A stretch of 62,502 nt of DNA from an uncultured Patescibacteria group bacterium (GCA_938041505.1 CALITC010000003.1:1-62502), one strand, 5' to 3'; positions 1 through 62,502 are shown, numbered from the stretch's first letter. Numbers and translations: made by a program. Notes: a model not told the origin generated them from the sequence alone.

Positions 1-431
1 AGTCCGAAAACGAGCGCAACCCCAATCTTTAGTTATTTAATGTCTAAAGAAACTGCCCGGGATTAACCGGGAGGAAGGCTGGGATGACGTCAGATCAGCG
101 TGTCTCTTACATCTAGGGCTGCACGCATGATACAATGGGAAGAGTACAACGGGACGCCAAGGAGCAATCCGGAGCAAATCCTGCAAAACTCCCCCAAGTT
201 CGAATTGAAGGCTGCAACTCGCCTTCATGAAGTTGGAATCGCTAGTAATCGCAAATCAGCCACGTTGCGGTGAATACGTTCTCGGGTTTTGTACACACTG
301 CCCGTCAAGGCCTGAAAAGTGGGGGAGCCCCAAAACCTAGAATTTTCTGGGTAGAAGGCTAAACCACGGATTGGGTTTAAGTCGTAACAAGGCACGTGTA
401 GCGGAAGCTGTGCGTGGATCACCTCCTTTCT
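1..431 (+). rRNA. rrs: 16S ribosomal RNA, 3' part (partial)
   Basis: The window starts inside the 16S gene at about E. coli position 1090 (ACGAGCGCAACCC at 10-22) and runs to the anti-Shine-Dalgarno end (GGATCACCTCC at 417-427). Conserved blocks seen are GGAATCGCTAGTAATCG near 235 and AAGTCGTAACAAGG at 379-392. The 1400 region reads GTACACACTGCCCGTC (291-306), so the base equivalent to C1400 is T. The pair 1409-1491 is A-U rather than C-G. The 1492R primer site is poorly matched. The exact 3' end is inferred from the anti-SD. No 23S gene follows; a terminator comes about 175 bases later. Confidence 0.97.
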
Positions 432-604
432 AAGGAGAGTCGGTATAATCTTTAAGATTATTCGCCTTTGATTGACCTATCTTTATGATAGAACAAGTAT
501 TTTTATATACAAGAAAATCCGATGCATAACAAGACTTTGCACGGTGAAAGTTGACTTAGTCTTTATTACTTTTTATTGAGTACAAATATTCCAAACTATT
601 ATAT

Positions 605-627
605 TACCCCATCTGGGGTATTTTTTT
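605..627 (+). terminator. Rho-independent terminator after 16S
   Basis: A perfect 6-bp stem TACCCC/GGGGTA with loop ATCT is followed by seven T. It would end the 16S transcript about 175 bases after the mature end. The trailer also has small hairpins at 447-463 and 476-490, which could be processing sites. Confidence 0.85.
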
Positions 628-795
628 CTTCTTGATCTAACATCCCTACCCTAACTTGTTCATTTTTAAGATGCTTTAGAGAGTATCATAACCATTTTTA
701 TAATACATACTTAGTATTTGCTGTTCTGAATTTAGAAGAGCTCAATATGATTCTTATTTCACTCGAAAATCATAATCTAAAAATTTTGCAAAGTT

Positions 796-823
796 AAACC
801 CCTAGTTTAAGAACTAAGAGTTT
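796..823 (-). terminator. Conserved 3' hairpin of array unit A (copy 1)
   Basis: This 28-base element starts AAACCCCTAGTTTAAG on the plus strand. Read on the minus strand it forms a 12-bp stem, with two G.U pairs and loop CUUA, ending in GGGGUUU. The plus-strand reading would instead have two C.A mismatches, so the element acts in minus-strand RNA. It lies 41 bases past the stop of the 413-aa gene. The same 28 bases recur exactly at 3310-3337 and 4572-4599, and a variant is at 2180-2206. Confidence 0.75.
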
Positions 824-864
824 ATATTGTTTCTGTCATAATAATTACTTCCTTATTAGATAAT

Positions 865-2106
865 TTACTTTCTTGCGGCTTTTTTTGCTTCTAGCATTGA
901 TTGAGCTGCAATTCTGAATTTCTTAACTCTGCACCTTTTGATAATATTTAAAGCTTTAGAGCTGCAGTTAACATTATTAATAATGGCGAAAATCAGATTA
1001 TTTCTTCTTTTTCTCGACATTTTTGTCACTAAGACTTCGTACAGAATTGATAATAGATCTGTTCGATTTTCTAATGTATGCTCTTCTGTACTGATTACAG
1101 CAGATAGCCTACTTTCAATAGATAATCTCTTTGGGTATCTAAAGTGCTTACTCGTGACTTTCTTTAACTTGTTGAAGGCCAAAGGGTATAGCAAACAACT
1201 AGTGCAGTCAATATCGATAATATTAATCTCACCTGTGCTGAGATCACGATTATTAAGGTTGTGAGGAGTGGAACCATTCGGCCTTTCTTCCTTTTTTACC
1301 TTCGTGAGGATGATAAATTCCTTGAGAGTTATAGGACCTTCTTCTAGTTTGTTTTCTAGAGTAGAGAGAAGTTGCGGATTTAAATTCTTGCACTTCGCTA
1401 ATAATGCTTTTTTATAAAGCACTGTAGCATAAGTACACCCTTGCCCGCTATTAGCCACATACCCTAGAAGAATCAGGTTTTCGCTCTCCATAGCCTTAAC
1501 TTGTATGGCTGTGTTTGTAGAATGCGAGATTGTTAACTTATAGAGGTCTAAAAGCCAGCTTATCTCAGCAATTTCTTCAATAAGAGTATTAGCCTCTTCA
1601 TTAAAGCTCAGATTGAGCATAATTTGTTTACTTTTGCACTCTGAACTTAACAAATTTAAAATTTGTTTTTTTAATATTGGATTCACTGCTTGGGTTGACT
1701 TGCAGCTATCTCTCAATAGATTTATGAATATGGTATTCATTTTTCCATTGTTGCAGGTTAATACATATTCTGTGATTTCTGTTGAGTGAGTCTTAAGACA
1801 AGACTCAACTAGCTTTACAAATACACCTACTGACATACCATTTTTGAAAGCGGCATTGAGGGTATCCTTAAATACTTTTTTTGGTAAAACACTATAAGTG
1901 TTTAAAAAAAGTATTTCTTTAGTTGTACTATCAAGTACATTTCCGGTGTATAGTTTTATTATACATTTTTTGAAACTATCCTTTGGTAGTCTCTCTATAA
2001 ATCGAGAGACATAATCATATAGATTAAGCTCAACTAAATTTGCAATATAGTTTACAGTAACTTCTGTAAAACTATTTTTTTTATTTAAGTTAATAGTGTT
2101 TACCAT
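865..2106 (-). CDS. Hypothetical protein, array paralog A (413 aa)
   Basis: I do not recognise a named family. The protein is mostly alpha-helical in appearance, Lys/Ile/Asn-rich and basic, with no signal peptide or membrane segment. Near its C-terminus it has RRNNLIFAIINNVN followed by a KALNIIKRC stretch, matching RNSLIFTLLGNPNT in the 361-aa gene and KNSLILSLISNQNT in the 386-aa gene. These are therefore diverged paralogs. The ATG at 2106 has AAAGGAAA upstream on the minus strand and a TTGACA-type promoter further up. The gene is very AT-rich (13 G+C in the line 1861-1920). A role in RNA or protein binding is conceivable from the helical, basic character, but this is only inference. Confidence 0.8.
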   Translation of the reverse strand: MVNTINLNKKNSFTEVTVNYIANLVELNLYDYVSRFIERLPKDSFKKCIIKLYTGNVLDSTTKEILFLNTYSVLPKKVFKDTLNAAFKNGMSVGVFVKLVESCLKTHSTEITEYVLTCNNGKMNTIFINLLRDSCKSTQAVNPILKKQILNLLSSECKSKQIMLNLSFNEEANTLIEEIAEISWLLDLYKLTISHSTNTAIQVKAMESENLILLGYVANSGQGCTYATVLYKKALLAKCKNLNPQLLSTLENKLEEGPITLKEFIILTKVKKEERPNGSTPHNLNNRDLSTGEINIIDIDCTSCLLYPLAFNKLKKVTSKHFRYPKRLSIESRLSAVISTEEHTLENRTDLLSILYEVLVTKMSRKRRNNLIFAIINNVNCSSKALNIIKRCRVKKFRIAAQSMLEAKKAARK

Positions 2107-2168
2107 TACTTTTTCCTTTTACTAATTTTCTTATTACCTGATATATACTTAGCTTACTTTTATTCTTT

Positions 2169-2174
2169 TGTCAA
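2169..2174 (-). promoter_or_regulatory. -35 box of array gene A promoter
   Basis: Minus-strand TTGACA lies about 63 bases upstream of the 2106 start, with TAAGTA 17 bases downstream as a weak -10. It sits only 5 bases past the hairpin that ends the preceding unit. Confidence 0.5.
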
Positions 2175-2179
2175 ATATT

Positions 2180-2206
2180 AAACCCCTAGCTTACTACTAG
2201 AGGTTT
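2180..2206 (-). terminator. Conserved 3' hairpin of array unit B (variant copy)
   Basis: A 27-base variant of the array hairpin (plus strand begins AAACCCCTAGCTTACT). Stem bases changed on both sides relative to the other copies, and the minus-strand RNA still folds into an 11-bp stem. Such compensatory change supports selection on structure. It lies 41 bases after the stop of the 320-aa gene. Confidence 0.7.
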
Positions 2207-2247
2207 ATTAGAATTAGATTAACTTCTTATCATTAATAATTTGCTGT

Positions 2248-3201
2248 TTAAAGGTCATAGCAAATTCTTTTTTCATCTTCTATATCTGCTATAATATAAG
2301 ATTCAAAATTTCTGTAGAACTTTTTCAATTTGAAAAATAGTTTACTTAGTCTTGTTGTTTCTGTGACAGTAATACTGTTTGGTAATTTTTTTCTTCTTTG
2401 CTCTCTTCTTTGCTTTTCTCTTCTTGCAATTATTGCAAATTCAGTTGATGTAGGTGGAATACTTGTAATAAATATATTGGAGTAACTTTCACCACATAAC
2501 CCCATATCACTCCATTGTTTCATCAAATATATTTGGTACGTGTTAATGATCTCATTGGTTGCATTTGTATTTTGTACAGCTACTCCTAGAAAGTCCATGT
2601 CTTTATATTTGCTAGCCAAATTAGACATCAATTCTAAGGTTTTTCTCGGCAATTCAATCCCATATTGAAGAGTAAGTACTTTTAAAATATTTAACTCTTT
2701 AGTATTAAGACTATTTGGTTTTTCTGTAACTCTTGGATTATTAGAAATTATCCATTGCGAGATTAGTCTGATATAGATTTTCCTTTTGAATGGCTTCAAA
2801 AGCTGACTAAATTCTAGTAATATTGATAATAATCTTGAGTTTCTCTCAGATAGAATTTTATTAACGATAAACTCTCTTTGTCCCCACTGATCTTTTTGAG
2901 CTAACAAATATCCAACTGTTTGTTCAGAAAAACTACTTAGTTTACTAATATTTACAATTTTTTTAAGTAATTGGTTACCTATTGGTAAAGTGATTAGCGA
3001 TCTCAACATCCATTGTTTTTTTACGTTGGATAACTTTGTGAATATTTTAAAAATTAAAGACTCTCTAGTATTAAATTTTAGAAAGTACTTTAGGGTTTCC
3101 AGGGCTTTATTGAATAAGTCTTTATCTAATTGACCACAGATTCTTACATAGAATCTGTTAACCATAGTTTCTGATGCTATTTTGTCATTAATTATACTCA
3201 T
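2248..3201 (-). CDS. Hypothetical protein, array paralog B (317 aa)
   Basis: No named family recognised. The N-terminal third carries a segment, VKKQWMLRSLITLPIGNQLL, that aligns with VKEQEYVFNKLVDLPMGVSF in paralog D and with NKQWILNKIFGLDL in paralog C. The protein lacks the C-terminal (R/K)NSLI-type motif of the other three and ends earlier, so it may be a C-terminally shortened member. An in-frame GTG at 3210 gives a slightly longer frame. I prefer the ATG at 3201, because GAGAG on the minus strand is 8 bases before it and overlaps the GTG. It has its own TTGACA promoter, so it appears monocistronic. Confidence 0.78.
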   Translation of the reverse strand: MSIINDKIASETMVNRFYVRICGQLDKDLFNKALETLKYFLKFNTRESLIFKIFTKLSNVKKQWMLRSLITLPIGNQLLKKIVNISKLSSFSEQTVGYLLAQKDQWGQREFIVNKILSERNSRLLSILLEFSQLLKPFKRKIYIRLISQWIISNNPRVTEKPNSLNTKELNILKVLTLQYGIELPRKTLELMSNLASKYKDMDFLGVAVQNTNATNEIINTYQIYLMKQWSDMGLCGESYSNIFITSIPPTSTEFAIIARREKQRREQRRKKLPNSITVTETTRLSKLFFKLKKFYRNFESYIIADIEDEKRICYDL

Positions 3202-3258
3202 GTTTATCACTCTCTTTTGTATTTGTTTTTAGTAATTAGTACCTGATGATACTAACTA

Positions 3259-3288
3259 AGAATAGATTGACCTGAGGATTTTTGTCAA
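3259..3288 (-). promoter_or_regulatory. Promoter of array gene B
   Basis: Minus-strand TTGACA (3283-3288), an 18-base spacer, then TATTCT (3259-3264), about 58 bases before the ATG. It lies 21 bases from the hairpin that terminates unit C. Confidence 0.7.
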
Positions 3289-3309
3289 TCAAAAAAATTA
3301 TAAAAAGTG

Positions 3310-3337
3310 AAACCCCTAGTTTAAGAACTAAGAGTTT
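3310..3337 (-). terminator. Conserved 3' hairpin of array unit C (copy 3)
   Basis: This 28-base element is identical to 796-823 and 4572-4599. It lies 42 bases after the stop of the 361-aa gene. On the minus strand the stem is followed by a T-rich run (CACTTTTTATAATTTTTTT), consistent with intrinsic termination. Confidence 0.8.
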
Positions 3338-3379
3338 GGTTGTGTTTCATAAGTTGGTTATACTTTTTTTACTAAAATT

Positions 3380-4465
3380 TTATTTACTTCTTACCAAATT
3401 ATAAATTTGATAGTGAACGAACCTCGAAACTTTCTTGAAGTACTCAACGGCTTTTGGATCGGTATTTGGATTTCCTAAAAGGGTGAAGATTAATGAGTTT
3501 CTATCCTTTGTTGTAATCTCTGTTTTTGATTTTGTAATTACCTTAAATAAGAGATCGTTTATCTCTTTTGGTAAAGCTTCATCTTGATGCTGGAGCTCTT
3601 TTGGAAGATCATAGACTAACTTACTGAGACTAAATTTCTGCAATGCTTTCGCTCTATTTGATTGCAGATATTTTAATAATTCTCTATATTGCTTTTTTGA
3701 AAGTATATTTGTATTTTTAAATATTCCTTCGTATTCTGTAAAGCCTGCCTTGCGATAGGTATAAGAATTTTTACTACTTTCAAGAACTTGCTCTGACTCC
3801 GAAGAGGTTTTAGTTTCTTCGATCTTTGGTTTGGTAAGAATACAAACATTATCAGATTGACAATTTACTTCTATACCTTTTTTTAAGGCTTCTTTTCTGA
3901 TAAATTCTAGTATTTGATCTCCATTAGGATTGGTAGATTCTTTCTCATATTTAACAATCGAGAATACTTCTTTTTTTGAGCTTAGATAGAGCTTGTAAGA
4001 ACCCTCTAACTCAATAATTTGATCTATAGTACAACCTCCAACAAATGCCTTTGTCTCTCCATAGCACCACATATTAAAGAAATGTTTATTCTCATGTTTA
4101 TTGCTTTGAATAATTTTTATGATTGTGCTTCTAAGGATTTCTTTAGACTCCCCTGTAATATTGTTACAGTTTTTGATAAGCTTTTCTAGACTCATTGTTG
4201 ATAACAACTCAGTGTTGTTTTTGAGGATGAAACTTAAATCCTTCTCTTTTAAATCTAAACCAAATATTTTATTAAGTATCCACTGTTTATTTTCTTCTGA
4301 AATCATTATCAATAGAAGTAATGCATTTGCTGAGTTATTTATCAGCATCGAAACAGTCTCGAAGACTGTATTAGCTTCCGATTCATTTTCTTTTGATAAT
4401 AAAATAGATATTTTTTTTGCAATGGTTCTTAGGCCGATGCTTAAATTCATATTTAATGTATCCAT
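3380..4465 (-). CDS. Hypothetical protein, array paralog C (361 aa)
   Basis: No named family recognised. Helix-rich with no signal peptide. The N-terminal half contains ENKQWILNKIFGLDL, aligning with paralogs B and D. The centre (about residues 215-235) is a charged Glu/Ser/Lys linker. The C-terminus carries DRNSLIFTLLGNPNT followed by an AVEYFKK stretch, the motif shared with A and D. The ATG has GAGGG 7-11 bases upstream and a promoter with TATACT and TTGACA, so start choice is good. It is one of four tandem minus-strand units, each insulated by a promoter and a hairpin. Confidence 0.8.
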   Translation of the reverse strand: MDTLNMNLSIGLRTIAKKISILLSKENESEANTVFETVSMLINNSANALLLLIMISEENKQWILNKIFGLDLKEKDLSFILKNNTELLSTMSLEKLIKNCNNITGESKEILRSTIIKIIQSNKHENKHFFNMWCYGETKAFVGGCTIDQIIELEGSYKLYLSSKKEVFSIVKYEKESTNPNGDQILEFIRKEALKKGIEVNCQSDNVCILTKPKIEETKTSSESEQVLESSKNSYTYRKAGFTEYEGIFKNTNILSKKQYRELLKYLQSNRAKALQKFSLSKLVYDLPKELQHQDEALPKEINDLLFKVITKSKTEITTKDRNSLIFTLLGNPNTDPKAVEYFKKVSRFVHYQIYNLVRSK

Positions 4466-4517
4466 TTTTTTCCCTCGATAATTATAATATAGTATTTTTA
4501 CTGTATTTACAGCACAT

Positions 4518-4544
4518 AGTATAACATATTATGCTTGTTGTCAA
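4518..4544 (-). promoter_or_regulatory. Promoter of array gene C
   Basis: Minus-strand TTGACA (4539-4544) and TATACT (4518-4523) with a 15-base spacer, giving a leader of about 45 bases before the ATG at 4465. The spacing is short, so strength is uncertain. Confidence 0.6.
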
Positions 4545-4571
4545 GTTATTATGTACAGTACTTACAAGCGA

Positions 4572-4599
4572 AAACCCCTAGTTTAAGAACTAAGAGTTT
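4572..4599 (-). terminator. Conserved 3' hairpin of array unit D (copy 4)
   Basis: This element is identical over 28 bases to copies 1 and 3. It lies 27 bases after the stop of the 386-aa gene and 27 bases upstream of the next unit's -35 box. Confidence 0.75.
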
Positions 4600-4626
4600 A
4601 TGAATTTTTTCATTTGTAATTTTTCC

Positions 4627-5787
4627 CTATTTTTGTACTTTATTATTCCTTTGTTTTGTTATTGTTCTGCACAATGGGTGCCATGAATTTGAAAAGAATT
4701 TCTTGACTTTATCTTTAGTATTCTGATTACTTATTAAAGATAAAATTAATGAGTTTTTTTCAACTTCTGTCATAGGGGAATTCAATATTTCAAGTAGTAA
4801 ATTTGATATTTTTCTACTTATTGAATCATCCTTTATATTGACTGGAACATCAGTAACACGCCATAATATCGGTTTTTCTGTTCGAATATGAATATCGCTA
4901 CCTTGCTGCTTTTCAAGATAAACAATTAGCTTTTTGTAACTTAATAAAAGCCTAATTGGAATCTTGTATTCCATAACTTTAGTGTATCTAATACTAATCC
5001 TTTTTTCGCTAAAAGTAGAATCAATATTATCTTTAACAATTGATCTTTTACTTACTATAGAATAAGGCTTAGGAATATTATTTTCTAAAGTATTAAAAAG
5101 ATTAACTAATGCATATGGCTTATATTCGCCGCAATGAATAATAAGACTTTTTATATAACACTCTACTATTTTTCTTTCTGGAATTTGTTGCGAAACATAC
5201 CATAGAATCCTTGGATCGTTGTGTTCTACACCAACAACTGAGAGGTCTCTTGAACTTGCTACGGTTAATTGCATTCCAGAAGATAATATGACTTGTAGTA
5301 TAGAATACACCTCACAGACCTTAAAACCATCAAATGTGATGTTAATGTGCTTATTATGTAACAAGTGCCAAGTTAAAAAAGATTGGAGATGTTGCTTTCT
5401 TATTCGAGGAGGTAGCCTTATCACGCTCTTTATAAGTTTGGTGTTAAGTTTTATATCTTGTATTGCTAGAAGTGGTCTAACTACACTAAAGGACATTTTA
5501 GCAGTTGGAGTTTGCTTTGAATATAAAAGTTTGTATATGCTTGCAAATTCATACTCTGCGATATTAACTCGCCTAATTAGCTTCTCCATAAAGCTTACAC
5601 CCATTGGTAAATCCACAAGTTTATTGAAGACATATTCTTGTTCTTTTACGTCTTTAATATTTTTAACGAATTCTAATAATTGACTTGCTCCATTTTCCTT
5701 TTTTAATAACGTAAGAATTTTGTGATTGGTTTTTTCGAAACTTTTTTTGTTCTTAACCTTTATATTTTTATTTAGAGATATAGCCAT
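4627..5787 (-). CDS. Hypothetical protein, array paralog D (386 aa)
   Basis: No named family recognised. It is the first gene of the array in transcription order. The N-terminal part has VKEQEYVFNKLVDLPMGVSF (compare paralog B), and the C-terminus has EKNSLILSLISNQNT followed by VKKFF (compare A and C). It thus contains both family blocks and may be closest to the full-length form. It is rich in basic residues and predicted helices, without membrane segments. No clear Shine-Dalgarno precedes the ATG, but a TTGACA/TATTCC promoter lies 32-59 bases upstream. Confidence 0.8.
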   Translation of the reverse strand: MAISLNKNIKVKNKKSFEKTNHKILTLLKKENGASQLLEFVKNIKDVKEQEYVFNKLVDLPMGVSFMEKLIRRVNIAEYEFASIYKLLYSKQTPTAKMSFSVVRPLLAIQDIKLNTKLIKSVIRLPPRIRKQHLQSFLTWHLLHNKHINITFDGFKVCEVYSILQVILSSGMQLTVASSRDLSVVGVEHNDPRILWYVSQQIPERKIVECYIKSLIIHCGEYKPYALVNLFNTLENNIPKPYSIVSKRSIVKDNIDSTFSEKRISIRYTKVMEYKIPIRLLLSYKKLIVYLEKQQGSDIHIRTEKPILWRVTDVPVNIKDDSISRKISNLLLEILNSPMTEVEKNSLILSLISNQNTKDKVKKFFSNSWHPLCRTITKQRNNKVQK

Positions 5788-5818
5788 TTTTGTATACAGG
5801 TATTGAATACTAACAGTA

Positions 5819-5846
5819 GGAATACTTAGTTTTTTATAAATGTCAA
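5819..5846 (-). promoter_or_regulatory. Promoter of array gene D
   Basis: Minus-strand TTGACA (5841-5846), a 16-base spacer and TATTCC (5819-5824). This completes the set in which every array gene has its own TTGACA box. Confidence 0.6.
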
Positions 5847-5849
5847 CTA

Positions 5850-6177
5850 TTAATAGACTTGTTGTTCAAGAATATGATTTAAGTATTCCATATTTGGACT
5901 TCTTTTGCTTTCTAAGCGGTTTAATTAAATTAAACTATTATCATAATGTATTTATAATTATAATCTCTTGTACGAGCTTTGATGAAGAAGAAATAAAGCA
6001 CATTAATTATATAGAAATATTTAAATGTATCAATATATTATAGCATATAATTTATAATACATATACACTATAAATACCTTATATATAGTATTTATATAAT
6101 TAAAACATGTGTTGTAGCATATAAATTATATTTAGTTATAGCCTATTCTTACAACATGGTTTTAAATATATTGTGCG
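5850..6177. other. AT-rich intergenic region
   Basis: No convincing gene. A 67-codon open frame at 5840-6043 overlaps the gene D promoter and has no ribosome site. The stretch contains very AT-rich imperfect repeats such as TAGCATATAATTTATAAT near 6042 and TAGCATATAAATTATAT near 6115. I see no further array unit here. Confidence 0.5.
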
Positions 6178-6203
6178 AAAAAAATTCCTTCCCGATGAGA
6201 AGG
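6178..6203 (-). terminator. Terminator of the gpmI operon
   Basis: On the minus strand the stem CCTTC/GAAGG is followed by AATTTTTTT. It lies 21 bases past the gpmI stop. Confidence 0.75.
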
Positions 6204-6223
6204 TTTTAAAAAAATATTATTGT

Positions 6224-7885
6224 TTATAACGACAAGAGCAACAACCCTGCAACCCATAATGGGTAATTTGTTTCATAAGATTTAAACCAATTTTCAAAGC
6301 TATCTTGATTATCCATCGCAATACTCACCTGCTCTTCTATGGTTTTGTACAGGGAAATGTCAATATTTTCTTGCTCAGTGATTTTTGCAAAAGAGTCAAC
6401 AACCGTGTTTTTATCAAAATCTTTACCCACAATAATACACGGAACAGGGCTAGCATTGTGTTCTGTATCAAATTTTTTGGGGGATACTTGCCCTACACTT
6501 TCGACATTTCCGTGGTCTGCAGTGATAATTATTTTATGCCCATTATCCAGAGCCGAAGTAGTTAGTTTTTTTAACTGAATATCTAGAAACCTCATCGACT
6601 CAGTTGCAGCCTGAATATCTCCCGTATGACCAACCATATCGGGATTTGCGTAATTTACAATTATATAATCATACTCCCCTAAACCATGTTGAATGATGTA
6701 TTCGGTTATAGCTTCAGCTTTCATAGCCGGCATGTCTGCATGAGATTGGACTTTGTTACTGGGAATTAGTTTGAAATTTTCATTTTTTCTTGCTTCTTTA
6801 CGACCACCAGTAAAAAAATATGTAACATGGGCATATTTTTCAGTTTCTGCTATATGCAACACTGTTTTGTTATTTTTGTAGCAGTAATCCGAAAATGTAT
6901 TTTTGACATCTTTTCGCATAAATATGGGAAAGTACCCCTCCAAAACATGTGTTGTTGCAATATTTTCGGTATTTGTTAATATTCTTTCTAGCCCTGTTCC
7001 AAAGTTATTATTTGCTAAAATTATATTGGAAAAATGATTTTTTTGACCTTCTTGGATAAGAGCTTTGGAGATTTGCTTCATACGATCACTTCGAAAATTA
7101 ATCAACCAAATGTAATCATCATTCTTGATAGAGATTCCAGTATTTTGCGGATTAATGTGCTCATCAAAAACATTGTTGGCGTAAGACGCAGCTGATATCG
7201 AGCTTAAAGCTGCATATATATCCCGGAACTCAGTTATACCCTCCTCCTCTTCATATAAGGCCTTCAGAGCGGTTTTTATACGCTCATCGTTATTATCCCT
7301 GTCCATACCGAAGAAACGGCCTCCTATACTACCTAAATAGATCGATTTTTCCACTTCTTTCAGTTGTTTTTGATTTTTTGTAATAAAACTATTCCACGTA
7401 TTTACTAAACTCTGTCTGTCTGTGTCTCTACCGTCACTTATTAAATGTAAAACAATGTTGTTGATATTACTTTTGTGAGAAGCTAAAATTGCACCTAGCC
7501 AGTGACGTAAGTCAGAATGAATAGTTCCTTCAGAGAACAAGCCAATGAGATGGATAGTATCGCTTTTTTGATTGTTCAACACAGTTTTTGGATCGAATAA
7601 TTGATTCGATGTGCTTTTGTTGTATATCTGCTTAGCTGATTGAGTAATCTCGTAACTAAGTTGTTTTACAAGCTGCAGACCTCCTAAATTCATATGGCCA
7701 ACTTCGCTGTTTCCAACTAAACCAGTTTCTTGACCAACAGCATCACCATCAGCATCTAACATAAGCCAGGGATGGTTTTTAAATAAAGAGTGAATATGTG
7801 GGCAAATATCTTGAGAAAACGCGTTAGAAGGCGATTCTGGGGCTAATCCAAATCCATCAAGGATACAAAGTACTTTTGTGTGCAT
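6224..7885 (-). CDS. gpmI: 2,3-bisphosphoglycerate-independent phosphoglycerate mutase
   Basis: Interconverts 3- and 2-phosphoglycerate in glycolysis, using two metal ions and a phosphoserine. Visible motifs are the metal-binding Asp (ILDGFG, residue 10), the catalytic Ser (GNSEVGH, Ser60), SDGRDTD, GRFFGMDRD, NFRSDRM, NPDMVGHTGD and ITADHGNVE near the C-terminus. At 553 aa it is longer than the usual roughly 510 aa. The excess includes a C-terminal tail ending in the hydrophobic PLWVAGLLLLSL, which is not part of the known fold and could be a membrane anchor. It is the last gene of a three-gene minus-strand operon, 39 bases after the ComF-like gene, and is followed by a terminator. Confidence 0.96.
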   Translation of the reverse strand: MHTKVLCILDGFGLAPESPSNAFSQDICPHIHSLFKNHPWLMLDADGDAVGQETGLVGNSEVGHMNLGGLQLVKQLSYEITQSAKQIYNKSTSNQLFDPKTVLNNQKSDTIHLIGLFSEGTIHSDLRHWLGAILASHKSNINNIVLHLISDGRDTDRQSLVNTWNSFITKNQKQLKEVEKSIYLGSIGGRFFGMDRDNNDERIKTALKALYEEEEGITEFRDIYAALSSISAASYANNVFDEHINPQNTGISIKNDDYIWLINFRSDRMKQISKALIQEGQKNHFSNIILANNNFGTGLERILTNTENIATTHVLEGYFPIFMRKDVKNTFSDYCYKNNKTVLHIAETEKYAHVTYFFTGGRKEARKNENFKLIPSNKVQSHADMPAMKAEAITEYIIQHGLGEYDYIIVNYANPDMVGHTGDIQAATESMRFLDIQLKKLTTSALDNGHKIIITADHGNVESVGQVSPKKFDTEHNASPVPCIIVGKDFDKNTVVDSFAKITEQENIDISLYKTIEEQVSIAMDNQDSFENWFKSYETNYPLWVAGLLLLSL

Positions 7886-7924
7886 ATACCATTAAGTATA
7901 CTGCAACATTGTTTTCCTTACAAC

Positions 7925-8572
7925 TTAATTTCCTGCGACTACGATACAATATATTTGTAGAAATGGATATGCTTTTTTTAGAACTTTCGCATTTTGATAA
8001 AGTGTTGTTCCAGTTGAAGTTACATCATCGATTAACCATAAAATATCTTTGTCTGTGAAGGAAGGTTTTTCAATTATTTCGAATAGATTTGTGAGATTTT
8101 TCAGGCGCTCTTTTTTTTCTAATGTTGATTGTTGAGGTGTGGAATATTTCTTCTTTAGAATATCCTCTAACTGTGTTTTGGGTAACTTTTTTGAGAGGTG
8201 CTTGGCAATTAAGTGGGGTAGGGAGAATCCCCGCTCTAACAGGCGTTCTGGGTCAGATGCTACAGGAATTATCACGTCTGGATCTGGTACAAATACATCA
8301 CAATCAACAAAAATTTTTTGATAAATGAGCTCGGCAAAAGACTCTGATATTGCGTACTCTCCATCAAATTTTACACGGTTTAATAAATCCAAAATAAGCT
8401 CATTTGAGTATCGAGAAGCGACAAAAATTCCAGAGATATATTTTCGATATTTTGTACTTAGAGGTTTGAATTTTGAGTGTAGGGAAGTGATTTCTTCGGT
8501 GGATAAATACTCGCTTATGCTAAAAAAATCCCTATTATATTTAGGGAAAATTATATCGAGAACACTGGTCAT
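7925..8572 (-). CDS. ComF/GntX-like phosphoribosyltransferase family protein
   Basis: The PRPP-binding signature IDDVTSTGTT (residues 181-190), the loop PVASDPERLLERGF and the segment TPQQSTLEKKERLKN are typical of the ComF family, linked to DNA uptake in transformable bacteria. ComF proteins usually start with a Cys4 zinc finger. Here the N-terminus has no CxxC pair, so that module is absent. The 215-aa length is otherwise normal. The ATG is 2 bases after the stop of the upstream secreted-protein gene, so translation is probably coupled. Whether it works in competence or nucleotide salvage cannot be decided from the sequence. Confidence 0.85.
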   Translation of the reverse strand: MTSVLDIIFPKYNRDFFSISEYLSTEEITSLHSKFKPLSTKYRKYISGIFVASRYSNELILDLLNRVKFDGEYAISESFAELIYQKIFVDCDVFVPDPDVIIPVASDPERLLERGFSLPHLIAKHLSKKLPKTQLEDILKKKYSTPQQSTLEKKERLKNLTNLFEIIEKPSFTDKDILWLIDDVTSTGTTLYQNAKVLKKAYPFLQIYCIVVAGN

Positions 8573-8574
8573 AT

Positions 8575-9567
8575 CTAGAATACTTTGATGGATTTTGGTA
8601 CATAATTAGGATCCAAACCAACTTTCTCAACAAGGTTTTGATCTACTCTTACCTGTCTCATGACATTGTACGTCAGGTTCTGAGAACTAACATGAGGGGT
8701 GTAGATATACATAGCACATGTAATACCATTTTTCAATGTAATTTGTTGGTTGCTAATGTTAACAGTATTACCTACTTGGAACACATTACCGTTACTCTGG
8801 AAAGCAAAACTTCCTCCAAGTTTACATGACTCTTCTCGTATTCTTAATAGCCTGAATGAACGAAAAATTTGCTTGAAAACGCCTTTGTAATATTTCCAAT
8901 TAGGATTCTCATCATAGCAGGATTTACTTCTATCTGGATTTTCGAAACAAGCGTATCCTAGAATTCTATCTAACCTAAAATTGACATCTTGGCAACCTTG
9001 GCTATTCTCGGCATTAGTACCTGAACAAGAACCGTACACTAACCCTGACTCTTTCTGAATCATTGATATTAAGAAAGCTGGGTTGATCGGCTTGGCTTCG
9101 TTGTCAATGCAGATATCAGAACTTGCCCGATAAGGGGAGATGCGATAGTTAATGATACAAGTGTTACCAAATCTTTCTCTCGTTACCTTCCAGATCAGAT
9201 CTGAAACACGCATTCTCTTGCCTCCATATGGATTTTGTACGTTATTTCTGGCTGAGAATTTATTATCTACTGTAGAGAAAACAGAATTAATAATAAGATC
9301 GTCGGTATCAGCGTAATTCTCACTACCAGCATCTTCAAAACCAATAACCGGTTGATAATCAGCAAGTATACTGCCAGTAGATTCGAAATAAGCCTGGATT
9401 CTATCTGCAGAACTAAACGCCAAAGGGAGGCTGTACAAATCTTGGTCGGATAATACTAAGCCAGGATCAAACTGGGAGGGAAGTGCGTAGCTGCTTATAT
9501 TAGTAGTAAGTAGAGCGCCTGCGATAATGACGATTGAGAATAAGTAAGTAAGTAATTTTGATATCAT
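8575..9567 (-). CDS. Secreted lysozyme-like (transglycosylase-fold) protein
   Basis: It begins with a signal peptide (hydrophobic LLTYLFSIVIIAGALL, probably cleaved near SSYA). The core INPAFLISMIQKESGLVYGS, with Glu in QKESGLV, then RILGYACFE, WKYYKGVFKQI and YIYTPHVS, follows the pattern of a family of secreted lysozyme-like proteins in actinobacteria and CPR. In that family the QKE glutamate is the likely catalytic residue. Several cysteines suggest disulfides outside the cell. It is first in an operon with the ComF-like gene and gpmI. The upstream region is the DnaA-box cluster. Peptidoglycan cleavage is inferred, not shown. Confidence 0.75.
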   Translation of the reverse strand: MISKLLTYLFSIVIIAGALLTTNISSYALPSQFDPGLVLSDQDLYSLPLAFSSADRIQAYFESTGSILADYQPVIGFEDAGSENYADTDDLIINSVFSTVDNKFSARNNVQNPYGGKRMRVSDLIWKVTRERFGNTCIINYRISPYRASSDICIDNEAKPINPAFLISMIQKESGLVYGSCSGTNAENSQGCQDVNFRLDRILGYACFENPDRSKSCYDENPNWKYYKGVFKQIFRSFRLLRIREESCKLGGSFAFQSNGNVFQVGNTVNISNQQITLKNGITCAMYIYTPHVSSQNLTYNVMRQVRVDQNLVEKVGLDPNYVPKSIKVF

Positions 9568-9750
9568 AGAGAAGTTTAAAATTTAGAGTTGTGGAAAATT
9601 AAAGTGATTCTTGTGAATAACTTTGTGGATAACGTGTGTGGATTTTAAGTTGCCTGTGGATTGTTTAAATTATACCCAAGTTATGCACATCTTTTGTTCA
9701 CATTTACTTCACATATTGTGCACAGGGGTTTTTACTTTATTTAAGGGAGA

Positions 9751-9779
9751 AGGTAAACTTATCCACAGAATTTGTCAAC
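9751..9779 (-). promoter_or_regulatory. Minus-strand promoter overlapping a DnaA box
   Basis: Minus-strand TTGACA (9774-9779), 17 bases, then TACCTT (9751-9756). The DnaA box at 9759-9767 lies between the two elements. It could drive the 9567-6224 operon and be repressed by DnaA. Confidence 0.45.
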
Positions 9780-9841
9780 GCTTACTACTACTACTCAATA
9801 AAAATAAATTTTATCGAAGCTACAAGTAGGCAGGTAGTTCT

Positions 9842-9870
9842 TTGACAATTATCATTTTTTGTACATTAAT
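9842..9870 (+). promoter_or_regulatory. Likely recA promoter
   Basis: TTGACA (9842-9847), 17 bases, then ATTAAT (9865-9870), about 46 bases before the recA ATG. I see no obvious LexA-type palindrome. Confidence 0.5.
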
Positions 9871-9916
9871 GAGAGTATCAAATAAAATATAATTTCTAAC
9901 TTTACATATTCTCTTT

Positions 9917-11083
9917 ATGGCTAAAAAAGCAAAAAAACCAGAAACTCATTCAGTCGACTCTAATGCTGATATGGCAGAAAAAAGGAAGATGGCTGACCTT
10001 ATTGTTGGTCAAATCAAAACTTCTTTTGGACAAGGTTCGATCATGAAAATGAATGAGATTAGTAATGAAGACGTAGAGGTCGTTTCCACTGGATCACTTG
10101 CTGTTGATTTAGCTACCGGTATTGGTGGCTTGCCTTCAGGAAGAATCGTCGAGATTTACGGTCCTGAATCTTCTGGTAAAACTTCCATTGCACTGTCTTC
10201 AATTGCTCAAGCTCAAAAAAAAGGTGGTATTGCTGCTTTTGTAGACGCTGAGCACGCTTTAGATCCTGAATGGGCTGCAAAGCTTGGGGTAAATCTGGAC
10301 GATCTTTATGTTTCTCAACCTAACAATGGTGAGGAGGCTTTGGAGATTGTGGATAACTTGGTGAGAAGTAATGCTTTTGAGATTTTGGTTGTCGATTCTG
10401 TGGCAGCTTTAGTTCCTAAGAGTGAAATTGAAGGTAGTATGGGGGATGCTCAGATGGGAGTGCAGGCCCGATTGATGTCGCAAGCTCTTCGAAAGCTTAC
10501 AGGTGCTATTTCAAAATCCAAAACTACTGTTGTATTCATTAACCAAATTCGTTTGAAAATTGGAGTTATGTTTGGTAATCCTGAAACAACAACAGGGGGG
10601 CAGGCGCTTAAGTTCTTCGCTTCACAAAGATTCGATGTGCGTAAGATTGGTTCTTTGAAATCTGGAACTGAAAACGTTGGCGTTCGTGTCAAAGTAAAGA
10701 TTGTGAAGAACAAAATGGCAGCTCCGTTTAAAGTTGTTGAATTCGATATGATGTTCGAGGAACCCGGGGTTATTTCTCTTGCCGGAGAGATCATCGATAT
10801 CGGCACTGCATACGACACTATGGAGAAGGTCGGAAACACTTATAGTTTGACGTTAGAAGGGGAAGAACCAATCAAGCTAGGAGTTGGTAGAGAAAAAGCA
10901 AAAAATGCTCTCTACGATCAACCAGAGCTCATTGAGAAGGCCAAAGAACAGATCTTGAGAATCTTTAAAGCTCGATTAAAAGAAGGTAGGGTAAAAGCTT
11001 CTGGAATTAAGGCAGATGAAGTCGAGGCTAAGGAGCGACAAGTGGAAGAAGCAGAGGTGAAAGCAAAAGAGGAAGAGAAGTAA
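9917..11083 (+). CDS. recA: Recombinase RecA
   Basis: Forms ATP-dependent filaments on single-stranded DNA for homologous recombination and SOS signalling. Walker A is GPESSGKT (82-89). [12 protein letters not shown] (Walker B region), the L1 region [14 protein letters not shown] and the L2 region [21 protein letters not shown] are all present. Two unusual residues follow: [17 protein letters not shown] has Gln at 229 where Asn is almost universal (GGNALKFYAS). The C-terminus is long and charged (Glu/Lys/Ala). No inteins. The start ATG at 9917 lacks a clear Shine-Dalgarno but fits the usual lysine-rich N-terminus. A 12-bp terminator follows at 11115-11142. Confidence 0.98.
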
Positions 11084-11114
11084 TCTATTTGAGTATTCCA
11101 TAAGTTTTCCACAA

Positions 11115-11142
11115 GTAATACCCACTCTTAAGTGGGTATTAC
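11115..11142 (+). terminator. recA terminator
   Basis: A perfect 12-bp stem GTAATACCCACT/AGTGGGTATTAC with loop CTTA, followed by a weak T-rich stretch (TTTATC). Confidence 0.7.
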
Positions 11143-11232
11143 TTTATCAGAGAAAATACTTGCTATGAGTTTACAAATATACATTTCTAATGTTAAATAT
11201 ACGCAGTTTATGGTAAAATTGAGGATCTATCA

Positions 11233-11550
11233 ATGAAGATTGGTGAAGTGATTAATCAGGTTCGTAGAGGGTGGAAATTTAATAAAGATAACTACCCTCT
11301 CTACTCTGATGCTTTAGATGATCAGGAACAATTTCAATACAGGCACGTATTGTTGCATTTAAACATTACAATCGGAAAAATAAGCATAATTTTCGAAGAA
11401 ATAGATCATGGTAAACAAAATGACAATAGTAATAAAATTATGAGAAAGCAAATACTCAATCTAATGATCACTACGTTTAAATTAGCAGATCTTGTAGGAT
11501 ATTCAAGTGAGGATATTGAGCGGGATATTTCAAGTAAGTACTCTAATTAA
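11233..11550 (+). CDS. Small hypothetical protein, possibly all-alpha NTP-pyrophosphohydrolase-like
   Basis: A 105-aa cytosolic protein, apparently all helical. The C-terminal FKLADLVGYSSEDIERDISSK resembles the last helix of MazG-like nucleotide pyrophosphohydrolases, but the EExxE metal motif of that family is not obvious. The function therefore stays open. GAGGATCT ends 8 bases before the ATG and gives a confident start; the same GAGGATCT leader precedes the 57866 gene. A bidirectional terminator follows. It is a single gene, convergent with the M23 peptidase gene. Confidence 0.7.
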   Translation: MKIGEVINQVRRGWKFNKDNYPLYSDALDDQEQFQYRHVLLHLNITIGKISIIFEEIDHGKQNDNSNKIMRKQILNLMITTFKLADLVGYSSEDIERDISSKYSN

Positions 11551-11580
11551 TATTTTAATACTTAAACTTCCATAGCTATA

Positions 11581-11615
11581 AAAACCGACCTGAAAATATT
11601 CTTAGGTCGGTTTTG
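11581..11615. terminator. Bidirectional terminator between convergent genes
   Basis: Stem AAAACCGACCT/AGGTCGGTTTT (11 bp) flanked by A-rich and T-rich runs. It serves the 105-aa gene on the plus strand and the M23 peptidase gene on the minus strand. Confidence 0.85.
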
Positions 11616-11655
11616 TTTCTGGGTTTGGTCTGAAGTAGCAAATTATTAATTCTAT

Positions 11656-13152
11656 TTAGGGGAGGTATGCAAGTGGGTTTTGTTTCACTCCGCCGCTGGT
11701 TCTTACCTCAAAGTGAAGGTGGATACCAGTGCTATTTCCAGTGCTTCCCATACGGCCTAATCCTTGCCCCTGGCTTACAGTTTGACCTGCGGAGACATAG
11801 ATGTCTGATAAGTGAGCATAAAGTGTCTGAAGGCCATTACCGTGGTCCACAACAACCGCTAATCCATAGCCGTATACGGTGTACCTGTAGACAGCTGAGA
11901 CTGTACCGCTTTGTACTGTTACGACATCAGGAGCTGATGCGTTAGCGATGTCACAAGCTACGTGACCAGTTTGAACACATCGGGTAATTACTCCAGATGT
12001 TGGCCATATGAATCCAGCGCTACTAGCTACAGGGGTTGGTGCAGTCTGAGCTACGCTTGATATAGATTGTGAGGCTAGTAAATTAGTTCTGGCTGCCTCT
12101 GCGGCTTGTTGTTCGGCTTGTTGCTTTTCGCTGGCAATACGATTATTTACATCAGTAATTTTGCCAAAATCTTTAGTAGGTACCAAAACAAGACTGTCTT
12201 TAGCAAATTGATTAGTCTCTGGGTTTAGAATTGCGACATTCTCTTTTTTTATTTCACTTTGGTCTATAGAATAGATTTTACTAATGTCTTCAGGGCTTTT
12301 ATCGCTGTCTGTGCGATAGATATAGCCATCAATCCATGGTAGATATAGTCTTGACCCTACTTCCAGATTATCACCACTGAGGTCATTATTAAACTTAATA
12401 GTATCTACTGTAATACCGTATTTATTAGCTAATAGTGGTAGAGTATCTTGTTTGGTAACAGTATGTTCTATAATACTAACAATTGGTTTTTTGGATTCCA
12501 ATTGTACAGCAGAAGCATTGATAACGTTAGAATCAAATAGGGTGGGCTCCTCCCCTTCGCTGAACGAAGAATGATTACTGATAAAGTTGGAGACAAAGCT
12601 TGAAGAAGCATTGGTTAAAAACCCTGTACCTCCGGTATTTAGCAATGATAAAGCACTAACAACTACAAAAGCGAGGTAAAATTTTTTAGTAATGCGCCAG
12701 GTTAGGGTGTTGATCGCTTTAAGTTTTTTGACACTGCTTCTTATATCGATTTTGCGTTCTAGCCACCATAGCTCACGAGTATCAGAAAATGAAATTGTTC
12801 CAATGAAGTCACGTCCTTTATCGCGAGTTGAAATTAATAATTCGGGTGTTTGTACTAGAATTGACCAGAGATAAGCTACAAATCTATAGCTTTGATAAAG
12901 GCCGTAGTTATACAGCTGGGTAACAAAATTAGTTATTGAGATAACTAAGCCTGCTATGTTTGATAGAAGGTCTTTAATAGTGTTTTGAGTACTATTAAAA
13001 TCGGTTTCTACTCGTACTTGAGTAAAATCAGATAGATAGTTTCCGCGATTTGGGTTCTTTGAAGCTAATACAAAATTAGGTTTGTAATTTATGATTGTAT
13101 CAAGCTTAGTAAGTTTGTTATTCAAACTAGAGGGTTTAAACTCAAAGGGCAT
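11656..13152 (-). CDS. LysM and M23-family peptidoglycan endopeptidase, membrane-anchored
   Basis: A cell-wall hydrolase predicted to cut peptide cross-bridges. The N-terminal 150 residues are an unusual region with hydrophobic helices. A clear membrane segment (KFYLAFVVVSALSLL) lies near residue 160. A LysM domain (HTVTKQDTLPLLANKYGITV) is near 228-270, with a second LysM-like unit to about 325. A Gln/Ala coiled-coil linker is near 335-360. The M23 domain is about 380-498, with the zinc ligands GHVACD (H and D near 397-401) and HLHFEV near 481. No Shine-Dalgarno is visible. It is probably a standalone gene in division or growth of the wall. Confidence 0.9.
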   Translation of the reverse strand: MPFEFKPSSLNNKLTKLDTIINYKPNFVLASKNPNRGNYLSDFTQVRVETDFNSTQNTIKDLLSNIAGLVISITNFVTQLYNYGLYQSYRFVAYLWSILVQTPELLISTRDKGRDFIGTISFSDTRELWWLERKIDIRSSVKKLKAINTLTWRITKKFYLAFVVVSALSLLNTGGTGFLTNASSSFVSNFISNHSSFSEGEEPTLFDSNVINASAVQLESKKPIVSIIEHTVTKQDTLPLLANKYGITVDTIKFNNDLSGDNLEVGSRLYLPWIDGYIYRTDSDKSPEDISKIYSIDQSEIKKENVAILNPETNQFAKDSLVLVPTKDFGKITDVNNRIASEKQQAEQQAAEAARTNLLASQSISSVAQTAPTPVASSAGFIWPTSGVITRCVQTGHVACDIANASAPDVVTVQSGTVSAVYRYTVYGYGLAVVVDHGNGLQTLYAHLSDIYVSAGQTVSQGQGLGRMGSTGNSTGIHLHFEVRTSGGVKQNPLAYLP

Positions 13153-13317
13153 AGATGTAGATAACTCGCATAATGTAAGAATTAAAAAATAGCTCGTTAT
13201 CTGGTATGATTCTATCTCAGGATAGATAGATTAAAGTATACCCTAGATACATAGAGTTGTCAAGATATGTGTAAAGTTAAGTTTTTGTTTATTTAATCAC
13301 ATTAATTGGACTTTTTA

Positions 13318-13346
13318 TTGACATATGATCATATTTATGTCACTCT
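13318..13346 (+). promoter_or_regulatory. Possible tRNA-Arg promoter
   Basis: TTGACA at 13318-13323, 24-29 bases from the tRNA start after a 17-base spacer. The -10 (CACTCT) is poor. Confidence 0.35.
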
Positions 13347-13369
13347 AACAATAGTGGATTTAATATTAT

Positions 13370-13446
13370 GCAGCCATAGCTCAGTTGGATAGAGCGAGGG
13401 ACTTCTAATCCCTAGGTCGCAGGTTCGAATCCTGCTGGTTGCACCA
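13370..13446 (+). tRNA. tRNA-Arg (anticodon TCT)
   Basis: The full cloverleaf can be drawn. Acceptor stem GCAGCCA/TGGTTGC has one G.U pair. The D arm contains AGCTCAGTTGGAT. The anticodon stem AGGGA/TCCCT encloses loop CTTCTAA, giving anticodon TCT (reads AGA). The T arm GCAGGTTCGAATCCTGC is canonical, and CCA is encoded at 13444-13446. Confidence 0.97.
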
Positions 13447-13452
13447 TCGGTC

Positions 13453-13564
13453 TAGGACTTTCATAATTCCGTTTTGAGCTATTAGCTCAAAAGCTGCATT
13501 ATTACAGTCCTAACCCTCTTTCCCCCCATAAAAGTAATCCGGGTTTCACCCACCTTTTATGGGG
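13453..13564 (+). ncRNA. Structured leader or spacer between tRNA-Arg and rsmH
   Basis: Two strong elements occupy the 143 bases between tRNA and rsmH. The first has outer stem TAGGACT/AGTCCTA (13453-13459 with 13506-13512) enclosing the 9-bp hairpin TTTTGAGCT/AGCTCAAAA. The second has an 11-bp stem CCCCATAAAAG/CTTTTATGGGG (13524-13534 with 13554-13564) capped by GGGT/ACCC, and ACCCCTTTT follows. The second could be the tRNA terminator or an attenuator for rsmH. No known riboswitch class is recognised. Confidence 0.55.
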
Positions 13565-13589
13565 ACCCCTTTTAAAATTATTAGTACGT

Positions 13590-14495
13590 ATGTTTAATAC
13601 CAATGTTCATGTTCCTGTTTTGCTTGATCCTATTTTGGGTTTTGCTGTTCGTAATTTTGATTATTTGGAAGGGATAACTGTTTTTGATGCTACTTTGGGT
13701 GGGGGTGGTTATACTGCAAAATTTATTGAATTGGGTGCGCAAGTTCAAGGTTCTGACCTGGATATTGCTGTGATCAATGAGCTATCTGATAGGTTTAACA
13801 AAAATACTTTTGAAGCTCATCATGGAAATTTTAGTGAGGTTATTTCGTCTTTTGAAAATAGTTCTTTTGATATTGTTATGGCAGATTTGGGGTTCAGTAG
13901 TAATCAACTAGAGTCTTCTGATCGCGGTTTTAGCTATAAAAATCTTGAAGAAGAGTTTGATCTAAGGTATGACGTAGCAACAGGTCAACCCGCATGGAAA
14001 TTTATTTGTGCACAACCTGTGGATAACTTGGGTAAAACTATTTACAAATATTCAGGAGAAAGACTTTCTTTTCGCATCGCTAGGGTGCTTAAAGCACGAG
14101 AACCAAAGACTGTCGGAGAGGCGGTAGATGCGGTTACATCAGGTATTCCAGGCAAATATAAGAATAAGACTAAGGGTATACTCAGCAGGGTGTGGCAGGC
14201 GTTAAGAATCCAGGTGAATGATGAGCTCTCACACCTAGGGTTATTTTTGGAACGGTCAACTGATAAGATAAAACCTGGCGGTTTATTGATGATAGTATGC
14301 TTCCATTCTCTTGAAGATAAGCTGGTTACTAACTATATGAGAAGGCTTGCAAAACCAGTTTCAGAAGATGAGTATGGGAATAAGAACTATGATTACCAAT
14401 TACTAACGAAAAAAGCTATTCAACCTACAGAGAAGGAAGTAGAGTGTAATGTAAGGTCTCGATCAGCAACTTTAAGGATACTAAAAAGATTATAA
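13590..14495 (+). CDS. rsmH: 16S rRNA (cytosine(1402)-N4)-methyltransferase
   Basis: Adds the N4 methyl group at C1402 in the decoding centre of 16S rRNA, using S-adenosylmethionine. HVPVLLDPIL at the N-terminus, the SAM motif FDATLGGGGYT (about 34-44), MADLGFSSNQLESSDRGFS, VWQALRIQVNDEL and CFHSLEDKLV are all diagnostic, and the 301-aa length is typical. The context is unusual: no mraZ, ftsL or pbp genes of the dcw cluster follow. The downstream gene is convergent and ends 6 bases away. The target base is present in the partial 16S at the window start. Confidence 0.97.
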   Translation: MFNTNVHVPVLLDPILGFAVRNFDYLEGITVFDATLGGGGYTAKFIELGAQVQGSDLDIAVINELSDRFNKNTFEAHHGNFSEVISSFENSSFDIVMADLGFSSNQLESSDRGFSYKNLEEEFDLRYDVATGQPAWKFICAQPVDNLGKTIYKYSGERLSFRIARVLKAREPKTVGEAVDAVTSGIPGKYKNKTKGILSRVWQALRIQVNDELSHLGLFLERSTDKIKPGGLLMIVCFHSLEDKLVTNYMRRLAKPVSEDEYGNKNYDYQLLTKKAIQPTEKEVECNVRSRSATLRILKRL

Positions 14496-14500
14496 GTAAT

Positions 14501-14989
14501 TTATTGTAGATTCTTATGAATCTTTGAATAATTATATTTTTTTAAAGATTGTATCATTTTTGACTTTAGCTTCTGATCGGGTAAATAATGCATTTTGTTA
14601 TCTTTTAACATAATCACAAGATATCTTTTCTTAAGGTATACTGATCTTGCTTTTTCCGCTAATAGAGGTTTACCAATTACATGAATATATTCTAATTTTA
14701 TCTCACTAATATCCTGTTTTTTTAGTACTACATTTTCTTGCTTATTGAGGTGATAATAATTTATTTTAAATCCTTCTTCATTGATTTTTATACTTGTCCT
14801 TGTTGTGAAAATATAAAGTAAAGCTATTCCATAGACACTCACTAGGAACAGTAAGGTTGATATTACTGATAGATCTGTAAGTACAAATACCATTAAGATA
14901 AATGGTAGAGTTATAAATGGAGTAAAAACAAGAACTCCAACTATTGTTCTTATTATACTTTCTGTGGATTGGTAGCTTTTTATTAACAT
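14501..14989 (-). CDS. Membrane protein with two N-terminal TM helices
   Basis: 162 aa. Two adjacent hydrophobic helices (IVGVLVFTPFITLPFIL and ISTLLFLVSVYGIALLYIF) are followed by a soluble domain. Its strand pattern (SIKINEEGFKINYYHL, ISEIKLEYIHVIG, YLVIMLKDNKMHYLP) looks like a bacterial PH-type domain, a resemblance I infer from pattern only. It is convergent with rsmH and the two stops are 6 bases apart. The short intergenic gap leaves no visible terminator. Confidence 0.7.
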   Translation of the reverse strand: MLIKSYQSTESIIRTIVGVLVFTPFITLPFILMVFVLTDLSVISTLLFLVSVYGIALLYIFTTRTSIKINEEGFKINYYHLNKQENVVLKKQDISEIKLEYIHVIGKPLLAEKARSVYLKKRYLVIMLKDNKMHYLPDQKLKSKMIQSLKKYNYSKIHKNLQ

Positions 14990-15040
14990 GAAAACTAATT
15001 TTACAGCACAAAAAAGCTTTTGTAAAAAATTTAATTTTTA

Positions 15041-16450
15041 CTAATTCCTGGGTAGATTGTAGTTGATACCGCCTAAAGTTACATCGATGGTTGATGGCTC
15101 TGACTCGTAAAAGAACTGATTATCTCGGAATTCAGTTGATCTTAAGATTTTTAAATTGATATTATCTCCTTCTTGCAGGTTAAGAATTATACTTCTGAGC
15201 GGGGAAGGGTCATTAGCTGAAGACTGGATTTTGTTGCCATTAATCTCTAGAATAATATCCCCTTCTTTGATTCCTGCAAGTGCTGCTGCTGAATCTGGAG
15301 TAACCGCTTGGGTGTTACCGGCTCCACCGAACACAAGCTCTCCGAAATCCACAGGAAGCCAATCGAATTCTTTTTTGTCGAGTGGAGTTATTGGTCTAGA
15401 GAGGATACCAAGTCGTGGGCGAATAATTTCTCCATTTTCAAGGAAGCTTTCGAGAGCTGCTTTGATACGCACTGAAGGTATTGCGAGGCCAATGTTTTGC
15501 GCGGATGGTATTCCATAAGTATTCATTCCCAAAAGGAGTCCACTGCTATTGAATAATGGCCCACCTGAGTTACCTTGATTGATTGCTGCATCTGTCTGGA
15601 TTAGGCTTTCAGGGGTTGTTCGCTGGCCAGTACACTCGTCTACAGGGCTTTCATTTCCTAGGCTGCGATCCAACCCTGAAACGATTCCTTTGGTTACGGT
15701 ATTTTGGAGTTGGCCAAGAGTATTCCCGATAGCTATTACTTCTGTACCAAGTTTTGCCTGTCTGGAATCAAAGAAACTTACTGGGGTAAAAGCCATTCCT
15801 TCTTCGCCAGTTGCTCTAAGAATTGCAATATCCTCTATTGGGTCAACGCTTAATAATTCCAAACTATACGCTTGTTGGTCATGAGTTAGCCCAGTGATGT
15901 TTGCACCGCTGTTATTGTTGCAGGCAAAGCTAATGACATGCTTGTTGGTTACGATTAAGCCGTCTTCAGAAACAAAATACCCTGAACCAGCTGCGCTTTG
16001 TTGGAGTGTATTGAAAGAATTATTGGATGAAACTCGAATTGAGATTACTGAAGGGAGTACTTTTTCGACTGCTTCTGCGATAGTGAGATTAGACTCGGCG
16101 TCAGCAAAAGCTAGGCCATTATCATTATCTAGGTTCAACCCGAGTAAATTATTAACTGCCTTCGGTTCTTCTTCTTGAGTAGTGCTCGGCGTTGAGCTTG
16201 AATCTTCAGAAGGATCGTTCTGTAAGGTAATTATTCTTTCGATTGGTGTATTGTTGGCTACAAATCTACTTAATCGTGAATCAGAGTCTACGATTACATA
16301 TACTAGTAGACCGACTACTAAAAATGCAGTTAAAAGGATGATTAACCCGATAAACTGTAACAAACTTTTTAATGGGTTTCGGTTAGGGTTGGCTGATTTT
16401 TTTTGAATAGCCTTTTTCCTTTTTTTTGTGGGTTTTATAGTTTCGCTCAT
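15041..16450 (-). CDS. HtrA/DegP-type S1C serine protease with PDZ domain
   Basis: A membrane-tethered quality-control or signalling protease acting outside the membrane. TM helix is about 32-54, followed by a Ser/Glu-rich linker. The trypsin-like domain shows the catalytic triad: His171 (TNKHVISF), Asp207 (EDIAILR) and Ser295 (NQGNSGGPLF). A PDZ domain covers about 375-455 (DSAAALAGIKEGDIILEINGN). The insert between strands (DECTGQRTT) contains a Cys that could pair with the Cys near 177. The start is supported by the basic cytosolic N-terminus before the TM helix. Confidence 0.95.
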   Translation of the reverse strand: MSETIKPTKKRKKAIQKKSANPNRNPLKSLLQFIGLIILLTAFLVVGLLVYVIVDSDSRLSRFVANNTPIERIITLQNDPSEDSSSTPSTTQEEEPKAVNNLLGLNLDNDNGLAFADAESNLTIAEAVEKVLPSVISIRVSSNNSFNTLQQSAAGSGYFVSEDGLIVTNKHVISFACNNNSGANITGLTHDQQAYSLELLSVDPIEDIAILRATGEEGMAFTPVSFFDSRQAKLGTEVIAIGNTLGQLQNTVTKGIVSGLDRSLGNESPVDECTGQRTTPESLIQTDAAINQGNSGGPLFNSSGLLLGMNTYGIPSAQNIGLAIPSVRIKAALESFLENGEIIRPRLGILSRPITPLDKKEFDWLPVDFGELVFGGAGNTQAVTPDSAAALAGIKEGDIILEINGNKIQSSANDPSPLRSIILNLQEGDNINLKILRSTEFRDNQFFYESEPSTIDVTLGGINYNLPRN

Positions 16451-16503
16451 AGTATGGTGTTTTATATAGGAAAATACATGAAAAATATTAAGATGTCAAA
16501 GTG

Positions 16504-16530
16504 TTGACAATTTGTTATTTATGATATAAT
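16504..16530 (+). promoter_or_regulatory. Promoter upstream of the 77-aa gene
   Basis: TTGACA (16504-16509) and a perfect TATAAT (16525-16530) with a 15-base spacer, about 37 bases before the ATG at 16567. Confidence 0.65.
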
Positions 16531-16566
16531 ATCTTTACAGATGTATATAGATTTTGTTACACATAG

Positions 16567-16800
16567 ATGCTCATTATAGTTTTTGCGCTAATTTTTCTGG
16601 TTACAGTTTGTTTTTTTGTTTCTTACTACGAAGTACTAAGTTATGATGTCGTGAATGGTATTCCTGATTCTGAACCAACTTTTCGCACCAACGTTAGAGT
16701 TTATACCTATGATGAAGCTCTGAGCTATAAATTAGGGTATGAAAATTATCCTGATTATAGGGGTGTGCCCAAAGTAGAAATCAGAATGAGATTGTTTTAA
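16567..16800 (+). CDS. Small membrane-anchored hypothetical protein (77 aa)
   Basis: The N-terminus is one hydrophobic helix (LIIVFALIFLVTVCFFVSYY), followed by about 55 polar residues rich in Tyr and Asp. No family recognised. A good promoter lies upstream but no Shine-Dalgarno is seen. It lies 99 bases before uvrC on the same strand, so the two may be co-transcribed. Confidence 0.6.
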   Translation: MLIIVFALIFLVTVCFFVSYYEVLSYDVVNGIPDSEPTFRTNVRVYTYDEALSYKLGYENYPDYRGVPKVEIRMRLF

Positions 16801-16899
16801 GAAGGGGGTAAAAAGTATTTTTTGTATAATGGTGATTTTTTAAGTCGCCATTTTTTGTTTTACAAAAGAGATATTAAGTTGTAGATATGAGGTAAAGAG

Positions 16900-18810
16900 A
16901 TGTCTAAAAAATTCCAAGATACTATCAAAAATATTCCTCAATTACCTGGGGTCTATCGTTATTATACCGAAGACGGACTGTTGTTGTATGTAGGGAAGGC
17001 TAAACGGCTCAAAGCGCGTGTCTCTAGTTATTTTCAAGATGGTAGGCCCAAGAATCAGCGGTTAACTTTGATGATAAGTCAGATTGATAGGATAGAATAT
17101 ACAGTCGTGCAAACAGAGAAGGAGAGCTTGATTTTGGAGGCAAATCTTATTCAGAATTTGCAGCCTAAGTATAATATTCTACTTAAATCTGACTCAAGCT
17201 ACGTATATGTTCGAGTAACTGATGATCCGATACCTGGAATTTTTTTAACTCGGAGAAAGTACGATCCAAATTCGAGATATTTTGGACCTTACACAAAAAA
17301 ATCTGGGATTACCAATACATTAAGGGTGTTGAGAACAATATTTCCGTATTGCCAAGAGAAGTACCCGCGAGAGAAAGTGTGTAACTATTTTGCGATTAAG
17401 CAATGCAAAGGTATATGTGGCGGAAAAGAAGACATAGCCGAGTATAAAGAACGAATACAGCTTATACAAAGTGTACTTAAGGGTAAGACTGAATACGTCA
17501 TTGATTATCTGATGCAGAGAATTTCTGAAGCCGTTGCTTTGAATAATTTTGAGCTAGCTGGGTTGTGGAGGGATAGCTTGCAGCAATTAAGAGATACTAT
17601 TGTTGATCAAAAGATTATATTGCCGCAGCCGATGGATATAGATATAGTTAGCTTGGTAATTGATGAAGAAGATGCAGAAGGGTATCAGATTGCTAGTAGC
17701 TTTGTGCAGAATATTCGAGATGGACGGATGATCAATGTGGGTAATTTTTTGTTATCTGGTAGTACACAAGAAAGGCCTTTGTTCGAATTTGCTACAAGAT
17801 TTTTACAAAATTACTATGCAGAAAATCAACCTGAATACCCTGTTTTTTTTAATATTTTTGTTAAGATTGAGGATGTGGTAAAAAGAGTATTTTTAACACC
17901 CGAGGAGGTTGCTTTTGTGGGTGAGTTAATTGAAGGTGATCTGAAGCAGAGAAACTCATTCAAAGAAAATAAAAGAAAAATTACCGAAATAAGTGAACAA
18001 GGTGAGAAAAATGCTGTCGTGTATTTGGAAAGAAACAGATTGGGTCAAAGATTAAGTATATTCGAAGAGAATAATTTATTTAAAACCATTGTCGAATTGC
18101 AAAAGTCGTTATGTCTCGAAAATATTCCGAGAAGAATGGAGTGTTATGACATTTCGCATCTTGGAGGTAAGTTTGTGTACGGTTCTATGGTTGTCTTTAT
18201 TGATGGGAGGCCAAGCAAAAAGTATTATAGATTATTCAAAACCAAAGAGCAAAATAACGATTTTGAAAATCACAAAGAAGTATTGAAAAGACGTTTTGAA
18301 AGGTGTGTAAAATGGCTCGATGATCATGATGGTGAAAACGCAAATAACCTTTGGAAGTTGCCAAATTTGATTATTGTTGACGGAGGTAAAGGTCAATTAA
18401 GTGCGGATTTGGAAATAGTTGATGAGTATAGAAAAGTATTTTTGGAAAAGGGTTATGAATTCCCTGTCGAGTTGTGTGCTTTGGCAAAAAAAGATGAAGA
18501 AATATTTTTACCAAACTTGGATAAATCTGTATTATTATCAGGTGATCAAAAATTTATGGTCCAAAGAATCAGGGATGAAGCACATCGGTTTGCAATATCA
18601 AATAATCGCAAAGCACGTTTGAAAACTGCGCAAAAATCAGAACTAGACAAGATACCTGGTGTAGGGCCTAAGACGAAAGAAAAGTTACTGAGATATTTTG
18701 GGAGTGTTAAGGCAGTTGGAGATGCGGCATTTAAGAATCAGGAGCTATTGTATGAGCTTGTAGGTGAATCTACTACAAAAAAGTTAAAAGATCATTTTGG
18801 AGTACTCTAA
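16900..18810 (+). CDS. uvrC: Excinuclease ABC subunit C
   Basis: Makes the two incisions in nucleotide excision repair with UvrAB. The N-terminal GIY-YIG domain (PGVYRYYTEDGLLLYVGKAK) is at about 15-90. A cysteine cluster (YCQEKYPREKVCNYFAIKQCKGICGG) is near 148-173. The UVR/UvrB-binding helix pair is near 200-230. The RNase H-like C-terminal nuclease has ECYDISHLGG and IIVDGGKGQL. Paired HhH motifs (IPGVGPKTKEKLLRYFG) are near the end. The 636-aa length is normal. GAGGTAAAGAG just before the ATG fixes the start. Confidence 0.97.
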   Translation: MSKKFQDTIKNIPQLPGVYRYYTEDGLLLYVGKAKRLKARVSSYFQDGRPKNQRLTLMISQIDRIEYTVVQTEKESLILEANLIQNLQPKYNILLKSDSSYVYVRVTDDPIPGIFLTRRKYDPNSRYFGPYTKKSGITNTLRVLRTIFPYCQEKYPREKVCNYFAIKQCKGICGGKEDIAEYKERIQLIQSVLKGKTEYVIDYLMQRISEAVALNNFELAGLWRDSLQQLRDTIVDQKIILPQPMDIDIVSLVIDEEDAEGYQIASSFVQNIRDGRMINVGNFLLSGSTQERPLFEFATRFLQNYYAENQPEYPVFFNIFVKIEDVVKRVFLTPEEVAFVGELIEGDLKQRNSFKENKRKITEISEQGEKNAVVYLERNRLGQRLSIFEENNLFKTIVELQKSLCLENIPRRMECYDISHLGGKFVYGSMVVFIDGRPSKKYYRLFKTKEQNNDFENHKEVLKRRFERCVKWLDDHDGENANNLWKLPNLIIVDGGKGQLSADLEIVDEYRKVFLEKGYEFPVELCALAKKDEEIFLPNLDKSVLLSGDQKFMVQRIRDEAHRFAISNNRKARLKTAQKSELDKIPGVGPKTKEKLLRYFGSVKAVGDAAFKNQELLYELVGESTTKKLKDHFGVL

Positions 18811-18887
18811 ATTTTAGAAAAAATTTCGAACGAATAAGTTACATATTCAAGGGTTTTGTATTGATTACTTGCAAGGTATTCTATGCG

Positions 18888-20687
18888 CTACAGGGTGTTT
18901 AAATATTGTTCAATTTCATATTTGTAGGTTTCGTAATTGCTAATACTTTGAGAATACTCTTTGGTATTTTGTTTACGCATTTTTGTAGATGTAGTGTACT
19001 CTTTCAAACCGAGGAAGTTAAATATCTCGTTCATTTTTTTATCTTTTTTAGTTACAAGATCTGTATAACTTATGTGGTATATTGAATCACTTTTAATATT
19101 GAATTCATTATTTAGCTCGAGTGTACTATCGATAAAGTTTTTGAATTTGTTGGGTTGGAATTCTACCTTGTCTTCAATTTTGTAATTTGGGTTTGAGAAG
19201 TAGGTTTGGTTGTTGCGGGCATTAATACTAGAGATGTATCTGTCTAGTAAGTTGTGCCGCATCAAGTAGATAATTTTGTACCCTTTTTCGATTAAGTTTT
19301 CTATGATGGTTTTATCTTCTAATTGAAAGAATAACAACTTTGAACCAATAGAGGTTGTATTGGGTTGTTTTGGATTATTCATCTGACGCTCAATATTTGA
19401 TACTGGGTCTAATGTGCGCTCTATATAGTACGGGAAACGTAACTCGGGTTGAGTGTTTCGGGGTATGCTATTGAGGATCTCGCCAAGCATATGAATATTA
19501 GGGTGAGAATTAAGTAATTTTGTTAAAAGTGTTGAACCAGAACGAGGATGTGAAATAACGACAAATTTTGGGTTGGTGTTGATTTCTAATGAAGGTAGGT
19601 AATTGGGTAATTCTAGTTTTAACCATGTGTTTTTTCTTATCTGCCTGTCTACTGTTTTCAGTTTACTGAAGTTATTAATGGTTGAAAAATACATGTTTCC
19701 CGCATCAACAACTTGTGAGAAGTCTTTTCCTGTGAGTTTTATTTGTAATGATTGTAAGTAAGGTAGTGAAAAACGATCTTCTTCGGAGAAATATAAATCT
19801 AGAAAATCTTTTGCTTGCAGTGACTTGAGGGAGTGAAGGTATTTTTGGAGTAATTTCTCGCCCTCTTCACTATTGCCATGGAGATTTTTGTGAGTGGCTT
19901 GAAGCAGATAAGACTGGGGTAGATCTTTGAACTTTGGAAGGTATTTTTGGTAAATTTCACGAGCTTTTTTTGGGTTGTCTTTGACTATTTTAAAATATAA
20001 TTTTTCTATAATAAACAACCCAGCTAAACGGTTTTTAAATAAAAATTCATCGTAAGAATCTAGCAACTCAACTACCTTTTGAATAGTGAGCTTTGTAGAG
20101 AATATTAAGCCTCTGAAAAGAATATAATATAGTTCGGTTGCGTATAATTTGCTTGGGTCACTAAGTTCTTTGAGCACTTGTTCTGTGCTTTCTGTTTCTA
20201 ATTGTTTTCCTTTGAGGTTTCGTATTTGAGATTTTCCAATATGTAAGGTGTGCTTTTTAGGTAAAGGCTGTAGAAAGTGGAAATGTTTACCTACCCATTG
20301 AAATTTTTTTGGATTATAAATATAAGCTTTGTAAAGTATATAATCTGGAGCATACTGAGAATTTATACGTTCGATTTTTTGCATATAATAGGCATCTTCT
20401 TCCATATTTTGAGGTATGGAATTTACAAATAGTTTTTCATCAGTGGTTAGATAGCAGACTCTTTTGGATTCTAAATGATTTGCTATTGAATTTCTCTGAT
20501 TGGGAATGCTAAGCTTCGAGTCTACTGAAGCCATCGGAAATTTTGTTTGCAACTTGGTTTGGTATGGGTTTGTAACAATTATTTTTGTAAATATTGACTG
20601 ATAACATTCAATTAATTCATCTAGATTTTTTTGTGTTGCTCTTTTCTGGATTTCTAGAATTAATGTACAATTTAATTTTTGGCTCAT
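18888..20687 (-). CDS. Sulfotransferase with a degenerate GT2-like N-terminus and helical repeats
   Basis: The C-terminal third is a PAPS-dependent sulfotransferase: the 5'-phosphosulfate loop HPRSGSTLLTKLLNSHPN (near 378-395) and the 3'-phosphate segment LMRHNLLDRYISSINA. The N-terminus (LDELIECYQSIFTKIIVTNP, then a QRNSIANHL stretch) follows the layout of family-2 glycosyltransferases but lacks the DxD-type metal motif, so it looks degenerate. The middle (about 190-340) is TPR-like helices. It sits convergent to uvrC and divergent from the 1346-aa surface protein gene. It probably sulfates an exported glycan or protein, which is inference from context. Confidence 0.75.
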   Translation of the reverse strand: MSQKLNCTLILEIQKRATQKNLDELIECYQSIFTKIIVTNPYQTKLQTKFPMASVDSKLSIPNQRNSIANHLESKRVCYLTTDEKLFVNSIPQNMEEDAYYMQKIERINSQYAPDYILYKAYIYNPKKFQWVGKHFHFLQPLPKKHTLHIGKSQIRNLKGKQLETESTEQVLKELSDPSKLYATELYYILFRGLIFSTKLTIQKVVELLDSYDEFLFKNRLAGLFIIEKLYFKIVKDNPKKAREIYQKYLPKFKDLPQSYLLQATHKNLHGNSEEGEKLLQKYLHSLKSLQAKDFLDLYFSEEDRFSLPYLQSLQIKLTGKDFSQVVDAGNMYFSTINNFSKLKTVDRQIRKNTWLKLELPNYLPSLEINTNPKFVVISHPRSGSTLLTKLLNSHPNIHMLGEILNSIPRNTQPELRFPYYIERTLDPVSNIERQMNNPKQPNTTSIGSKLLFFQLEDKTIIENLIEKGYKIIYLMRHNLLDRYISSINARNNQTYFSNPNYKIEDKVEFQPNKFKNFIDSTLELNNEFNIKSDSIYHISYTDLVTKKDKKMNEIFNFLGLKEYTTSTKMRKQNTKEYSQSISNYETYKYEIEQYLNTL

Positions 20688-20792
20688 ATTATTTACTTAG
20701 CTACTATAGTTATTATATGTCAAAATTGATTGTTTGTTATTAAAAGACATGCTTTTGTATTCGACATTCAATCTCAAAGAATTATAAGTTAT

Positions 20793-20821
20793 TTGACACT
20801 GTGTCTAAATCAAACTAAAAT
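20793..20821 (+). promoter_or_regulatory. Promoter of the surface protein-glycosyltransferase operon
   Basis: TTGACA (20793-20798), 17 bases, TAAAAT (20816-20821), 14 bases before the ATG of the 1346-aa gene. AAGG precedes the start closely. Confidence 0.65.
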
Positions 20822-20835
20822 GTTAAGTATAAGGT

Positions 20836-23800
20836 ATGGCTATAAAAGAAGATATTTGGTATTTACTATCGGTTGTTGTAATGTCGGTAGTTGTTAGTAA
20901 CTTTGCTTTACGGCAAGTAAGTAATGTCAATGCAGATTTGTTGGATATAATTCTTGGTAGTTCAAAGTTAGAGCGTTTTGCAGAAGCAGCTGGATATTAT
21001 AACGCATCAGCCGTTGCTGATACGACCACTGTTAACCAGGGTGCTGCTCCGTTTATTTATGATGTATTAGATAACGATACTTTTAGTGCCTACGAACCCG
21101 ATACTGCCTTTATTCCGCCGGTTGGATTGTTTCTAATTGATAATACTTATATCTCAAATATTGCAGGTGATACTGGAGCTTCGGTTACCGTTGTTAACAC
21201 TGGAGTTGGAACCACAAACTCCAATGGTTATATTACTGACGGTGAGGTACAAGTGGATACAACAGATACTTTTGTAGGTACTCTGACTTTTGATTACACC
21301 GTATGTGATAGGGTTACTGGTGTAGGTCCTGGGGACTGTAGTACAGCAACTGCAGAAGTGATTGTTCAAGGACCTAATACTCCTCCAGTTGCCGGTAATT
21401 TTTCCAGGAACTTAACTGCTCTAAGCAATGATGTTTACACAACAATCACCAATACCTCTAATGGTTTTGCTAGTGTTTATAGCGATGGAGATGGAGATCC
21501 AATTCAGGCGATTCGCATAGATAGTCTCCCAGTAAATGGAGGTACTTTAGAAGATGGAAATGGCAACCCTCTTTCAATCGGTAGTATTGTCGATCTAAAT
21601 ACTAGTCTTTTTGATGGTGTTAATTATATTCGAAATCCAATTTTTGCCGGCCCTACTGATTCGTTCACCTATAGTGTTTATGATGGGATGGATTTTTCTC
21701 CAAGCTTCGGTACTCTTACAATAAACTTAGCTTATCCGACACTTCCAGTAGCAACTCCAGATTCAGTAAACGTTAATCAAGGTGATGGGCAGTTTTTCAT
21801 TGATGTTTTGGATAATGATTATGATTTAGATCACTATACCTCAACAACCACCAGTTATTCCACTACCACAACTACATATTATTACGGTGAGCTTTATATT
21901 GAAAATAATGCTCAAATTACAAACATTACAGGAGACACAGGCGCAGTTATTACTGTAGACCCGAGTTTTACGAGTACAAATTCTTCTGCTCCATCACAAT
22001 CTGGATTTGATACCTTTGGTAGGGTTAGTGTTACACCAAGTGCAAACTTTAGTGGTACTTTGACTTTTGATTATGAGGTTTGTGATGGTTCTGTCGTTGA
22101 TGCTGGGCCTTTTTCTTGTAGTACCGGTACTGTTACCGTGGAGGTTGCTGGTGCAGCTAATCAAGCTCCAACTCTGACAGGTGTTTCTGTAAGTCTTAAT
22201 GAAGGTGATAGCTATACTTTTTCTACAAATGATTTTGATTTGCATTTTAATGATCCAGATGGAGACACTTTGACGGAAGTACAGATTTTGAATCCGATGC
22301 CTCAAAATGGGACATTAACCCTTAATTCAAATCCAGTAAGCGTGAATGATGTAATTTTACGGGCTGATATACCTAATTTGGTGTATACCCCGACTTCTAC
22401 CATATTCTCTGGTTTGGATTCGTTTGGCTGGAATGGGAACGACGGTACAGAGTATGCTGTCCAAGCCCAGTCAGTAGGAATAAGTATTGCGGCTGTTGAT
22501 AATGTTCCTGTTGCTCAAGATTTTGCCATCACTACACCTTATGAGACTAATGCAAATTTTTCTTCTGGGGGAGGTAGTAGTGACTTGTTTAGTGATAATT
22601 TTGATACGGATCCAGATGCAACTACTCAGGCAAATGGAGAGTTTTGGAATCTTGAAAGTATCACAGTTACTGATTTACCAGATAACGGCACGCTTTACTA
22701 TAACCCTGGATCAGGAGAGATACCTCTTCCTCAGGATCAAGCTATCGGGGGTTTAGAGATTAGTTCGTTGTATTATTCTCCAGATGGTGGGTACTCAGGA
22801 CAAGATACTTTCCAATGGATTGGATTTGAGGCAGAAGGTGGAGGTGGAGGTGGGCTTCGACCATTTGAAGTTTCACTGCCAGCAACTGTAACGATTACTA
22901 TTCAAGATCAACCAAACTTGGCTCCATCAGTTAGTGATATTGCTGTAACCGCTACTGAAGACATATTGTACCAGTTCGAAGAGTCTGATTTTACCACTGG
23001 ATTTAGTGATCCAAATAACGGAGATGTTTTGAGTATGGTAATGATAGAATCACTGCCTAATAATGGTACATTACTGCTTAATGGTATTCCTGCTGTGATA
23101 GGTGACGAGGTGGCTCATGATATGATTAATCCTGCTGCAGGAGATGGCTTACAGTATGAACCCAATCCTGAGTATTGCGGCAATGATAGTTTTTCTTGGA
23201 AAGGACAAGATGATGATGCAAATAGTCCGTTGTATTCAGTCGATGCGGCAAATGTTAATATTACTATTAATTGTGTAAATGATTTACCAACAGTTGTAGA
23301 TATTCAAAAAACCACCAACGAAGATACGGATTTACCTTTTGCATTGGCAGATTTTACCGCTGCATTCCAAGATCTAGATACAGACTCCTTAACGAGAATC
23401 TTAGCTACTTCAGATCCATCTTCTGGTATTTTGTTGTTGAACGGTACAACCCCTGTTAATTCTGGAGATGAAGTAAGCGTGGCTGATATATCTAATCTTA
23501 TCTATCGACCAAACCCTGGGTATCAAGGTAGTGATAGCTTTGGCTGGAATGGGAACGATGGTACAGAGTATGCTGCCACACCTGCAATTGTAAACATTAC
23601 GGTGGTTCCGCAAAACGATGCACCATCTGTAACTGACTTCAACTTTACAACCCCGTATGAAACAACATTTGCTTTTGGTGGGGGTACAACTTTGTTTGAG
23701 AGTAGTTTTACAGACGAGGATTTTGTTTCGCAAGGTACAGGAGAGTTATGGGAAATGGATTTTGTTAGAATCCTAAGCTTACCTACAAAAGGTCAGCTCG

Positions 23801-24876
23801 TATTGAATCAGAATGGAATAGACACTCCAATTCAGGTTAATTCAGATATTAGTACAGGCTCATTACAATTCTTGGAATACAGACCAAACCAAGGTGAAGA
23901 AGGCTCGGATGTGTTTAGTTGGCAAGGTAGTGATGATATTGGCAACGCTGTAGCCCCTTTGGATTTTGCTGAACCAATTGGTAGTTTAGAGTTTTCAAAT
24001 GCTGCAAATGCAAACATTACTATTCAGAACAATGGAGACACCGCTCCATTAACAGAAGATTTTGATCGTACAACTGACTTTAACCAACCGTATCAATTCA
24101 CACTACAAGATTTTGTGGATAACTTTAATGATATTGATGGTGATACTTTGGAATCAGTTACTATCACTACAAACCCAGCTTCTGGAATACTGACTCTTAA
24201 CGGTTTGCCGTATACCAATACACCACTTACTCCGGCAGATATACCTTTGTTAAGATATCTTCCAAACAATGGTTATGTAGGTAGTGATGACTTTGAATAC
24301 TCTATTGTTACAAACAATGCGGTGTCTAATACAAGTACAATCACAGTCACCATTGAAGACTATATCGCACTCGCTATCCAACTTACCAAAGACACCCCTG
24401 ATGACGAAGTGGTTATCGATAGGCAGGTTTGTGTAGATGCGAACGTGACTAATCCTAACCCATACGCACTTGAAAATGTGGTAGTAAGATTGGTTAGTGA
24501 TGAAAGTAAAGCTCCATTTGTATTAGGTTCGTACACGATTCCAGAGACCATTGTAGCTAACAATATTAATGATACTACAGATGAGTTTAGTGTGGTGATT
24601 GAAAGAATTGAAGCTAATGATAGTTTTGTAATCCAGAATTGTGCGTTACCTAAAACCCAAGATTTATCGTTCATTGACGGGACAACGTTCTTAGATGGAA
24701 GTGATAAGGTATCTACAGACAACGTAGAATTAGATCCACCTGGAAGTGAAACAGTCATGGATTTGATTAGAACTGGTAGTCCGCAAAAGAATCTAGGCTT
24801 TACTTTATTCTTACAGGCTGTCGTATTAAGCTTGGTGTTCGTATGGCAAAAGATTAAGAAAGGGTTTAGGGGGTAG
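20836..24876 (+). CDS. Large surface protein with tandem cadherin-like domains
   Basis: 1346 aa. A hydrophobic signal segment (IWYLLSVVVMSVVVSNFALR) is at 7-26. About ten tandem beta-sandwich units of roughly 110 residues follow. Two carry the VLDND signature (residues near 75 and 335). Others carry NEDT/ATED starts and NGTLLLNG-type hairpins ending in DSFGWNGNDGTEYA or similar, as in cadherin-like and VCBS-type adhesin repeats. The Asp-rich loops suggest calcium binding. The C-terminus has a membrane helix (LGFTLFLQAVVLSLVFVWQK) with a basic tail, so it is anchored facing outwards. The glycosyltransferase begins 6 bases after its stop. Function in adhesion or as an envelope layer is inferred. 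Confidence 0.85.
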   Translation: MAIKEDIWYLLSVVVMSVVVSNFALRQVSNVNADLLDIILGSSKLERFAEAAGYYNASAVADTTTVNQGAAPFIYDVLDNDTFSAYEPDTAFIPPVGLFLIDNTYISNIAGDTGASVTVVNTGVGTTNSNGYITDGEVQVDTTDTFVGTLTFDYTVCDRVTGVGPGDCSTATAEVIVQGPNTPPVAGNFSRNLTALSNDVYTTITNTSNGFASVYSDGDGDPIQAIRIDSLPVNGGTLEDGNGNPLSIGSIVDLNTSLFDGVNYIRNPIFAGPTDSFTYSVYDGMDFSPSFGTLTINLAYPTLPVATPDSVNVNQGDGQFFIDVLDNDYDLDHYTSTTTSYSTTTTTYYYGELYIENNAQITNITGDTGAVITVDPSFTSTNSSAPSQSGFDTFGRVSVTPSANFSGTLTFDYEVCDGSVVDAGPFSCSTGTVTVEVAGAANQAPTLTGVSVSLNEGDSYTFSTNDFDLHFNDPDGDTLTEVQILNPMPQNGTLTLNSNPVSVNDVILRADIPNLVYTPTSTIFSGLDSFGWNGNDGTEYAVQAQSVGISIAAVDNVPVAQDFAITTPYETNANFSSGGGSSDLFSDNFDTDPDATTQANGEFWNLESITVTDLPDNGTLYYNPGSGEIPLPQDQAIGGLEISSLYYSPDGGYSGQDTFQWIGFEAEGGGGGGLRPFEVSLPATVTITIQDQPNLAPSVSDIAVTATEDILYQFEESDFTTGFSDPNNGDVLSMVMIESLPNNGTLLLNGIPAVIGDEVAHDMINPAAGDGLQYEPNPEYCGNDSFSWKGQDDDANSPLYSVDAANVNITINCVNDLPTVVDIQKTTNEDTDLPFALADFTAAFQDLDTDSLTRILATSDPSSGILLLNGTTPVNSGDEVSVADISNLIYRPNPGYQGSDSFGWNGNDGTEYAATPAIVNITVVPQNDAPSVTDFNFTTPYETTFAFGGGTTLFESSFTDEDFVSQGTGELWEMDFVRILSLPTKGQLVLNQNGIDTPIQVNSDISTGSLQFLEYRPNQGEEGSDVFSWQGSDDIGNAVAPLDFAEPIGSLEFSNAANANITIQNNGDTAPLTEDFDRTTDFNQPYQFTLQDFVDNFNDIDGDTLESVTITTNPASGILTLNGLPYTNTPLTPADIPLLRYLPNNGYVGSDDFEYSIVTNNAVSNTSTITVTIEDYIALAIQLTKDTPDDEVVIDRQVCVDANVTNPNPYALENVVVRLVSDESKAPFVLGSYTIPETIVANNINDTTDEFSVVIERIEANDSFVIQNCALPKTQDLSFIDGTTFLDGSDKVSTDNVELDPPGSETVMDLIRTGSPQKNLGFTLFLQAVVLSLVFVWQKIKKGFRG

Positions 24877-24881
24877 GGAAT

Positions 24882-25937
24882 ATGTTACCAATTTCTTGTT
24901 TTATCTTGGCTAGGAATGAAGGGCAGGGTATTCAAAACATTATCAATTCTGTAATTGGGGTTGTCGATGAAGTAATAGTTATTGATACCGGTTCAACAGA
25001 TGAGACAAAAGCTCTTGCACATCAAGTGGGGGCTCTTGTTTTTGATTTTGAATGGTGCGATGACTTTTCTGCAGCGAGGAACTTTGCCTACACAAAAACT
25101 AAACATAATTTTGTGATGTTCTTGGATTGTGACTTGGAACTAAGAATAAAAACTCCGTTATCTGCATCTGATTTGAGCTTATACGATACTTTTAGTGTTG
25201 ATTTGATAAATCAGTGGGACGGAGATAAAAAGCTTTCCTCATGGCCTGAGAATATTGTATACGATAAGACTAAATATCACTGGCAAGGTTTGGTAAGCGA
25301 GTTTTTGGAACGTTATAATACAAAAGATGTTGAAAGAGTGAAAAAATTAGATTGGGAGGTTTGGCATCATTCTAAAGAAACAAAAAGAAAATCCAATTAT
25401 TATTTGAGTCTTTTGGAAAAAGATTACACTCTCCAAGATACAGGTGTGGCTCAAGCAAGAGTTCTAATGTATTGGGTTCAGCAATTAAGTGATTTAGGGA
25501 AGTTGTGGGATATTATATCTACAGTTGATCAAAATTTTGTGAAGAATTGTGCAGCCGATAATAAAGCAAATATTTTAGAGTATTACGTAGTTGCTTTGAT
25601 GAAAGAAAACAAATGTATCGGGCATTTTGAAAAGGTCAAAGATTACTTATCAGATACGAAAGATGTACGAAAAGATTTGATAATGGCTGATTTGTATATG
25701 GGTGTTGAGCAGAGCATTGCAGCTCAATATTATCTAGCCTTTTTAAATTGTGATGTACCGAGTGCGCTAGCTGAGCGTAATTGGGAGCGGTATATGGTTT
25801 ATCCATATATTATGCTAGGGAATATGTCCATGCCTCAAGACAAAGAAGTCGCAAAGAATTTTTTTCGTTTAGCCGCTGAGAAAACGCGAATGAAGCAAAA
25901 ACGTGATCAGCTCAATAATTTGATTAAAAACTTCTAA
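24882..25937 (+). CDS. Family 2 glycosyltransferase with C-terminal helical region
   Basis: The GT-A domain starts ISCFILARNEGQGIQN, continues with EVIVIDTGSTDETKALA and reaches FVMFLDCDLEL, where DCD is the DxD-type metal site (near residue 84). The rest is TPR-like helices. It is translationally linked to the surface protein gene upstream (5-base gap), so it may glycosylate that protein or an envelope glycan. That substrate is an inference. Length of 351 aa suits two-domain GT2 enzymes. No membrane segments, so it works in the cytosol. Confidence 0.9.
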   Translation: MLPISCFILARNEGQGIQNIINSVIGVVDEVIVIDTGSTDETKALAHQVGALVFDFEWCDDFSAARNFAYTKTKHNFVMFLDCDLELRIKTPLSASDLSLYDTFSVDLINQWDGDKKLSSWPENIVYDKTKYHWQGLVSEFLERYNTKDVERVKKLDWEVWHHSKETKRKSNYYLSLLEKDYTLQDTGVAQARVLMYWVQQLSDLGKLWDIISTVDQNFVKNCAADNKANILEYYVVALMKENKCIGHFEKVKDYLSDTKDVRKDLIMADLYMGVEQSIAAQYYLAFLNCDVPSALAERNWERYMVYPYIMLGNMSMPQDKEVAKNFFRLAAEKTRMKQKRDQLNNLIKNF

Positions 25938-26060
25938 AGGTTCTTAAGGATTGGTTTTATAATACCCTCTTTAGTTTTAATGAGAAAGCTGATAATATTT
26001 GCCTATGTTCGATAATTGACCTATACTTATTAGTAATAACAAAACAAAAACAAAAAAAGT

Positions 26061-29000
26061 ATGATAAAATTCAAGTCCATTGGATATTCTTTGCGAAAAT
26101 ACTCGTTATTTATTGCAGGAGTTATTCTCGTATTGCAAGGTGTGTTTATCTATAATTCTTTTCAACAGAATCCAGAGCAAGATGCTTCTGCGTTTCTTAC
26201 ACAAAGCTTGGATTCAATAACACCAGGTGCTATTGTTGCCTCAGAATCTGGCGTGCTTGAGGTGAGAGGACAAAATATAAAGGGACCCGATATTACACAT
26301 GTAAGTGTTGGAGCAAATCACACCTGCTTACTGATGGAGGCTATCATACGAGATGTAAAGTGTTTTGGTGAGAATTCAACTGGAGTATTAGGTACTGGAA
26401 ATTTTGCAGATTCAGGTTTGGGTTCAAGTAATGGAGATATCCAGAACTTGCCAGTTATTAATTTTGGGACGCTTTCCAATGGTCAAAGACCCAATCCCAA
26501 GCTTATTGATGCTGGAAGATATAATACTTGCGCTGTTTTTGATACTAATGAAATTAAATGCTGGGGAAGAAATTCTTATGAAATAGGTGGTGGTGGGCTT
26601 AGTGTTAATGTAGAGGTTGGACTTATAGGTAATGATAACACTGGCAATTTCAATAACCCAGCAGCTGTACCATTTATAGATATTACTAACGATACAACTT
26701 TTGTTGGCGCTGTAGTTAAGATGAATCCAAACGAGCAGATTATTGATATCGTTGTTGGAGAAGAGCATGCATGTATAGCAACCGATCAGATTAGAATTGG
26801 GTGCTGGGGGCGCAATTCGCTAGGACAGACACATATGACTAATGTTGGGGATGGCGCAACTGATAAGTCAGTCTATCCAATTTTGAAAGATGTTTCTGGA
26901 CTTTTGAATAATAATTCGATTATAAAATTAGAGACTCATGATCGTAATACTTGTGCAATGAGTATTGATCGATTGTCGTGTTGGGGTGACGGTGAGTTTG
27001 GGGTTCCATTAATTGGTAGTGGGTTAGATGTTGGTACAGAAGAGGACGGCTTCATACCTTCAATTGATAGAATTTCGCATGCTGTTAGTCCAAATTATAG
27101 TTTTGCAGATATTGCAGTTGGTAGAAGAGAGGCTTGTGCAATTGAGAATCATAATAATAACACTGATCCGAACCGGGTTAAGTGTTGGGGTCGAACCACT
27201 TTCACAGATACAGGGACAGGTTATGGTCAGAGTAGCGGGGAAGACTATGCAAATGCTCCGGTTGTTCCTTTTAAAGCTGGTTTTTCTCCAGAAAAAATTA
27301 CTTTAGAATCTGCTCGAGCATGTTCCATTGGTTCGCAAACTGGCGATCCTCAAACTAATATTGTTTGTTGGGGTCTTAATTCAAATGGTAAACATGGGGT
27401 GGGTAATAGTGCTAATCCTCCTGGATACTATATTAGTGGTGGAGCTTTTAGAGATGCTCCAGACGATAACCCATACTCTGGATTAACCTCAGCAAATAAA
27501 AAATTTGGCGATGTTCGACAAGTTATCACATTAGATACCTACGATGATCATACTTGTGTTAATTCTGAACAAACTAGCAACGTTTTTTCTGGGGTATTCT
27601 GTTGGGGAAAGGGAGATTCTGGGCAACTTGGTTTCACTCCAACTGTTGGTTCTAATCATGGTGACGGTAGCGATGAGTATGTCTTTAATGCTCAAGAGTT
27701 GGTTGCCACCCCTCTTCCAAATATTGTAATAGATAACGGATCAGGAGCAGCCGATGATCAAGCATGTACTAATTTTGGCGGGCATTATAGATGGGACTCT
27801 ACAAATCAAGAGATATATATAGAATGTTATATAGATCCAACAACAAATTCTTACACTGGTACAAATACATTTAGAATAGAGCGGGCTTCTGGAGATGATG
27901 CAACTATTAATTTTAGTTCAACAGATCCGTTTGTTACTTCAGGTCAGGACTTCTTAGATTCGACAATAGTCTGTGATAGTTATTTAACTAATTGGACAGT
28001 CTCTTGTACACTTACTCCAAAAACAGGGTTTGCTTTTCCAGATGGAATTACTCTTAAGTTAGAAGATACTGAGACTCTCTCAGCACAACGGCAGTCGCAG
28101 ACATCAGGTGGTAATTGCCCTTCCGGTAATGCTACAGATGAAGTCATTGAGTGTACAAATATACCATATTATCCGGTAGAAGGGTTTAATGGACCTTTGC
28201 AATTAAAGGCGGATGTCACGGTAGCTAACTCTTCTGGATTTGAAACGATAATTAACCCGAATTTAGAACCTGCAGAAACCCCAACTAGAGCTTTTGCAAG
28301 AGAGGTTACTGCGTCAGATGTAGGTCCTAGCTTTAATTGTAATGATACACCAACGCAATTTGGAGGGGTTATTCCAGCATGTTATGTTCAGTTAAGCTCA
28401 ACATTGTATAACTATAATACACTTGCAGGAAAAGATTTTAGAGTGAGTTTTGATGGTGTAGCTTCAGAAAGCCAAGCTTGTTATATAAGAAGGAACGGCA
28501 ATGATTCTGATGGTGGTCCTGGTTACTCTGCTTTTTTAAGGTGTGACAACATCCCTACAGCAAATTCTGGAGAAGCATATGTATCCCCTCGTACAGCTCA
28601 GTTGTATATTGATGATGTAGCTACTGGCTTAAGTGATGAAGTTCATCTAACGTTTTTGGAACCTTTGATTTCTCCACTTAATGCTACAGATGTTCCAACA
28701 ATAAATTATAGCTGTGATCAAGTTGCGCCTCGTGTAAATACAACATGTACATTTGATTTACCTGTCAATAAAACCCTTCCTACTGATACAAGAATGATAG
28801 TATACGAAAGTCAATCTTACGCAGATGAAACTATTGGAGGTGAATGTAGTGTAAGCGGTCAGACGGTCACCTGTGTTGATGTTCCAGTACAGGATGTTAG
28901 TAATAATAGCCCCTATTTCTTAAGAATTGGTGTTTACTTAGAGTCTTCTGATACGGTTGTAAATACTACTCAAACTATGTTATATAGAGATCCTACTATA

Positions 29001-32000
29001 ATCGACATCGCAAATATTCAAAGTGGAAATTGCACACCAACATCGATTAATAGCGGCGAAAATGTAGATTGTACTTTTAATCTGCAAGGTGATGCTAATG
29101 ATTATTATGTAGCCAGCGGTCAAATGACTGCCAATTTTGAGAACAACTTGCTAACATCCGCCAATTGTTCTGTAAGTGGAGCTACGGTAATTTGCGATAA
29201 TGTTGATTCTACAGGCGCACCTATTGGTGTTGGTAGGGTTCGATTGAAGCGAGGTGATGGTTTTGATTTAGGCTCAACTTCAGACGTAAATATTGCATCA
29301 AGACAAATTACAGCCACTGAAGCTGCAGCATTAACTCCTGTTTGTGACAATGGGTTACCTACGCAAACTACGACTTGTACCTTTGAATTAGCTGAGAATA
29401 TTGCATTACCTGCTGCTTTTGAGATTAAAGCCGATTTCTATATTAATGGTATTGGCATCCCATGGACAGATGGAGGTTGTGTTCGTGCCGGGACTACAAT
29501 TACATGTGATGCGGTGAACATTGAACCTAATTATGAACTCAGTCAGATTCCTGTTATGGTTAGGTTAATTAATGATGATGATGCATATATCGAGACTCAA
29601 GGCTCTGTAAATGTTATTCCACCAACAGTACTCTCGACTTCAGGAAACAACTTTAATGCAAATAATTCATGTGTAGAAGGTAGCCGCGGCGATGTTACTA
29701 TTTGTACCTTTGATTTGCAAGGTGATACAAATAACTTCTACAAGCTTGATGTGGCTAATCCTGTTACTATTCAGGTAAGCGATGGCAGTGTTTCATCAAA
29801 TTGTTCTTTGGAAGATAATGTTCTAGGAACAGCCAGAATCACTTGTATTAATGTGCCTTTGGATGTTACCAACACTGGTGAAAACTCTGTTAGTTTAAGG
29901 CTAGGCTCAGATGAGGTAGCAACTACTACAGTAAATTTACTTGAGGATAGAGATTTGCTGGATAGTAGTAATATTTCACAAATTACTGATTTTGCATGTG
30001 TGACCACCAAGATCAATACTCCTACTACTTGCACATTCACATTACCTGATAACATTACAATTAATGGAGATGAGCGATTATCTATGGGCCAAGGAATAGA
30101 CTTCAATACCCTAACACCGGCGTGTGAATTAGATTTGACGACTAGGGTTGCTACTTGTCTTCAATCAAAAGTTGGTCAGAATAAGGACTTGAATGCGCCA
30201 ATAAATATCTTATACTCAGGTGGAGCAATTGGAGGTACAGGAGCAACTGGTATAATTGATATTGATACTGATGAGGATAATATTTTGGACGAGCAGGATA
30301 CCGATGATGACAACGATGGTCTTTCTGATGTAGACGAAGCTACACAAGGAACTCAGCCATTGGATCCGGATTCAGATAATGATGGATTAAGCGACGGAGA
30401 TGAGGTTAATATCCACCTTAGTGATCCACTCAAAATTGATACAGACGAGGACGGTCTTAATGATGGCGATGAGGTAAATGATCATGGAAGTAGCCCAATT
30501 AAGAAGGATACTGATGACGATGGTTTAGAAGATGGTGAAGAGGTGGCTCTCGGTACAGAACCAGATAACGAAGATTCTGATGGCGATACTTTGACTGATG
30601 GTGCAGAGGTAAATAATCACAATAGTGACCCGTTAAAGACTGATACAGATAATGATGGAGTGGATGATAATGTTGAGGTATTGGATGGTACAGACGTACG
30701 AGATGGGGATAGTGATGATGACGGATATACTGATCTTCAAGAGAAAACTGCTGGTACTAACCCGCTTGACGATACCTCTACCCCAGCTGCTATTGATGAT
30801 TCAGATAATGATGGGTTAACAGACCAAGCAGAAATCGATCTAGGCACTGATCCTAATAAAGCTGATACAGATGAAGATGGGTTGGATGATGGTGCTGAGG
30901 TTAATACGCACGGAACAGATCCCAAAGTAAAAGACTCTGACGGCGATGGCCTAGAAGATGGGGATGAAATTACTAATCACTTAACTGAGCCAGACAAATA
31001 TGATTCTGATAACGATGGTTTGAGTGATGGTAAAGAAATCGAATTAACTACTGATCCAAATTTGCAAGATACTGATAGTGACGGTTCTTTTGATGGGGAT
31101 GAATATATCAATGGGTATGATCCAAAAGATATTAATGATTTTATTCCAGCAAGCAAATCTATACTATATCGTGATGAAGTTTCGGAAATTGTCGTATTAT
31201 GTGATCCTTCAATTGTGAGCACAAATACAACCTGTGCAGCAATATATAATCTTGAACGCTATATTCCTGCTTCATTTAAAATAGGTATCAATGATGGTGA
31301 TTTAGAATTATCTAGTTGTCTGAATTCAGAGTTAAACTTCTTCAATTTTGAAGACTCAGAACAACTTCAAGAATTTCTGTTTATATTCACTGGGGAAACT
31401 CTCAAAGAAGTTCAATGTGTAAATGTTCAATCTGGAAGTGTAGTTGGTAACGAGGAGATTAATGTCTTTTTACCAACAAGAAGTAATGCTAGTACTGCAG
31501 CTATTTTTGATACTGAATACAAGGACTTCTCAGGTGAATATGCAGTTGTGTATCCAGTGGGGACTGATTTTACTGATTCAGATGGAGATGGTATGCCAGA
31601 TTTTTGGGAAACTGATAATGGGTTGAACCCACAAAGTAGTGTTGGAGATGATGGTGCTGAAGGTGACGTTGATGATGATGGATTACTCAATCTGTTTGAA
31701 TATAGATTGGGGACTGACCCAGGCTCTTCTGACTCAGATCTTGATGGTCTTTATGATTATGATGAAGTATCTTTAGAAACCAATCCAAACGATAATAACT
31801 CCAACTCTACACTTACTTCGGGTGATGATTCAACCAATGGTTTAAATGATGGAGATGAAGATTTTGATGGTGATGGATTTACGAATAAAGAAGAGATTAC
31901 TGCTGATACTGATCCTTTGGATGCGACATCTTTCCCAGTAACAACTACTGATAATAGCGGTACTGGTACAGATAATTCAAGTGGGGGTAACACTGATACA

Positions 32001-32222
32001 AATACCAACACCAACACCGACACGAATACCAATACAGGTACTATTACAAATAATGGTGGATCTTCTACTAATAACGGAGCTGCAAATACGGGTGGTCTTA
32101 CTTCAACAGTTAGATCTGGGGGTATAACCAACTACATTATTGGCTTTGTAATTTTTGACTTGGTTCTTGGTGCATACTTGATTTCAAGTAGAAGAAAGAA
32201 GCAGAAAATTGATATTTCGTAG
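26061..32222 (+). CDS. Giant surface protein: RCC1-like propeller, Cys-paired Ig-like repeats, TSP3 repeats
   Basis: 2053 aa. N-terminal membrane or signal helix (YSLFIAGVILVLQGVFIY). Residues about 74-533 hold seven RCC1-like blades, each with a Cys near the start and a CWG or CFG motif (VKCFGENS, IKCWGRNS, IGCWGRNS, LSCWGDGE, VKCWGRTT, IVCWGLNS, FCWGKGDS). About 556-1393 are repeated beta-sandwich domains with conserved Cys pairs. About 1400-1696 are thrombospondin type 3 calcium repeats (DTDEDGLNDGDEV type). One more Cys-paired domain, a second TSP3 block near 1840, an Asn/Thr-rich linker, then a C-terminal membrane helix and a basic tail (SSRRKKQKIDIS). Probably an outward-facing stalked adhesin. 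Confidence 0.88.
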   Translation: MIKFKSIGYSLRKYSLFIAGVILVLQGVFIYNSFQQNPEQDASAFLTQSLDSITPGAIVASESGVLEVRGQNIKGPDITHVSVGANHTCLLMEAIIRDVKCFGENSTGVLGTGNFADSGLGSSNGDIQNLPVINFGTLSNGQRPNPKLIDAGRYNTCAVFDTNEIKCWGRNSYEIGGGGLSVNVEVGLIGNDNTGNFNNPAAVPFIDITNDTTFVGAVVKMNPNEQIIDIVVGEEHACIATDQIRIGCWGRNSLGQTHMTNVGDGATDKSVYPILKDVSGLLNNNSIIKLETHDRNTCAMSIDRLSCWGDGEFGVPLIGSGLDVGTEEDGFIPSIDRISHAVSPNYSFADIAVGRREACAIENHNNNTDPNRVKCWGRTTFTDTGTGYGQSSGEDYANAPVVPFKAGFSPEKITLESARACSIGSQTGDPQTNIVCWGLNSNGKHGVGNSANPPGYYISGGAFRDAPDDNPYSGLTSANKKFGDVRQVITLDTYDDHTCVNSEQTSNVFSGVFCWGKGDSGQLGFTPTVGSNHGDGSDEYVFNAQELVATPLPNIVIDNGSGAADDQACTNFGGHYRWDSTNQEIYIECYIDPTTNSYTGTNTFRIERASGDDATINFSSTDPFVTSGQDFLDSTIVCDSYLTNWTVSCTLTPKTGFAFPDGITLKLEDTETLSAQRQSQTSGGNCPSGNATDEVIECTNIPYYPVEGFNGPLQLKADVTVANSSGFETIINPNLEPAETPTRAFAREVTASDVGPSFNCNDTPTQFGGVIPACYVQLSSTLYNYNTLAGKDFRVSFDGVASESQACYIRRNGNDSDGGPGYSAFLRCDNIPTANSGEAYVSPRTAQLYIDDVATGLSDEVHLTFLEPLISPLNATDVPTINYSCDQVAPRVNTTCTFDLPVNKTLPTDTRMIVYESQSYADETIGGECSVSGQTVTCVDVPVQDVSNNSPYFLRIGVYLESSDTVVNTTQTMLYRDPTIIDIANIQSGNCTPTSINSGENVDCTFNLQGDANDYYVASGQMTANFENNLLTSANCSVSGATVICDNVDSTGAPIGVGRVRLKRGDGFDLGSTSDVNIASRQITATEAAALTPVCDNGLPTQTTTCTFELAENIALPAAFEIKADFYINGIGIPWTDGGCVRAGTTITCDAVNIEPNYELSQIPVMVRLINDDDAYIETQGSVNVIPPTVLSTSGNNFNANNSCVEGSRGDVTICTFDLQGDTNNFYKLDVANPVTIQVSDGSVSSNCSLEDNVLGTARITCINVPLDVTNTGENSVSLRLGSDEVATTTVNLLEDRDLLDSSNISQITDFACVTTKINTPTTCTFTLPDNITINGDERLSMGQGIDFNTLTPACELDLTTRVATCLQSKVGQNKDLNAPINILYSGGAIGGTGATGIIDIDTDEDNILDEQDTDDDNDGLSDVDEATQGTQPLDPDSDNDGLSDGDEVNIHLSDPLKIDTDEDGLNDGDEVNDHGSSPIKKDTDDDGLEDGEEVALGTEPDNEDSDGDTLTDGAEVNNHNSDPLKTDTDNDGVDDNVEVLDGTDVRDGDSDDDGYTDLQEKTAGTNPLDDTSTPAAIDDSDNDGLTDQAEIDLGTDPNKADTDEDGLDDGAEVNTHGTDPKVKDSDGDGLEDGDEITNHLTEPDKYDSDNDGLSDGKEIELTTDPNLQDTDSDGSFDGDEYINGYDPKDINDFIPASKSILYRDEVSEIVVLCDPSIVSTNTTCAAIYNLERYIPASFKIGINDGDLELSSCLNSELNFFNFEDSEQLQEFLFIFTGETLKEVQCVNVQSGSVVGNEEINVFLPTRSNASTAAIFDTEYKDFSGEYAVVYPVGTDFTDSDGDGMPDFWETDNGLNPQSSVGDDGAEGDVDDDGLLNLFEYRLGTDPGSSDSDLDGLYDYDEVSLETNPNDNNSNSTLTSGDDSTNGLNDGDEDFDGDGFTNKEEITADTDPLDATSFPVTTTDNSGTGTDNSSGGNTDTNTNTNTDTNTNTGTITNNGGSSTNNGAANTGGLTSTVRSGGITNYIIGFVIFDLVLGAYLISSRRKKQKIDIS

Positions 32223-32252
32223 ATAATTACTTATTTCACCTAAAAATATTCC

Positions 32253-32274
32253 ACCCCAAGTTTAGGCTTGGGGT
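32253..32274. terminator. Bidirectional terminator
   Basis: Stem ACCCCAAG/CTTGGGGT with loop TTTAGG, flanked by T-rich DNA on the right and A-rich DNA on the left. It serves the giant surface protein gene and the convergent 128-aa gene. Confidence 0.8.
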
Positions 32275-32279
32275 TAGTT

Positions 32280-32666
32280 TTAGCTAGCAAATATATCACA
32301 CTGAAGATTGTAGTTTGGACATATCTCCTCAATTATCTTTAAGTAATATCTTTTTACTTTTTTGTATAAATTCTGGGGATTTTTCCTAGATGAGTTTATC
32401 TCTTCTTTCAAGTTGGAAAATTCTTTTGGAATCTTCACATTTAGGCTAGTTTTTCTCGCAATCTCTTTAACACTGTTTATCTGTTCTACTAAATCTGATA
32501 GAGTAACATTACCGTAGTTGTTTTGGTTACTGATAGCTTCTTGGAATTCGGTATAATTATTATACTTTAACATCTCGCCCAACACAGGGTTTTGTCCATA
32601 TATATGATTACTTATTGTTGACGACACTTCTTCTATGGTTGTCATGTGCAAAACAGTGTAAGTCAT
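32280..32666 (-). CDS. Hypothetical protein (128 aa)
   Basis: Not recognised. Soluble and probably helical, with two Cys near the C-terminus (CPNYNLQCDIF). AGAGGAAAG immediately before the ATG supports the start. It is a single gene between the giant surface protein and the divergent helicase-nuclease gene. Confidence 0.65.
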   Translation of the reverse strand: MTYTVLHMTTIEEVSSTISNHIYGQNPVLGEMLKYNNYTEFQEAISNQNNYGNVTLSDLVEQINSVKEIARKTSLNVKIPKEFSNLKEEINSSRKNPQNLYKKVKRYYLKIIEEICPNYNLQCDIFAS

Positions 32667-32770
32667 ACTTTCCTCTTTTGGTTTTGGTAAATTGAATATA
32701 AGGCTGTATTTTTAATTTGTAAAGCTATTTTTAAATTGTGTAAAAGTTAGAATAGAGATATAATCATAGT

Positions 32771-35700
32771 ATGAATCAGAATCAGGAATTTCAGTCTAGA
32801 TATGGGATGCTTAATCCGGAGCAGAAGCAGGCTGTGGATACCATTGAAGGGCCGGTGATGGTGGTGGCTGGTCCTGGCATGGGAAAGACTGAGTTGCTTG
32901 GACTTCGTGTAGCAAATATTCTTAAGCAGACTGATACGGCGCCGGAGGCCATCCTATGTCTGACTTTTACGGAGTCGGCAGCTCATAATATGCAGAATAG
33001 GTTACAAGAGTTGATTGGAGTTGATGCGTTCAAAGTAGCGATCCATACTTTTCATTCATTTGCTACCGAAGTAATTAATCACAATCCAGAATTCTTCTAC
33101 GATGGGGTCAAGTTTAGCCCTGCAGAGCCCCTCGCGCAGATCAAAATTTTGTCAGAGATTATGGACGAGCTTATGCCGGATTCGCCAATGGCGATTAAGA
33201 ATTTGGATTTTAAATATAAGGATATTAAGGCTGCTCAGAGTGCAATTAGTTCGATCAAAGGGGAGGGTTTTTTGCCTGAAGAATATTTGGAGATTTTGGC
33301 TGACAATGAAATGCAATTAACTAAGATTAACCCGCTATTAGATACCTTGGTAAGTAAGAATTTTCGCAAGAAAGCTGATAAAGAAGCTGCAGCTAGTGAG
33401 CTGCCGGTGGTAATAGAGCAATTAAAGCAATTGAAAGCAGAATTTGGTGAGTCACAGTATGCCGAGCGTGGGATCAAATCTATTTTGGATGTGTATGTAA
33501 CTGTGTTGGAGCGAGTATATGAAGAGATTTCTGCAACTGGTAAATTCTCGCCACTCAGTAAGTTCAAGCAGCGGTTTATGGAGCCTACAAAGACCGGGGA
33601 TTATATTCTCAAAGACTTGAAGAACCTGGATAAGAATCGGGAGCTGGCTAATATCTATAGTGAATATCGGAATCGACTGCATAAGGAAGGGCTGTTTGAC
33701 TTCGATGACATGCTTATTGAGGTGAACCGGGCACTTAAAGAAGAGCCTGAGTTGTCATATAAATATAAGGAGAAGTATTTGTATTTGCTGGTCGATGAGT
33801 TTCAAGATACGAATTTGTCGCAGTCTACGATGTTGGATGCATTGGTGGATATGGAGCTCTCTGAGGGTCGGCCAAATATCATGGTGGTAGGTGATGATAA
33901 TCAGGCGATTTACAAATTCCAAGGGGCGAATATTGAGAATATTCTTAACTTTAGGGAGAAATATCCGTTGACGCAATTCATTACTCTCCACCGGAATTAT
34001 CGGTCGGATCAGAGAATCTTAGATTTGGCGAAGAAAATTATTGCTGATTGTGAGATCACGCTGGCGGATAAGTTGAACGTGAGTAAGGACTTGCTGGCGG
34101 CAGGGAAAGTCCAAGGGGAGTGCCCGCATCATATCAATGCTCGGACTCGGTTGCAGGAGGTTACGGAACTGGTGCAGAGTGTACAGGCGCAGATTGACGC
34201 TGGGGTGAAGCCGTCGGAAATTGCGATCTTGGTCAAGAAGCATAAACAGCTCAATGATGTGCTCAAAGTCTTTGAGTATTACAAGATTCCGGTTCGATAT
34301 GAGTTTGCGACTAATGTACTTAACCAAAAGTATATAAGGGAGATTATTAATGTGATGAAGTATGTGTATTCAGTGCTGGCTTATGACAAAGCTACTCAGG
34401 ATCAATACGCTCATGAGATATTATCGTATGAGATGTTTGATATCGGAGCACTGACTCTCTATAAGATTTCACAGCTTGCTTACAAGGAGCGGGTGCCGTG
34501 GTTGGACGCAATGACAATGTATAGGGATCAAGAGAATTCTGATAGCGAACACATTAGCAAAGTTCATGATTTTTTGGTGGGGCTGGCTAAGGAAGCCCAG
34601 GTTCAGAATGCGGAGCAGATTATTGATAGGATCTTGGGTATTACCAAAGAAGGGGTGGTGATGGCTGACGAGCACGATGATGGAGCTGGTCTCGAAGATG
34701 AAGAAATGAATGCTACTGAGAAGCCTGTGTTTGCACTCAAGGATGTGATTCAATCCAAGCCTGAGTATCTCATGTTCTTATCTGGTTTGAAGGTGTTTGT
34801 GGACAGCCTGCGAAGCTATAAGGCTAAGGAGGTTATTTTTGTGAAAGATGTAGTTGAGTACGTGCAACTTCTAGAGGAGAATGAGATTTCACTCAATGAT
34901 AATTCTCCGTATAACCAGGAGGAGGAAGCTGTGCAGTTGATGACTGTGTATAAGTCTAAGGGGCTGGAGTTTGAAGTGGTTTATGTGCTGGATTGTATTA
35001 ACGAGACTTGGAATAGTAAGCGCTCGATGGTTGGGATTAGCCTGGCCCGGAATACGCCGTTTGCACCAGAGCCAGATAATGCAGATGATTTTCTGAGAAT
35101 TTTCTTTGTGGCGTTGACTCGGGCTAAGCAGAAGCTGTTCTTGTACTCGTATACTTTGAATGAGTCGAATAAGGAGATTAAGCAGCTGGAATTTGTCGTC
35201 AGTGGCCAGGAATTCTTGGAGAAGCGAGAGCTGGAGAGTAGTAGCAAGGCAGAGCTTGTTGGGGAATTAGAAGCGTGGCTGGCTGGAGATATGGAGCAGC
35301 GGACGCTAAGCCTTGATGAGCAGGAATGGTTGCGGCCGTTCTTTGAAACTTACAAGCTATCGGTTACTAATCTGAATAATTATTTGGATGTGGTGAGTGG
35401 GGGGCCAGCGAGGTTCTTAGAGAGGAATATATTGAGATTCCCGGAGAGTAAGAACCCGTCAGCATCATATGGAACAGCAATGCACGAGGCACTAGCTAGG
35501 GGTTATATTGAGTATAAAAAGAACGGTTTGATGCCCCCACTTGATTATCTGATGAGTGTATTTGATGAGAAACTTGCAAGTGAGAGGCTGACCAAGCTGG
35601 ATTACGAGAAGATGCGGTACAAAGGGCAGCAGAGTTTGCCTGCTTTCTATAAGCAAGTGTTCCGAACTTACGGGAATAACATGCAGGTTGAGGTGAATTT

Positions 35701-36160
35701 CAAGTCACAAGGTGTGGTGGTGCGCGGGGTGCCGATGTCGGGGGCGATTGACCAGATGATTTTTGATACTGCTAACAAAACTGTGCATGTGGTGGATCTT
35801 AAGACAGGTAAGGGGCAGGATAAGTGGACCGGGGGAAATGAGTATATGAAGAAGAAGTTGGATGCCTATCGAAGGCAGCTGGTGTTCTATAAGCTACTGG
35901 TTGAGAACTCGAGGGATTTTAAGGATTACGAAGTGAATAGTGGCTCGTTGTTGTTTGTAGAACCTGATCGAGATACGAAGCAGATATTTAATCTCTCACA
36001 CGACATTAGCCGAGAAGAAACCACAGAGCTGGCAGCTTTGATAGAAATTGTATATAACAAGATCCTAAGTTTTGATTTTCCAGACACCAGCAAAATGTAC
36101 CCTGAGACAGCCAAAGGTACTCAGATGTTTATCGAGGATTTGTTGGCCGGGAAGGTTTAA
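32771..36160 (+). CDS. UvrD/PcrA-type helicase fused to PD-(D/E)XK nuclease
   Basis: A superfamily 1A helicase with a C-terminal RecB-type nuclease. Helicase motifs: LNPEQKQAV (Q motif), VAGPGMGKTE (Walker A), CLTFTESAAHNM (Ia), LLVDEFQDTN (II), MVVGDDNQAIYKFQGA (III), LHRNYRS (IV), TVYKSKGLEFEVV (V) and FVALTRAKQKLFLYSY (VI). The nuclease follows with GTAMHEAL, GAIDQMIFD and VHVVDLKTGKG, supplying the D...DxK residues. It may stand in for RecBCD or AddAB, which many CPR lack. The gene is strikingly G+C-rich compared with neighbours (35 of 60 bases in 35281-35340), a sign of different codon use or transfer. Confidence 0.93.
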   Translation: MNQNQEFQSRYGMLNPEQKQAVDTIEGPVMVVAGPGMGKTELLGLRVANILKQTDTAPEAILCLTFTESAAHNMQNRLQELIGVDAFKVAIHTFHSFATEVINHNPEFFYDGVKFSPAEPLAQIKILSEIMDELMPDSPMAIKNLDFKYKDIKAAQSAISSIKGEGFLPEEYLEILADNEMQLTKINPLLDTLVSKNFRKKADKEAAASELPVVIEQLKQLKAEFGESQYAERGIKSILDVYVTVLERVYEEISATGKFSPLSKFKQRFMEPTKTGDYILKDLKNLDKNRELANIYSEYRNRLHKEGLFDFDDMLIEVNRALKEEPELSYKYKEKYLYLLVDEFQDTNLSQSTMLDALVDMELSEGRPNIMVVGDDNQAIYKFQGANIENILNFREKYPLTQFITLHRNYRSDQRILDLAKKIIADCEITLADKLNVSKDLLAAGKVQGECPHHINARTRLQEVTELVQSVQAQIDAGVKPSEIAILVKKHKQLNDVLKVFEYYKIPVRYEFATNVLNQKYIREIINVMKYVYSVLAYDKATQDQYAHEILSYEMFDIGALTLYKISQLAYKERVPWLDAMTMYRDQENSDSEHISKVHDFLVGLAKEAQVQNAEQIIDRILGITKEGVVMADEHDDGAGLEDEEMNATEKPVFALKDVIQSKPEYLMFLSGLKVFVDSLRSYKAKEVIFVKDVVEYVQLLEENEISLNDNSPYNQEEEAVQLMTVYKSKGLEFEVVYVLDCINETWNSKRSMVGISLARNTPFAPEPDNADDFLRIFFVALTRAKQKLFLYSYTLNESNKEIKQLEFVVSGQEFLEKRELESSSKAELVGELEAWLAGDMEQRTLSLDEQEWLRPFFETYKLSVTNLNNYLDVVSGGPARFLERNILRFPESKNPSASYGTAMHEALARGYIEYKKNGLMPPLDYLMSVFDEKLASERLTKLDYEKMRYKGQQSLPAFYKQVFRTYGNNMQVEVNFKSQGVVVRGVPMSGAIDQMIFDTANKTVHVVDLKTGKGQDKWTGGNEYMKKKLDAYRRQLVFYKLLVENSRDFKDYEVNSGSLLFVEPDRDTKQIFNLSHDISREETTELAALIEIVYNKILSFDFPDTSKMYPETAKGTQMFIEDLLAGKV

Positions 36161-36272
36161 AAAAACTCATCTACAATAATTCTAAATTCATAATTTTTAT
36201 AAATCGATAGTTTGACAAAAGAGTAAAAGTGAGACTTATTTGTTTTAGTAAGTACTTTAAATAAGGAGTTTT

Positions 36273-36422
36273 ATGGAACTTAGTTCTATTCTTATTGCTA
36301 TATTGGGTTGGACTGTTGCAGGCCTTCTTGGTATCGGCGTTAGTTTATATAATTCTGATTACGCTAAGTTACAAAGAAGAAGAAAGAATCGTAAGAGATT
36401 GAATAAATACCTTTATAAATAA
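36273..36422 (+). CDS. 49-aa small membrane protein
   Basis: A short frame with an excellent AAGGAG site (36263-36268) ending 4 bases before the ATG. The product starts MELSSILIAILGWTVAGLLG, a single membrane helix, and ends in a strongly basic tail (KLQRRRKNRKRLNKYLYK). TTGACA at 36212-36217 lies upstream and a terminator follows at 36445-36474, making a complete single-gene unit. Function unknown; it could be a membrane-associated regulator or a toxin-like peptide. Confidence 0.75.
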   Translation: MELSSILIAILGWTVAGLLGIGVSLYNSDYAKLQRRRKNRKRLNKYLYK

Positions 36423-36444
36423 TTTTATATTTGAGTTGAATACG

Positions 36445-36474
36445 AGTTGTGGTTTTTTGATCACAACTTTTTTT
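36445..36474 (+). terminator. Terminator of the 49-aa gene
   Basis: Stem AGTTGTG/CACAACT with a T-rich loop, followed by a run of T. Confidence 0.8.
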
Positions 36475-36517
36475 GTGCAAAAAAAATGGGGTGTTGCCTG
36501 AAAGGAACCCCAAGGAA

Positions 36518-37204
36518 TTACAAGGTTATAGCCTTGCGCCACATTTCTAGCTGGAACCGTCTGCAGTGATCACAGGTTCGAGTAGTATGCGGGCTGCTGC
36601 CTTGCATGACACACTGACGTGTCAACGAGCGTTGGTGCTCTACTGGGATGGTATTATGATGAATATCCACTCCAAATAGATGCCCGAGCTCGTGAACAAC
36701 TAGCTTTCTAAAGAAGTCATAATTCCTATTCACCTTGTCGCCAAGAAGAAGAGTGACCCCGTATTGAAAGCTCGATGCTCCCCAACTAACTCTATCTATA
36801 CTGCCATCTCTATCAACAAAGCCATTATGCCCTGTGATAAAGATTTTAGCGCCGAATCTAGATTGATACATCAACTGCATCAACCCTTCATGGTCAAGAT
36901 ATTGTTGCTGGCAGAAACTCCTATAATTGTCGATCTCGTCATCGAAATCATCAATATAGTATGTTTCTACTTCTACACCTTGGTTGTATTTGTAACGGAT
37001 ACCGCTACGATACAAGTAAGTATAAAAGTTCTCGAATTCTACTAGAAGGGTATCTAATAGAATTTGTTGCAGATTACTATCGACTGTAGGGTCGGTAATA
37101 ATCTCAACTTTTGGGGTGAAAGGCCATAAAGGCCTTACTGACAAGTCTCTCTTTAAATTGAGACCCCTGACTGGCCAGTTACGAATTGGTATTGGGTATG
37201 ACAT
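36518..37204 (-). CDS. Metzincin-type zinc protease, archaemetzincin-like
   Basis: 228 aa without signal peptide. The zinc-binding motif HELGHLFG (171-178) with Gly and a downstream His (DIHHN, 182-183) is metzincin-like. CVM (198-200, possibly supplying the Met-turn) and CDHC (211-214) match the Cys pattern of archaemetzincins, which run HExxHxxGxxH, then CxM, then CxxC. Spacings are not identical to the family consensus: there is one extra residue before the third His and only 10 residues between Met and CxxC. I therefore call it archaemetzincin-like. The N-terminal part matches nothing known to me. Confidence 0.75.
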   Translation of the reverse strand: MSYPIPIRNWPVRGLNLKRDLSVRPLWPFTPKVEIITDPTVDSNLQQILLDTLLVEFENFYTYLYRSGIRYKYNQGVEVETYYIDDFDDEIDNYRSFCQQQYLDHEGLMQLMYQSRFGAKIFITGHNGFVDRDGSIDRVSWGASSFQYGVTLLLGDKVNRNYDFFRKLVVHELGHLFGVDIHHNTIPVEHQRSLTRQCVMQGSSPHTTRTCDHCRRFQLEMWRKAITL

Positions 37205-37278
37205 AATGCCTCCTTACTAAACAACAACTCGTATAATAAACATATCAAATAAATATACTTTTGTCAAGTATTTGTCTA

Positions 37279-37305
37279 ACAAAAAACCCCTTAGATAAAG
37301 GGTTT
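37279..37305 (-). terminator. Terminator of the MscS-like gene
   Basis: On the minus strand AAACCC/GGGTTT enclose TTTATCTAAG-type sequence, then T residues. It lies 22 bases after the stop of the 226-aa gene. Confidence 0.7.
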
Positions 37306-37326
37306 AAGTATTTGATATTAGTAATA

Positions 37327-38007
37327 TTATCCTAGCCATTTGTTGAGATAGCGTTGAGCGTGTTCTCTACCACCCATTCCGAAGGCGAGACCGGCTGCAA
37401 GCGCTACGCCAAAGCTGGCTGCAGCGATAATAATTGTGATGTTGTCAGTTAGTAAAGAAAGATCGACTTGTAATTGCTCAATAGCAATGATACTACCGAA
37501 TACAATTATTGCGATTCTGGCTACTCTAGATAGGAATCTGGAATAAGCACCAAAATTGGTTCCTTTAGCAAGTGTGTCTACTAGGTTTGCAACAAAGCTG
37601 GAGGTGACTAAGACTGCTAGAATAAGAATAACGCTAATGAATAGGTTAGGTAGGTATTCCAGTAGACTTGTAACTAAGTCAGATAAGATTCCAATTTCAG
37701 CAACTTCAGCTGCAGAAGAGAAGGTTATTAACATGATTATCCAGTACAGTACTTTGCCTATAAGATTTGGAACGTCAAAATTTTGCTTGGAATTGGTTAC
37801 AAATGTTTTGAGAGGTTCGAAGTTCAACAAGCGGTTTGCTTTGACGAACTCCAAAATTCTTTGGGAAGCTGCGCGAACTACTTTTGCAATAATCCAACCT
37901 ACTAAGAGAATAATTAGTACGTTAAAGATAGTTGCTAAGCCGTTGGTGAGACCTGTACCCAAAGTTTCAAAAATATTTTCATAAAGTGTTTTGATTTGAT
38001 CAGACAT
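37327..38007 (-). CDS. MscS-like conserved TM-helix membrane protein
   Basis: 226 aa with about four or five membrane helices. IFNVLIILLVGWIIAKVVRA and the later YLPNLFISVILILAVLVTSSFVANLV are the repeated conserved TM helix seen in small MscS-related proteins. The C-terminal ASFGVALAAGLAFGMGGREHAQRYL resembles the pore helix of mechanosensitive channels. The cytosolic beta domain of full MscS is missing, so it may be a minimal family member or an accessory protein rather than a complete channel. Confidence 0.8.
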   Translation of the reverse strand: MSDQIKTLYENIFETLGTGLTNGLATIFNVLIILLVGWIIAKVVRAASQRILEFVKANRLLNFEPLKTFVTNSKQNFDVPNLIGKVLYWIIMLITFSSAAEVAEIGILSDLVTSLLEYLPNLFISVILILAVLVTSSFVANLVDTLAKGTNFGAYSRFLSRVARIAIIVFGSIIAIEQLQVDLSLLTDNITIIIAAASFGVALAAGLAFGMGGREHAQRYLNKWLG

Positions 38008-38131
38008 ATAGTATATTTATTTTATTTTTTAAGTAAGTATGTTACTTATGTAATAAGTATACCAATAGAAAAAACAGATGTCAAAAAAATTGAAATTATT
38101 GACAAAACATATTCTATGTGATTAACAATAT

Positions 38132-38791
38132 TTATTGGTACTGATTGATTGTCTCCAGGTAGTTTTGGTTATTCTGGTCAACTTTGTTCTGTAGTGAGTT
38201 TGGGTCTACATCAAAGTCTTGGACATTGATGCTTTGGTATTCGTTAAAATTCTCGTAGAGCACAGTATCTACAAGATTGTACTCTTGAGTGGTGTTGTTG
38301 TAGAAAAATACATCGGTTAACTCCTGATTCTCTTCTTCAAAAGATTGGAATATATAGATGCCGTTGTTGTCTTCTCTGCCAAGTGAGTAGATATACACAT
38401 TACATGTTTTTAATTCCTCAGTTTCTATGTTGCAGTCTTTAAGATTTGTGAGTAAATTACCTTCTTTAGTAGTAAGATTGCAGGTGTTAGGGTATTCGCG
38501 ATTGGAATCACATCCGTTGCCGCTTAACGAGTAGTTTTCACTACTTTGGATAGTTTTGTCGAACGGTGATGTGGTTTTGACTTGTTCTTCTTTGTTAGGA
38601 GCGGGTTTGAGAGGTTGGAATTCTCTCTCTTCTTCAATTATAATCTGGTCTTGATCTCCTCTTACTTCAGAAGCTAAGGGGTTGCTGATATCGCTCCTAT
38701 TTTGAATATATAGAACTAGCAATGTTCCGCAGATAATAGTGAGAACTGCGATGGTAATTAGGGCTATTTTTAATTCTTTAGTTAGAGTCAT
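38132..38791 (-). CDS. Membrane-anchored extracytoplasmic hypothetical protein
   Basis: One N-terminal TM helix (IALITIAVLTIICGTLLVLYI) followed by about 185 exported residues with six Cys, including NGCDSNREYPNTCNL, LKDCNIETEELKTC. Probably disulfide-linked. No family recognised. The ATG overlaps the end of the M23-lectin gene by 14 bases, so the two are translated as a pair and may work together at the envelope. Confidence 0.7.
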   Translation of the reverse strand: MTLTKELKIALITIAVLTIICGTLLVLYIQNRSDISNPLASEVRGDQDQIIIEEEREFQPLKPAPNKEEQVKTTSPFDKTIQSSENYSLSGNGCDSNREYPNTCNLTTKEGNLLTNLKDCNIETEELKTCNVYIYSLGREDNNGIYIFQSFEEENQELTDVFFYNNTTQEYNLVDTVLYENFNEYQSINVQDFDVDPNSLQNKVDQNNQNYLETINQYQ

Positions 38792-40004
38792 AATCAGATA
38801 AATTAATTGGTGCGTTTAGAACAGGATAAGTTTCGTTAGACAGGCGGAAGTATTGTCCTGGATCGCTTTGAGTGCAAGTCTTCAAGTGTATGTGTGATCC
38901 GGTTACGTTACCGCTTTGACTAACTATGCACTTGCCAGTATTTGAATTTTTTATGTTAAAGGTAAATGTTTTTTCCCATCTTTGGGTTAAGCTGTTGCTG
39001 CAGATTTTTGCTTTTAAGAAAAGACTGCCAGTATCGGTTAAGCATAAGTTAGAATTTCCTTCTATTCTTTGGGTCTCTGGATTGAGTGTCCAAAGACTTG
39101 TACTTCCAGGGTTGTCGCTTAATCTTAAATTAGAATGGTCTACAGCTCGATCTGCCTTCAAAACTTTTTGAGTTCCGTATAGGTAGATAGAATTCTGTTG
39201 ACCATCGTAACTTTGTACACTTGGTGGGTAGTTGATTGACGTGTAAGTCACACCTTGCTGCGGAACTCCGTTTACACAGTCACCAAGGTTGATTGCTTCG
39301 TTGCAATCGTCAAATGGTGTTACAACGGTAACTCCTGGCGACTGGTTGTTTTGGAAGTGTAGGTGGACTCCTGGGATTGTACATGCTGCGTTACCACAAG
39401 TGTATCCAGTTCCACCAAAGTCTCCAAGAATAGTACCTTGCCTGACGGGTGCGCCGACTGTAATGCCTGGGCGAAGAGAGTTCGCTTTCATATGCAGGTA
39501 CATTGCATAAGTTCCATCGTTGTGCTGAACTAAAACATGATTACCGTTCCAAATCCCACCTTGGTTATAGCAGTTTTGGTAAGAGTTGCACCAATTGTTC
39601 CATTTACCACCAAAATTGGCTGTGATAACCACCCCTTTGCGAGCGACTGCTACCTCTAAGTTGTTACCAAAGAAATCAATTGCACGAGTGCTTTGGTGTG
39701 AGTAAGGGCCAAAATATGATTGAGTTACGTAAGAGTAAGAAGGTGCTGCGAAAGGAAGCTTGTAAGAGTCTGTTAAACTTTGCGAAATTGGTCTTGTATA
39801 GAGTTCTGGGTATAATTCGGTTTTGAGTAGATCTATGCGCTGTGAAGGGTTGAGATTCGCATCATCGAAGTGGTCGTGATGTTCTACATGCTCGCCTTCT
39901 CCTGGAATGTGCTCGATCTCGTGATGATCATCAGAGGCAGTAACACCAACAGTAAGTTGGATAAATAGCATAGATACGGCTAGTATTGACTGTAAGATTT
40001 TCAT
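38778..40004 (-). CDS. Secreted M23 peptidase with ricin-type lectin domain
   Basis: Signal peptide MKILQSILAVSMLFIQLTVGVTA, a His/Glu-rich segment, then an M23 domain with HQSTRAID (first zinc ligands), HVLVQHNDGTYAMYLH and GVHLHFQ. The C-terminal half (about 265-400) is a ricin-type beta-trefoil: LYGTQKVLKAD, SNLCLTD, NTGKCIVSQ and similar repeats. It would cut peptidoglycan while binding sugar. An in-frame ATG at 40043 lies within the -10 box (minus-strand TATACT), so the start is set to the ATG at 40004, which also gives a proper signal peptide. It overlaps the next gene by 14 bases. Confidence 0.88.
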   Translation of the reverse strand: MKILQSILAVSMLFIQLTVGVTASDDHHEIEHIPGEGEHVEHHDHFDDANLNPSQRIDLLKTELYPELYTRPISQSLTDSYKLPFAAPSYSYVTQSYFGPYSHQSTRAIDFFGNNLEVAVARKGVVITANFGGKWNNWCNSYQNCYNQGGIWNGNHVLVQHNDGTYAMYLHMKANSLRPGITVGAPVRQGTILGDFGGTGYTCGNAACTIPGVHLHFQNNQSPGVTVVTPFDDCNEAINLGDCVNGVPQQGVTYTSINYPPSVQSYDGQQNSIYLYGTQKVLKADRAVDHSNLRLSDNPGSTSLWTLNPETQRIEGNSNLCLTDTGSLFLKAKICSNSLTQRWEKTFTFNIKNSNTGKCIVSQSGNVTGSHIHLKTCTQSDPGQYFRLSNETYPVLNAPINLSDYDSN

Positions 40005-40034
40005 ATTTTTGTTTATGTTCTGCTTTATATCATT

Positions 40035-40063
40035 AGTATACATTATTTACTCGTAGTTGACAA
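40035..40063 (-). promoter_or_regulatory. Promoter of the M23-lectin operon
   Basis: Minus-strand TTGTCA (40058-40063), 17 bases, TATACT (40035-40040). The predicted start of transcription is about 24 bases before the chosen ATG. Confidence 0.75.
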
Positions 40064-40085
40064 ATTACCTGGTGTTTTAGTATTT
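40057..40085 (+). promoter_or_regulatory. Divergent promoter of the His-rich secreted protein gene
   Basis: TTGACA (40057-40062), 17 bases, GTATTT (40080-40085). Its -35 overlaps the -35 of the minus-strand promoter, so the two could be co-regulated. Confidence 0.5.
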
Positions 40086-40122
40086 CTTGATGGTTAAGAT
40101 TATATTGGGATTTGATAAAGCG

Positions 40123-40494
40123 ATGAAATTATTTTCTTCTATTCTTGTTGCTGTGGTGCCATGGATCTTTGTTTTTCCGGTGAGTGCTCATGTAACGGGA
40201 GAGCATGCTCACTTGGCTAACCAAAAGCATCCACAACACACAGTCCAAAAGAAAACACCTGCAGTTTTTGTTCAGCCCAAAATTAAGGTTGTCGAAGTCC
40301 AGGTTGTTGAAGTTGATTGGTGTACACATCATCCAGTTTTAACGGCTTCTATGGTTAAAGATTTACTTCATTATGCTCGTGTTTATCAGAATGCTGGTCA
40401 GGCACAGTCTTATCAGATCGCTACTAGTCACGGGAATGTAATCCATGCAAGGGTTTTCAAAAACCATTTTGGTAATGTGTGTTTAAGTAATTAA
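40123..40494 (+). CDS. Small secreted His-rich protein
   Basis: Signal peptide MKLFSSILVAVVPWIFVFPVSA, then HVTGEHAHLANQKHPQH, a Val/Lys-rich stretch, and a C-terminal domain with two Cys (VDWCTHHP and GNVCLSN). Unknown family. His clustering suggests metal binding. Upstream in-frame starts at 40087 and 40090 fall before or at the predicted transcription start, so ATG 40123 is chosen; it also places the signal peptide correctly. Confidence 0.65.
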   Translation: MKLFSSILVAVVPWIFVFPVSAHVTGEHAHLANQKHPQHTVQKKTPAVFVQPKIKVVEVQVVEVDWCTHHPVLTASMVKDLLHYARVYQNAGQAQSYQIATSHGNVIHARVFKNHFGNVCLSN

Positions 40495-40610
40495 AAATAC
40501 TTTTCTTAACTAGCAATAATCTGTATTTGTATGATACAGGTTAGTTTTTTATTGACTTTATTTGTGTGGTAAATTATCAATCTTGGTGTTGATATATAAG
40601 GAATTTAGAA

Positions 40611-40967
40611 TTGAAAAAACTACTTAACTTAGCAATTACCAGTATTTTGTTTGTTCCTGCGACGTTTGTTGTCCAATCACAAGCAAGAGCTCACGAGTGT
40701 CAGATTAATAGTAACCATGTGACGAGTGTATTAGAAAATGAAACATTAGCCATAGTCTGTCATGAGGTCATTTCTCGACAACTTAGCTCAGGGCACAAAT
40801 TAATCGCTATTCCAACCAATGGCAATGACGCAACCTACGTTGATGCAACATTGAATACTGATGGTACCATAACGGTAGGCTGGACTGACTCATATAATTG
40901 TTCAGGAGGGAATTGCGAGCCAAAAGGGGGTGCTTATTACAAAAATCATAATAATTATCACCATTAA
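40611..40967 (+). CDS. Small secreted hypothetical protein (118 aa)
   Basis: TTG start with AAGGAA 7 bases upstream. Signal peptide (KLLNLAITSILFVPATFVV, cut near ARA), then a domain with four Cys (HECQIN, AIVCHE, YNCSGGNCEP) and a His/Asn tail. No family recognised. It lies 117 bases after the His-rich secreted protein gene. Confidence 0.65.
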   Translation: MKKLLNLAITSILFVPATFVVQSQARAHECQINSNHVTSVLENETLAIVCHEVISRQLSSGHKLIAIPTNGNDATYVDATLNTDGTITVGWTDSYNCSGGNCEPKGGAYYKNHNNYHH

Positions 40968-41018
40968 TTTTACGATCCAAATAGTTGATATCTGTTCATC
41001 TTTTTTTACGAAGATGGA

Positions 41019-42080
41019 CTATTTTTTGGCTGTGTGGTGTTCTAAAAAATGAAGGGCTTTCCGTTCTGCTACGGAGAGATTTATAAGACCGTGATTTTTA
41101 TCAAATTTATTGATAATTTGTGGTAGGGTATTGTCCAAATACGCATCTAAAACACCCGGATAAATATAATATTTACGACAAACTGACGGAGTGTTTCCTA
41201 ATTTTTTTGAAGTATAGATAATTGCTTTTGTAATCTTTTCTTTTTGTTTGGAATTAGTATTTTCATATCCTGTATTTTCGAGTGTCATCAATGTTAATAC
41301 CGTTGCCCACCAGGTCCTAAAGTCTTTGGCGGTGAATTTATCTCCTGTAATTTTGTGTAAATATATATTGATATCAGTTGACGTAATATCGTGTTTTTTT
41401 CCATTGTAGTCAAAGTATTTGAAGAGCTCATAACCAGGTATATCCATGCATTTGGAGACTATTTGAAATAGTTTTTTGTTACTTACTTCTATGCGGTGAT
41501 CTTTGTGACTTTTACCTTGGAATTCGAACTTGAAATCTGTCTCCGGATTAAGCGAAATGTGCTTTTTTCTCAAGGTGGTCAATCCGTAGGTATCATTAGT
41601 TTTAGCGTATTTGATATTCCCGACACGAATCAGAGTTATATCTAATAATTTGATAACTGTTGCGACTACTTGGCTTTTGTGCAGGTCGATATCGGTGCTG
41701 GCAATATCCCGGTCTACTTGATGGCGAATTCTGGCTAAATGATGACCAAAATCTATCATTCGTTTGTGGTTAGAAATATTCTTGTAGTCTCTCCAGTCTG
41801 AGTGGTATTTGTATTGGAGACGGCTTCGCTTATCTCTACCTGTTGCTTGAAGGTGAGAGTTGCGAATAGGACTTATCCATACATTTGTATATGCGGGTGG
41901 TATACCAAGTGAGTTGATTCGGTTTTTCTCAGATTTGTCTGTGATTAAATTACCGTTTGGTAAGTAATATGCATACCCTTTACCTGATCTTTTGCGAGTA
42001 ATTCCTGGAATATGGTGAGATATGTATATCAACCCTGCGCTTGAAGCAGCATTTATTGATTTTTGTTTTCTGCTGTTCAT
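41019..42080 (-). CDS. DNA topoisomerase IB (poxvirus-like)
   Basis: Relaxes supercoils through a 3'-phosphotyrosine intermediate. YAYYLPNG, IPPAYTNVWISP, QATGRDKRSRLQYKYH, LIRVGN, GKSHKDHRIE, FTAKDFRTWWAT and the catalytic Tyr in CRKYYIYPGVL (Tyr305) are all family marks, covering the Arg, Lys, Arg, His/Lys and Tyr positions. The 353-aa length is normal for bacterial homologues, which are patchily distributed. Divergent from polA. Confidence 0.95.
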   Translation of the reverse strand: MNSRKQKSINAASSAGLIYISHHIPGITRKRSGKGYAYYLPNGNLITDKSEKNRINSLGIPPAYTNVWISPIRNSHLQATGRDKRSRLQYKYHSDWRDYKNISNHKRMIDFGHHLARIRHQVDRDIASTDIDLHKSQVVATVIKLLDITLIRVGNIKYAKTNDTYGLTTLRKKHISLNPETDFKFEFQGKSHKDHRIEVSNKKLFQIVSKCMDIPGYELFKYFDYNGKKHDITSTDINIYLHKITGDKFTAKDFRTWWATVLTLMTLENTGYENTNSKQKEKITKAIIYTSKKLGNTPSVCRKYYIYPGVLDAYLDNTLPQIINKFDKNHGLINLSVAERKALHFLEHHTAKK

Positions 42081-42194
42081 ATATATTTCTGTCGTTGTAT
42101 TTACACTAATTATACATTAATTGACTGTTTATGACAACCTTTAACTCGACCTTGCTCTAATTTGGATAGTGTGGTTTCATCCCTACTATATATG

Positions 42195-44756
42195 GCTAAA
42201 CAGAAAATTTTGTTGATTGATGGGTCAAATCTAATATTTCGCGCGTACTTTGCTTTTCAGCGAAGTGGTTTGACCACAGCTGATGGTCGCCCGAGCGGGG
42301 CTGTATTTGGATTTTTAAGACTGTTTGTCGATGCTTTGCAAAAAGAGCTTCCTGATGAGGTGTATGTAGCCTGGGATCCCAAAGGGGGAACATTTCGTGA
42401 TAAGGAATTTGAGTACTACAAGGCTAACCGCCCTGATGAGATGCCAGAGGATTTGTTTGAGCAGCTTATGGAAGTGCATAAGATATTGGATTATTTGGGA
42501 ATTAAGAATAAAGCAATCAAAGGTATCGAAGCTGACGATATTATTGGAACTCTCTCTCAAAAAGCAGTAGATAATGGTTGGACTGTGAAGGTGTTTAGTG
42601 GGGATCGAGATTTGTTTCAATTGGTGAATAAGAGTGTCAAAGTATTATATCCTTCTCGCAAGGGTGGGTTGGATTTGTTTGGAGAAAAAGAAGTGGAGAT
42701 TAAGATGGGAGTTAAGCCTTCTCAGATAATAGATTACAAAGGATTGAGTGGTGATGCTTCTGATAATATCAAAGGTGTACCTGGTGTAGGGGAGAAAACT
42801 GCACAAAAATTACTTAGGCAATTCAAGACTTTTGAGGATATTTTTAAAAATGTGGACGAAGTTACTCCTGCTGGTTTGCAACAAAAGCTCAAAGACAATG
42901 AGCAATTAGCTCGAGACTCGTACTATCTAGCAACTGTCAAAACTGACTGTGATGTCGATATCGATTGGGCAAAACCGCGTCCATTTGCAATTAACAATGA
43001 CAAAGTGCAAGAATTTGTTGAAGAATATGGCTTAAAGAGTTTGAGAAAGGCCTTACCTGAGCTTTTGAAGAATTACGGCGAGAAGATTGAGTTTGCTCCA
43101 AGCCAGGAAGTATCAAACACGGCGACTACAAAAAAGGTGGAAGAATTTACGGCCAGCACTGCAGAATTAACGAAAGTGTTGAAGAATTTACCGAGACTTG
43201 CGGTTAGTGTTGGTGAGATTAATACCATCGGATTTGAATTTGAGGGTAAAGATTTGTATAAGGTTGTGGATGATATTCCTGCGTTGCTTGCGGATTATTC
43301 TGGAGAAGTTTTTGTGTGGGATTCTAAGAAATTGATTAAGGATATCGGTTTTGAGGCTAATTATGTTGATATTATGCTCGGCCTTTACGTCTGGGATTCG
43401 AGCTGGAAGCAAGATATTGATTTTCTAGTTCATGATATTGGGTATGGAGATCACGGATCAGAACAGGATGCTTTGAAAATGTTATGGGTTGGTGATTATC
43501 TGATGTCTCAGCTTGATTCAACGCGGCAGAATTTATGGCTTCGCTTGGAGAATCCGGTGGCGCAGATACTTGCCAGAATGGAGCTAGAAGGGGTGTATAT
43601 TGATAAGGTGAGATTGCAAAAGCTTAACAAAAAACTAGAAGCCAAGAAAGCTGAATTTACGAAGAGTATCTATGCTAAAATTGGCCGAGAGGACTTCAAT
43701 ATTAATTCGACGCAGCAATTATCTGCTGCTTTGGCTGAGGCTGGGTATAAGCTTGGGAAGAAGAATAAGAATGGCGGATATTCTACCAGTGTGAAAATAC
43801 TGGAGAAGCTGGTAGATAGTGACGAGAGGGGCTTGATACAAGATATTCTTGACTACCGGACAGTTACCAAATTGCATAGCTCTTTTACGGATACATTTTT
43901 GGAAATGCTGGATAAGGATTCTCGTCTACATACTGAATATGTTCAGAACAAAGTACCCTCTGGAAGACTGTCTTCGGTAAATCCTAATTTGCAGAATATC
44001 CCGATTCGGAACCCTGAGTACGGGCCGCTTATTCGATCTTGTTTTGCAGCTCCCAAGGGTAAGAAAATAGTCAGCGCTGATTATTCGCAGATCGAGCTTC
44101 GTGTGCTAGCGCATGTGTCGGGTGACCCGGTGTTGGTAGAGGCATTTACGGAGGATCAAGATATCCATGCAAGGACGGCGTCGGAGATTTTTGAGATTCC
44201 TCTTGATGAAGTTGGCTCCAAAGAACGCGGCTTAGGTAAGACTCTTAATTTTGCTCTTGTGTATCAACAAGGTGTCTTTTCTACGGCTAAGCAGCTAGGG
44301 ATTAGTGTGGCAGAGGCGAAAGAGTTTATCGAGAAATATTTTGATAGATTTAAGAATATTAAGCCACTAGTAGATAAGATTATTGCTGGGGCGTATGAGA
44401 ATGAGTTTGTAGAGACTGTATTTGGCCGCAGGGTGTATTTTAAGAATATTAACAGCTCTATGGGTATGGTAAAGGCCGCGAATGAGAGAATTGCCTTTAA
44501 TGCAGTATTGCAGGGTACTGGGACTGGGGATATTACTAAGTTTGCGATGATTCGGATAGATCGAGAAATCAAGAAGCAGGGTTTGGATATGAAAATGCTT
44601 CTGCAAGTGCATGATGAGCTGGTGTTCGAAGTTGCTGATAAAGATGTGGAGCAAGCAAAAAAAATTATTGTTGAGCAAATGGAGCTGGATCAGCCACTCA
44701 AAGTACCACTTAAGGTTGATATTGGAGTGGGAGATAACTGGGCAGAAAGCAAATAA
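42195..44756 (+). CDS. polA: DNA polymerase I
   Basis: Three regions. The 5'-3' exonuclease (1-290) has ILLIDGSNLIFRAYFA, IEADDIIGTL, FSGDRDLFQLV and GDASDNIKGVPGVGEKTA. The central 3'-5' exonuclease-like region (about 310-440) reads RLAVSVGEINTIGFEF where active enzymes have a DxE motif, so proofreading is probably lost, as in Taq. The polymerase domain has SGRLSSVNPNLQNIP, SADYSQIELRVLAHVSGD and QVHDELVFEV. A TTG at 42162 would extend the frame by 11 residues, but the ATG at 42195 begins the conserved N-terminus. No strong Shine-Dalgarno. Confidence 0.95.
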   Translation, partial: AKQKILLIDGSNLIFRAYFAFQRSGLTTADGRPSGAVFGFLRLFVDALQKELPDEVYVAWDPKGGTFRDKEFEYYKANRPDEMPEDLFEQLMEVHKILDYLGIKNKAIKGIEADDIIGTLSQKAVDNGWTVKVFSGDRDLFQLVNKSVKVLYPSRKGGLDLFGEKEVEIKMGVKPSQIIDYKGLSGDASDNIKGVPGVGEKTAQKLLRQFKTFEDIFKNVDEVTPAGLQQKLKDNEQLARDSYYLATVKTDCDVDIDWAKPRPFAINNDKVQEFVEEYGLKSLRKALPELLKNYGEKIEFAPSQEVSNTATTKKVEEFTASTAELTKVLKNLPRLAVSVGEINTIGFEFEGKDLYKVVDDIPALLADYSGEVFVWDSKKLIKDIGFEANYVDIMLGLYVWDSSWKQDIDFLVHDIGYGDHGSEQDALKMLWVGDYLMSQLDSTRQNLWLRLENPVAQILARMELEGVYIDKVRLQKLNKKLEAKKAEFTKSIYAKIGREDFNINSTQQLSAALAEAGYKLGKKNKNGGYSTSVKILEKLVDSDERGLIQDILDYRTVTKLHSSFTDTFLEMLDKDSRLHTEYVQNKVPSGRLSSVNPNLQNIPIRNPEYGPLIRSCFAAPKGKKIVSADYSQIELRVLAHVSGDPVLVEAFTEDQDIHARTASEIFEIPLDEVGSKERGLGKTLNFALVYQQGVFSTAKQLGISVAEAKEFIEKYFDRFKNIKPLVDKIIAGAYENEFVETVFGRRVYFKNINSSMGMVKAANERIAFNAVLQGTGTGDITKFAMIRIDREIKKQGLDMKMLLQVHDELVFEVADKDVEQAKKIIVEQMELDQPLKVPLKVDIGVGDNWAESK

Positions 44757-44775
44757 TGTAATATTATATATCTAT

Positions 44776-45123
44776 ATGGATTCTAAAATTGTTTCTTTTA
44801 AAGATTATGTTGTGGAGGACGTGTTGCTCGGTGTTCCGGGGATTACTTCTCGAGCGATGTTTGGTGGGTATGGGATATATCAAGATGGCTTTGTATTTGG
44901 GCTGATTGTTAGTGATCATGAGTTGTTTTTCAAAGTAGGGGATTCTAATCGTGGAGATTATGAGAAAGCTGGAAGTCATCCTTTTGTGTACGAACAAGGT
45001 AACCACAAAGCTACTACGATGAATTATTGGAAAGTTCCAGATGAGGTTATGGAGAACAAAGAAGAGATAAGAATATGGGTTAAGAAGGCTGTAGAGGTGA
45101 GTAAGAAAGCGAAGAAAAAATAG
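44776..45123 (+). CDS. TfoX N-terminal domain protein
   Basis: About 115 aa. RAMFGGYGIYQDGFVFGLIV, ELFFKVGD, YEKAGSHPF and MNYWKVPDEV match the TfoX_N domain, known from a competence regulator but widespread alone. The frame could be opened further upstream inside polA. The ATG at 44776, 20 bases after the polA stop, fits the domain start. The C-terminal tail is Lys-rich. Confidence 0.88.
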   Translation: MDSKIVSFKDYVVEDVLLGVPGITSRAMFGGYGIYQDGFVFGLIVSDHELFFKVGDSNRGDYEKAGSHPFVYEQGNHKATTMNYWKVPDEVMENKEEIRIWVKKAVEVSKKAKKK

Positions 45124-45125
45124 AA

Positions 45126-45154
45126 TTGTCATTAATATTATTATGTGATATACT
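45126..45154 (+). promoter_or_regulatory. Promoter of the 672-aa surface protein gene
   Basis: TTGTCA (45126-45131), 17 bases, TATACT (45149-45154), with start ATG at 45176. The same TTGTCA/TATACT pair occurs at the M23-lectin gene and the 54927 gene. Confidence 0.75.
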
Positions 45155-45175
45155 TATTAGTATGTTCTAATAAAT

Positions 45176-47194
45176 ATGATTAAAACAAAAATCCATACTC
45201 AATTAGTGGCGCTTGTATTCGCGTTCACAACAATTTTCTCAGCATTCATTGTATCTTCTAATGCTCAACAAACAGGAGGTCAAGATTCACTTCAAATTAT
45301 CAATCAATCAAATATTGACTTAAATTATTTTTTGTGTGATGGCAATTTATTTTTACCAACGGAAAATTCTCTCAGTTCGTCTGAATTTATTCAAAATTCA
45401 TATTTACTCTCTCAAGGCCATGACACTTTTGTGTCATACAGTGAATTTAATTCAGACCCAAGCAAAACTTATACTTTAAAAGCTTTAGAACATAATTATT
45501 ATGGCCAAATGCCTTCAACTACGGTTAGAACTGGAGGGCCGCATATTACATTTAATCCATGTGCTGATCAAACAATCTCATATCTTCTAGAAAAGGATTT
45601 TACTATAGACACAGATGATATTAACAGGACTACGAGAATTGTACTAGATGGTGATCTTATTGGTAGCGGAGGTGTTCCTTATTTAAGAGCGCCTAGGATC
45701 TTGGAAAGTTATGTGTTGGATTCTCCTTCTTCTGCTAAATTTATCATTCCAGGTTATGAGTTTGATGAAATTTGTATTAATCAAAGCCTTGTTTCCTCAA
45801 TCATAGTTAATTTGAATAATCAAGATTACTCAGGTTTTGCAGTGCCAGATCCAATTATTGCTGATAATAATTATAGTATTAGAGCTCCAAAGTACGATAA
45901 CCCTGTTATATGTGGTGTGATTGATCAGAGTGTTAATTCTCTAAAATATCTAATATATGAAGGAGAGCTTGCTGATAACACCGGTTATGTCTTAGATTCG
46001 AGTGGTAACTCAGGTGATTTTTATAGTCGAGTAGATTTAGTTAATACAGTCCTTAATAGTGCTATTCCAACTGGTCAAGCTTACCTAAATATTACAAATA
46101 GAAGCACTAATTATCCTACAACCGGTGTCTGTATTTATAACAATCATTACAACGAAATTGTTTCTGGATCAGGAATAATACCAGTACCTACAGGTCAGGC
46201 AATATTAACTATCCCTAGTGAGTCTGGCTGTCAAAGTCCACACTTCTATCCAAAAAAAGCGTTTCAAATTGAAGCAGGTGTTCAATATAATATGGATTAC
46301 TTTTCGTTTATTAATATACCAACTTACTCAGCTACTTCAGTGGACACTTATAATACCCAAACAGGTTTAGCTTATGTAGGGCCATTGCAAACTAACTTAG
46401 AAACTTGTGTGGATGGTAATCCAGTTCTTAGAAATAATTTAGATGGAGGTTTTATTAACTTAACTTCTGGTACATATTCAATTTCTTTTTCTCCTATCCT
46501 TAGCGATTGTTCCACAGCCTCTGCATTTTCTACACCGCAAGATATTACAATCGGTGCTAGCAGTTATTCAGAGTACCCTTTTGTTGATATTGTCAATCCA
46601 TTATATGAAGGAACTGGTTTAACAGCAACAGTGTTACATGAAGTTTCTGGTGGTGATGCATTCTTGGTTATTAACAATGCTCAGCAAAATGTTGTGTATT
46701 ATATAAACACTGATGGTAAGTGTGGAGATGGTAGAGTAGGGGTTACTTTGAGTGAAAATGTTGATTTTTTGAATGCTACTGTTGGAGATGTGCCAGTTGC
46801 TGATCAACAAGCTGATTTGCCGGGAACTTCTTTGAAGACTTGTAATCTCAAAACTAACGTCGATACTTCTGTAGGGCAGGTCGAGACTTATATCTCTATC
46901 GCTAAAACTGAAGTAGATAAGTATGATGAGGTAAAGGCTTACATTGCAAATTCTCCTTGGACTGAGGCTGATTCTGTGACTTTGGAGTCTTCAGAGGATG
47001 GGGTGAATACTTACAAAATCACTTCTCAGAATTACGAACAGATTGCTCTCACTGGTGTGGATTATGATAGCGCAGTGACTGATTTAATTCGGTCTGGCGG
47101 TCAACCGTTAGCAATTACAATATTGCTATTACCATTTGCTGCTGTCTTTGCTCTTCGGCATGTGTCAGCCAAACAAAAGGCGCAAAAAGCATAA
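45176..47194 (+). CDS. Anchored surface protein of unknown fold (672 aa)
   Basis: Signal peptide (LVALVFAFTTIFSAFIVSSNA), a long Asn/Ser/Tyr-rich exported region with scattered Cys, and a C-terminal membrane helix (LAITILLLPFAAVFALRHV) with a basic tail. Beta-rich in appearance, with an internal helical stretch near 570-600. No named domain recognised. The architecture matches the other two large surface proteins: signal, exported body, C-terminal TM and Lys/Arg tail. Terminator at 47220-47237. Confidence 0.78.
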   Translation: MIKTKIHTQLVALVFAFTTIFSAFIVSSNAQQTGGQDSLQIINQSNIDLNYFLCDGNLFLPTENSLSSSEFIQNSYLLSQGHDTFVSYSEFNSDPSKTYTLKALEHNYYGQMPSTTVRTGGPHITFNPCADQTISYLLEKDFTIDTDDINRTTRIVLDGDLIGSGGVPYLRAPRILESYVLDSPSSAKFIIPGYEFDEICINQSLVSSIIVNLNNQDYSGFAVPDPIIADNNYSIRAPKYDNPVICGVIDQSVNSLKYLIYEGELADNTGYVLDSSGNSGDFYSRVDLVNTVLNSAIPTGQAYLNITNRSTNYPTTGVCIYNNHYNEIVSGSGIIPVPTGQAILTIPSESGCQSPHFYPKKAFQIEAGVQYNMDYFSFINIPTYSATSVDTYNTQTGLAYVGPLQTNLETCVDGNPVLRNNLDGGFINLTSGTYSISFSPILSDCSTASAFSTPQDITIGASSYSEYPFVDIVNPLYEGTGLTATVLHEVSGGDAFLVINNAQQNVVYYINTDGKCGDGRVGVTLSENVDFLNATVGDVPVADQQADLPGTSLKTCNLKTNVDTSVGQVETYISIAKTEVDKYDEVKAYIANSPWTEADSVTLESSEDGVNTYKITSQNYEQIALTGVDYDSAVTDLIRSGGQPLAITILLLPFAAVFALRHVSAKQKAQKA

Positions 47195-47219
47195 TTGTAA
47201 TATATGTTAATCAAAAATA

Positions 47220-47243
47220 ATACCCTTAACAGGGTATATTTTT
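47220..47243. terminator. Bidirectional terminator
   Basis: Stem ATACCC/GGGTAT with loop TTAACA, then ATTTTTATT on the plus strand and an A/T-rich flank on the minus strand. It separates the 672-aa gene from the convergent 92-aa gene. Confidence 0.75.
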
Positions 47244-47262
47244 ATTGCTTGTAATCTAGTGA

Positions 47263-47541
47263 TTACATTCCGAGCATTCCTTTGGCTTTGTCTAATAAGC
47301 CACCTGCACCATCCTCGGCCATTTCTTCTGCGCTTCCTGCTAGGTTGCTTACGTCCATTGCTTTGAGTGAAGAAACTAATGGTACAGAATCTGGGATCTT
47401 GTCTTTGTGTTCTTCAACTAACTCTACTGCCTTGTTTAAATCAAAGTCACTACCAAGCTTCTCTTTAATCATCGGTAGAATGTCTTCAGGTATAAATTTT
47501 TCTAATAATGCTGTGATTTGTTCAATAATTTTATCATTCAT
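47263..47541 (-). CDS. Small acidic hypothetical protein (92 aa)
   Basis: Helical and acidic, starting MNDKIIEQITALLEKFIP and ending in a Gly/Met-rich GGLLDKAKGMLGM. No family recognised. It could be a small cytosolic partner protein. A single gene, convergent with the surface protein gene. Confidence 0.6.
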   Translation of the reverse strand: MNDKIIEQITALLEKFIPEDILPMIKEKLGSDFDLNKAVELVEEHKDKIPDSVPLVSSLKAMDVSNLAGSAEEMAEDGAGGLLDKAKGMLGM

Positions 47542-47661
47542 AAATAAAGGAAATTAAATTTCTTTTTAAGAAGAGGCCTTATATTGTATGTTGTCAATTT
47601 TTCTTTTATTTGTAATTTTACTATGAGTAGTTGTTATTATTGATTATAATCAGGTTTTTAC

Positions 47662-50595
47662 ATGAAATCAAAACCAAAAAAAACTTTACCAAGGGTGCTC
47701 TCTGTTATGGAGACTTGGGGTTTTGGCATGACAGGTCATTTAGTATGGATTCTAGTAATTCCTTTTTTCTTAGGGCAGTTGGGTGCTTCAGCAATGTATA
47801 TTTGGTTTCCTTTGTCGATTATTTCGATAATTTCTTGTTTGCAAGCATGGAAGTTAGCTTTGCTTTTCCCTGATGTTGCAGGTGGTATTCCGTCTTATGT
47901 ATATCGCCTCTTCCCAAAAAGAAAATTTTTATCTGGGTATGTTGCTGTTGGCTATTATTTGGGTTGGTTGGCATCTTTTGCATGGATTGGCTATATTATT
48001 GTTGAGTTGATTGAGAGTGCCTTTACAGAAGTAATGGTGGGTGATCTAACATTGGTTTGGGTCTTGATTTTTTCTCTTCTAGGTTTTGTTGTTGCTTTTT
48101 CATCTACAAAAGCCTTGATTTTACTACAGAATCTGTTTGTAATTTTGCCGATGCTCATCCTTACTATTTTCTCTTTGTATGGTTTTGGGTGGTTGGTATT
48201 TAGCCCGCAATCTCCTGGCATATTAATGGATTCTCTTCCTTCTATTGATTTTAATAGTGCGGTTGTTTTTATGTCCTATGGATTTGTGAATCTGTTATAT
48301 ATGGATACAGCCACTGTAATAATGGCAGATTCTAAAAACCCTAAGAGTACTGCTAATTTTTTGCCTATATCTGCAGTGCTATTTTTTATTCTTTTTGTTA
48401 TCGGAGGTTGGGTAGTGTTGCGAATTGTACCAGAGAATTCTGATGCGTTATCTTATGCTGTGATTGAGCGAGCTTTTAGTGTTTTGTTTGGGGGCGTAGG
48501 TAAGTATTTGGCAGTCATCACAATTTTGGGTGCTTGTTTGTGCTCTTTGTCTGCAGGTGTTTTGACTGTTCCAAGGGTTTTGTACCAATTAGGTAAAGAT
48601 GGTATCTTACGATCTTTATTTGCCTACACCAACAAACAAGGTACAATAGTATTTAGTCTGCTAGTGAGTGTTTTTTTTGCTGTTCTATTTGTTTTTTTGG
48701 GTGGTGTAGAAACTTTGTATGTATCTGTAGGTATGGGATATATGCTTTCGTACATAGCTATTAATTTTGGTATCTGGAAGAATCGAAAAAACCTTACAAG
48801 AGGTATATTTCCCAAAACTTCTTTGATAATTGGCGTGGTAGAATTGGTTGTTATGTTGGTGGGAGGTTTTTTGGCAGATGCTGGATTTCTCTTGCTTGGT
48901 TTTCTACTGCCGTTTATGATGTTTGTGATTAATTGGTTGGCGGGTTGGATTAAGCTGCCAAATATTAAAATACCTATTCTACAAATTTTATCGAAGCGGA
49001 ATTTTGAATATAATCAGGTATTAACAACTACACTTGTTGTCGGGTTGGTTGTTTTGGTCTCTGCCCTTGGCTTAGCTTCTTTGACTACGCTTAGTACTAG
49101 CTTTTTACTTAGTTTTTCTTTGCTGACATTTTGCATACTTTCATTTTGTGCTGTGGCTATTGCATCGTGGACGACCATTCCTCAAATACAAGCGATCGCA
49201 ATTGCACAGGAAAAGTTAGCTGAGGCAAATTTACGTTTGGAGAGTGATGTTTCGAAGCGGCAAAGTTTGGAACAAAAGTTGCAGCGTAATTTGCGGATGG
49301 ATCTTTTAACTGGCTTGGGTAACCGACTAATTCTGGAAGAGAAGATTAAGGAATTCTTTTTGTTAAGACCTCAAAAGTATAATAAATATGCGATAATGTT
49401 CTTGGATTTGGACAGGTTTAAACTTGTGAATGATAGTCTAGGTCATTTGGTTGGGGATGAGTTATTGGTAGAAGTTGCTAAAGTCATTAAGAAGAAAATT
49501 GGTCGCAAAGCCTTGGTTACTCGTATTGGAGGAGATGAATTTGTGATTTTCTTCAAGCGAGTTGCGCGCGCATCTAATATCGTTAACTTGGCAGACGATT
49601 TGTTATATGCGTTTCGAGAACCTTTTCAGGTAGGTGAATTTGAGCTCTCAACAACAGCTAGTATTGGTTTGGTGTTTGGAGATCAAAGGTATACTAAGTT
49701 CGATGAGCTGGTGAGAGATGCAGATGTTGCGATGTATCAATCCAAAAAACTTGGGCGTAATAGATATACTATATTCACTGAATTAATGCACGAAAAAGCT
49801 GTTACCGAGCATCAGATGGAAGATAAGATTCGCCAGGCTCTGGCTCATGATGGTTTTACGCTTATGTATCAACCAATTGTGAGTCTGCACGGCGAGGAAA
49901 TCCTTGGCTTTGAGGCTCTGATTCGACTCAAAGATGGTGATGGTTATATCTCTCCAGGTAGGTTTATAGGAATAGCTGAGGAGAGTGGGTTGATTGTACC
50001 TATCACATGGTGGATTATTGAGGAATCTTGTCGAAGACTTCGAGGATGGCAGCAACAAGGACTTGATTTTTATGTGTCTCTTAATCTATCCAATAGGGTT
50101 TTATCCCAACCAGATCTAAAAAGAGCTTTAGAGAAGGCGCTTCGTAATCATAAAATCCAGGCCAGGTATTTGAGAATAGAGATCTTGGAATCTTCTGTGA
50201 TGAATGAGTTGGCGATTATTAAGACAAATTTGCATGTACTTGCTGGTATGGGAATTAAGCTGGCGGTAGATGATTTTGGTACTGGATATTCTAATCTTTC
50301 TCGCCTTCATGAGATGCCAATTTCGACACTCAAAATAGACCGGTCTTTTGTGGTTAATATTGAAGACAAAGGCTTGGAGATTATGAAAACTATCCAAAGT
50401 TTGGCTGATGTTCTTGAGGTGGATACGGTAGTGGAAGGTGTGGAAACTGCTGAAGAATTGGATAAAATTAGAACTATATCCACCCAGCATGTCCAAGGGT
50501 ATTATTTTGCCAAACCAATGCTAGCAGAGCAAGTTGCAGACTATTATCTAGAGCGCTCTAGTAATCATATTGAAAGCCAGCTTGAGGAGGTGTAG
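47662..50595 (+). CDS. APC-type permease domain fused to GGDEF and EAL domains
   Basis: 977 aa. Residues about 1-510 form an amino-acid/polyamine permease-like module with roughly 12 to 14 membrane helices (ETWGFGMTGHLVW near the start, SAGVLTVPRVLYQLGKDGILR inside). A coiled-coil linker leads to a GGDEF domain (DLLTGLGNRL near 550, FLDLDRFKLVNDSLGH, RIGGDEFVIF near 619) with an intact active site. The RxxD inhibitory site is not seen (RKAL instead). The EAL domain keeps FEALIRL, LNLSNR, RIEILES, DDFGTGYS, LKIDRSF, EGVET and QGYYFAKP. Predicted to couple solute sensing to cyclic-di-GMP turnover at the membrane. It is the only cyclic-di-GMP gene in the window. Confidence 0.93.
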   Translation: MKSKPKKTLPRVLSVMETWGFGMTGHLVWILVIPFFLGQLGASAMYIWFPLSIISIISCLQAWKLALLFPDVAGGIPSYVYRLFPKRKFLSGYVAVGYYLGWLASFAWIGYIIVELIESAFTEVMVGDLTLVWVLIFSLLGFVVAFSSTKALILLQNLFVILPMLILTIFSLYGFGWLVFSPQSPGILMDSLPSIDFNSAVVFMSYGFVNLLYMDTATVIMADSKNPKSTANFLPISAVLFFILFVIGGWVVLRIVPENSDALSYAVIERAFSVLFGGVGKYLAVITILGACLCSLSAGVLTVPRVLYQLGKDGILRSLFAYTNKQGTIVFSLLVSVFFAVLFVFLGGVETLYVSVGMGYMLSYIAINFGIWKNRKNLTRGIFPKTSLIIGVVELVVMLVGGFLADAGFLLLGFLLPFMMFVINWLAGWIKLPNIKIPILQILSKRNFEYNQVLTTTLVVGLVVLVSALGLASLTTLSTSFLLSFSLLTFCILSFCAVAIASWTTIPQIQAIAIAQEKLAEANLRLESDVSKRQSLEQKLQRNLRMDLLTGLGNRLILEEKIKEFFLLRPQKYNKYAIMFLDLDRFKLVNDSLGHLVGDELLVEVAKVIKKKIGRKALVTRIGGDEFVIFFKRVARASNIVNLADDLLYAFREPFQVGEFELSTTASIGLVFGDQRYTKFDELVRDADVAMYQSKKLGRNRYTIFTELMHEKAVTEHQMEDKIRQALAHDGFTLMYQPIVSLHGEEILGFEALIRLKDGDGYISPGRFIGIAEESGLIVPITWWIIEESCRRLRGWQQQGLDFYVSLNLSNRVLSQPDLKRALEKALRNHKIQARYLRIEILESSVMNELAIIKTNLHVLAGMGIKLAVDDFGTGYSNLSRLHEMPISTLKIDRSFVVNIEDKGLEIMKTIQSLADVLEVDTVVEGVETAEELDKIRTISTQHVQGYYFAKPMLAEQVADYYLERSSNHIESQLEEV

Positions 50596-50615
50596 AAAAT
50601 TTAGAAATAATATTA

Positions 50616-51902
50616 TTACACCTTCAAAATTTCGTTCCATACCGTGGTGTAGCGGGGGGAGCGGTGTTCATTTTTCATTCTCCAGTTTTGTTTGAAGCCG
50701 TAGCGGGCTAGGTGGATTGTTTCTTGGCCGTAGCGGCGGTTGAGGTTGTCCATGGTTTGCATGATGGATTTTTGTTTTTGCTCATCTTCTTCGGTGGATT
50801 TATGAAACAAGCTTCTTCTGATTGGTTTGTCTTCCACTAAGCCGGTGGCGAAGATACCTGCTTTTTTGAACAGCACTCCTGGGCGATAGATTTTATCAAG
50901 GCAGTGTAGGGCGGCTTTGAGGATGTCTGGAGTGTAGTTGGTTTGGGTTTCGAAATGGTAGCTGGCGTTTTCGTGATAGTGATTCTGAGTATGTCTGCTG
51001 GTGCGCGCGAAGACTGCAATGCAGGAGGTCGCTTGGCCAGATTTGCGTAGCTTGCGACCGATGATTGTCGAATACATTGCCATGGCTTCTTGAAGTTCTT
51101 CAATATTGGTAACTGCTTTACCGAATGAGCGGGTGGAGCTGATCCCTTTTTTGGTTATTGGGTCTTTGTCTAGGTTGTAACAACGAATGTTGTTGAGTTC
51201 TTGGATTATTCTTGACCCTTGGATACTCAGGTGTTTGCGGCCGATGGCGCTATCCCACTGGCTTAACTGATAGGCATTGCGGATACCTTTTTCATTTAGT
51301 TTCTGGCTATTAGCTCGACCAACACCCCAAATATTTCTGACCTCAATAGATTTTAGGTGTTTCTCTAGCTCATTTGGATTGCTGTGTACTAGACTTACTA
51401 TGCCTTGGTAGTGATTGCTGCTCCTAGAGTCTTTTTTGGCGATTTCATTGGCCACCTTTGCCAGGGTCTTGGTGCGCGCGAATCCGATGGAGACAGGAAT
51501 GCCAGTATTTTGTTCTATGGTTTGTTTGAAGTGGTGGCCGATTTGTTGGGTTTCTTCAGGTGTGAGGTTGTCTTCAAATTCTAAAAAGGCTTCATCGATT
51601 GAATAAACTGCAGTTTTTTCTGGGTCGTGGAGCTGATAAATTGTGCTCATAACTCGTGTGGACATATCACCGTAGAGGGCATAATTAGAAGATAGTACCT
51701 GGCATTTCAATTGCTTGACTTGTTCTTTCCATTTGAACCAAGGGGCGCCCATAGGGATTCCTAGTTGCTTAACTTCGTTAGAGCGCGCTACAAAACACCC
51801 ATCATTATTAGAGAGGACTACCACTGGCTTATGCCATAGCTGAGGGTTGAAAACCCGCTCACAAGATACATAAAAATTATTGCAGTCGATAATGGCAAAC
51901 AT
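50616..51902 (-). CDS. umuC: Y-family translesion DNA polymerase, UmuC type
   Basis: Catalytic subunit of DNA polymerase V. FAIIDCNNFYVSCERVF (Asp6), VVVLSNNDGCFVARSNEVK, VYSIDEAFLEF (Asp103, Glu104), GIPVSIGFARTKTLAK and the helix-hairpin-helix region (NIWGVGRANSQKL) match UmuC, and 428 aa is normal. Its partner umuD-like gene lies about 3.8 kb away on the same strand rather than directly upstream. Convergent with the permease-GGDEF-EAL gene. Confidence 0.95.
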   Translation of the reverse strand: MFAIIDCNNFYVSCERVFNPQLWHKPVVVLSNNDGCFVARSNEVKQLGIPMGAPWFKWKEQVKQLKCQVLSSNYALYGDMSTRVMSTIYQLHDPEKTAVYSIDEAFLEFEDNLTPEETQQIGHHFKQTIEQNTGIPVSIGFARTKTLAKVANEIAKKDSRSSNHYQGIVSLVHSNPNELEKHLKSIEVRNIWGVGRANSQKLNEKGIRNAYQLSQWDSAIGRKHLSIQGSRIIQELNNIRCYNLDKDPITKKGISSTRSFGKAVTNIEELQEAMAMYSTIIGRKLRKSGQATSCIAVFARTSRHTQNHYHENASYHFETQTNYTPDILKAALHCLDKIYRPGVLFKKAGIFATGLVEDKPIRRSLFHKSTEEDEQKQKSIMQTMDNLNRRYGQETIHLARYGFKQNWRMKNEHRSPRYTTVWNEILKV

Positions 51903-51965
51903 ATATAATATGTATTTTTTACCATAAATAAAGTAAATTTGTAAATATTTGCAACTTTAAAATAC

Positions 51966-51988
51966 GTAAAAAATAGGCACCATGGCCT
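51966..51988 (-). terminator. Minus-strand terminator in the umuC upstream region
   Basis: On the minus strand AGGC/GCCT is followed by ATTTTTT. It ends a possible transcript started near 52320, not a known gene. Confidence 0.5.
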
Positions 51989-52320
51989 CCTGTTTGATTT
52001 AAGTGAGTCATTGGTACCTTATATTAATAAATAATAAACGGGAACCTTATTCGTACTTAAACAAACGCAATATCAACCGAGAATTATCTGGTTACAGATC
52101 CGACATTCCATATAATTCTTCAACCACCAAGTATAAAGTTAATTTATTTTTTTGTTATATTTTTGGATATTATATATTTTTGTGTTGCTGAATAGCATTC
52201 GGGAGACATATTCATAAATTGGAAGTTGAATATTACAATTATCTTCTGATGAAAATAGCTACAATATAGATTAGGTTTGTCCGGGTCTGTTAGCTGTGAA
52301 ATCAATAAGTTGTTCTTATT
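51989..52320 (-). ncRNA. Candidate non-coding RNA, about 350 bases
   Basis: The 660-base gap between umuC and the TspO-like genes has no convincing gene. A minus-strand promoter, TTGACA (52350-52355), 17 bases, CATAAT (52327-52332), and the terminator at 51966-51988 frame an RNA of about 355 bases. I find no tmRNA, RNase P, 6S or SRP signatures. Only tiny frames exist inside, including one of 12 codons with a CRIC motif. Confidence 0.3.
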
Positions 52321-52498
52321 AGTACTATTATGGAAAAATTTTGGACCTCTGTCAACTTATAAGCTACGGCGAACCTTCAAAGTCTTTATTTAATCATAAA
52401 AAGTGGACATTAGTTATTTAAGTTGAGGGGTTATTTTTGAATACCTGTGTATAACTTGTTGTCATTAGATAAAAGATATTCTTCCCAAGTCGTTCGTA

Positions 52499-52527
52499 TT
52501 GACATGCCGAACTAAATTTCCTAGGCT
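52499..52527 (+). promoter_or_regulatory. Promoter of TspO-like gene 1
   Basis: TTGACA (52499-52504), 17 bases, TAGGCT (52522-52527), 36 bases before the ATG. Confidence 0.5.
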
Positions 52528-52562
52528 TCAGAATATAACTAATAAAACAAGGTTTAGCTTAT

Positions 52563-53078
52563 ATGCTTTCAAACATGCCATTTAATAAACGTTCTTTACT
52601 TCTCTATATTGAGATATATGTAGGAGCAGGCTTGTTAGTTAATTTTTTAATTTTTTCTTTGGGTTGGCAGAATAATATGACACCACCTTACCCCACACTG
52701 GTGACTATACCGCCGGTGGTACATGCTGTAGGGTGGACATTGGTTTTGATGGCATTAGCTTTTGCTTCTTGGTGGCTACAAAGTCATTCTGGGCAGAGAA
52801 TAAAAGTCTCTCAGAGATGGGTTTTTGCATATTTTGTCACCACTGTTATGTGGCCGCTTGTAACTCTCTCCACCGGTGTTATGTATGCCAGCATAATTTC
52901 ATTTTTGATTAGTCTTATGGCGGGTGTTTGTGCTCTGTGGCTTACATTTCAGGCTTCTCGTGTGTATATATTACTCTTGGGTGTGCCAATTTTTTGGATG
53001 GTTTTTCAATTCTTGAATTCGATGAGCGGTTGGAGATTTGAGGTTGTGAATGAGATCATCGTGCCTTTTTTGGGCTGA
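52563..53078 (+). CDS. TspO/MBR-like membrane protein, copy 1
   Basis: 171 aa with about five membrane helices. The layout IPPVVHAVGWTLVLMALAFASWW, YFVTTVMWPLVTLSTGVM, LMAGVCALWLTF and LLLGVPIFWMVFQFLNS follows the tryptophan-rich TspO/MBR pattern (proteins linked to tetrapyrrole and stress responses). The match is from pattern, and the conserved ligand residues are only partly kept. A close paralog follows 79 bases later; both are 171 aa and each has its own promoter. Confidence 0.65.
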   Translation: MLSNMPFNKRSLLLYIEIYVGAGLLVNFLIFSLGWQNNMTPPYPTLVTIPPVVHAVGWTLVLMALAFASWWLQSHSGQRIKVSQRWVFAYFVTTVMWPLVTLSTGVMYASIISFLISLMAGVCALWLTFQASRVYILLLGVPIFWMVFQFLNSMSGWRFEVVNEIIVPFLG

Positions 53079-53092
53079 TTAATCGGGGTAAT

Positions 53093-53121
53093 TTGACATA
53101 CTTTTTCACTTTTTTCATAAT
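53093..53121 (+). promoter_or_regulatory. Promoter of TspO-like gene 2
   Basis: TTGACA (53093-53098), 17 bases, CATAAT (53116-53121), 36 bases before the ATG, the same distance as for copy 1. Confidence 0.65.
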
Positions 53122-53157
53122 CAGAGTATTATTTGTAAACACCTAGGATTAGTTTGT

Positions 53158-53673
53158 ATGTTTTCTCGTGTACCGTTTGATAAACATTCATTAATTCTCT
53201 ACATTGACGTGTATGTCGGTGTGGGATTATTGATTAATTTTTTAATATTTTCTTTTGGATGGCAGGATAATATGGCTCCTCCAGCCCCACCTCTCGTGGC
53301 TATACCTCCTGCTGTACATGCTATTGGATGGACATTGGTTTTGATAGCATTAGCTTTTGCTTCTTGGTGGCTACATAGTCACTCAGGTGAAAAAGTGAAG
53401 ATATCTCAGAAGTGGATTTTTATTTATTTTGTCAGCACTGTATTATGGCCCCTTGTTGGTCTATCTACTGGTATCATGTATGCGGTTATAGTTTCTTTTT
53501 TGATTAGTTTGATGGCTGGTATCGTTGCACTTTGGTTGGCTGTTCAAGTTCATAAGAGTTATGCACTGCTACTAGGTGTTCCAATCGGTTGGATGTTGGT
53601 CCTATTCATTAATTCGATGGTGGGTTGGAGATTCGAACTAGTGAACGAGTTAATGGTACCATTTCTTGGTTGA
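53158..53673 (+). CDS. TspO/MBR-like membrane protein, copy 2
   Basis: Same length and topology as the upstream gene and mostly the same residues (for example VGLLINFLIFSFGWQDNM against VGAGLLVNFLIFSLGWQNNM). A tandem duplicate, with changes spread over loops and helices. IPPAVHAIGWTLVLIALAFA, LWPLVGLSTGIM and LGVPIGWMLVLFINSMVGW keep the TspO-like pattern. Both copies are intact, which argues they are in use. Confidence 0.65.
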   Translation: MFSRVPFDKHSLILYIDVYVGVGLLINFLIFSFGWQDNMAPPAPPLVAIPPAVHAIGWTLVLIALAFASWWLHSHSGEKVKISQKWIFIYFVSTVLWPLVGLSTGIMYAVIVSFLISLMAGIVALWLAVQVHKSYALLLGVPIGWMLVLFINSMVGWRFELVNELMVPFLG

Positions 53674-53694
53674 GATTTTAGTAAAAGAACTAAT

Positions 53695-53723
53695 TTGACA
53701 TTATGTTATATATATGTTAGTGT
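53695..53723 (+). promoter_or_regulatory. Promoter of the 190-aa gene
   Basis: TTGACA (53695-53700), 17 bases, TAGTGT (53718-53723), 31 bases before the ATG. Confidence 0.5.
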
Positions 53724-53754
53724 ATAAATACTGAATTCAAGAATTATAGAAATA

Positions 53755-54327
53755 ATGGAATATCTTTTAGATAGGCTTAAAAATACTTTCTCCACAAAAA
53801 AATACTTATTTGTTGGTGCAGAGCAGTTGCTAGCTAGGAGTGTGTATTTGTTTACTAATGATACGTTGTTTTTCCAGATTGAGAAATTGTCTGATTCCGA
53901 AGTGTTAAGAGTTGCGTTTAGTGGGATTTATTCTCACCAGTTTACTAATTTGTTTGCCGCTAAAAAAGGTAAATGGATTAATTTTGGAGCCAGTCTTGGT
54001 AAAATTAAAACTATCTTAAACCGAGGTAGTTGTTTGAAAAGCCATCTAGAATTAGATGAGTTCGATAACGGAATCTTTACTTTTACTTATACGCATGAAA
54101 ATTATTCTTTGGATAGAGATTTTGATATCTTGATCCAAGACATCGTTAATTTGGCTGAGGAGTATTTAAAATCTTTAGTCTTATTGAGCACTTTGAGCGA
54201 AGAACGTTCTGAAGAATTTGCTGCCTCTGTCTCTTTTATAGAGATGAGACGTCAAGGTGAAACTGAAATTAACTTTCACTTACGCAGACAGATACGCTAT
54301 GCTATTCAAGCTGGCCACTTTGGTTAA
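53755..54327 (+). CDS. Hypothetical protein (190 aa)
   Basis: Not recognised. A soluble, mixed alpha/beta protein with an N-terminal strand-rich part (KKYLFVGAEQLLARSVYLF) and a helical C-terminus ending in FHLRRQIRYAIQAGHFG. No signal peptide. A single gene with its own promoter and a shared terminator. Confidence 0.65.
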   Translation: MEYLLDRLKNTFSTKKYLFVGAEQLLARSVYLFTNDTLFFQIEKLSDSEVLRVAFSGIYSHQFTNLFAAKKGKWINFGASLGKIKTILNRGSCLKSHLELDEFDNGIFTFTYTHENYSLDRDFDILIQDIVNLAEEYLKSLVLLSTLSEERSEEFAASVSFIEMRRQGETEINFHLRRQIRYAIQAGHFG

Positions 54328-54369
54328 CTATTGTGTAAGTAATTAGCTAATTTTACTGTATTTATTTTG

Positions 54370-54400
54370 CCATGAATTTTAAGTATTCATGGTGTTTTTT
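54370..54400. terminator. Bidirectional terminator
   Basis: Stem CCATGAAT/ATTCATGG with loop TTTAAGT, followed by TGTTTTTTTATT. It lies between the convergent 190-aa and 175-aa genes. Confidence 0.85.
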
Positions 54401-54927
54401 TATTCTTTGTATTGATCGATAAATTCTTGAATTGTTAGACCTGATTGATTTACCATGGCTGCTATTTTGCGAGCTGTTTCGTTACTTAAGGTTCCTGTTT
54501 GCTTATTGATGTAATAATCAAGAACTATCTGAGGTGTATCTAATTTAAACCCTGGTATGGCTTTCATAAGCTTTGTCACTTCTTTTTGTTCTTTCTGTTT
54601 TTCTGCGTAGTAATCAGCTAATTCTGGATTATTAAGAATTTCAATTATTCTGTGTAGAGACTTAGGCATTTTTTTGGCAATTTTGAATTCTTTGCCGTTT
54701 TTCATCTTAAAGATAAGAGCGTAGCCATCGCTCAACTTAGAAACCATAGCCAAACCAATCACACCTTGTTCGGTAACTCCTGTTTGCTTAGCAATATCCC
54801 CAACCCTTAAAGTCGTGGCTGATTTGTTACTCATGTATGAAAGATCATTTTCGAATGATTTTACTCTTGAAAACATATCTTCAGTGTTTTCTTGTGATGT
54901 ATTTGTTATAGGTTGTTCGAATGACAT
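54400..54927 (-). CDS. Hypothetical protein with helix-turn-helix-like segment (175 aa)
   Basis: Not assigned. Residues near 45-60 (LRVGDIAKQTGVTEQGVIGLAMV) resemble a helix-turn-helix, so it may bind DNA. The rest is helical, including ELADYYAEKQKEQKEVTKLM and ETARKIAAMVNQSGLTIQEFIDQY. A longer frame starts at 54945, but that ATG lies in the promoter -10 box. The ATG at 54927 is about 3 bases from the predicted transcription start, so the mRNA is effectively leaderless. Confidence 0.7.
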   Translation of the reverse strand: MSFEQPITNTSQENTEDMFSRVKSFENDLSYMSNKSATTLRVGDIAKQTGVTEQGVIGLAMVSKLSDGYALIFKMKNGKEFKIAKKMPKSLHRIIEILNNPELADYYAEKQKEQKEVTKLMKAIPGFKLDTPQIVLDYYINKQTGTLSNETARKIAAMVNQSGLTIQEFIDQYKE

Positions 54928-54936
54928 ATAATTATA

Positions 54937-54965
54937 AGTATACATAAATATCCTGTGATTGACAA
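54937..54965 (-). promoter_or_regulatory. Promoter of the 175-aa gene (leaderless)
   Basis: Minus-strand TTGTCA (54960-54965), 17 bases, TATACT (54937-54942), predicted start near 54930. On the plus strand the overlapping TTGACA (54959-54964) can serve the divergent 55014 gene. Confidence 0.75.
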
Positions 54966-55013
54966 TTAATTTTATTTGCTAAATGTAATTAGTATTTTGG
55001 TGTCATTTAAAAA

Positions 55014-55583
55014 ATGAAAACTAGTATTGTAATTAATGCAAAAGAATCTAACACAAACATATTCCAAAGAATTAATTCCTTGTTGTTAGCTGATACGGAC
55101 TTGACTCCACGATTTGACTTTTTAAAATCTAGAGGTTGCCTCGCTAATGATTACCAGCTAATGTGCGAGATTTTTAACTCTCCACTAATAATGAAAATCA
55201 TTAATGGCGAATATGTCTGCACCATAGAAAAACTTAATGGCAAAAAAATAATGCAATCTTTAGATGATTATCTAGGTACAGATTATTCATATGTTGTTCT
55301 TTATCATTTGAGGTCAACTGGTGATTATTTAATACTGGCAGCTGCATTTATTTTTACTTGGGCTTTAGTGAGTGTTCCATTGGCGTATTTAAGAACCTTT
55401 GCTTCTCCTTCATTATATATTCTTGATTTTTTGGTTGTACTCCTTTCTTTGATTCCGGTAACTCAGTATTTTAGAAAGTTGTGTAGGCAGGACAGGGTGT
55501 TAAGTTGCAAGATAAGGTGTCGTTTCATTATGTACCGAGAATTGCTCAATGCTGTGGAGGCATATACCAAGACTTCATTATAG
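55014..55583 (+). CDS. Membrane protein of unknown function (189 aa)
   Basis: A soluble N-terminal region (about 100 residues), then two membrane helices (YLILAAAFIFTWALVSVPLAYL and LYILDFLVVLLSLIPVTQYF), then a short basic tail with two Cys. No family recognised. It is divergent from the helix-turn-helix-like gene, with overlapping -35 boxes. Confidence 0.65.
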   Translation: MKTSIVINAKESNTNIFQRINSLLLADTDLTPRFDFLKSRGCLANDYQLMCEIFNSPLIMKIINGEYVCTIEKLNGKKIMQSLDDYLGTDYSYVVLYHLRSTGDYLILAAAFIFTWALVSVPLAYLRTFASPSLYILDFLVVLLSLIPVTQYFRKLCRQDRVLSCKIRCRFIMYRELLNAVEAYTKTSL

Positions 55584-55615
55584 GTATTGAGAGTCTAAAA
55601 AGGGTGTTAAATTTT

Positions 55616-55643
55616 AGAGTTGGTTATTAACTGACTCTTTTTT
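55616..55643 (+). terminator. Terminator of the 189-aa membrane protein gene
   Basis: AGAGT/ACTCT stem with an inner GTT/AAC, followed by TTTTTT. Confidence 0.6.
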
Positions 55644-55672
55644 GTGGTGTGTGGGTTTAATTGATTATAAGT

Positions 55673-56110
55673 TTACCAATTTTGGCTGGTGGGGTTGGGG
55701 TTGTGGAGGACTGTGGTGACCACTCCCCAGATAGTGAAGTCGGAGTTTTCGTCTAATTTGACGGGTTTGAATGATGGGTTGGCTGGGATTAGGTAGGTTC
55801 CGGTGGAGCTTTTGGAGAATCGCTTGACTGTGAATTCACCTTCTAAGACTGCAATAATGACATCGTTGTTGTTGGGGGTTTTGGATTTGTCCACGACTAA
55901 TACGTCTCCAGGGTAGATGCCTGCACCAGTCATGGATTCGCCTTCGACACGCACTAGGAATGTCGAGGAGGGGTTTTGTATCAGCTGCTCGTTGAGATCG
56001 ATGTGTCGCTCGATGTAGTCGTCTGCTGGGGAAGGGAAGCCGGCTTGAACTCGCCAGAGGAGCTCAGGAATTTTGATTTTGGACTCGGTCTTGACTGAGT
56101 AGATTTTCAT
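55673..56110 (-). CDS. umuD: UmuD-like S24 self-cleaving protein
   Basis: 145 aa. Ala23-Gly24 in VQAGFPSPADDY is the expected self-cleavage site, with Ser59 (EGESMTGAG) and Lys96 (GEFTVKRF) as the catalytic dyad. No DNA-binding domain precedes them, so it is UmuD-like rather than LexA, and should assemble with UmuC after RecA-stimulated cleavage. A longer frame to 56194 is possible, but the ATG at 56110 follows the promoter -10 directly and fits the family N-terminus. The mRNA is almost leaderless. Confidence 0.92.
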   Translation of the reverse strand: MKIYSVKTESKIKIPELLWRVQAGFPSPADDYIERHIDLNEQLIQNPSSTFLVRVEGESMTGAGIYPGDVLVVDKSKTPNNNDVIIAVLEGEFTVKRFSKSSTGTYLIPANPSFKPVKLDENSDFTIWGVVTTVLHNPNPTSQNW

Positions 56111-56118
56111 TAAGGTTA

Positions 56119-56147
56119 TGTATACCAGAAAAAAATGTTTTGAACAA
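56119..56147 (-). promoter_or_regulatory. umuD promoter
   Basis: Minus-strand TTGTTC (56142-56147), 17 bases, TATACA (56119-56124), predicted start about 2 bases before the ATG. Confidence 0.65.
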
Positions 56148-56163
56148 GATTTTTCTTGACAAG
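56140..56163. promoter_or_regulatory. Possible operator: two CTTG-CAAG palindromes
   Basis: TTGAACAAG (56140-56148) and the perfect palindrome CTTGACAAG (56155-56163), centres 15 bases apart, overlap the -35 regions of both divergent promoters. They may be a repressor site controlling umuD and the neighbouring gene. No match to classical LexA boxes. Confidence 0.4.
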
Positions 56164-56184
56164 AGAGTGTTTGTAGGGTTAGCT
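56156..56184 (+). promoter_or_regulatory. Promoter of the 124-aa gene
   Basis: TTGACA (56156-56161), 17 bases, TTAGCT (56179-56184), divergent from the umuD promoter. Confidence 0.5.
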
Positions 56185-56223
56185 TAGCTAGCAAAAAGTA
56201 GTTTGGGTTTATTGAATTTTATA

Positions 56224-56598
56224 ATGAATAGTCTAGTTTTAGAAACAAATTTAGATATAGCTACTCCATCGATTTTATTTTCTGGTTTGAAAGCCAGGGT
56301 AACCGGAAGGAAATTACCACCTTCTTCGCAATACAACATTCAGTATATATCTCCTTCTAAAAAAGATATTTCTGGAGCGGTTGGTGTTATTGATAAAAAA
56401 TTAATTCAAATGGTTGATTATAGATCTGCATGTGAATTTTTGAATATTACTGTTGGTAGTCATGTTACTCTAGTTCCTGTGGAAGCTATCTTTGAGCAAG
56501 ATGGATGGAGTATTCACCCATTGCAATCAATATATGATGGTATTGTTCCTGATATTCCATACGCAGTGTTTGACGAATATTATGTATCAAAAAAGTAG
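56224..56598 (+). CDS. Hypothetical protein (124 aa)
   Basis: Not recognised. A soluble protein with alternating strands. The ATG at 56224 is preferred to an in-frame TTG at 56203. It is divergent from umuD with overlapping control sequences, so a DNA-damage link is conceivable. A terminator follows at 56641-56670. Confidence 0.6.
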   Translation: MNSLVLETNLDIATPSILFSGLKARVTGRKLPPSSQYNIQYISPSKKDISGAVGVIDKKLIQMVDYRSACEFLNITVGSHVTLVPVEAIFEQDGWSIHPLQSIYDGIVPDIPYAVFDEYYVSKK

Positions 56599-56640
56599 CC
56601 TAGATATTGTCTGGACCTACTTCGCTTACTATTTTGTGTT

Positions 56641-56670
56641 CCGTAGTTGTTATTTCGACTGCGGCTTTTT
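56641..56670 (+). terminator. Terminator of the 124-aa gene
   Basis: Stem CCGTAGT/ACTGCGG with one G.U pair, then CTTTTTTT. It abuts the galU stop and may serve both strands. Confidence 0.75.
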
Positions 56671-57552
56671 TTATTTCTTTTTGAGTCTATCTTGTAGGAA
56701 TTCCATGAACTCATCTTTGAGATCGTCTCGGCTGAGAGCCATGTCTACTGTAGCCTTGAGGAAGCCTACTTTATCTCCGCAATCGTAACCGTGCTGGGTT
56801 GGTTTGAGACCGAATATTTCATTGCCTTCGGCGCAGAGATTGACAAAGGCGTCTGCAATGCGGATTTCGCCATCTCCTGCTGTAGATTCGCTGGATTTGA
56901 GTCTTCGTAAAACTTCTGGAGTCAAGATGGAATACCCGGCGTTGATAAGGTTGGAAGGGGCGTCTTCTTGCTTTGGTTTCTCCACAAATTTTTGGATTTG
57001 GACTACATTGTCTTGATCTGTGGTTTTGAAGTCGATTACTCCATATTTGCTGACGGCCTCCATGGGGACTTCATCGAGGGCAATCACTGGAGAGCGGTGC
57101 TCGCGGTAGATGTCGATCATTTTGCGCAAGGTCTTGTTGCTCTTCGGCATGAGATAATCAGGGAAGACAACGAGCACAGATTCGGTAGGGTCGATGAACT
57201 GCTCGGCGCAGAGAAGGGCGTGACCATCTCCTTGTTGGACTGGTTGGCGAACGTAGGCGAAGTTGGCGAGCTGAGAGATTTTTTCGACCTCGGCTAGTTT
57301 GTCGATTTTGTTTTTCTGGAGCAGGGAATACTCGAGTTCGGCGGATTTATCAAAATGGTTTTCGATAGCTGCTTTGCCACGGCCAGTGACGAAGATGATC
57401 TCCTCAATACCAGCTTCTACAGCCTCTTCGACAAGGTACTGAATAATTGGCTTGTCGACGATAGGGAGCATTTCTTTTGGTTGGGCTTTGGTTGCAGGGA
57501 GGAAGCGAGTTCCAGCTCCAGCAACACAAAAAATAGCTTTCTTGATTGGCAT
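56671..57552 (-). CDS. galU: UTP-glucose-1-phosphate uridylyltransferase
   Basis: Makes UDP-glucose for envelope polysaccharides. The nucleotide-binding loop GAGTRFLPATKAQPKEMLPI (12-31), then PIIQYLVEEAVEAGI, FVTGRGKAAIENHFD, VRQPVQQGDGHALL, VVFPDYLM, FVEKPKQEDAPSNLINAGYSIL and GYDCGDKVGFLKATVDMAL are all classic. The 293-aa length is normal. Context with the sugar and sulfate transferases suggests surface glycan supply. This gene is G+C-richer than its unknown neighbours. Confidence 0.97.
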   Translation of the reverse strand: MPIKKAIFCVAGAGTRFLPATKAQPKEMLPIVDKPIIQYLVEEAVEAGIEEIIFVTGRGKAAIENHFDKSAELEYSLLQKNKIDKLAEVEKISQLANFAYVRQPVQQGDGHALLCAEQFIDPTESVLVVFPDYLMPKSNKTLRKMIDIYREHRSPVIALDEVPMEAVSKYGVIDFKTTDQDNVVQIQKFVEKPKQEDAPSNLINAGYSILTPEVLRRLKSSESTAGDGEIRIADAFVNLCAEGNEIFGLKPTQHGYDCGDKVGFLKATVDMALSRDDLKDEFMEFLQDRLKKK

Positions 57553-57642
57553 ATATGAATAGTGTTTCGTTTAATTGCAATTAGTATAGGATAAGTATCT
57601 AAAAAGGTCAATTTATACCTTGACACTGTATATAACATTAGA

Positions 57643-57759
57643 GTGTTAAATGCTGGTGCTGAATTTCAAGAGGGTTATCGGGGTAGTGTTGAACCAGGTG
57701 GGTATATGACGATTAGTTTTGCTAATTTGTATCTAAAATATAAGATTATTAAAAATTGA
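57643..57759 (+). CDS. Possible 38-aa ORF or small RNA unit
   Basis: A GTG-started frame encodes MLNAGAEFQEGYRGSVEPGG and ends YLKYKIIKN. TTGACA lies at 57620-57625 and a terminator follows at once (57760-57787). No clear ribosome site. The EGYRG phrase is reminiscent of dUTPase/dCTP deaminase family proteins, so this could be a gene remnant. Alternatively the whole unit is a small RNA. Confidence 0.35.
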   Translation: MLNAGAEFQEGYRGSVEPGGYMTISFANLYLKYKIIKN

Positions 57760-57787
57760 GACTAGTTTATTCGAACTGGTCTTTTTT
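57760..57787 (+). terminator. Terminator of the small ORF/RNA unit
   Basis: Stem GACTAGTT/AACTGGTC with one G.T pair and loop TATTCG, then TTTTTT. Confidence 0.8.
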
Positions 57788-57865
57788 GTTCTTAATTGAC
57801 AGTTTTTGGGAGTTGTGCGACAAGTATTTTTACGTACTTTTTTACTTATAGATGAGGATCTCACA

Positions 57866-58444
57866 ATGGTTGATATTGTTTTACCAATCAAAGCTAATAT
57901 CTTTACTCACTCATTTCTGAGTAGAGTGTTTATGTTTGATGACGAAAAAACTTTACTATTTACTGCAAAATCAATTCTTGAGATGACCCCCAAGCGTCTT
58001 GATGAAATAGCTGATCATACAACAATCTTTGCTAAGTTGAACAATTATTTTGAAGAGTATTTTACTTATGAAAAAATAGTAGTCTTGCAAGATTTGTATG
58101 AATCTCAAACCCTAGATACGGCTTCTTTGCGAGAAGCATTTATAGAAAAATTATATTTAATTCTTATCCATAGCATTGTTCCCAAAAATGAGTTCAAAAA
58201 ACAGTATGACTCTTTCTTTAGCTCAGATATAAAGGTAGATATCGAGTTAGATGAAGAGGATCGTACGATAAGAAGGGAGATATATACTCTAAGATTAAAT
58301 CTAGTAGAAAAAAGAATTTTGCTAGCAAAAAAAAGGGAAGAAAGAAGTGCTGGAATTTTTACACAGCTCGAAGATGAGATTCTGAATCTCCAAATTCAGC
58401 TAGATATACAAGAACTAAAACTGATGAATTTTGATGATCTTTGA
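57866..58444 (+). CDS. Hypothetical helical protein (192 aa)
   Basis: Not recognised. The C-terminal third is a likely coiled coil (REIYTLRLNLVEKRILLAKK and onward). The frame is open from 57806, but GAGGATCT ends 7 bases before the ATG at 57866, just as upstream of the 11233 gene, so this start is preferred. A single gene with a strong terminator. Confidence 0.68.
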   Translation: MVDIVLPIKANIFTHSFLSRVFMFDDEKTLLFTAKSILEMTPKRLDEIADHTTIFAKLNNYFEEYFTYEKIVVLQDLYESQTLDTASLREAFIEKLYLILIHSIVPKNEFKKQYDSFFSSDIKVDIELDEEDRTIRREIYTLRLNLVEKRILLAKKREERSAGIFTQLEDEILNLQIQLDIQELKLMNFDDL

Positions 58445-58464
58445 TATTCACCAATATTTCAAAA

Positions 58465-58499
58465 AATCGCTGTTCTCGATGTGGCAGCGATTGTTTTTG
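58465..58499 (+). terminator. Terminator of the 192-aa gene
   Basis: Stem AATCGCTG/CAGCGATT, then GTTTTTGT. It lies just before the convergent 222-aa gene. Confidence 0.8.
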
Positions 58500-58504
58500 T
58501 AAAA

Positions 58505-59173
58505 TTATTTTCTTGAAGGGCGGAATCGTGGGACTTTTTTGATCGAGATAATTTGTTCTTTTTTTACATTGGCGCGAATAGTGTCACCGACTTGAAGTTC
58601 ATTAGGAATGTCGCGGTACTGTAAGGTTATCAGATCTTTTGGGGTGCGTACTGTGATGGTTTGCTGGTTCATGCTTATGGAATCAACTATTCCCACAATT
58701 ACTCCACGGTTTCGCAGTCGGGTTTCGATAGTGTTACCTCTGTTTTGGCGATAGGGGAGTTGCTGGATAAAGTCTCGATTGCTATCTAAAGATTTATGAA
58801 GGCCGCTAGTAAAGGCTGCAATTCCGCCACCTGTGATCATTAATAATACGAAGATGCTAGCCAAAAATCGTTCGTGACGGACAAGAGGCCAGTCGGTGTG
58901 GCGATAGATAATATAGCAGATTACTAAGAGCATTATTCCAATTGCGACTAGTTCTATGAGTCCGTGGATTGCGATTTCCCAAGGAAGATTACCAAAAATG
59001 TCATAGGATATATTCAAGACAAACAAGTCCCGCAGGAATGTGGCAATTGCTAGAATACTAAATAATGAGAGGAAAAGGAGTGCAAGAGCAGTGAAAATAT
59101 TTTTGATTACAAAGTACCTGGCCGACTTGGGTTTGGCTTCCGATATGTTTTGGAGGAGTTCTTTTTTTGACAT
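58505..59173 (-). CDS. Membrane protein paired with the ECF sigma factor (222 aa)
   Basis: Four likely membrane helices (FTALALLFLSLFSILAIATF, WEIAIHGLIELVAIGIMLLVI, FLASIFVLLMITGGGIAAF and a shorter one) and a C-terminal OB-like domain (VGIVDSISMNQQTITVRTP, QVGDTIRANVKKEQIISI). It starts 1 base after the sigma factor stop. The position suggests an anti-sigma factor or a membrane sensor, but no known anti-sigma domain (such as a zinc ZAS motif) is visible, so the role is inferred from position only. Confidence 0.7.
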   Translation of the reverse strand: MSKKELLQNISEAKPKSARYFVIKNIFTALALLFLSLFSILAIATFLRDLFVLNISYDIFGNLPWEIAIHGLIELVAIGIMLLVICYIIYRHTDWPLVRHERFLASIFVLLMITGGGIAAFTSGLHKSLDSNRDFIQQLPYRQNRGNTIETRLRNRGVIVGIVDSISMNQQTITVRTPKDLITLQYRDIPNELQVGDTIRANVKKEQIISIKKVPRFRPSRK

Positions 59174-59174
59174 A

Positions 59175-59699
59175 CTAGGATTTGATTAATTTTTTGGCTT
59201 TGCTGCGGGCTTGAGATAGGCGAGATTTGGCAGAGTTGGAGGTGGTCTTGAGGATTTCGGCGATTTCTTTGATGGATAATTCTTCTAGATAAAACAAGAC
59301 AAGCAAGTTTTTGTCGTTGGGTGGCAGCTTATCCAATACTTGTTTGACTTCGAGTTTGGAGATATTAACATCTTTTTTTCCGGGAATTAGACTGATCGAA
59401 GAAGTAAAAGGGTCGAATGAAAAGAATTTTGAATTTTTGCGAATAAGACTGACCGCTTCGTTATGAACAATACGATAGATCCAACTACTAAACTTAAGCC
59501 TGGGATTGTACCCGGCTAGGTTCTGATAGGCCTTGAGGAGACTACTGCTTACAACGTCATCAGCATCTTGCGAATTGAAGTTGAGTAGCCTCATGGCATA
59601 GCGATGGAGCTTGTCGTAATATCGCTCTACAATTACTTCAAACTTGTCTTTATCCCCCTGCAAAACGAGTTTTACAATATCTTGGTCGTTTTGTTTCAT
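59175..59699 (-). CDS. ECF-family RNA polymerase sigma factor
   Basis: 174 aa. Region 2 (FEVIVERYYDKLHRYAMRLLNF, then QDADDVVSSSLLKAYQN, and LKFSSWIYRIVHNEAVSLIR) and region 4 (LPPNDKNLLVLFYLEELSIKEIAEIL, then SAKSRLSQARSKAKKLI) are complete, with no region 1 or 3, as expected for the extracytoplasmic-function group. Directs polymerase to stress or envelope genes. Translationally coupled with the following membrane protein gene. Confidence 0.94.
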   Translation of the reverse strand: MKQNDQDIVKLVLQGDKDKFEVIVERYYDKLHRYAMRLLNFNSQDADDVVSSSLLKAYQNLAGYNPRLKFSSWIYRIVHNEAVSLIRKNSKFFSFDPFTSSISLIPGKKDVNISKLEVKQVLDKLPPNDKNLLVLFYLEELSIKEIAEILKTTSNSAKSRLSQARSKAKKLIKS

Positions 59700-59861
59700 A
59701 TCTAATTGCTATAAGTAATACGCACGAATTACAAAAAGGTAAAGTCGTCTTTGAAAATGAGTAACACAAACTATTTTCTATTACTAAAATATAGGTATAT
59801 AATTATACTTCGATTATCTTTGCTTTTTCTGTATAAGATACCAGATTAGTTCTGGAAATAT

Positions 59862-61550
59862 TTATTGAATTCCTAGATTTTGTTGTATAACAGCTGCCAG
59901 CACATTGGCTCCTACGCCTTTTGCAAAACTATAGAGTTCACTCCCTGCAGCTTTGGAGAATGACTTTAACTTTTCTGTGATTTTTTGTTCTTTTGTTACT
60001 GAATTTTGCAGAGACTCTGCGATATTTTTGAGACTATAAAACTCTTTTTGAATACTTGGATCAGCAGGTGGGTTGATGTTTTTGAATTCTTGTATAAGCT
60101 GATCGATATTGGTAGTACTTTGATTTACGTTACTAGAATTCAAAGAAAGTTGGGAATTGTTAGCATCAACTTTCTCCATATTGCCAAGTACAATAGTACA
60201 ATTAGAGAAGCTGGATCCCTGTAAGAGGGCTTGCTGTGCAGAATTAATAATCTCTTCTTCCTTTCCGAGGACTCCGCTGATTGATTGCGTGACTTTTAGT
60301 TTGGCGCAATATGTGAATAGATCTAGGTAGATTTCATGTTGAGCGATAATTGATTCTTTCTGGTTAAGCTCTTCCAAGTAATGAGGCTCAATCACAACTT
60401 TACCTTCAGCAATGTATTCTTGAAATGTTTTGAAAAAGTCTTCGCGTAGTTGTAAGAAATTATCATCATTTATTTGTTCATTGGAAGTGAATGTAGCGAT
60501 AATCTCATCAGGAAAAGATTCAAACTCAACAGCAAAACTGCTATCAGAAGTTAATTTTTGTATGTAGTGGACAAGGATTTCGTTAAGTTCTTTAATTCGA
60601 GTTTGGTATTCTTGTTTGATAGGTAGGTGAATAGATTTTGAAAAGCGATACTTTTGATTGTGTTCACCAAACTTAACCTTTCCTTCTTTTTCTAACTCTT
60701 CGAGTTCTTGTAAACTTCTTCTAGACAAATTATATAGATTTGCAAAGTCAATAATTATAAGCCCATTTTTATTTATTTGATTGTTAGATAAAGAAGTTGG
60801 TGTCAAAAATACTTTTAGTATTTTTTCATTTATTTTGTTCTCGGTCTTAAACTTCTTTCTAAAGCTTGGATTTGAAATGTATAAAGTTTTATTAAACTCA
60901 TTATTGTAGATATTAGCATTTAGAATTCTATTGTTTATCAAATGAAAATCGTCCTTGAATAGATTATACCATAAATCTAAATTTTCTAATTTGTGTTCTC
61001 GTATTATGGTTTCGTCCTCAAAAATGCAGGATCTGATATTTAAGTCTTTAATTATATGTTGATATTTATTCGTAACAGCAGTTTTGTCATAAAAGCTTAT
61101 ACTTACATTAGATATTATTTTTGAATTAGCTATTGTTATATTTTTAAACTCTTTCAAGTTATGTAAGTTTACGATCGAATTTGATATATTAATTTCTAAT
61201 GTACTTTTTTCTATAAAATCATAGCAGAAGTATTTAGATATATCTACATAATCCAGAATAAAACTATGATCATATTTAGCTTTTTTTAACTCATTTATTA
61301 TTTTTTCACATTCATTATGTATCTCGAATTTTTCTTTGAACTTGCTATCTAGGCTATGAAAGATACTCAGTCCATCTTTATCACGAATTTTCCAATACCA
61401 GTCGATTTCAAAATCCGAATTAGATTTATTTAACTCAGTAAGTAGTTTTTTTATTAATTCATCATTTACCTTTATTTGACTTAGTTCATGTTTACCCCAT
61501 GACTTTGTAAATCTTTTTTCTATTTGATTTTTTATGTTTTGTTTCATCAT
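59862..61550 (-). CDS. Large protein of unknown function (562 aa)
   Basis: No family recognised. The N-terminal 110 residues are helical and charged. About 115-235 have irregular strand repeats (LEINISNSIVNLHNLKEFKN, ITIANSKIISNVSISF and more), which look like a short beta-solenoid. About 240-440 is helical. A low-complexity Asn/Ser/Gln stretch (NNSQLSLNSSNVNQSTTN, near 465-485) leads to a C-terminal helix bundle ending in GSELYSFAKGVGANVLAAVI. Such polar linkers before a helical tail occur in some bacterial defence proteins, but this is only analogy. The start could be either of two adjacent ATG codons. Confidence 0.7.
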   Translation of the reverse strand: MMKQNIKNQIEKRFTKSWGKHELSQIKVNDELIKKLLTELNKSNSDFEIDWYWKIRDKDGLSIFHSLDSKFKEKFEIHNECEKIINELKKAKYDHSFILDYVDISKYFCYDFIEKSTLEINISNSIVNLHNLKEFKNITIANSKIISNVSISFYDKTAVTNKYQHIIKDLNIRSCIFEDETIIREHKLENLDLWYNLFKDDFHLINNRILNANIYNNEFNKTLYISNPSFRKKFKTENKINEKILKVFLTPTSLSNNQINKNGLIIIDFANLYNLSRRSLQELEELEKEGKVKFGEHNQKYRFSKSIHLPIKQEYQTRIKELNEILVHYIQKLTSDSSFAVEFESFPDEIIATFTSNEQINDDNFLQLREDFFKTFQEYIAEGKVVIEPHYLEELNQKESIIAQHEIYLDLFTYCAKLKVTQSISGVLGKEEEIINSAQQALLQGSSFSNCTIVLGNMEKVDANNSQLSLNSSNVNQSTTNIDQLIQEFKNINPPADPSIQKEFYSLKNIAESLQNSVTKEQKITEKLKSFSKAAGSELYSFAKGVGANVLAAVIQQNLGIQ

Positions 61551-61615
61551 GATAATTGTTTTTTAATGTAGAAATTTCTGATTGTCTACTTATTGAGCTT
61601 ATGCCAAAAGAAGCG

Positions 61616-61638
61616 ACCCCCAAAAAAAGATTGGGGGT
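61616..61638. terminator. Strong hairpin upstream of the 562-aa gene
   Basis: Stem ACCCCCAA/TTGGGGGT. It lies between two divergent genes. On the minus strand it precedes the 61550 gene and might be an attenuator or the end of a short transcript. Confidence 0.5.
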
Positions 61639-61801
61639 TATTCACAGACTTATCTCCGTTGAAAAAGAGATGAGCTCATATACACTTAAATCAAATTCTT
61701 AATGTTGACAAGGTTTTTAATTTTCTTTACTGTCAAATTATCGTTTATATAAAGCGATAATACACAGAAAAATACGTTGACATAAAAAGGAGAAACTCTT
61801 C

Positions 61802-62044
61802 ATGAGTGATAACAATATTAATTATACTGTTGGCGATGCAATGCATGATACAGCATCTGGTTTCATTAATGATGGAATTGATGCAGTAGCTAACTTGTTT
61901 AATCCTTGGTCAGACGGTCGCCCACCTGGAGATGCTAATTATGATGAAAGTGGAAACACTACTGGCTACTCAGAAGATCGGGGTGGCTATATTCAAAATT
62001 ACGATAGTCAAGGTAATGAAACGGATAAATATTATAGAGAATAG
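61802..62044 (+). CDS. Small acidic hypothetical protein (80 aa)
   Basis: Starts MSDNNINYTVGDAMHDTASG and has a Gly/Asp/Tyr-rich second half (ESGNTTGYSEDRGGYIQNYD), probably disordered. AAGGAG (61788-61793) is 8 bases before the ATG. TTGACA at 61705-61710 and a terminator at 62258-62290 frame the unit. Unknown role; divergent from the 562-aa gene. Confidence 0.6.
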   Translation: MSDNNINYTVGDAMHDTASGFINDGIDAVANLFNPWSDGRPPGDANYDESGNTTGYSEDRGGYIQNYDSQGNETDKYYRE

Positions 62045-62107
62045 CCATTAATTTGGTAAGTTTTAAAATATTGGTTGGTGTATTTCTTTCTAAATACTAC
62101 CATTCTT

Positions 62108-62143
62108 GAAGGCAGGCCAAATATGACGCGAGACGCAGCCTTC
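62108..62143 (+). other. Hairpin in the region after the 80-aa gene
   Basis: GAAGGC/GCCTTC arms enclose a second small stem (GACGCGAGACGC). It is part of the 250-base 3' region of the 80-aa transcript. No further gene is seen in 62045-62257. Confidence 0.35.
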
Positions 62144-62257
62144 GAATTCGTTGTGGGAGTATTTCGGAAAACCCTCTTGAACATGCTTTTGGAAAGTGTG
62201 TTTCAATAATACTTATATTCCAAATCAATTTTATTTCTTATCTTATCTCGTTCGAAG

Positions 62258-62290
62258 CCCTTAGATCTTTTTTCTAAGGGTGCTTTTATT
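62258..62290 (+). terminator. Terminator before the 16S-like end
   Basis: Stem CCCTTAGA/TCTAAGGG, then TGCTTTTATT. Confidence 0.8.
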
Positions 62291-62502
62291 GGAGAATGAT
62301 GTCATAGAGAGAAGATGCTAGGTCAATTGTATTGAGCAGTCTAACTAGTATGTATAGCGAACCTGTTCAGTGAGCCTGTTGAGTTAATAATACCGCATAA
62401 GTATCCTCCTAATCCCAGCTAGCAAGGTAAAGGCTTCTAAGCTTGACACAGTTCGCTCATAGTTAAGATTGAGCCTTCTGTATTTCATCAGCTGTGCAAA
62501 GG
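62291..62502 (+). rRNA. 16S rRNA-like sequence, 5' region (partial, diverged)
   Basis: AATACCGCATAA (62389-62400) matches the 16S block near E. coli 170. GAGCCTTCTG, then TTTCATCAGCTG (62471-62493) fits the block near 220-240 (GAGCC...ATTAGCTAG) at about the right spacing. Upstream, the start motif and the GAACGCTGGCGGC region are not recognisable, so the gene is diverged, contains an insertion, or the contig end is misassembled. Confidence 0.4.

Follow-up and report, generated by a model that had tools for sequence, protein, structure and literature searches.

A tandem array of four diverged, apparently orphan paralogs followed by a shared 3' hairpin in a Patescibacteria genome

Four neighbouring genes of an uncultured Patescibacteria group bacterium present an odd inversion: the proteins that they encode are 17-25% identical in pairwise comparisons, yet a 28-nt noncoding hairpin is identical behind three of the four. 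What kind of locus they form, and what holds its noncoding part constant, was addressed in the window, meaning here the whole stretch of 62,502 nucleotides that was analysed. Contig C3 of an assembly of 1.12 Mb (26 contigs, estimated 69% complete) begins with the window, whose source is a tiny, probably host-dependent bacterium. All of the minus-strand reading frames announced in a preliminary description were present, arranged head to tail in a 5.3 kb array that fills the space between the 16S rRNA and a gene identified by its sequence as gpmI:

1..429, plus strand: 3' part of the 16S rRNA (Rfam RF00177), left boundary of the island
865..2106, minus strand: gene A, 413 aa; predicted helical N-terminal part, disordered linker and C-terminal block RNNLIFAIINNVN
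2248..3210, minus strand: gene B, 320 aa from a GTG start, or 317 aa from an inner ATG at 3201; without the C-terminal block
3380..4465, minus strand: gene C, 361 aa; C-terminal block RNSLIFTLLGNPN
4627..5787, minus strand: gene D, 386 aa; C-terminal block KNSLILSLISNQN; the best-connected member of the family
6224..7885, minus strand: gpmI (phosphoglycerate mutase), which bounds the island on the right and has homologs in 5/5 same-family genomes

The 5' part of the 16S rRNA (model positions 1-1164) lies on contig C2, whose end is identical to the first 69 bases of the window, giving a 69-base overlap. The spacer between gene D and gpmI (5788-6223) is AT-rich (22% G+C), and the low G+C content of the array is not unique in the window, the region 59862-61550 being also at 30%. 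Read with the standard code the array genes look normal, and their products are unaltered under the alternative code TGA=Gly. Among the 32 window ORFs counted, the stop codons were TGA in 2, TAA in 22 and TAG in 8; the lineage has relatives in which TGA encodes glycine.

Kinship among the four proteins was evaluated against 955 decoys, a set combining shuffled sequences with reading frames taken from the window and from relatives. Gene D matched C at E=2e-5 and B at E=9e-5, with the best decoy at 0.03 when D was the query, and a profile of A, B and C retrieved D at 1.2e-6. Gene A was the weakest member (leave-one-out profile E of 0.011, best decoy 0.17), and it was retrieved at 0.002 by the C-terminal block of C and D (best decoy 0.09); the same block from A and D retrieved C at 5e-7. 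On these scores A-D are one real, very diverged family, which A joins weakly and mainly through its C-terminal block. Two blocks had been described as common to all four proteins, a picture that was right in part: the C-terminal block was recovered in A, C and D but is missing from B, which ends before it, and the N-terminal block claimed for B, D and C held for B and D, which align through it inside a significant, longer (full-length) match, but not for C, whose N-terminal NKQWILNKIF scored no higher than decoys. The similarity between B and D spans about 240 residues, so the statement that the proteins have diverged almost completely outside the blocks was too strong for this pair. The divergence itself suggests that the copies may be fast-evolving. 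Taken as a whole, the array observation was confirmed in part, with corrections.

Sequence searches with A-D in Pfam, NCBIfam, PHROGs, PADLOC and the PDB gave no match of weight, in agreement with the claim of an unrecognised family, and the profile searches placed none of the four proteins in separate known families. In PADLOC, known anti-phage defence proteins were unmatched by B-D, and A alone gave weak, partial matches (E about 0.009, to pieces of Csn2 and a CARF model). A four-gene profile run over the window's own genome found A-D and no further copy. It had no match in the five further genomes that represented the order and class, and none that was credible in a phylum sample of 380 genomes (the own genome and 379 others). 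The weak profile matches obtained in two genomes of the sample (G027 and G243) were attributed to chance, the reading frames encoding, by their sequence, an AMP-forming ligase-like protein and a Fic-like protein. IMG/VR yielded no match with all four proteins and none with the hairpin, and phages, plasmids and GTDB-220 contigs searched with D were empty, the IMG/VR and GTDB-220 contig scans using exact 8-residue words that detect close relatives only. By these searches A-D are an orphan family confined to one lineage. No neighbour, motif or convincing PADLOC match pointed to the immunity or toxin role that had been proposed.

The site of the array was compared with that of two relatives. The nearest named relative (G001, JAAUSE010000004.1), deposited as Candidatus Gracilibacteria and placed in one family with the window's genome, has the order recA, secreted protein, comF, gpmI, an AT-rich gap of 432 bp and 16S; this 16S-gpmI gap is array-free, with synteny on both sides, and the gene preceding 16S likewise has a counterpart next to 16S both in the window's genome and in a further relative, G004. 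In the latter, recA, the secreted protein and comF still sit next to 16S, gpmI lies on another contig, and the gap of about 1 kb from comF to 16S showed no trace of the family. Since both gaps are array-free, the array is most simply read as a gain in the window's lineage, although its absence from the relatives may instead reflect loss there, each genus being represented by one genome and the window's genome being 69% complete. No direct repeats or clear junctions were found at the island ends in the comparison with the G001 gap. The gpmI of G001 (L026 9409-11042) is interrupted by in-frame stops or frame changes, and the coverage of 3.8 in the contig title means that this may be an assembly error.

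An exact TTGACA, resembling a -35 element, was found in each of the four upstream gaps, 59-79 nt ahead of the start codon:

2169..2174, minus strand: TTGACA, 68 nt upstream of the A start codon
3283..3288, minus strand: TTGACA, 78 nt upstream of the B start codon
4539..4544, minus strand: TTGACA, 79 nt upstream of the C start codon
5841..5846, minus strand: TTGACA, 59 nt upstream of the D start codon, within the spacer 5788-6223

The per-gap frequencies in shuffles were 0.037, 0.061, 0.051 and 0.106, for a joint chance of about 1e-5 if the gaps are assumed independent. A general promoter scan across the region stayed at chance level, so that the promoter argument rests on the position of TTGACA. 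A promoter for each gene, as had been claimed, is consistent with these sites, which are promoter-like and would be active in separate transcription.

At the other end of each gene, 27-42 nt past the stop codon in 4/4 cases, a well-folding hairpin was found:

796..823, minus strand: 3' hairpin of A, AAACTCTTAGTTCTTAAACTAGGGGTTT, exact copy; fold of -13.1 kcal/mol in context, z -3.7
2180..2206, minus strand: 3' hairpin of B, variant AAACCTCTAGTAGTAAGCTAGGGGTTT
3310..3337, minus strand: 3' hairpin of C, identical to the A and D copies and followed by a U-rich tract
4572..4599, minus strand: 3' hairpin of D, identical to the A and C copies

The B variant keeps the 3' arm of the others and carries pair-preserving pyrimidine changes in its 5' arm. 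That the copies behind A, C and D are the same had been missed in the preliminary description. The identity of the 28-nt copies stops abruptly, the 40-nt flanks being 25-42% identical against 28-37% in shuffles, that is, at random level. A degenerate pattern of the hairpin had four sites in six genomes (the own one and five relatives), all at this locus, and the reversed control had zero. No other hairpin common to different genes was found in the window, whose other exact repeats of at least 20 nt lie only within a large cadherin-repeat gene (20836-24876) and a tandem gene pair (52563-53078 and 53158-53673), whose hydrophobic products, probably membrane proteins, are 171 aa long, share 70% identity and have no Pfam match. 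A hairpin with a 14-bp stem after recA (11113-11144) has no sequence likeness to those of the array.

This constrained hairpin is the most interesting feature of the array, since an identical, sharply bounded 3' element behind proteins so diverged implies either sequence-specific constraint or very local conversion. One account of it would be that A-D are ordinary orphan paralogs whose hairpins are plain terminators, made uniform by gene conversion that was recent and very local, and having no special reader. Gene duplication is common, and the A-rich 5' and U-rich 3' arms look like a two-way terminator. A hairpin does follow every stop, as expected from the claim that each gene has its own terminator, but a convincing U-tract accompanies that of C only; the tracts behind A, B and D are weak, and a plain terminator is therefore less than a full account. 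No conversion tract extends past 28-30 nt, conversion so short and so localised is unusual, and the hairpin has no parallel between other genes of the window. We consider this explanation rather unlikely.

Sharply bounded identity, ORF-plus-hairpin units in one orientation and an island missing in relatives also recall integron cassette arrays, in which units would be captured or shuffled by recombination at the hairpins. Here, however, the genes are paralogs with promoter-like sites of their own, no integrase is adjacent, and the element between the genes is no attC but merely a 28-nt hairpin, far shorter than attC, with random flanks and without copies elsewhere in the six genomes. The sole Phage_integrase match in the genome (a 69% complete assembly) is a 328-aa frame on contig C10, away from the array and plausibly XerC/D. 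Capture of cassettes at the hairpins is accordingly judged highly improbable.

AlphaFold models of D and A, built from a four-row alignment, had a mean pLDDT of 60 each. That of D shows a putative alpha-solenoid at 14-220 (helix run with pLDDT of about 80), then a disordered linker and, towards the C-terminus, helices again; that of A shows helices to residue 269, disorder to about 349 and a helical end (pLDDT 64-83). Successive helices, 12-14 in number, were predicted in D and A with pLDDT of about 80 and 65. The models agree on an all-helical layout, not on unrelated folds, at low confidence and with an agreement that is partly built in because the same alignment lies behind both. They suggest, with low confidence, a shared architecture of N-terminal solenoid, disordered linker and small helical C-terminal domain. 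All-helical, repeat-like architecture and generic matches are points of likeness to the PPR, PUF, TPR and HEAT alpha-solenoids, but the fold search returned generic solenoid matches only, none of them significant, no repeat motif of Pfam or NCBIfam matched at E up to 1, and no clear internal sequence repeats were detected in A-D.

The four proteins have a pI of 9.0-9.9, C being only mildly basic (+9) with a net negative N-terminal part. None has a signal peptide or membrane segment, nor a lipobox or anchor as expected of surface antigens; the top 19-residue hydropathy was 0.9-1.65 in A-D versus 2.1 in a signal-bearing neighbour (8575-9567). Basic proteins without signal peptides argue against surface antigens. 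Borrelia lipoprotein arrays are an example of lineage-specific tandem paralog arrays of host-interaction genes, and A-D resemble them in being tandem, diverged and lineage-restricted, but differ in being basic, soluble and free of signal peptides, and in that their constant part is the 3' noncoding hairpin instead of an exported N-terminus. A hypervariable gene of a Gracilibacterium, from a related bacterial group, is flanked by long-stem hairpins; its single product, which carries PTD tripeptide repeats, is predicted to be a surface protein and to consist of beta sheet and coil (PMC6851277), unlike the four helical paralogs described here, which lack tripeptide repeats and an exported N-terminus. 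On present evidence this is not an antigen family. The earlier interpretation was thus supported in part: the likeness to antigens failed, and the contrast with an operon of pathway enzymes stood, the locus being one tandem family with a shared predicted helical layout, promoter-like sites and hairpins for each gene, and restriction to one lineage.

Basic pI is one of the observations consistent with an RNA-binding family, whose helical members would attach to the hairpin at the 3' ends of the family's own mRNAs and regulate stability or expression of the set; binding would hold the hairpin constant while all else drifts. The identity ends exactly at the edges of the hairpin, loop and arms alike are unchanged in three copies, pairing survives in the B variant, and several of the top fold matches of D, non-significant as they are, were PPR and PUF RNA-binding solenoids. 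Against this, binding is a proposal, C is mildly basic with a negatively charged N-terminal part, and a plain terminator could likewise be kept. We regard regulation by such binding as distinctly unlikely, and would call it equally doubtful that the locus is a self-marking gene family, in which the proteins would recognise one exact mRNA hairpin, the mark being frozen while proteins and flanking DNA are near-random.

Charge at the C-terminus bears on a further possibility, that A-D are effectors exported by type IV secretion to act on a host bacterium, with the basic tail of A, C and D as signal. The counts of K+R versus D+E in the last 25 residues were 10/1 in A, 6/1 in C and 7/0 in D, but the tail of B is more acidic than basic (5/6), and in K-rich, AT-rich genes a basic tail is no rarity. 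A protein of the genome matches the VirB4/TraG ATPase domain above the cut-off, which is compatible with export without being specific for it; VirB4 homologs are widespread in Patescibacteria (PMC12102498), type IV machinery may serve DNA transfer, and the host is presumed. Export of this kind seems improbable.

The explanation that we favour, to which we give roughly even chances, is that the locus is an accessory island specific to this lineage, whose genes are transcribed independently and encode binding proteins of helical-repeat type. The island would have expanded as one unit, comprising promoter, orphan gene and 3' hairpin, was duplicated in tandem; the strong divergence seen in the coding parts would have come afterwards. 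Each gene is probably transcribed separately from its TTGACA-type promoter, into an mRNA that would end at, or carry, the common hairpin. The products would be basic, soluble and alpha-helical, repeat-like proteins, as the low-confidence models suggest, with each solenoid most likely binding a different partner molecule and the C-terminal domain connecting A, C and D to a single shared partner or route; B, without this domain, could be a reduced or altered member. A changing partner, for instance a host cell or a phage, may have driven the divergence, and any tie of A-D to a partner, host or phage is put forward by inference. Low mean pLDDT from an alignment of four rows, non-significant solenoid matches, the weak membership of A and a low G+C content that another region of the window shares weigh against this accessory-island explanation. 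Orphan, lineage-restricted arrays in host-dependent CPR bacteria are candidate sources of proteins for dealing with hosts and phages, and this one is compact, with a clear empty site in a relative; the sharp constraint on its 3' element calls for a specific reader, RNA-binding or recombining.

Other large genes of the window encode a likely surface protein of 2053 aa with RCC1-like and TSP3 repeats (26061-32222), a 599-aa protein with a sulfotransferase domain, unexpected for so small a genome (18888-20687), and a 977-aa protein with amino acid permease, GGDEF and EAL domains (47662-50595), an unusual fusion of a transporter with cyclic-di-GMP enzyme domains.
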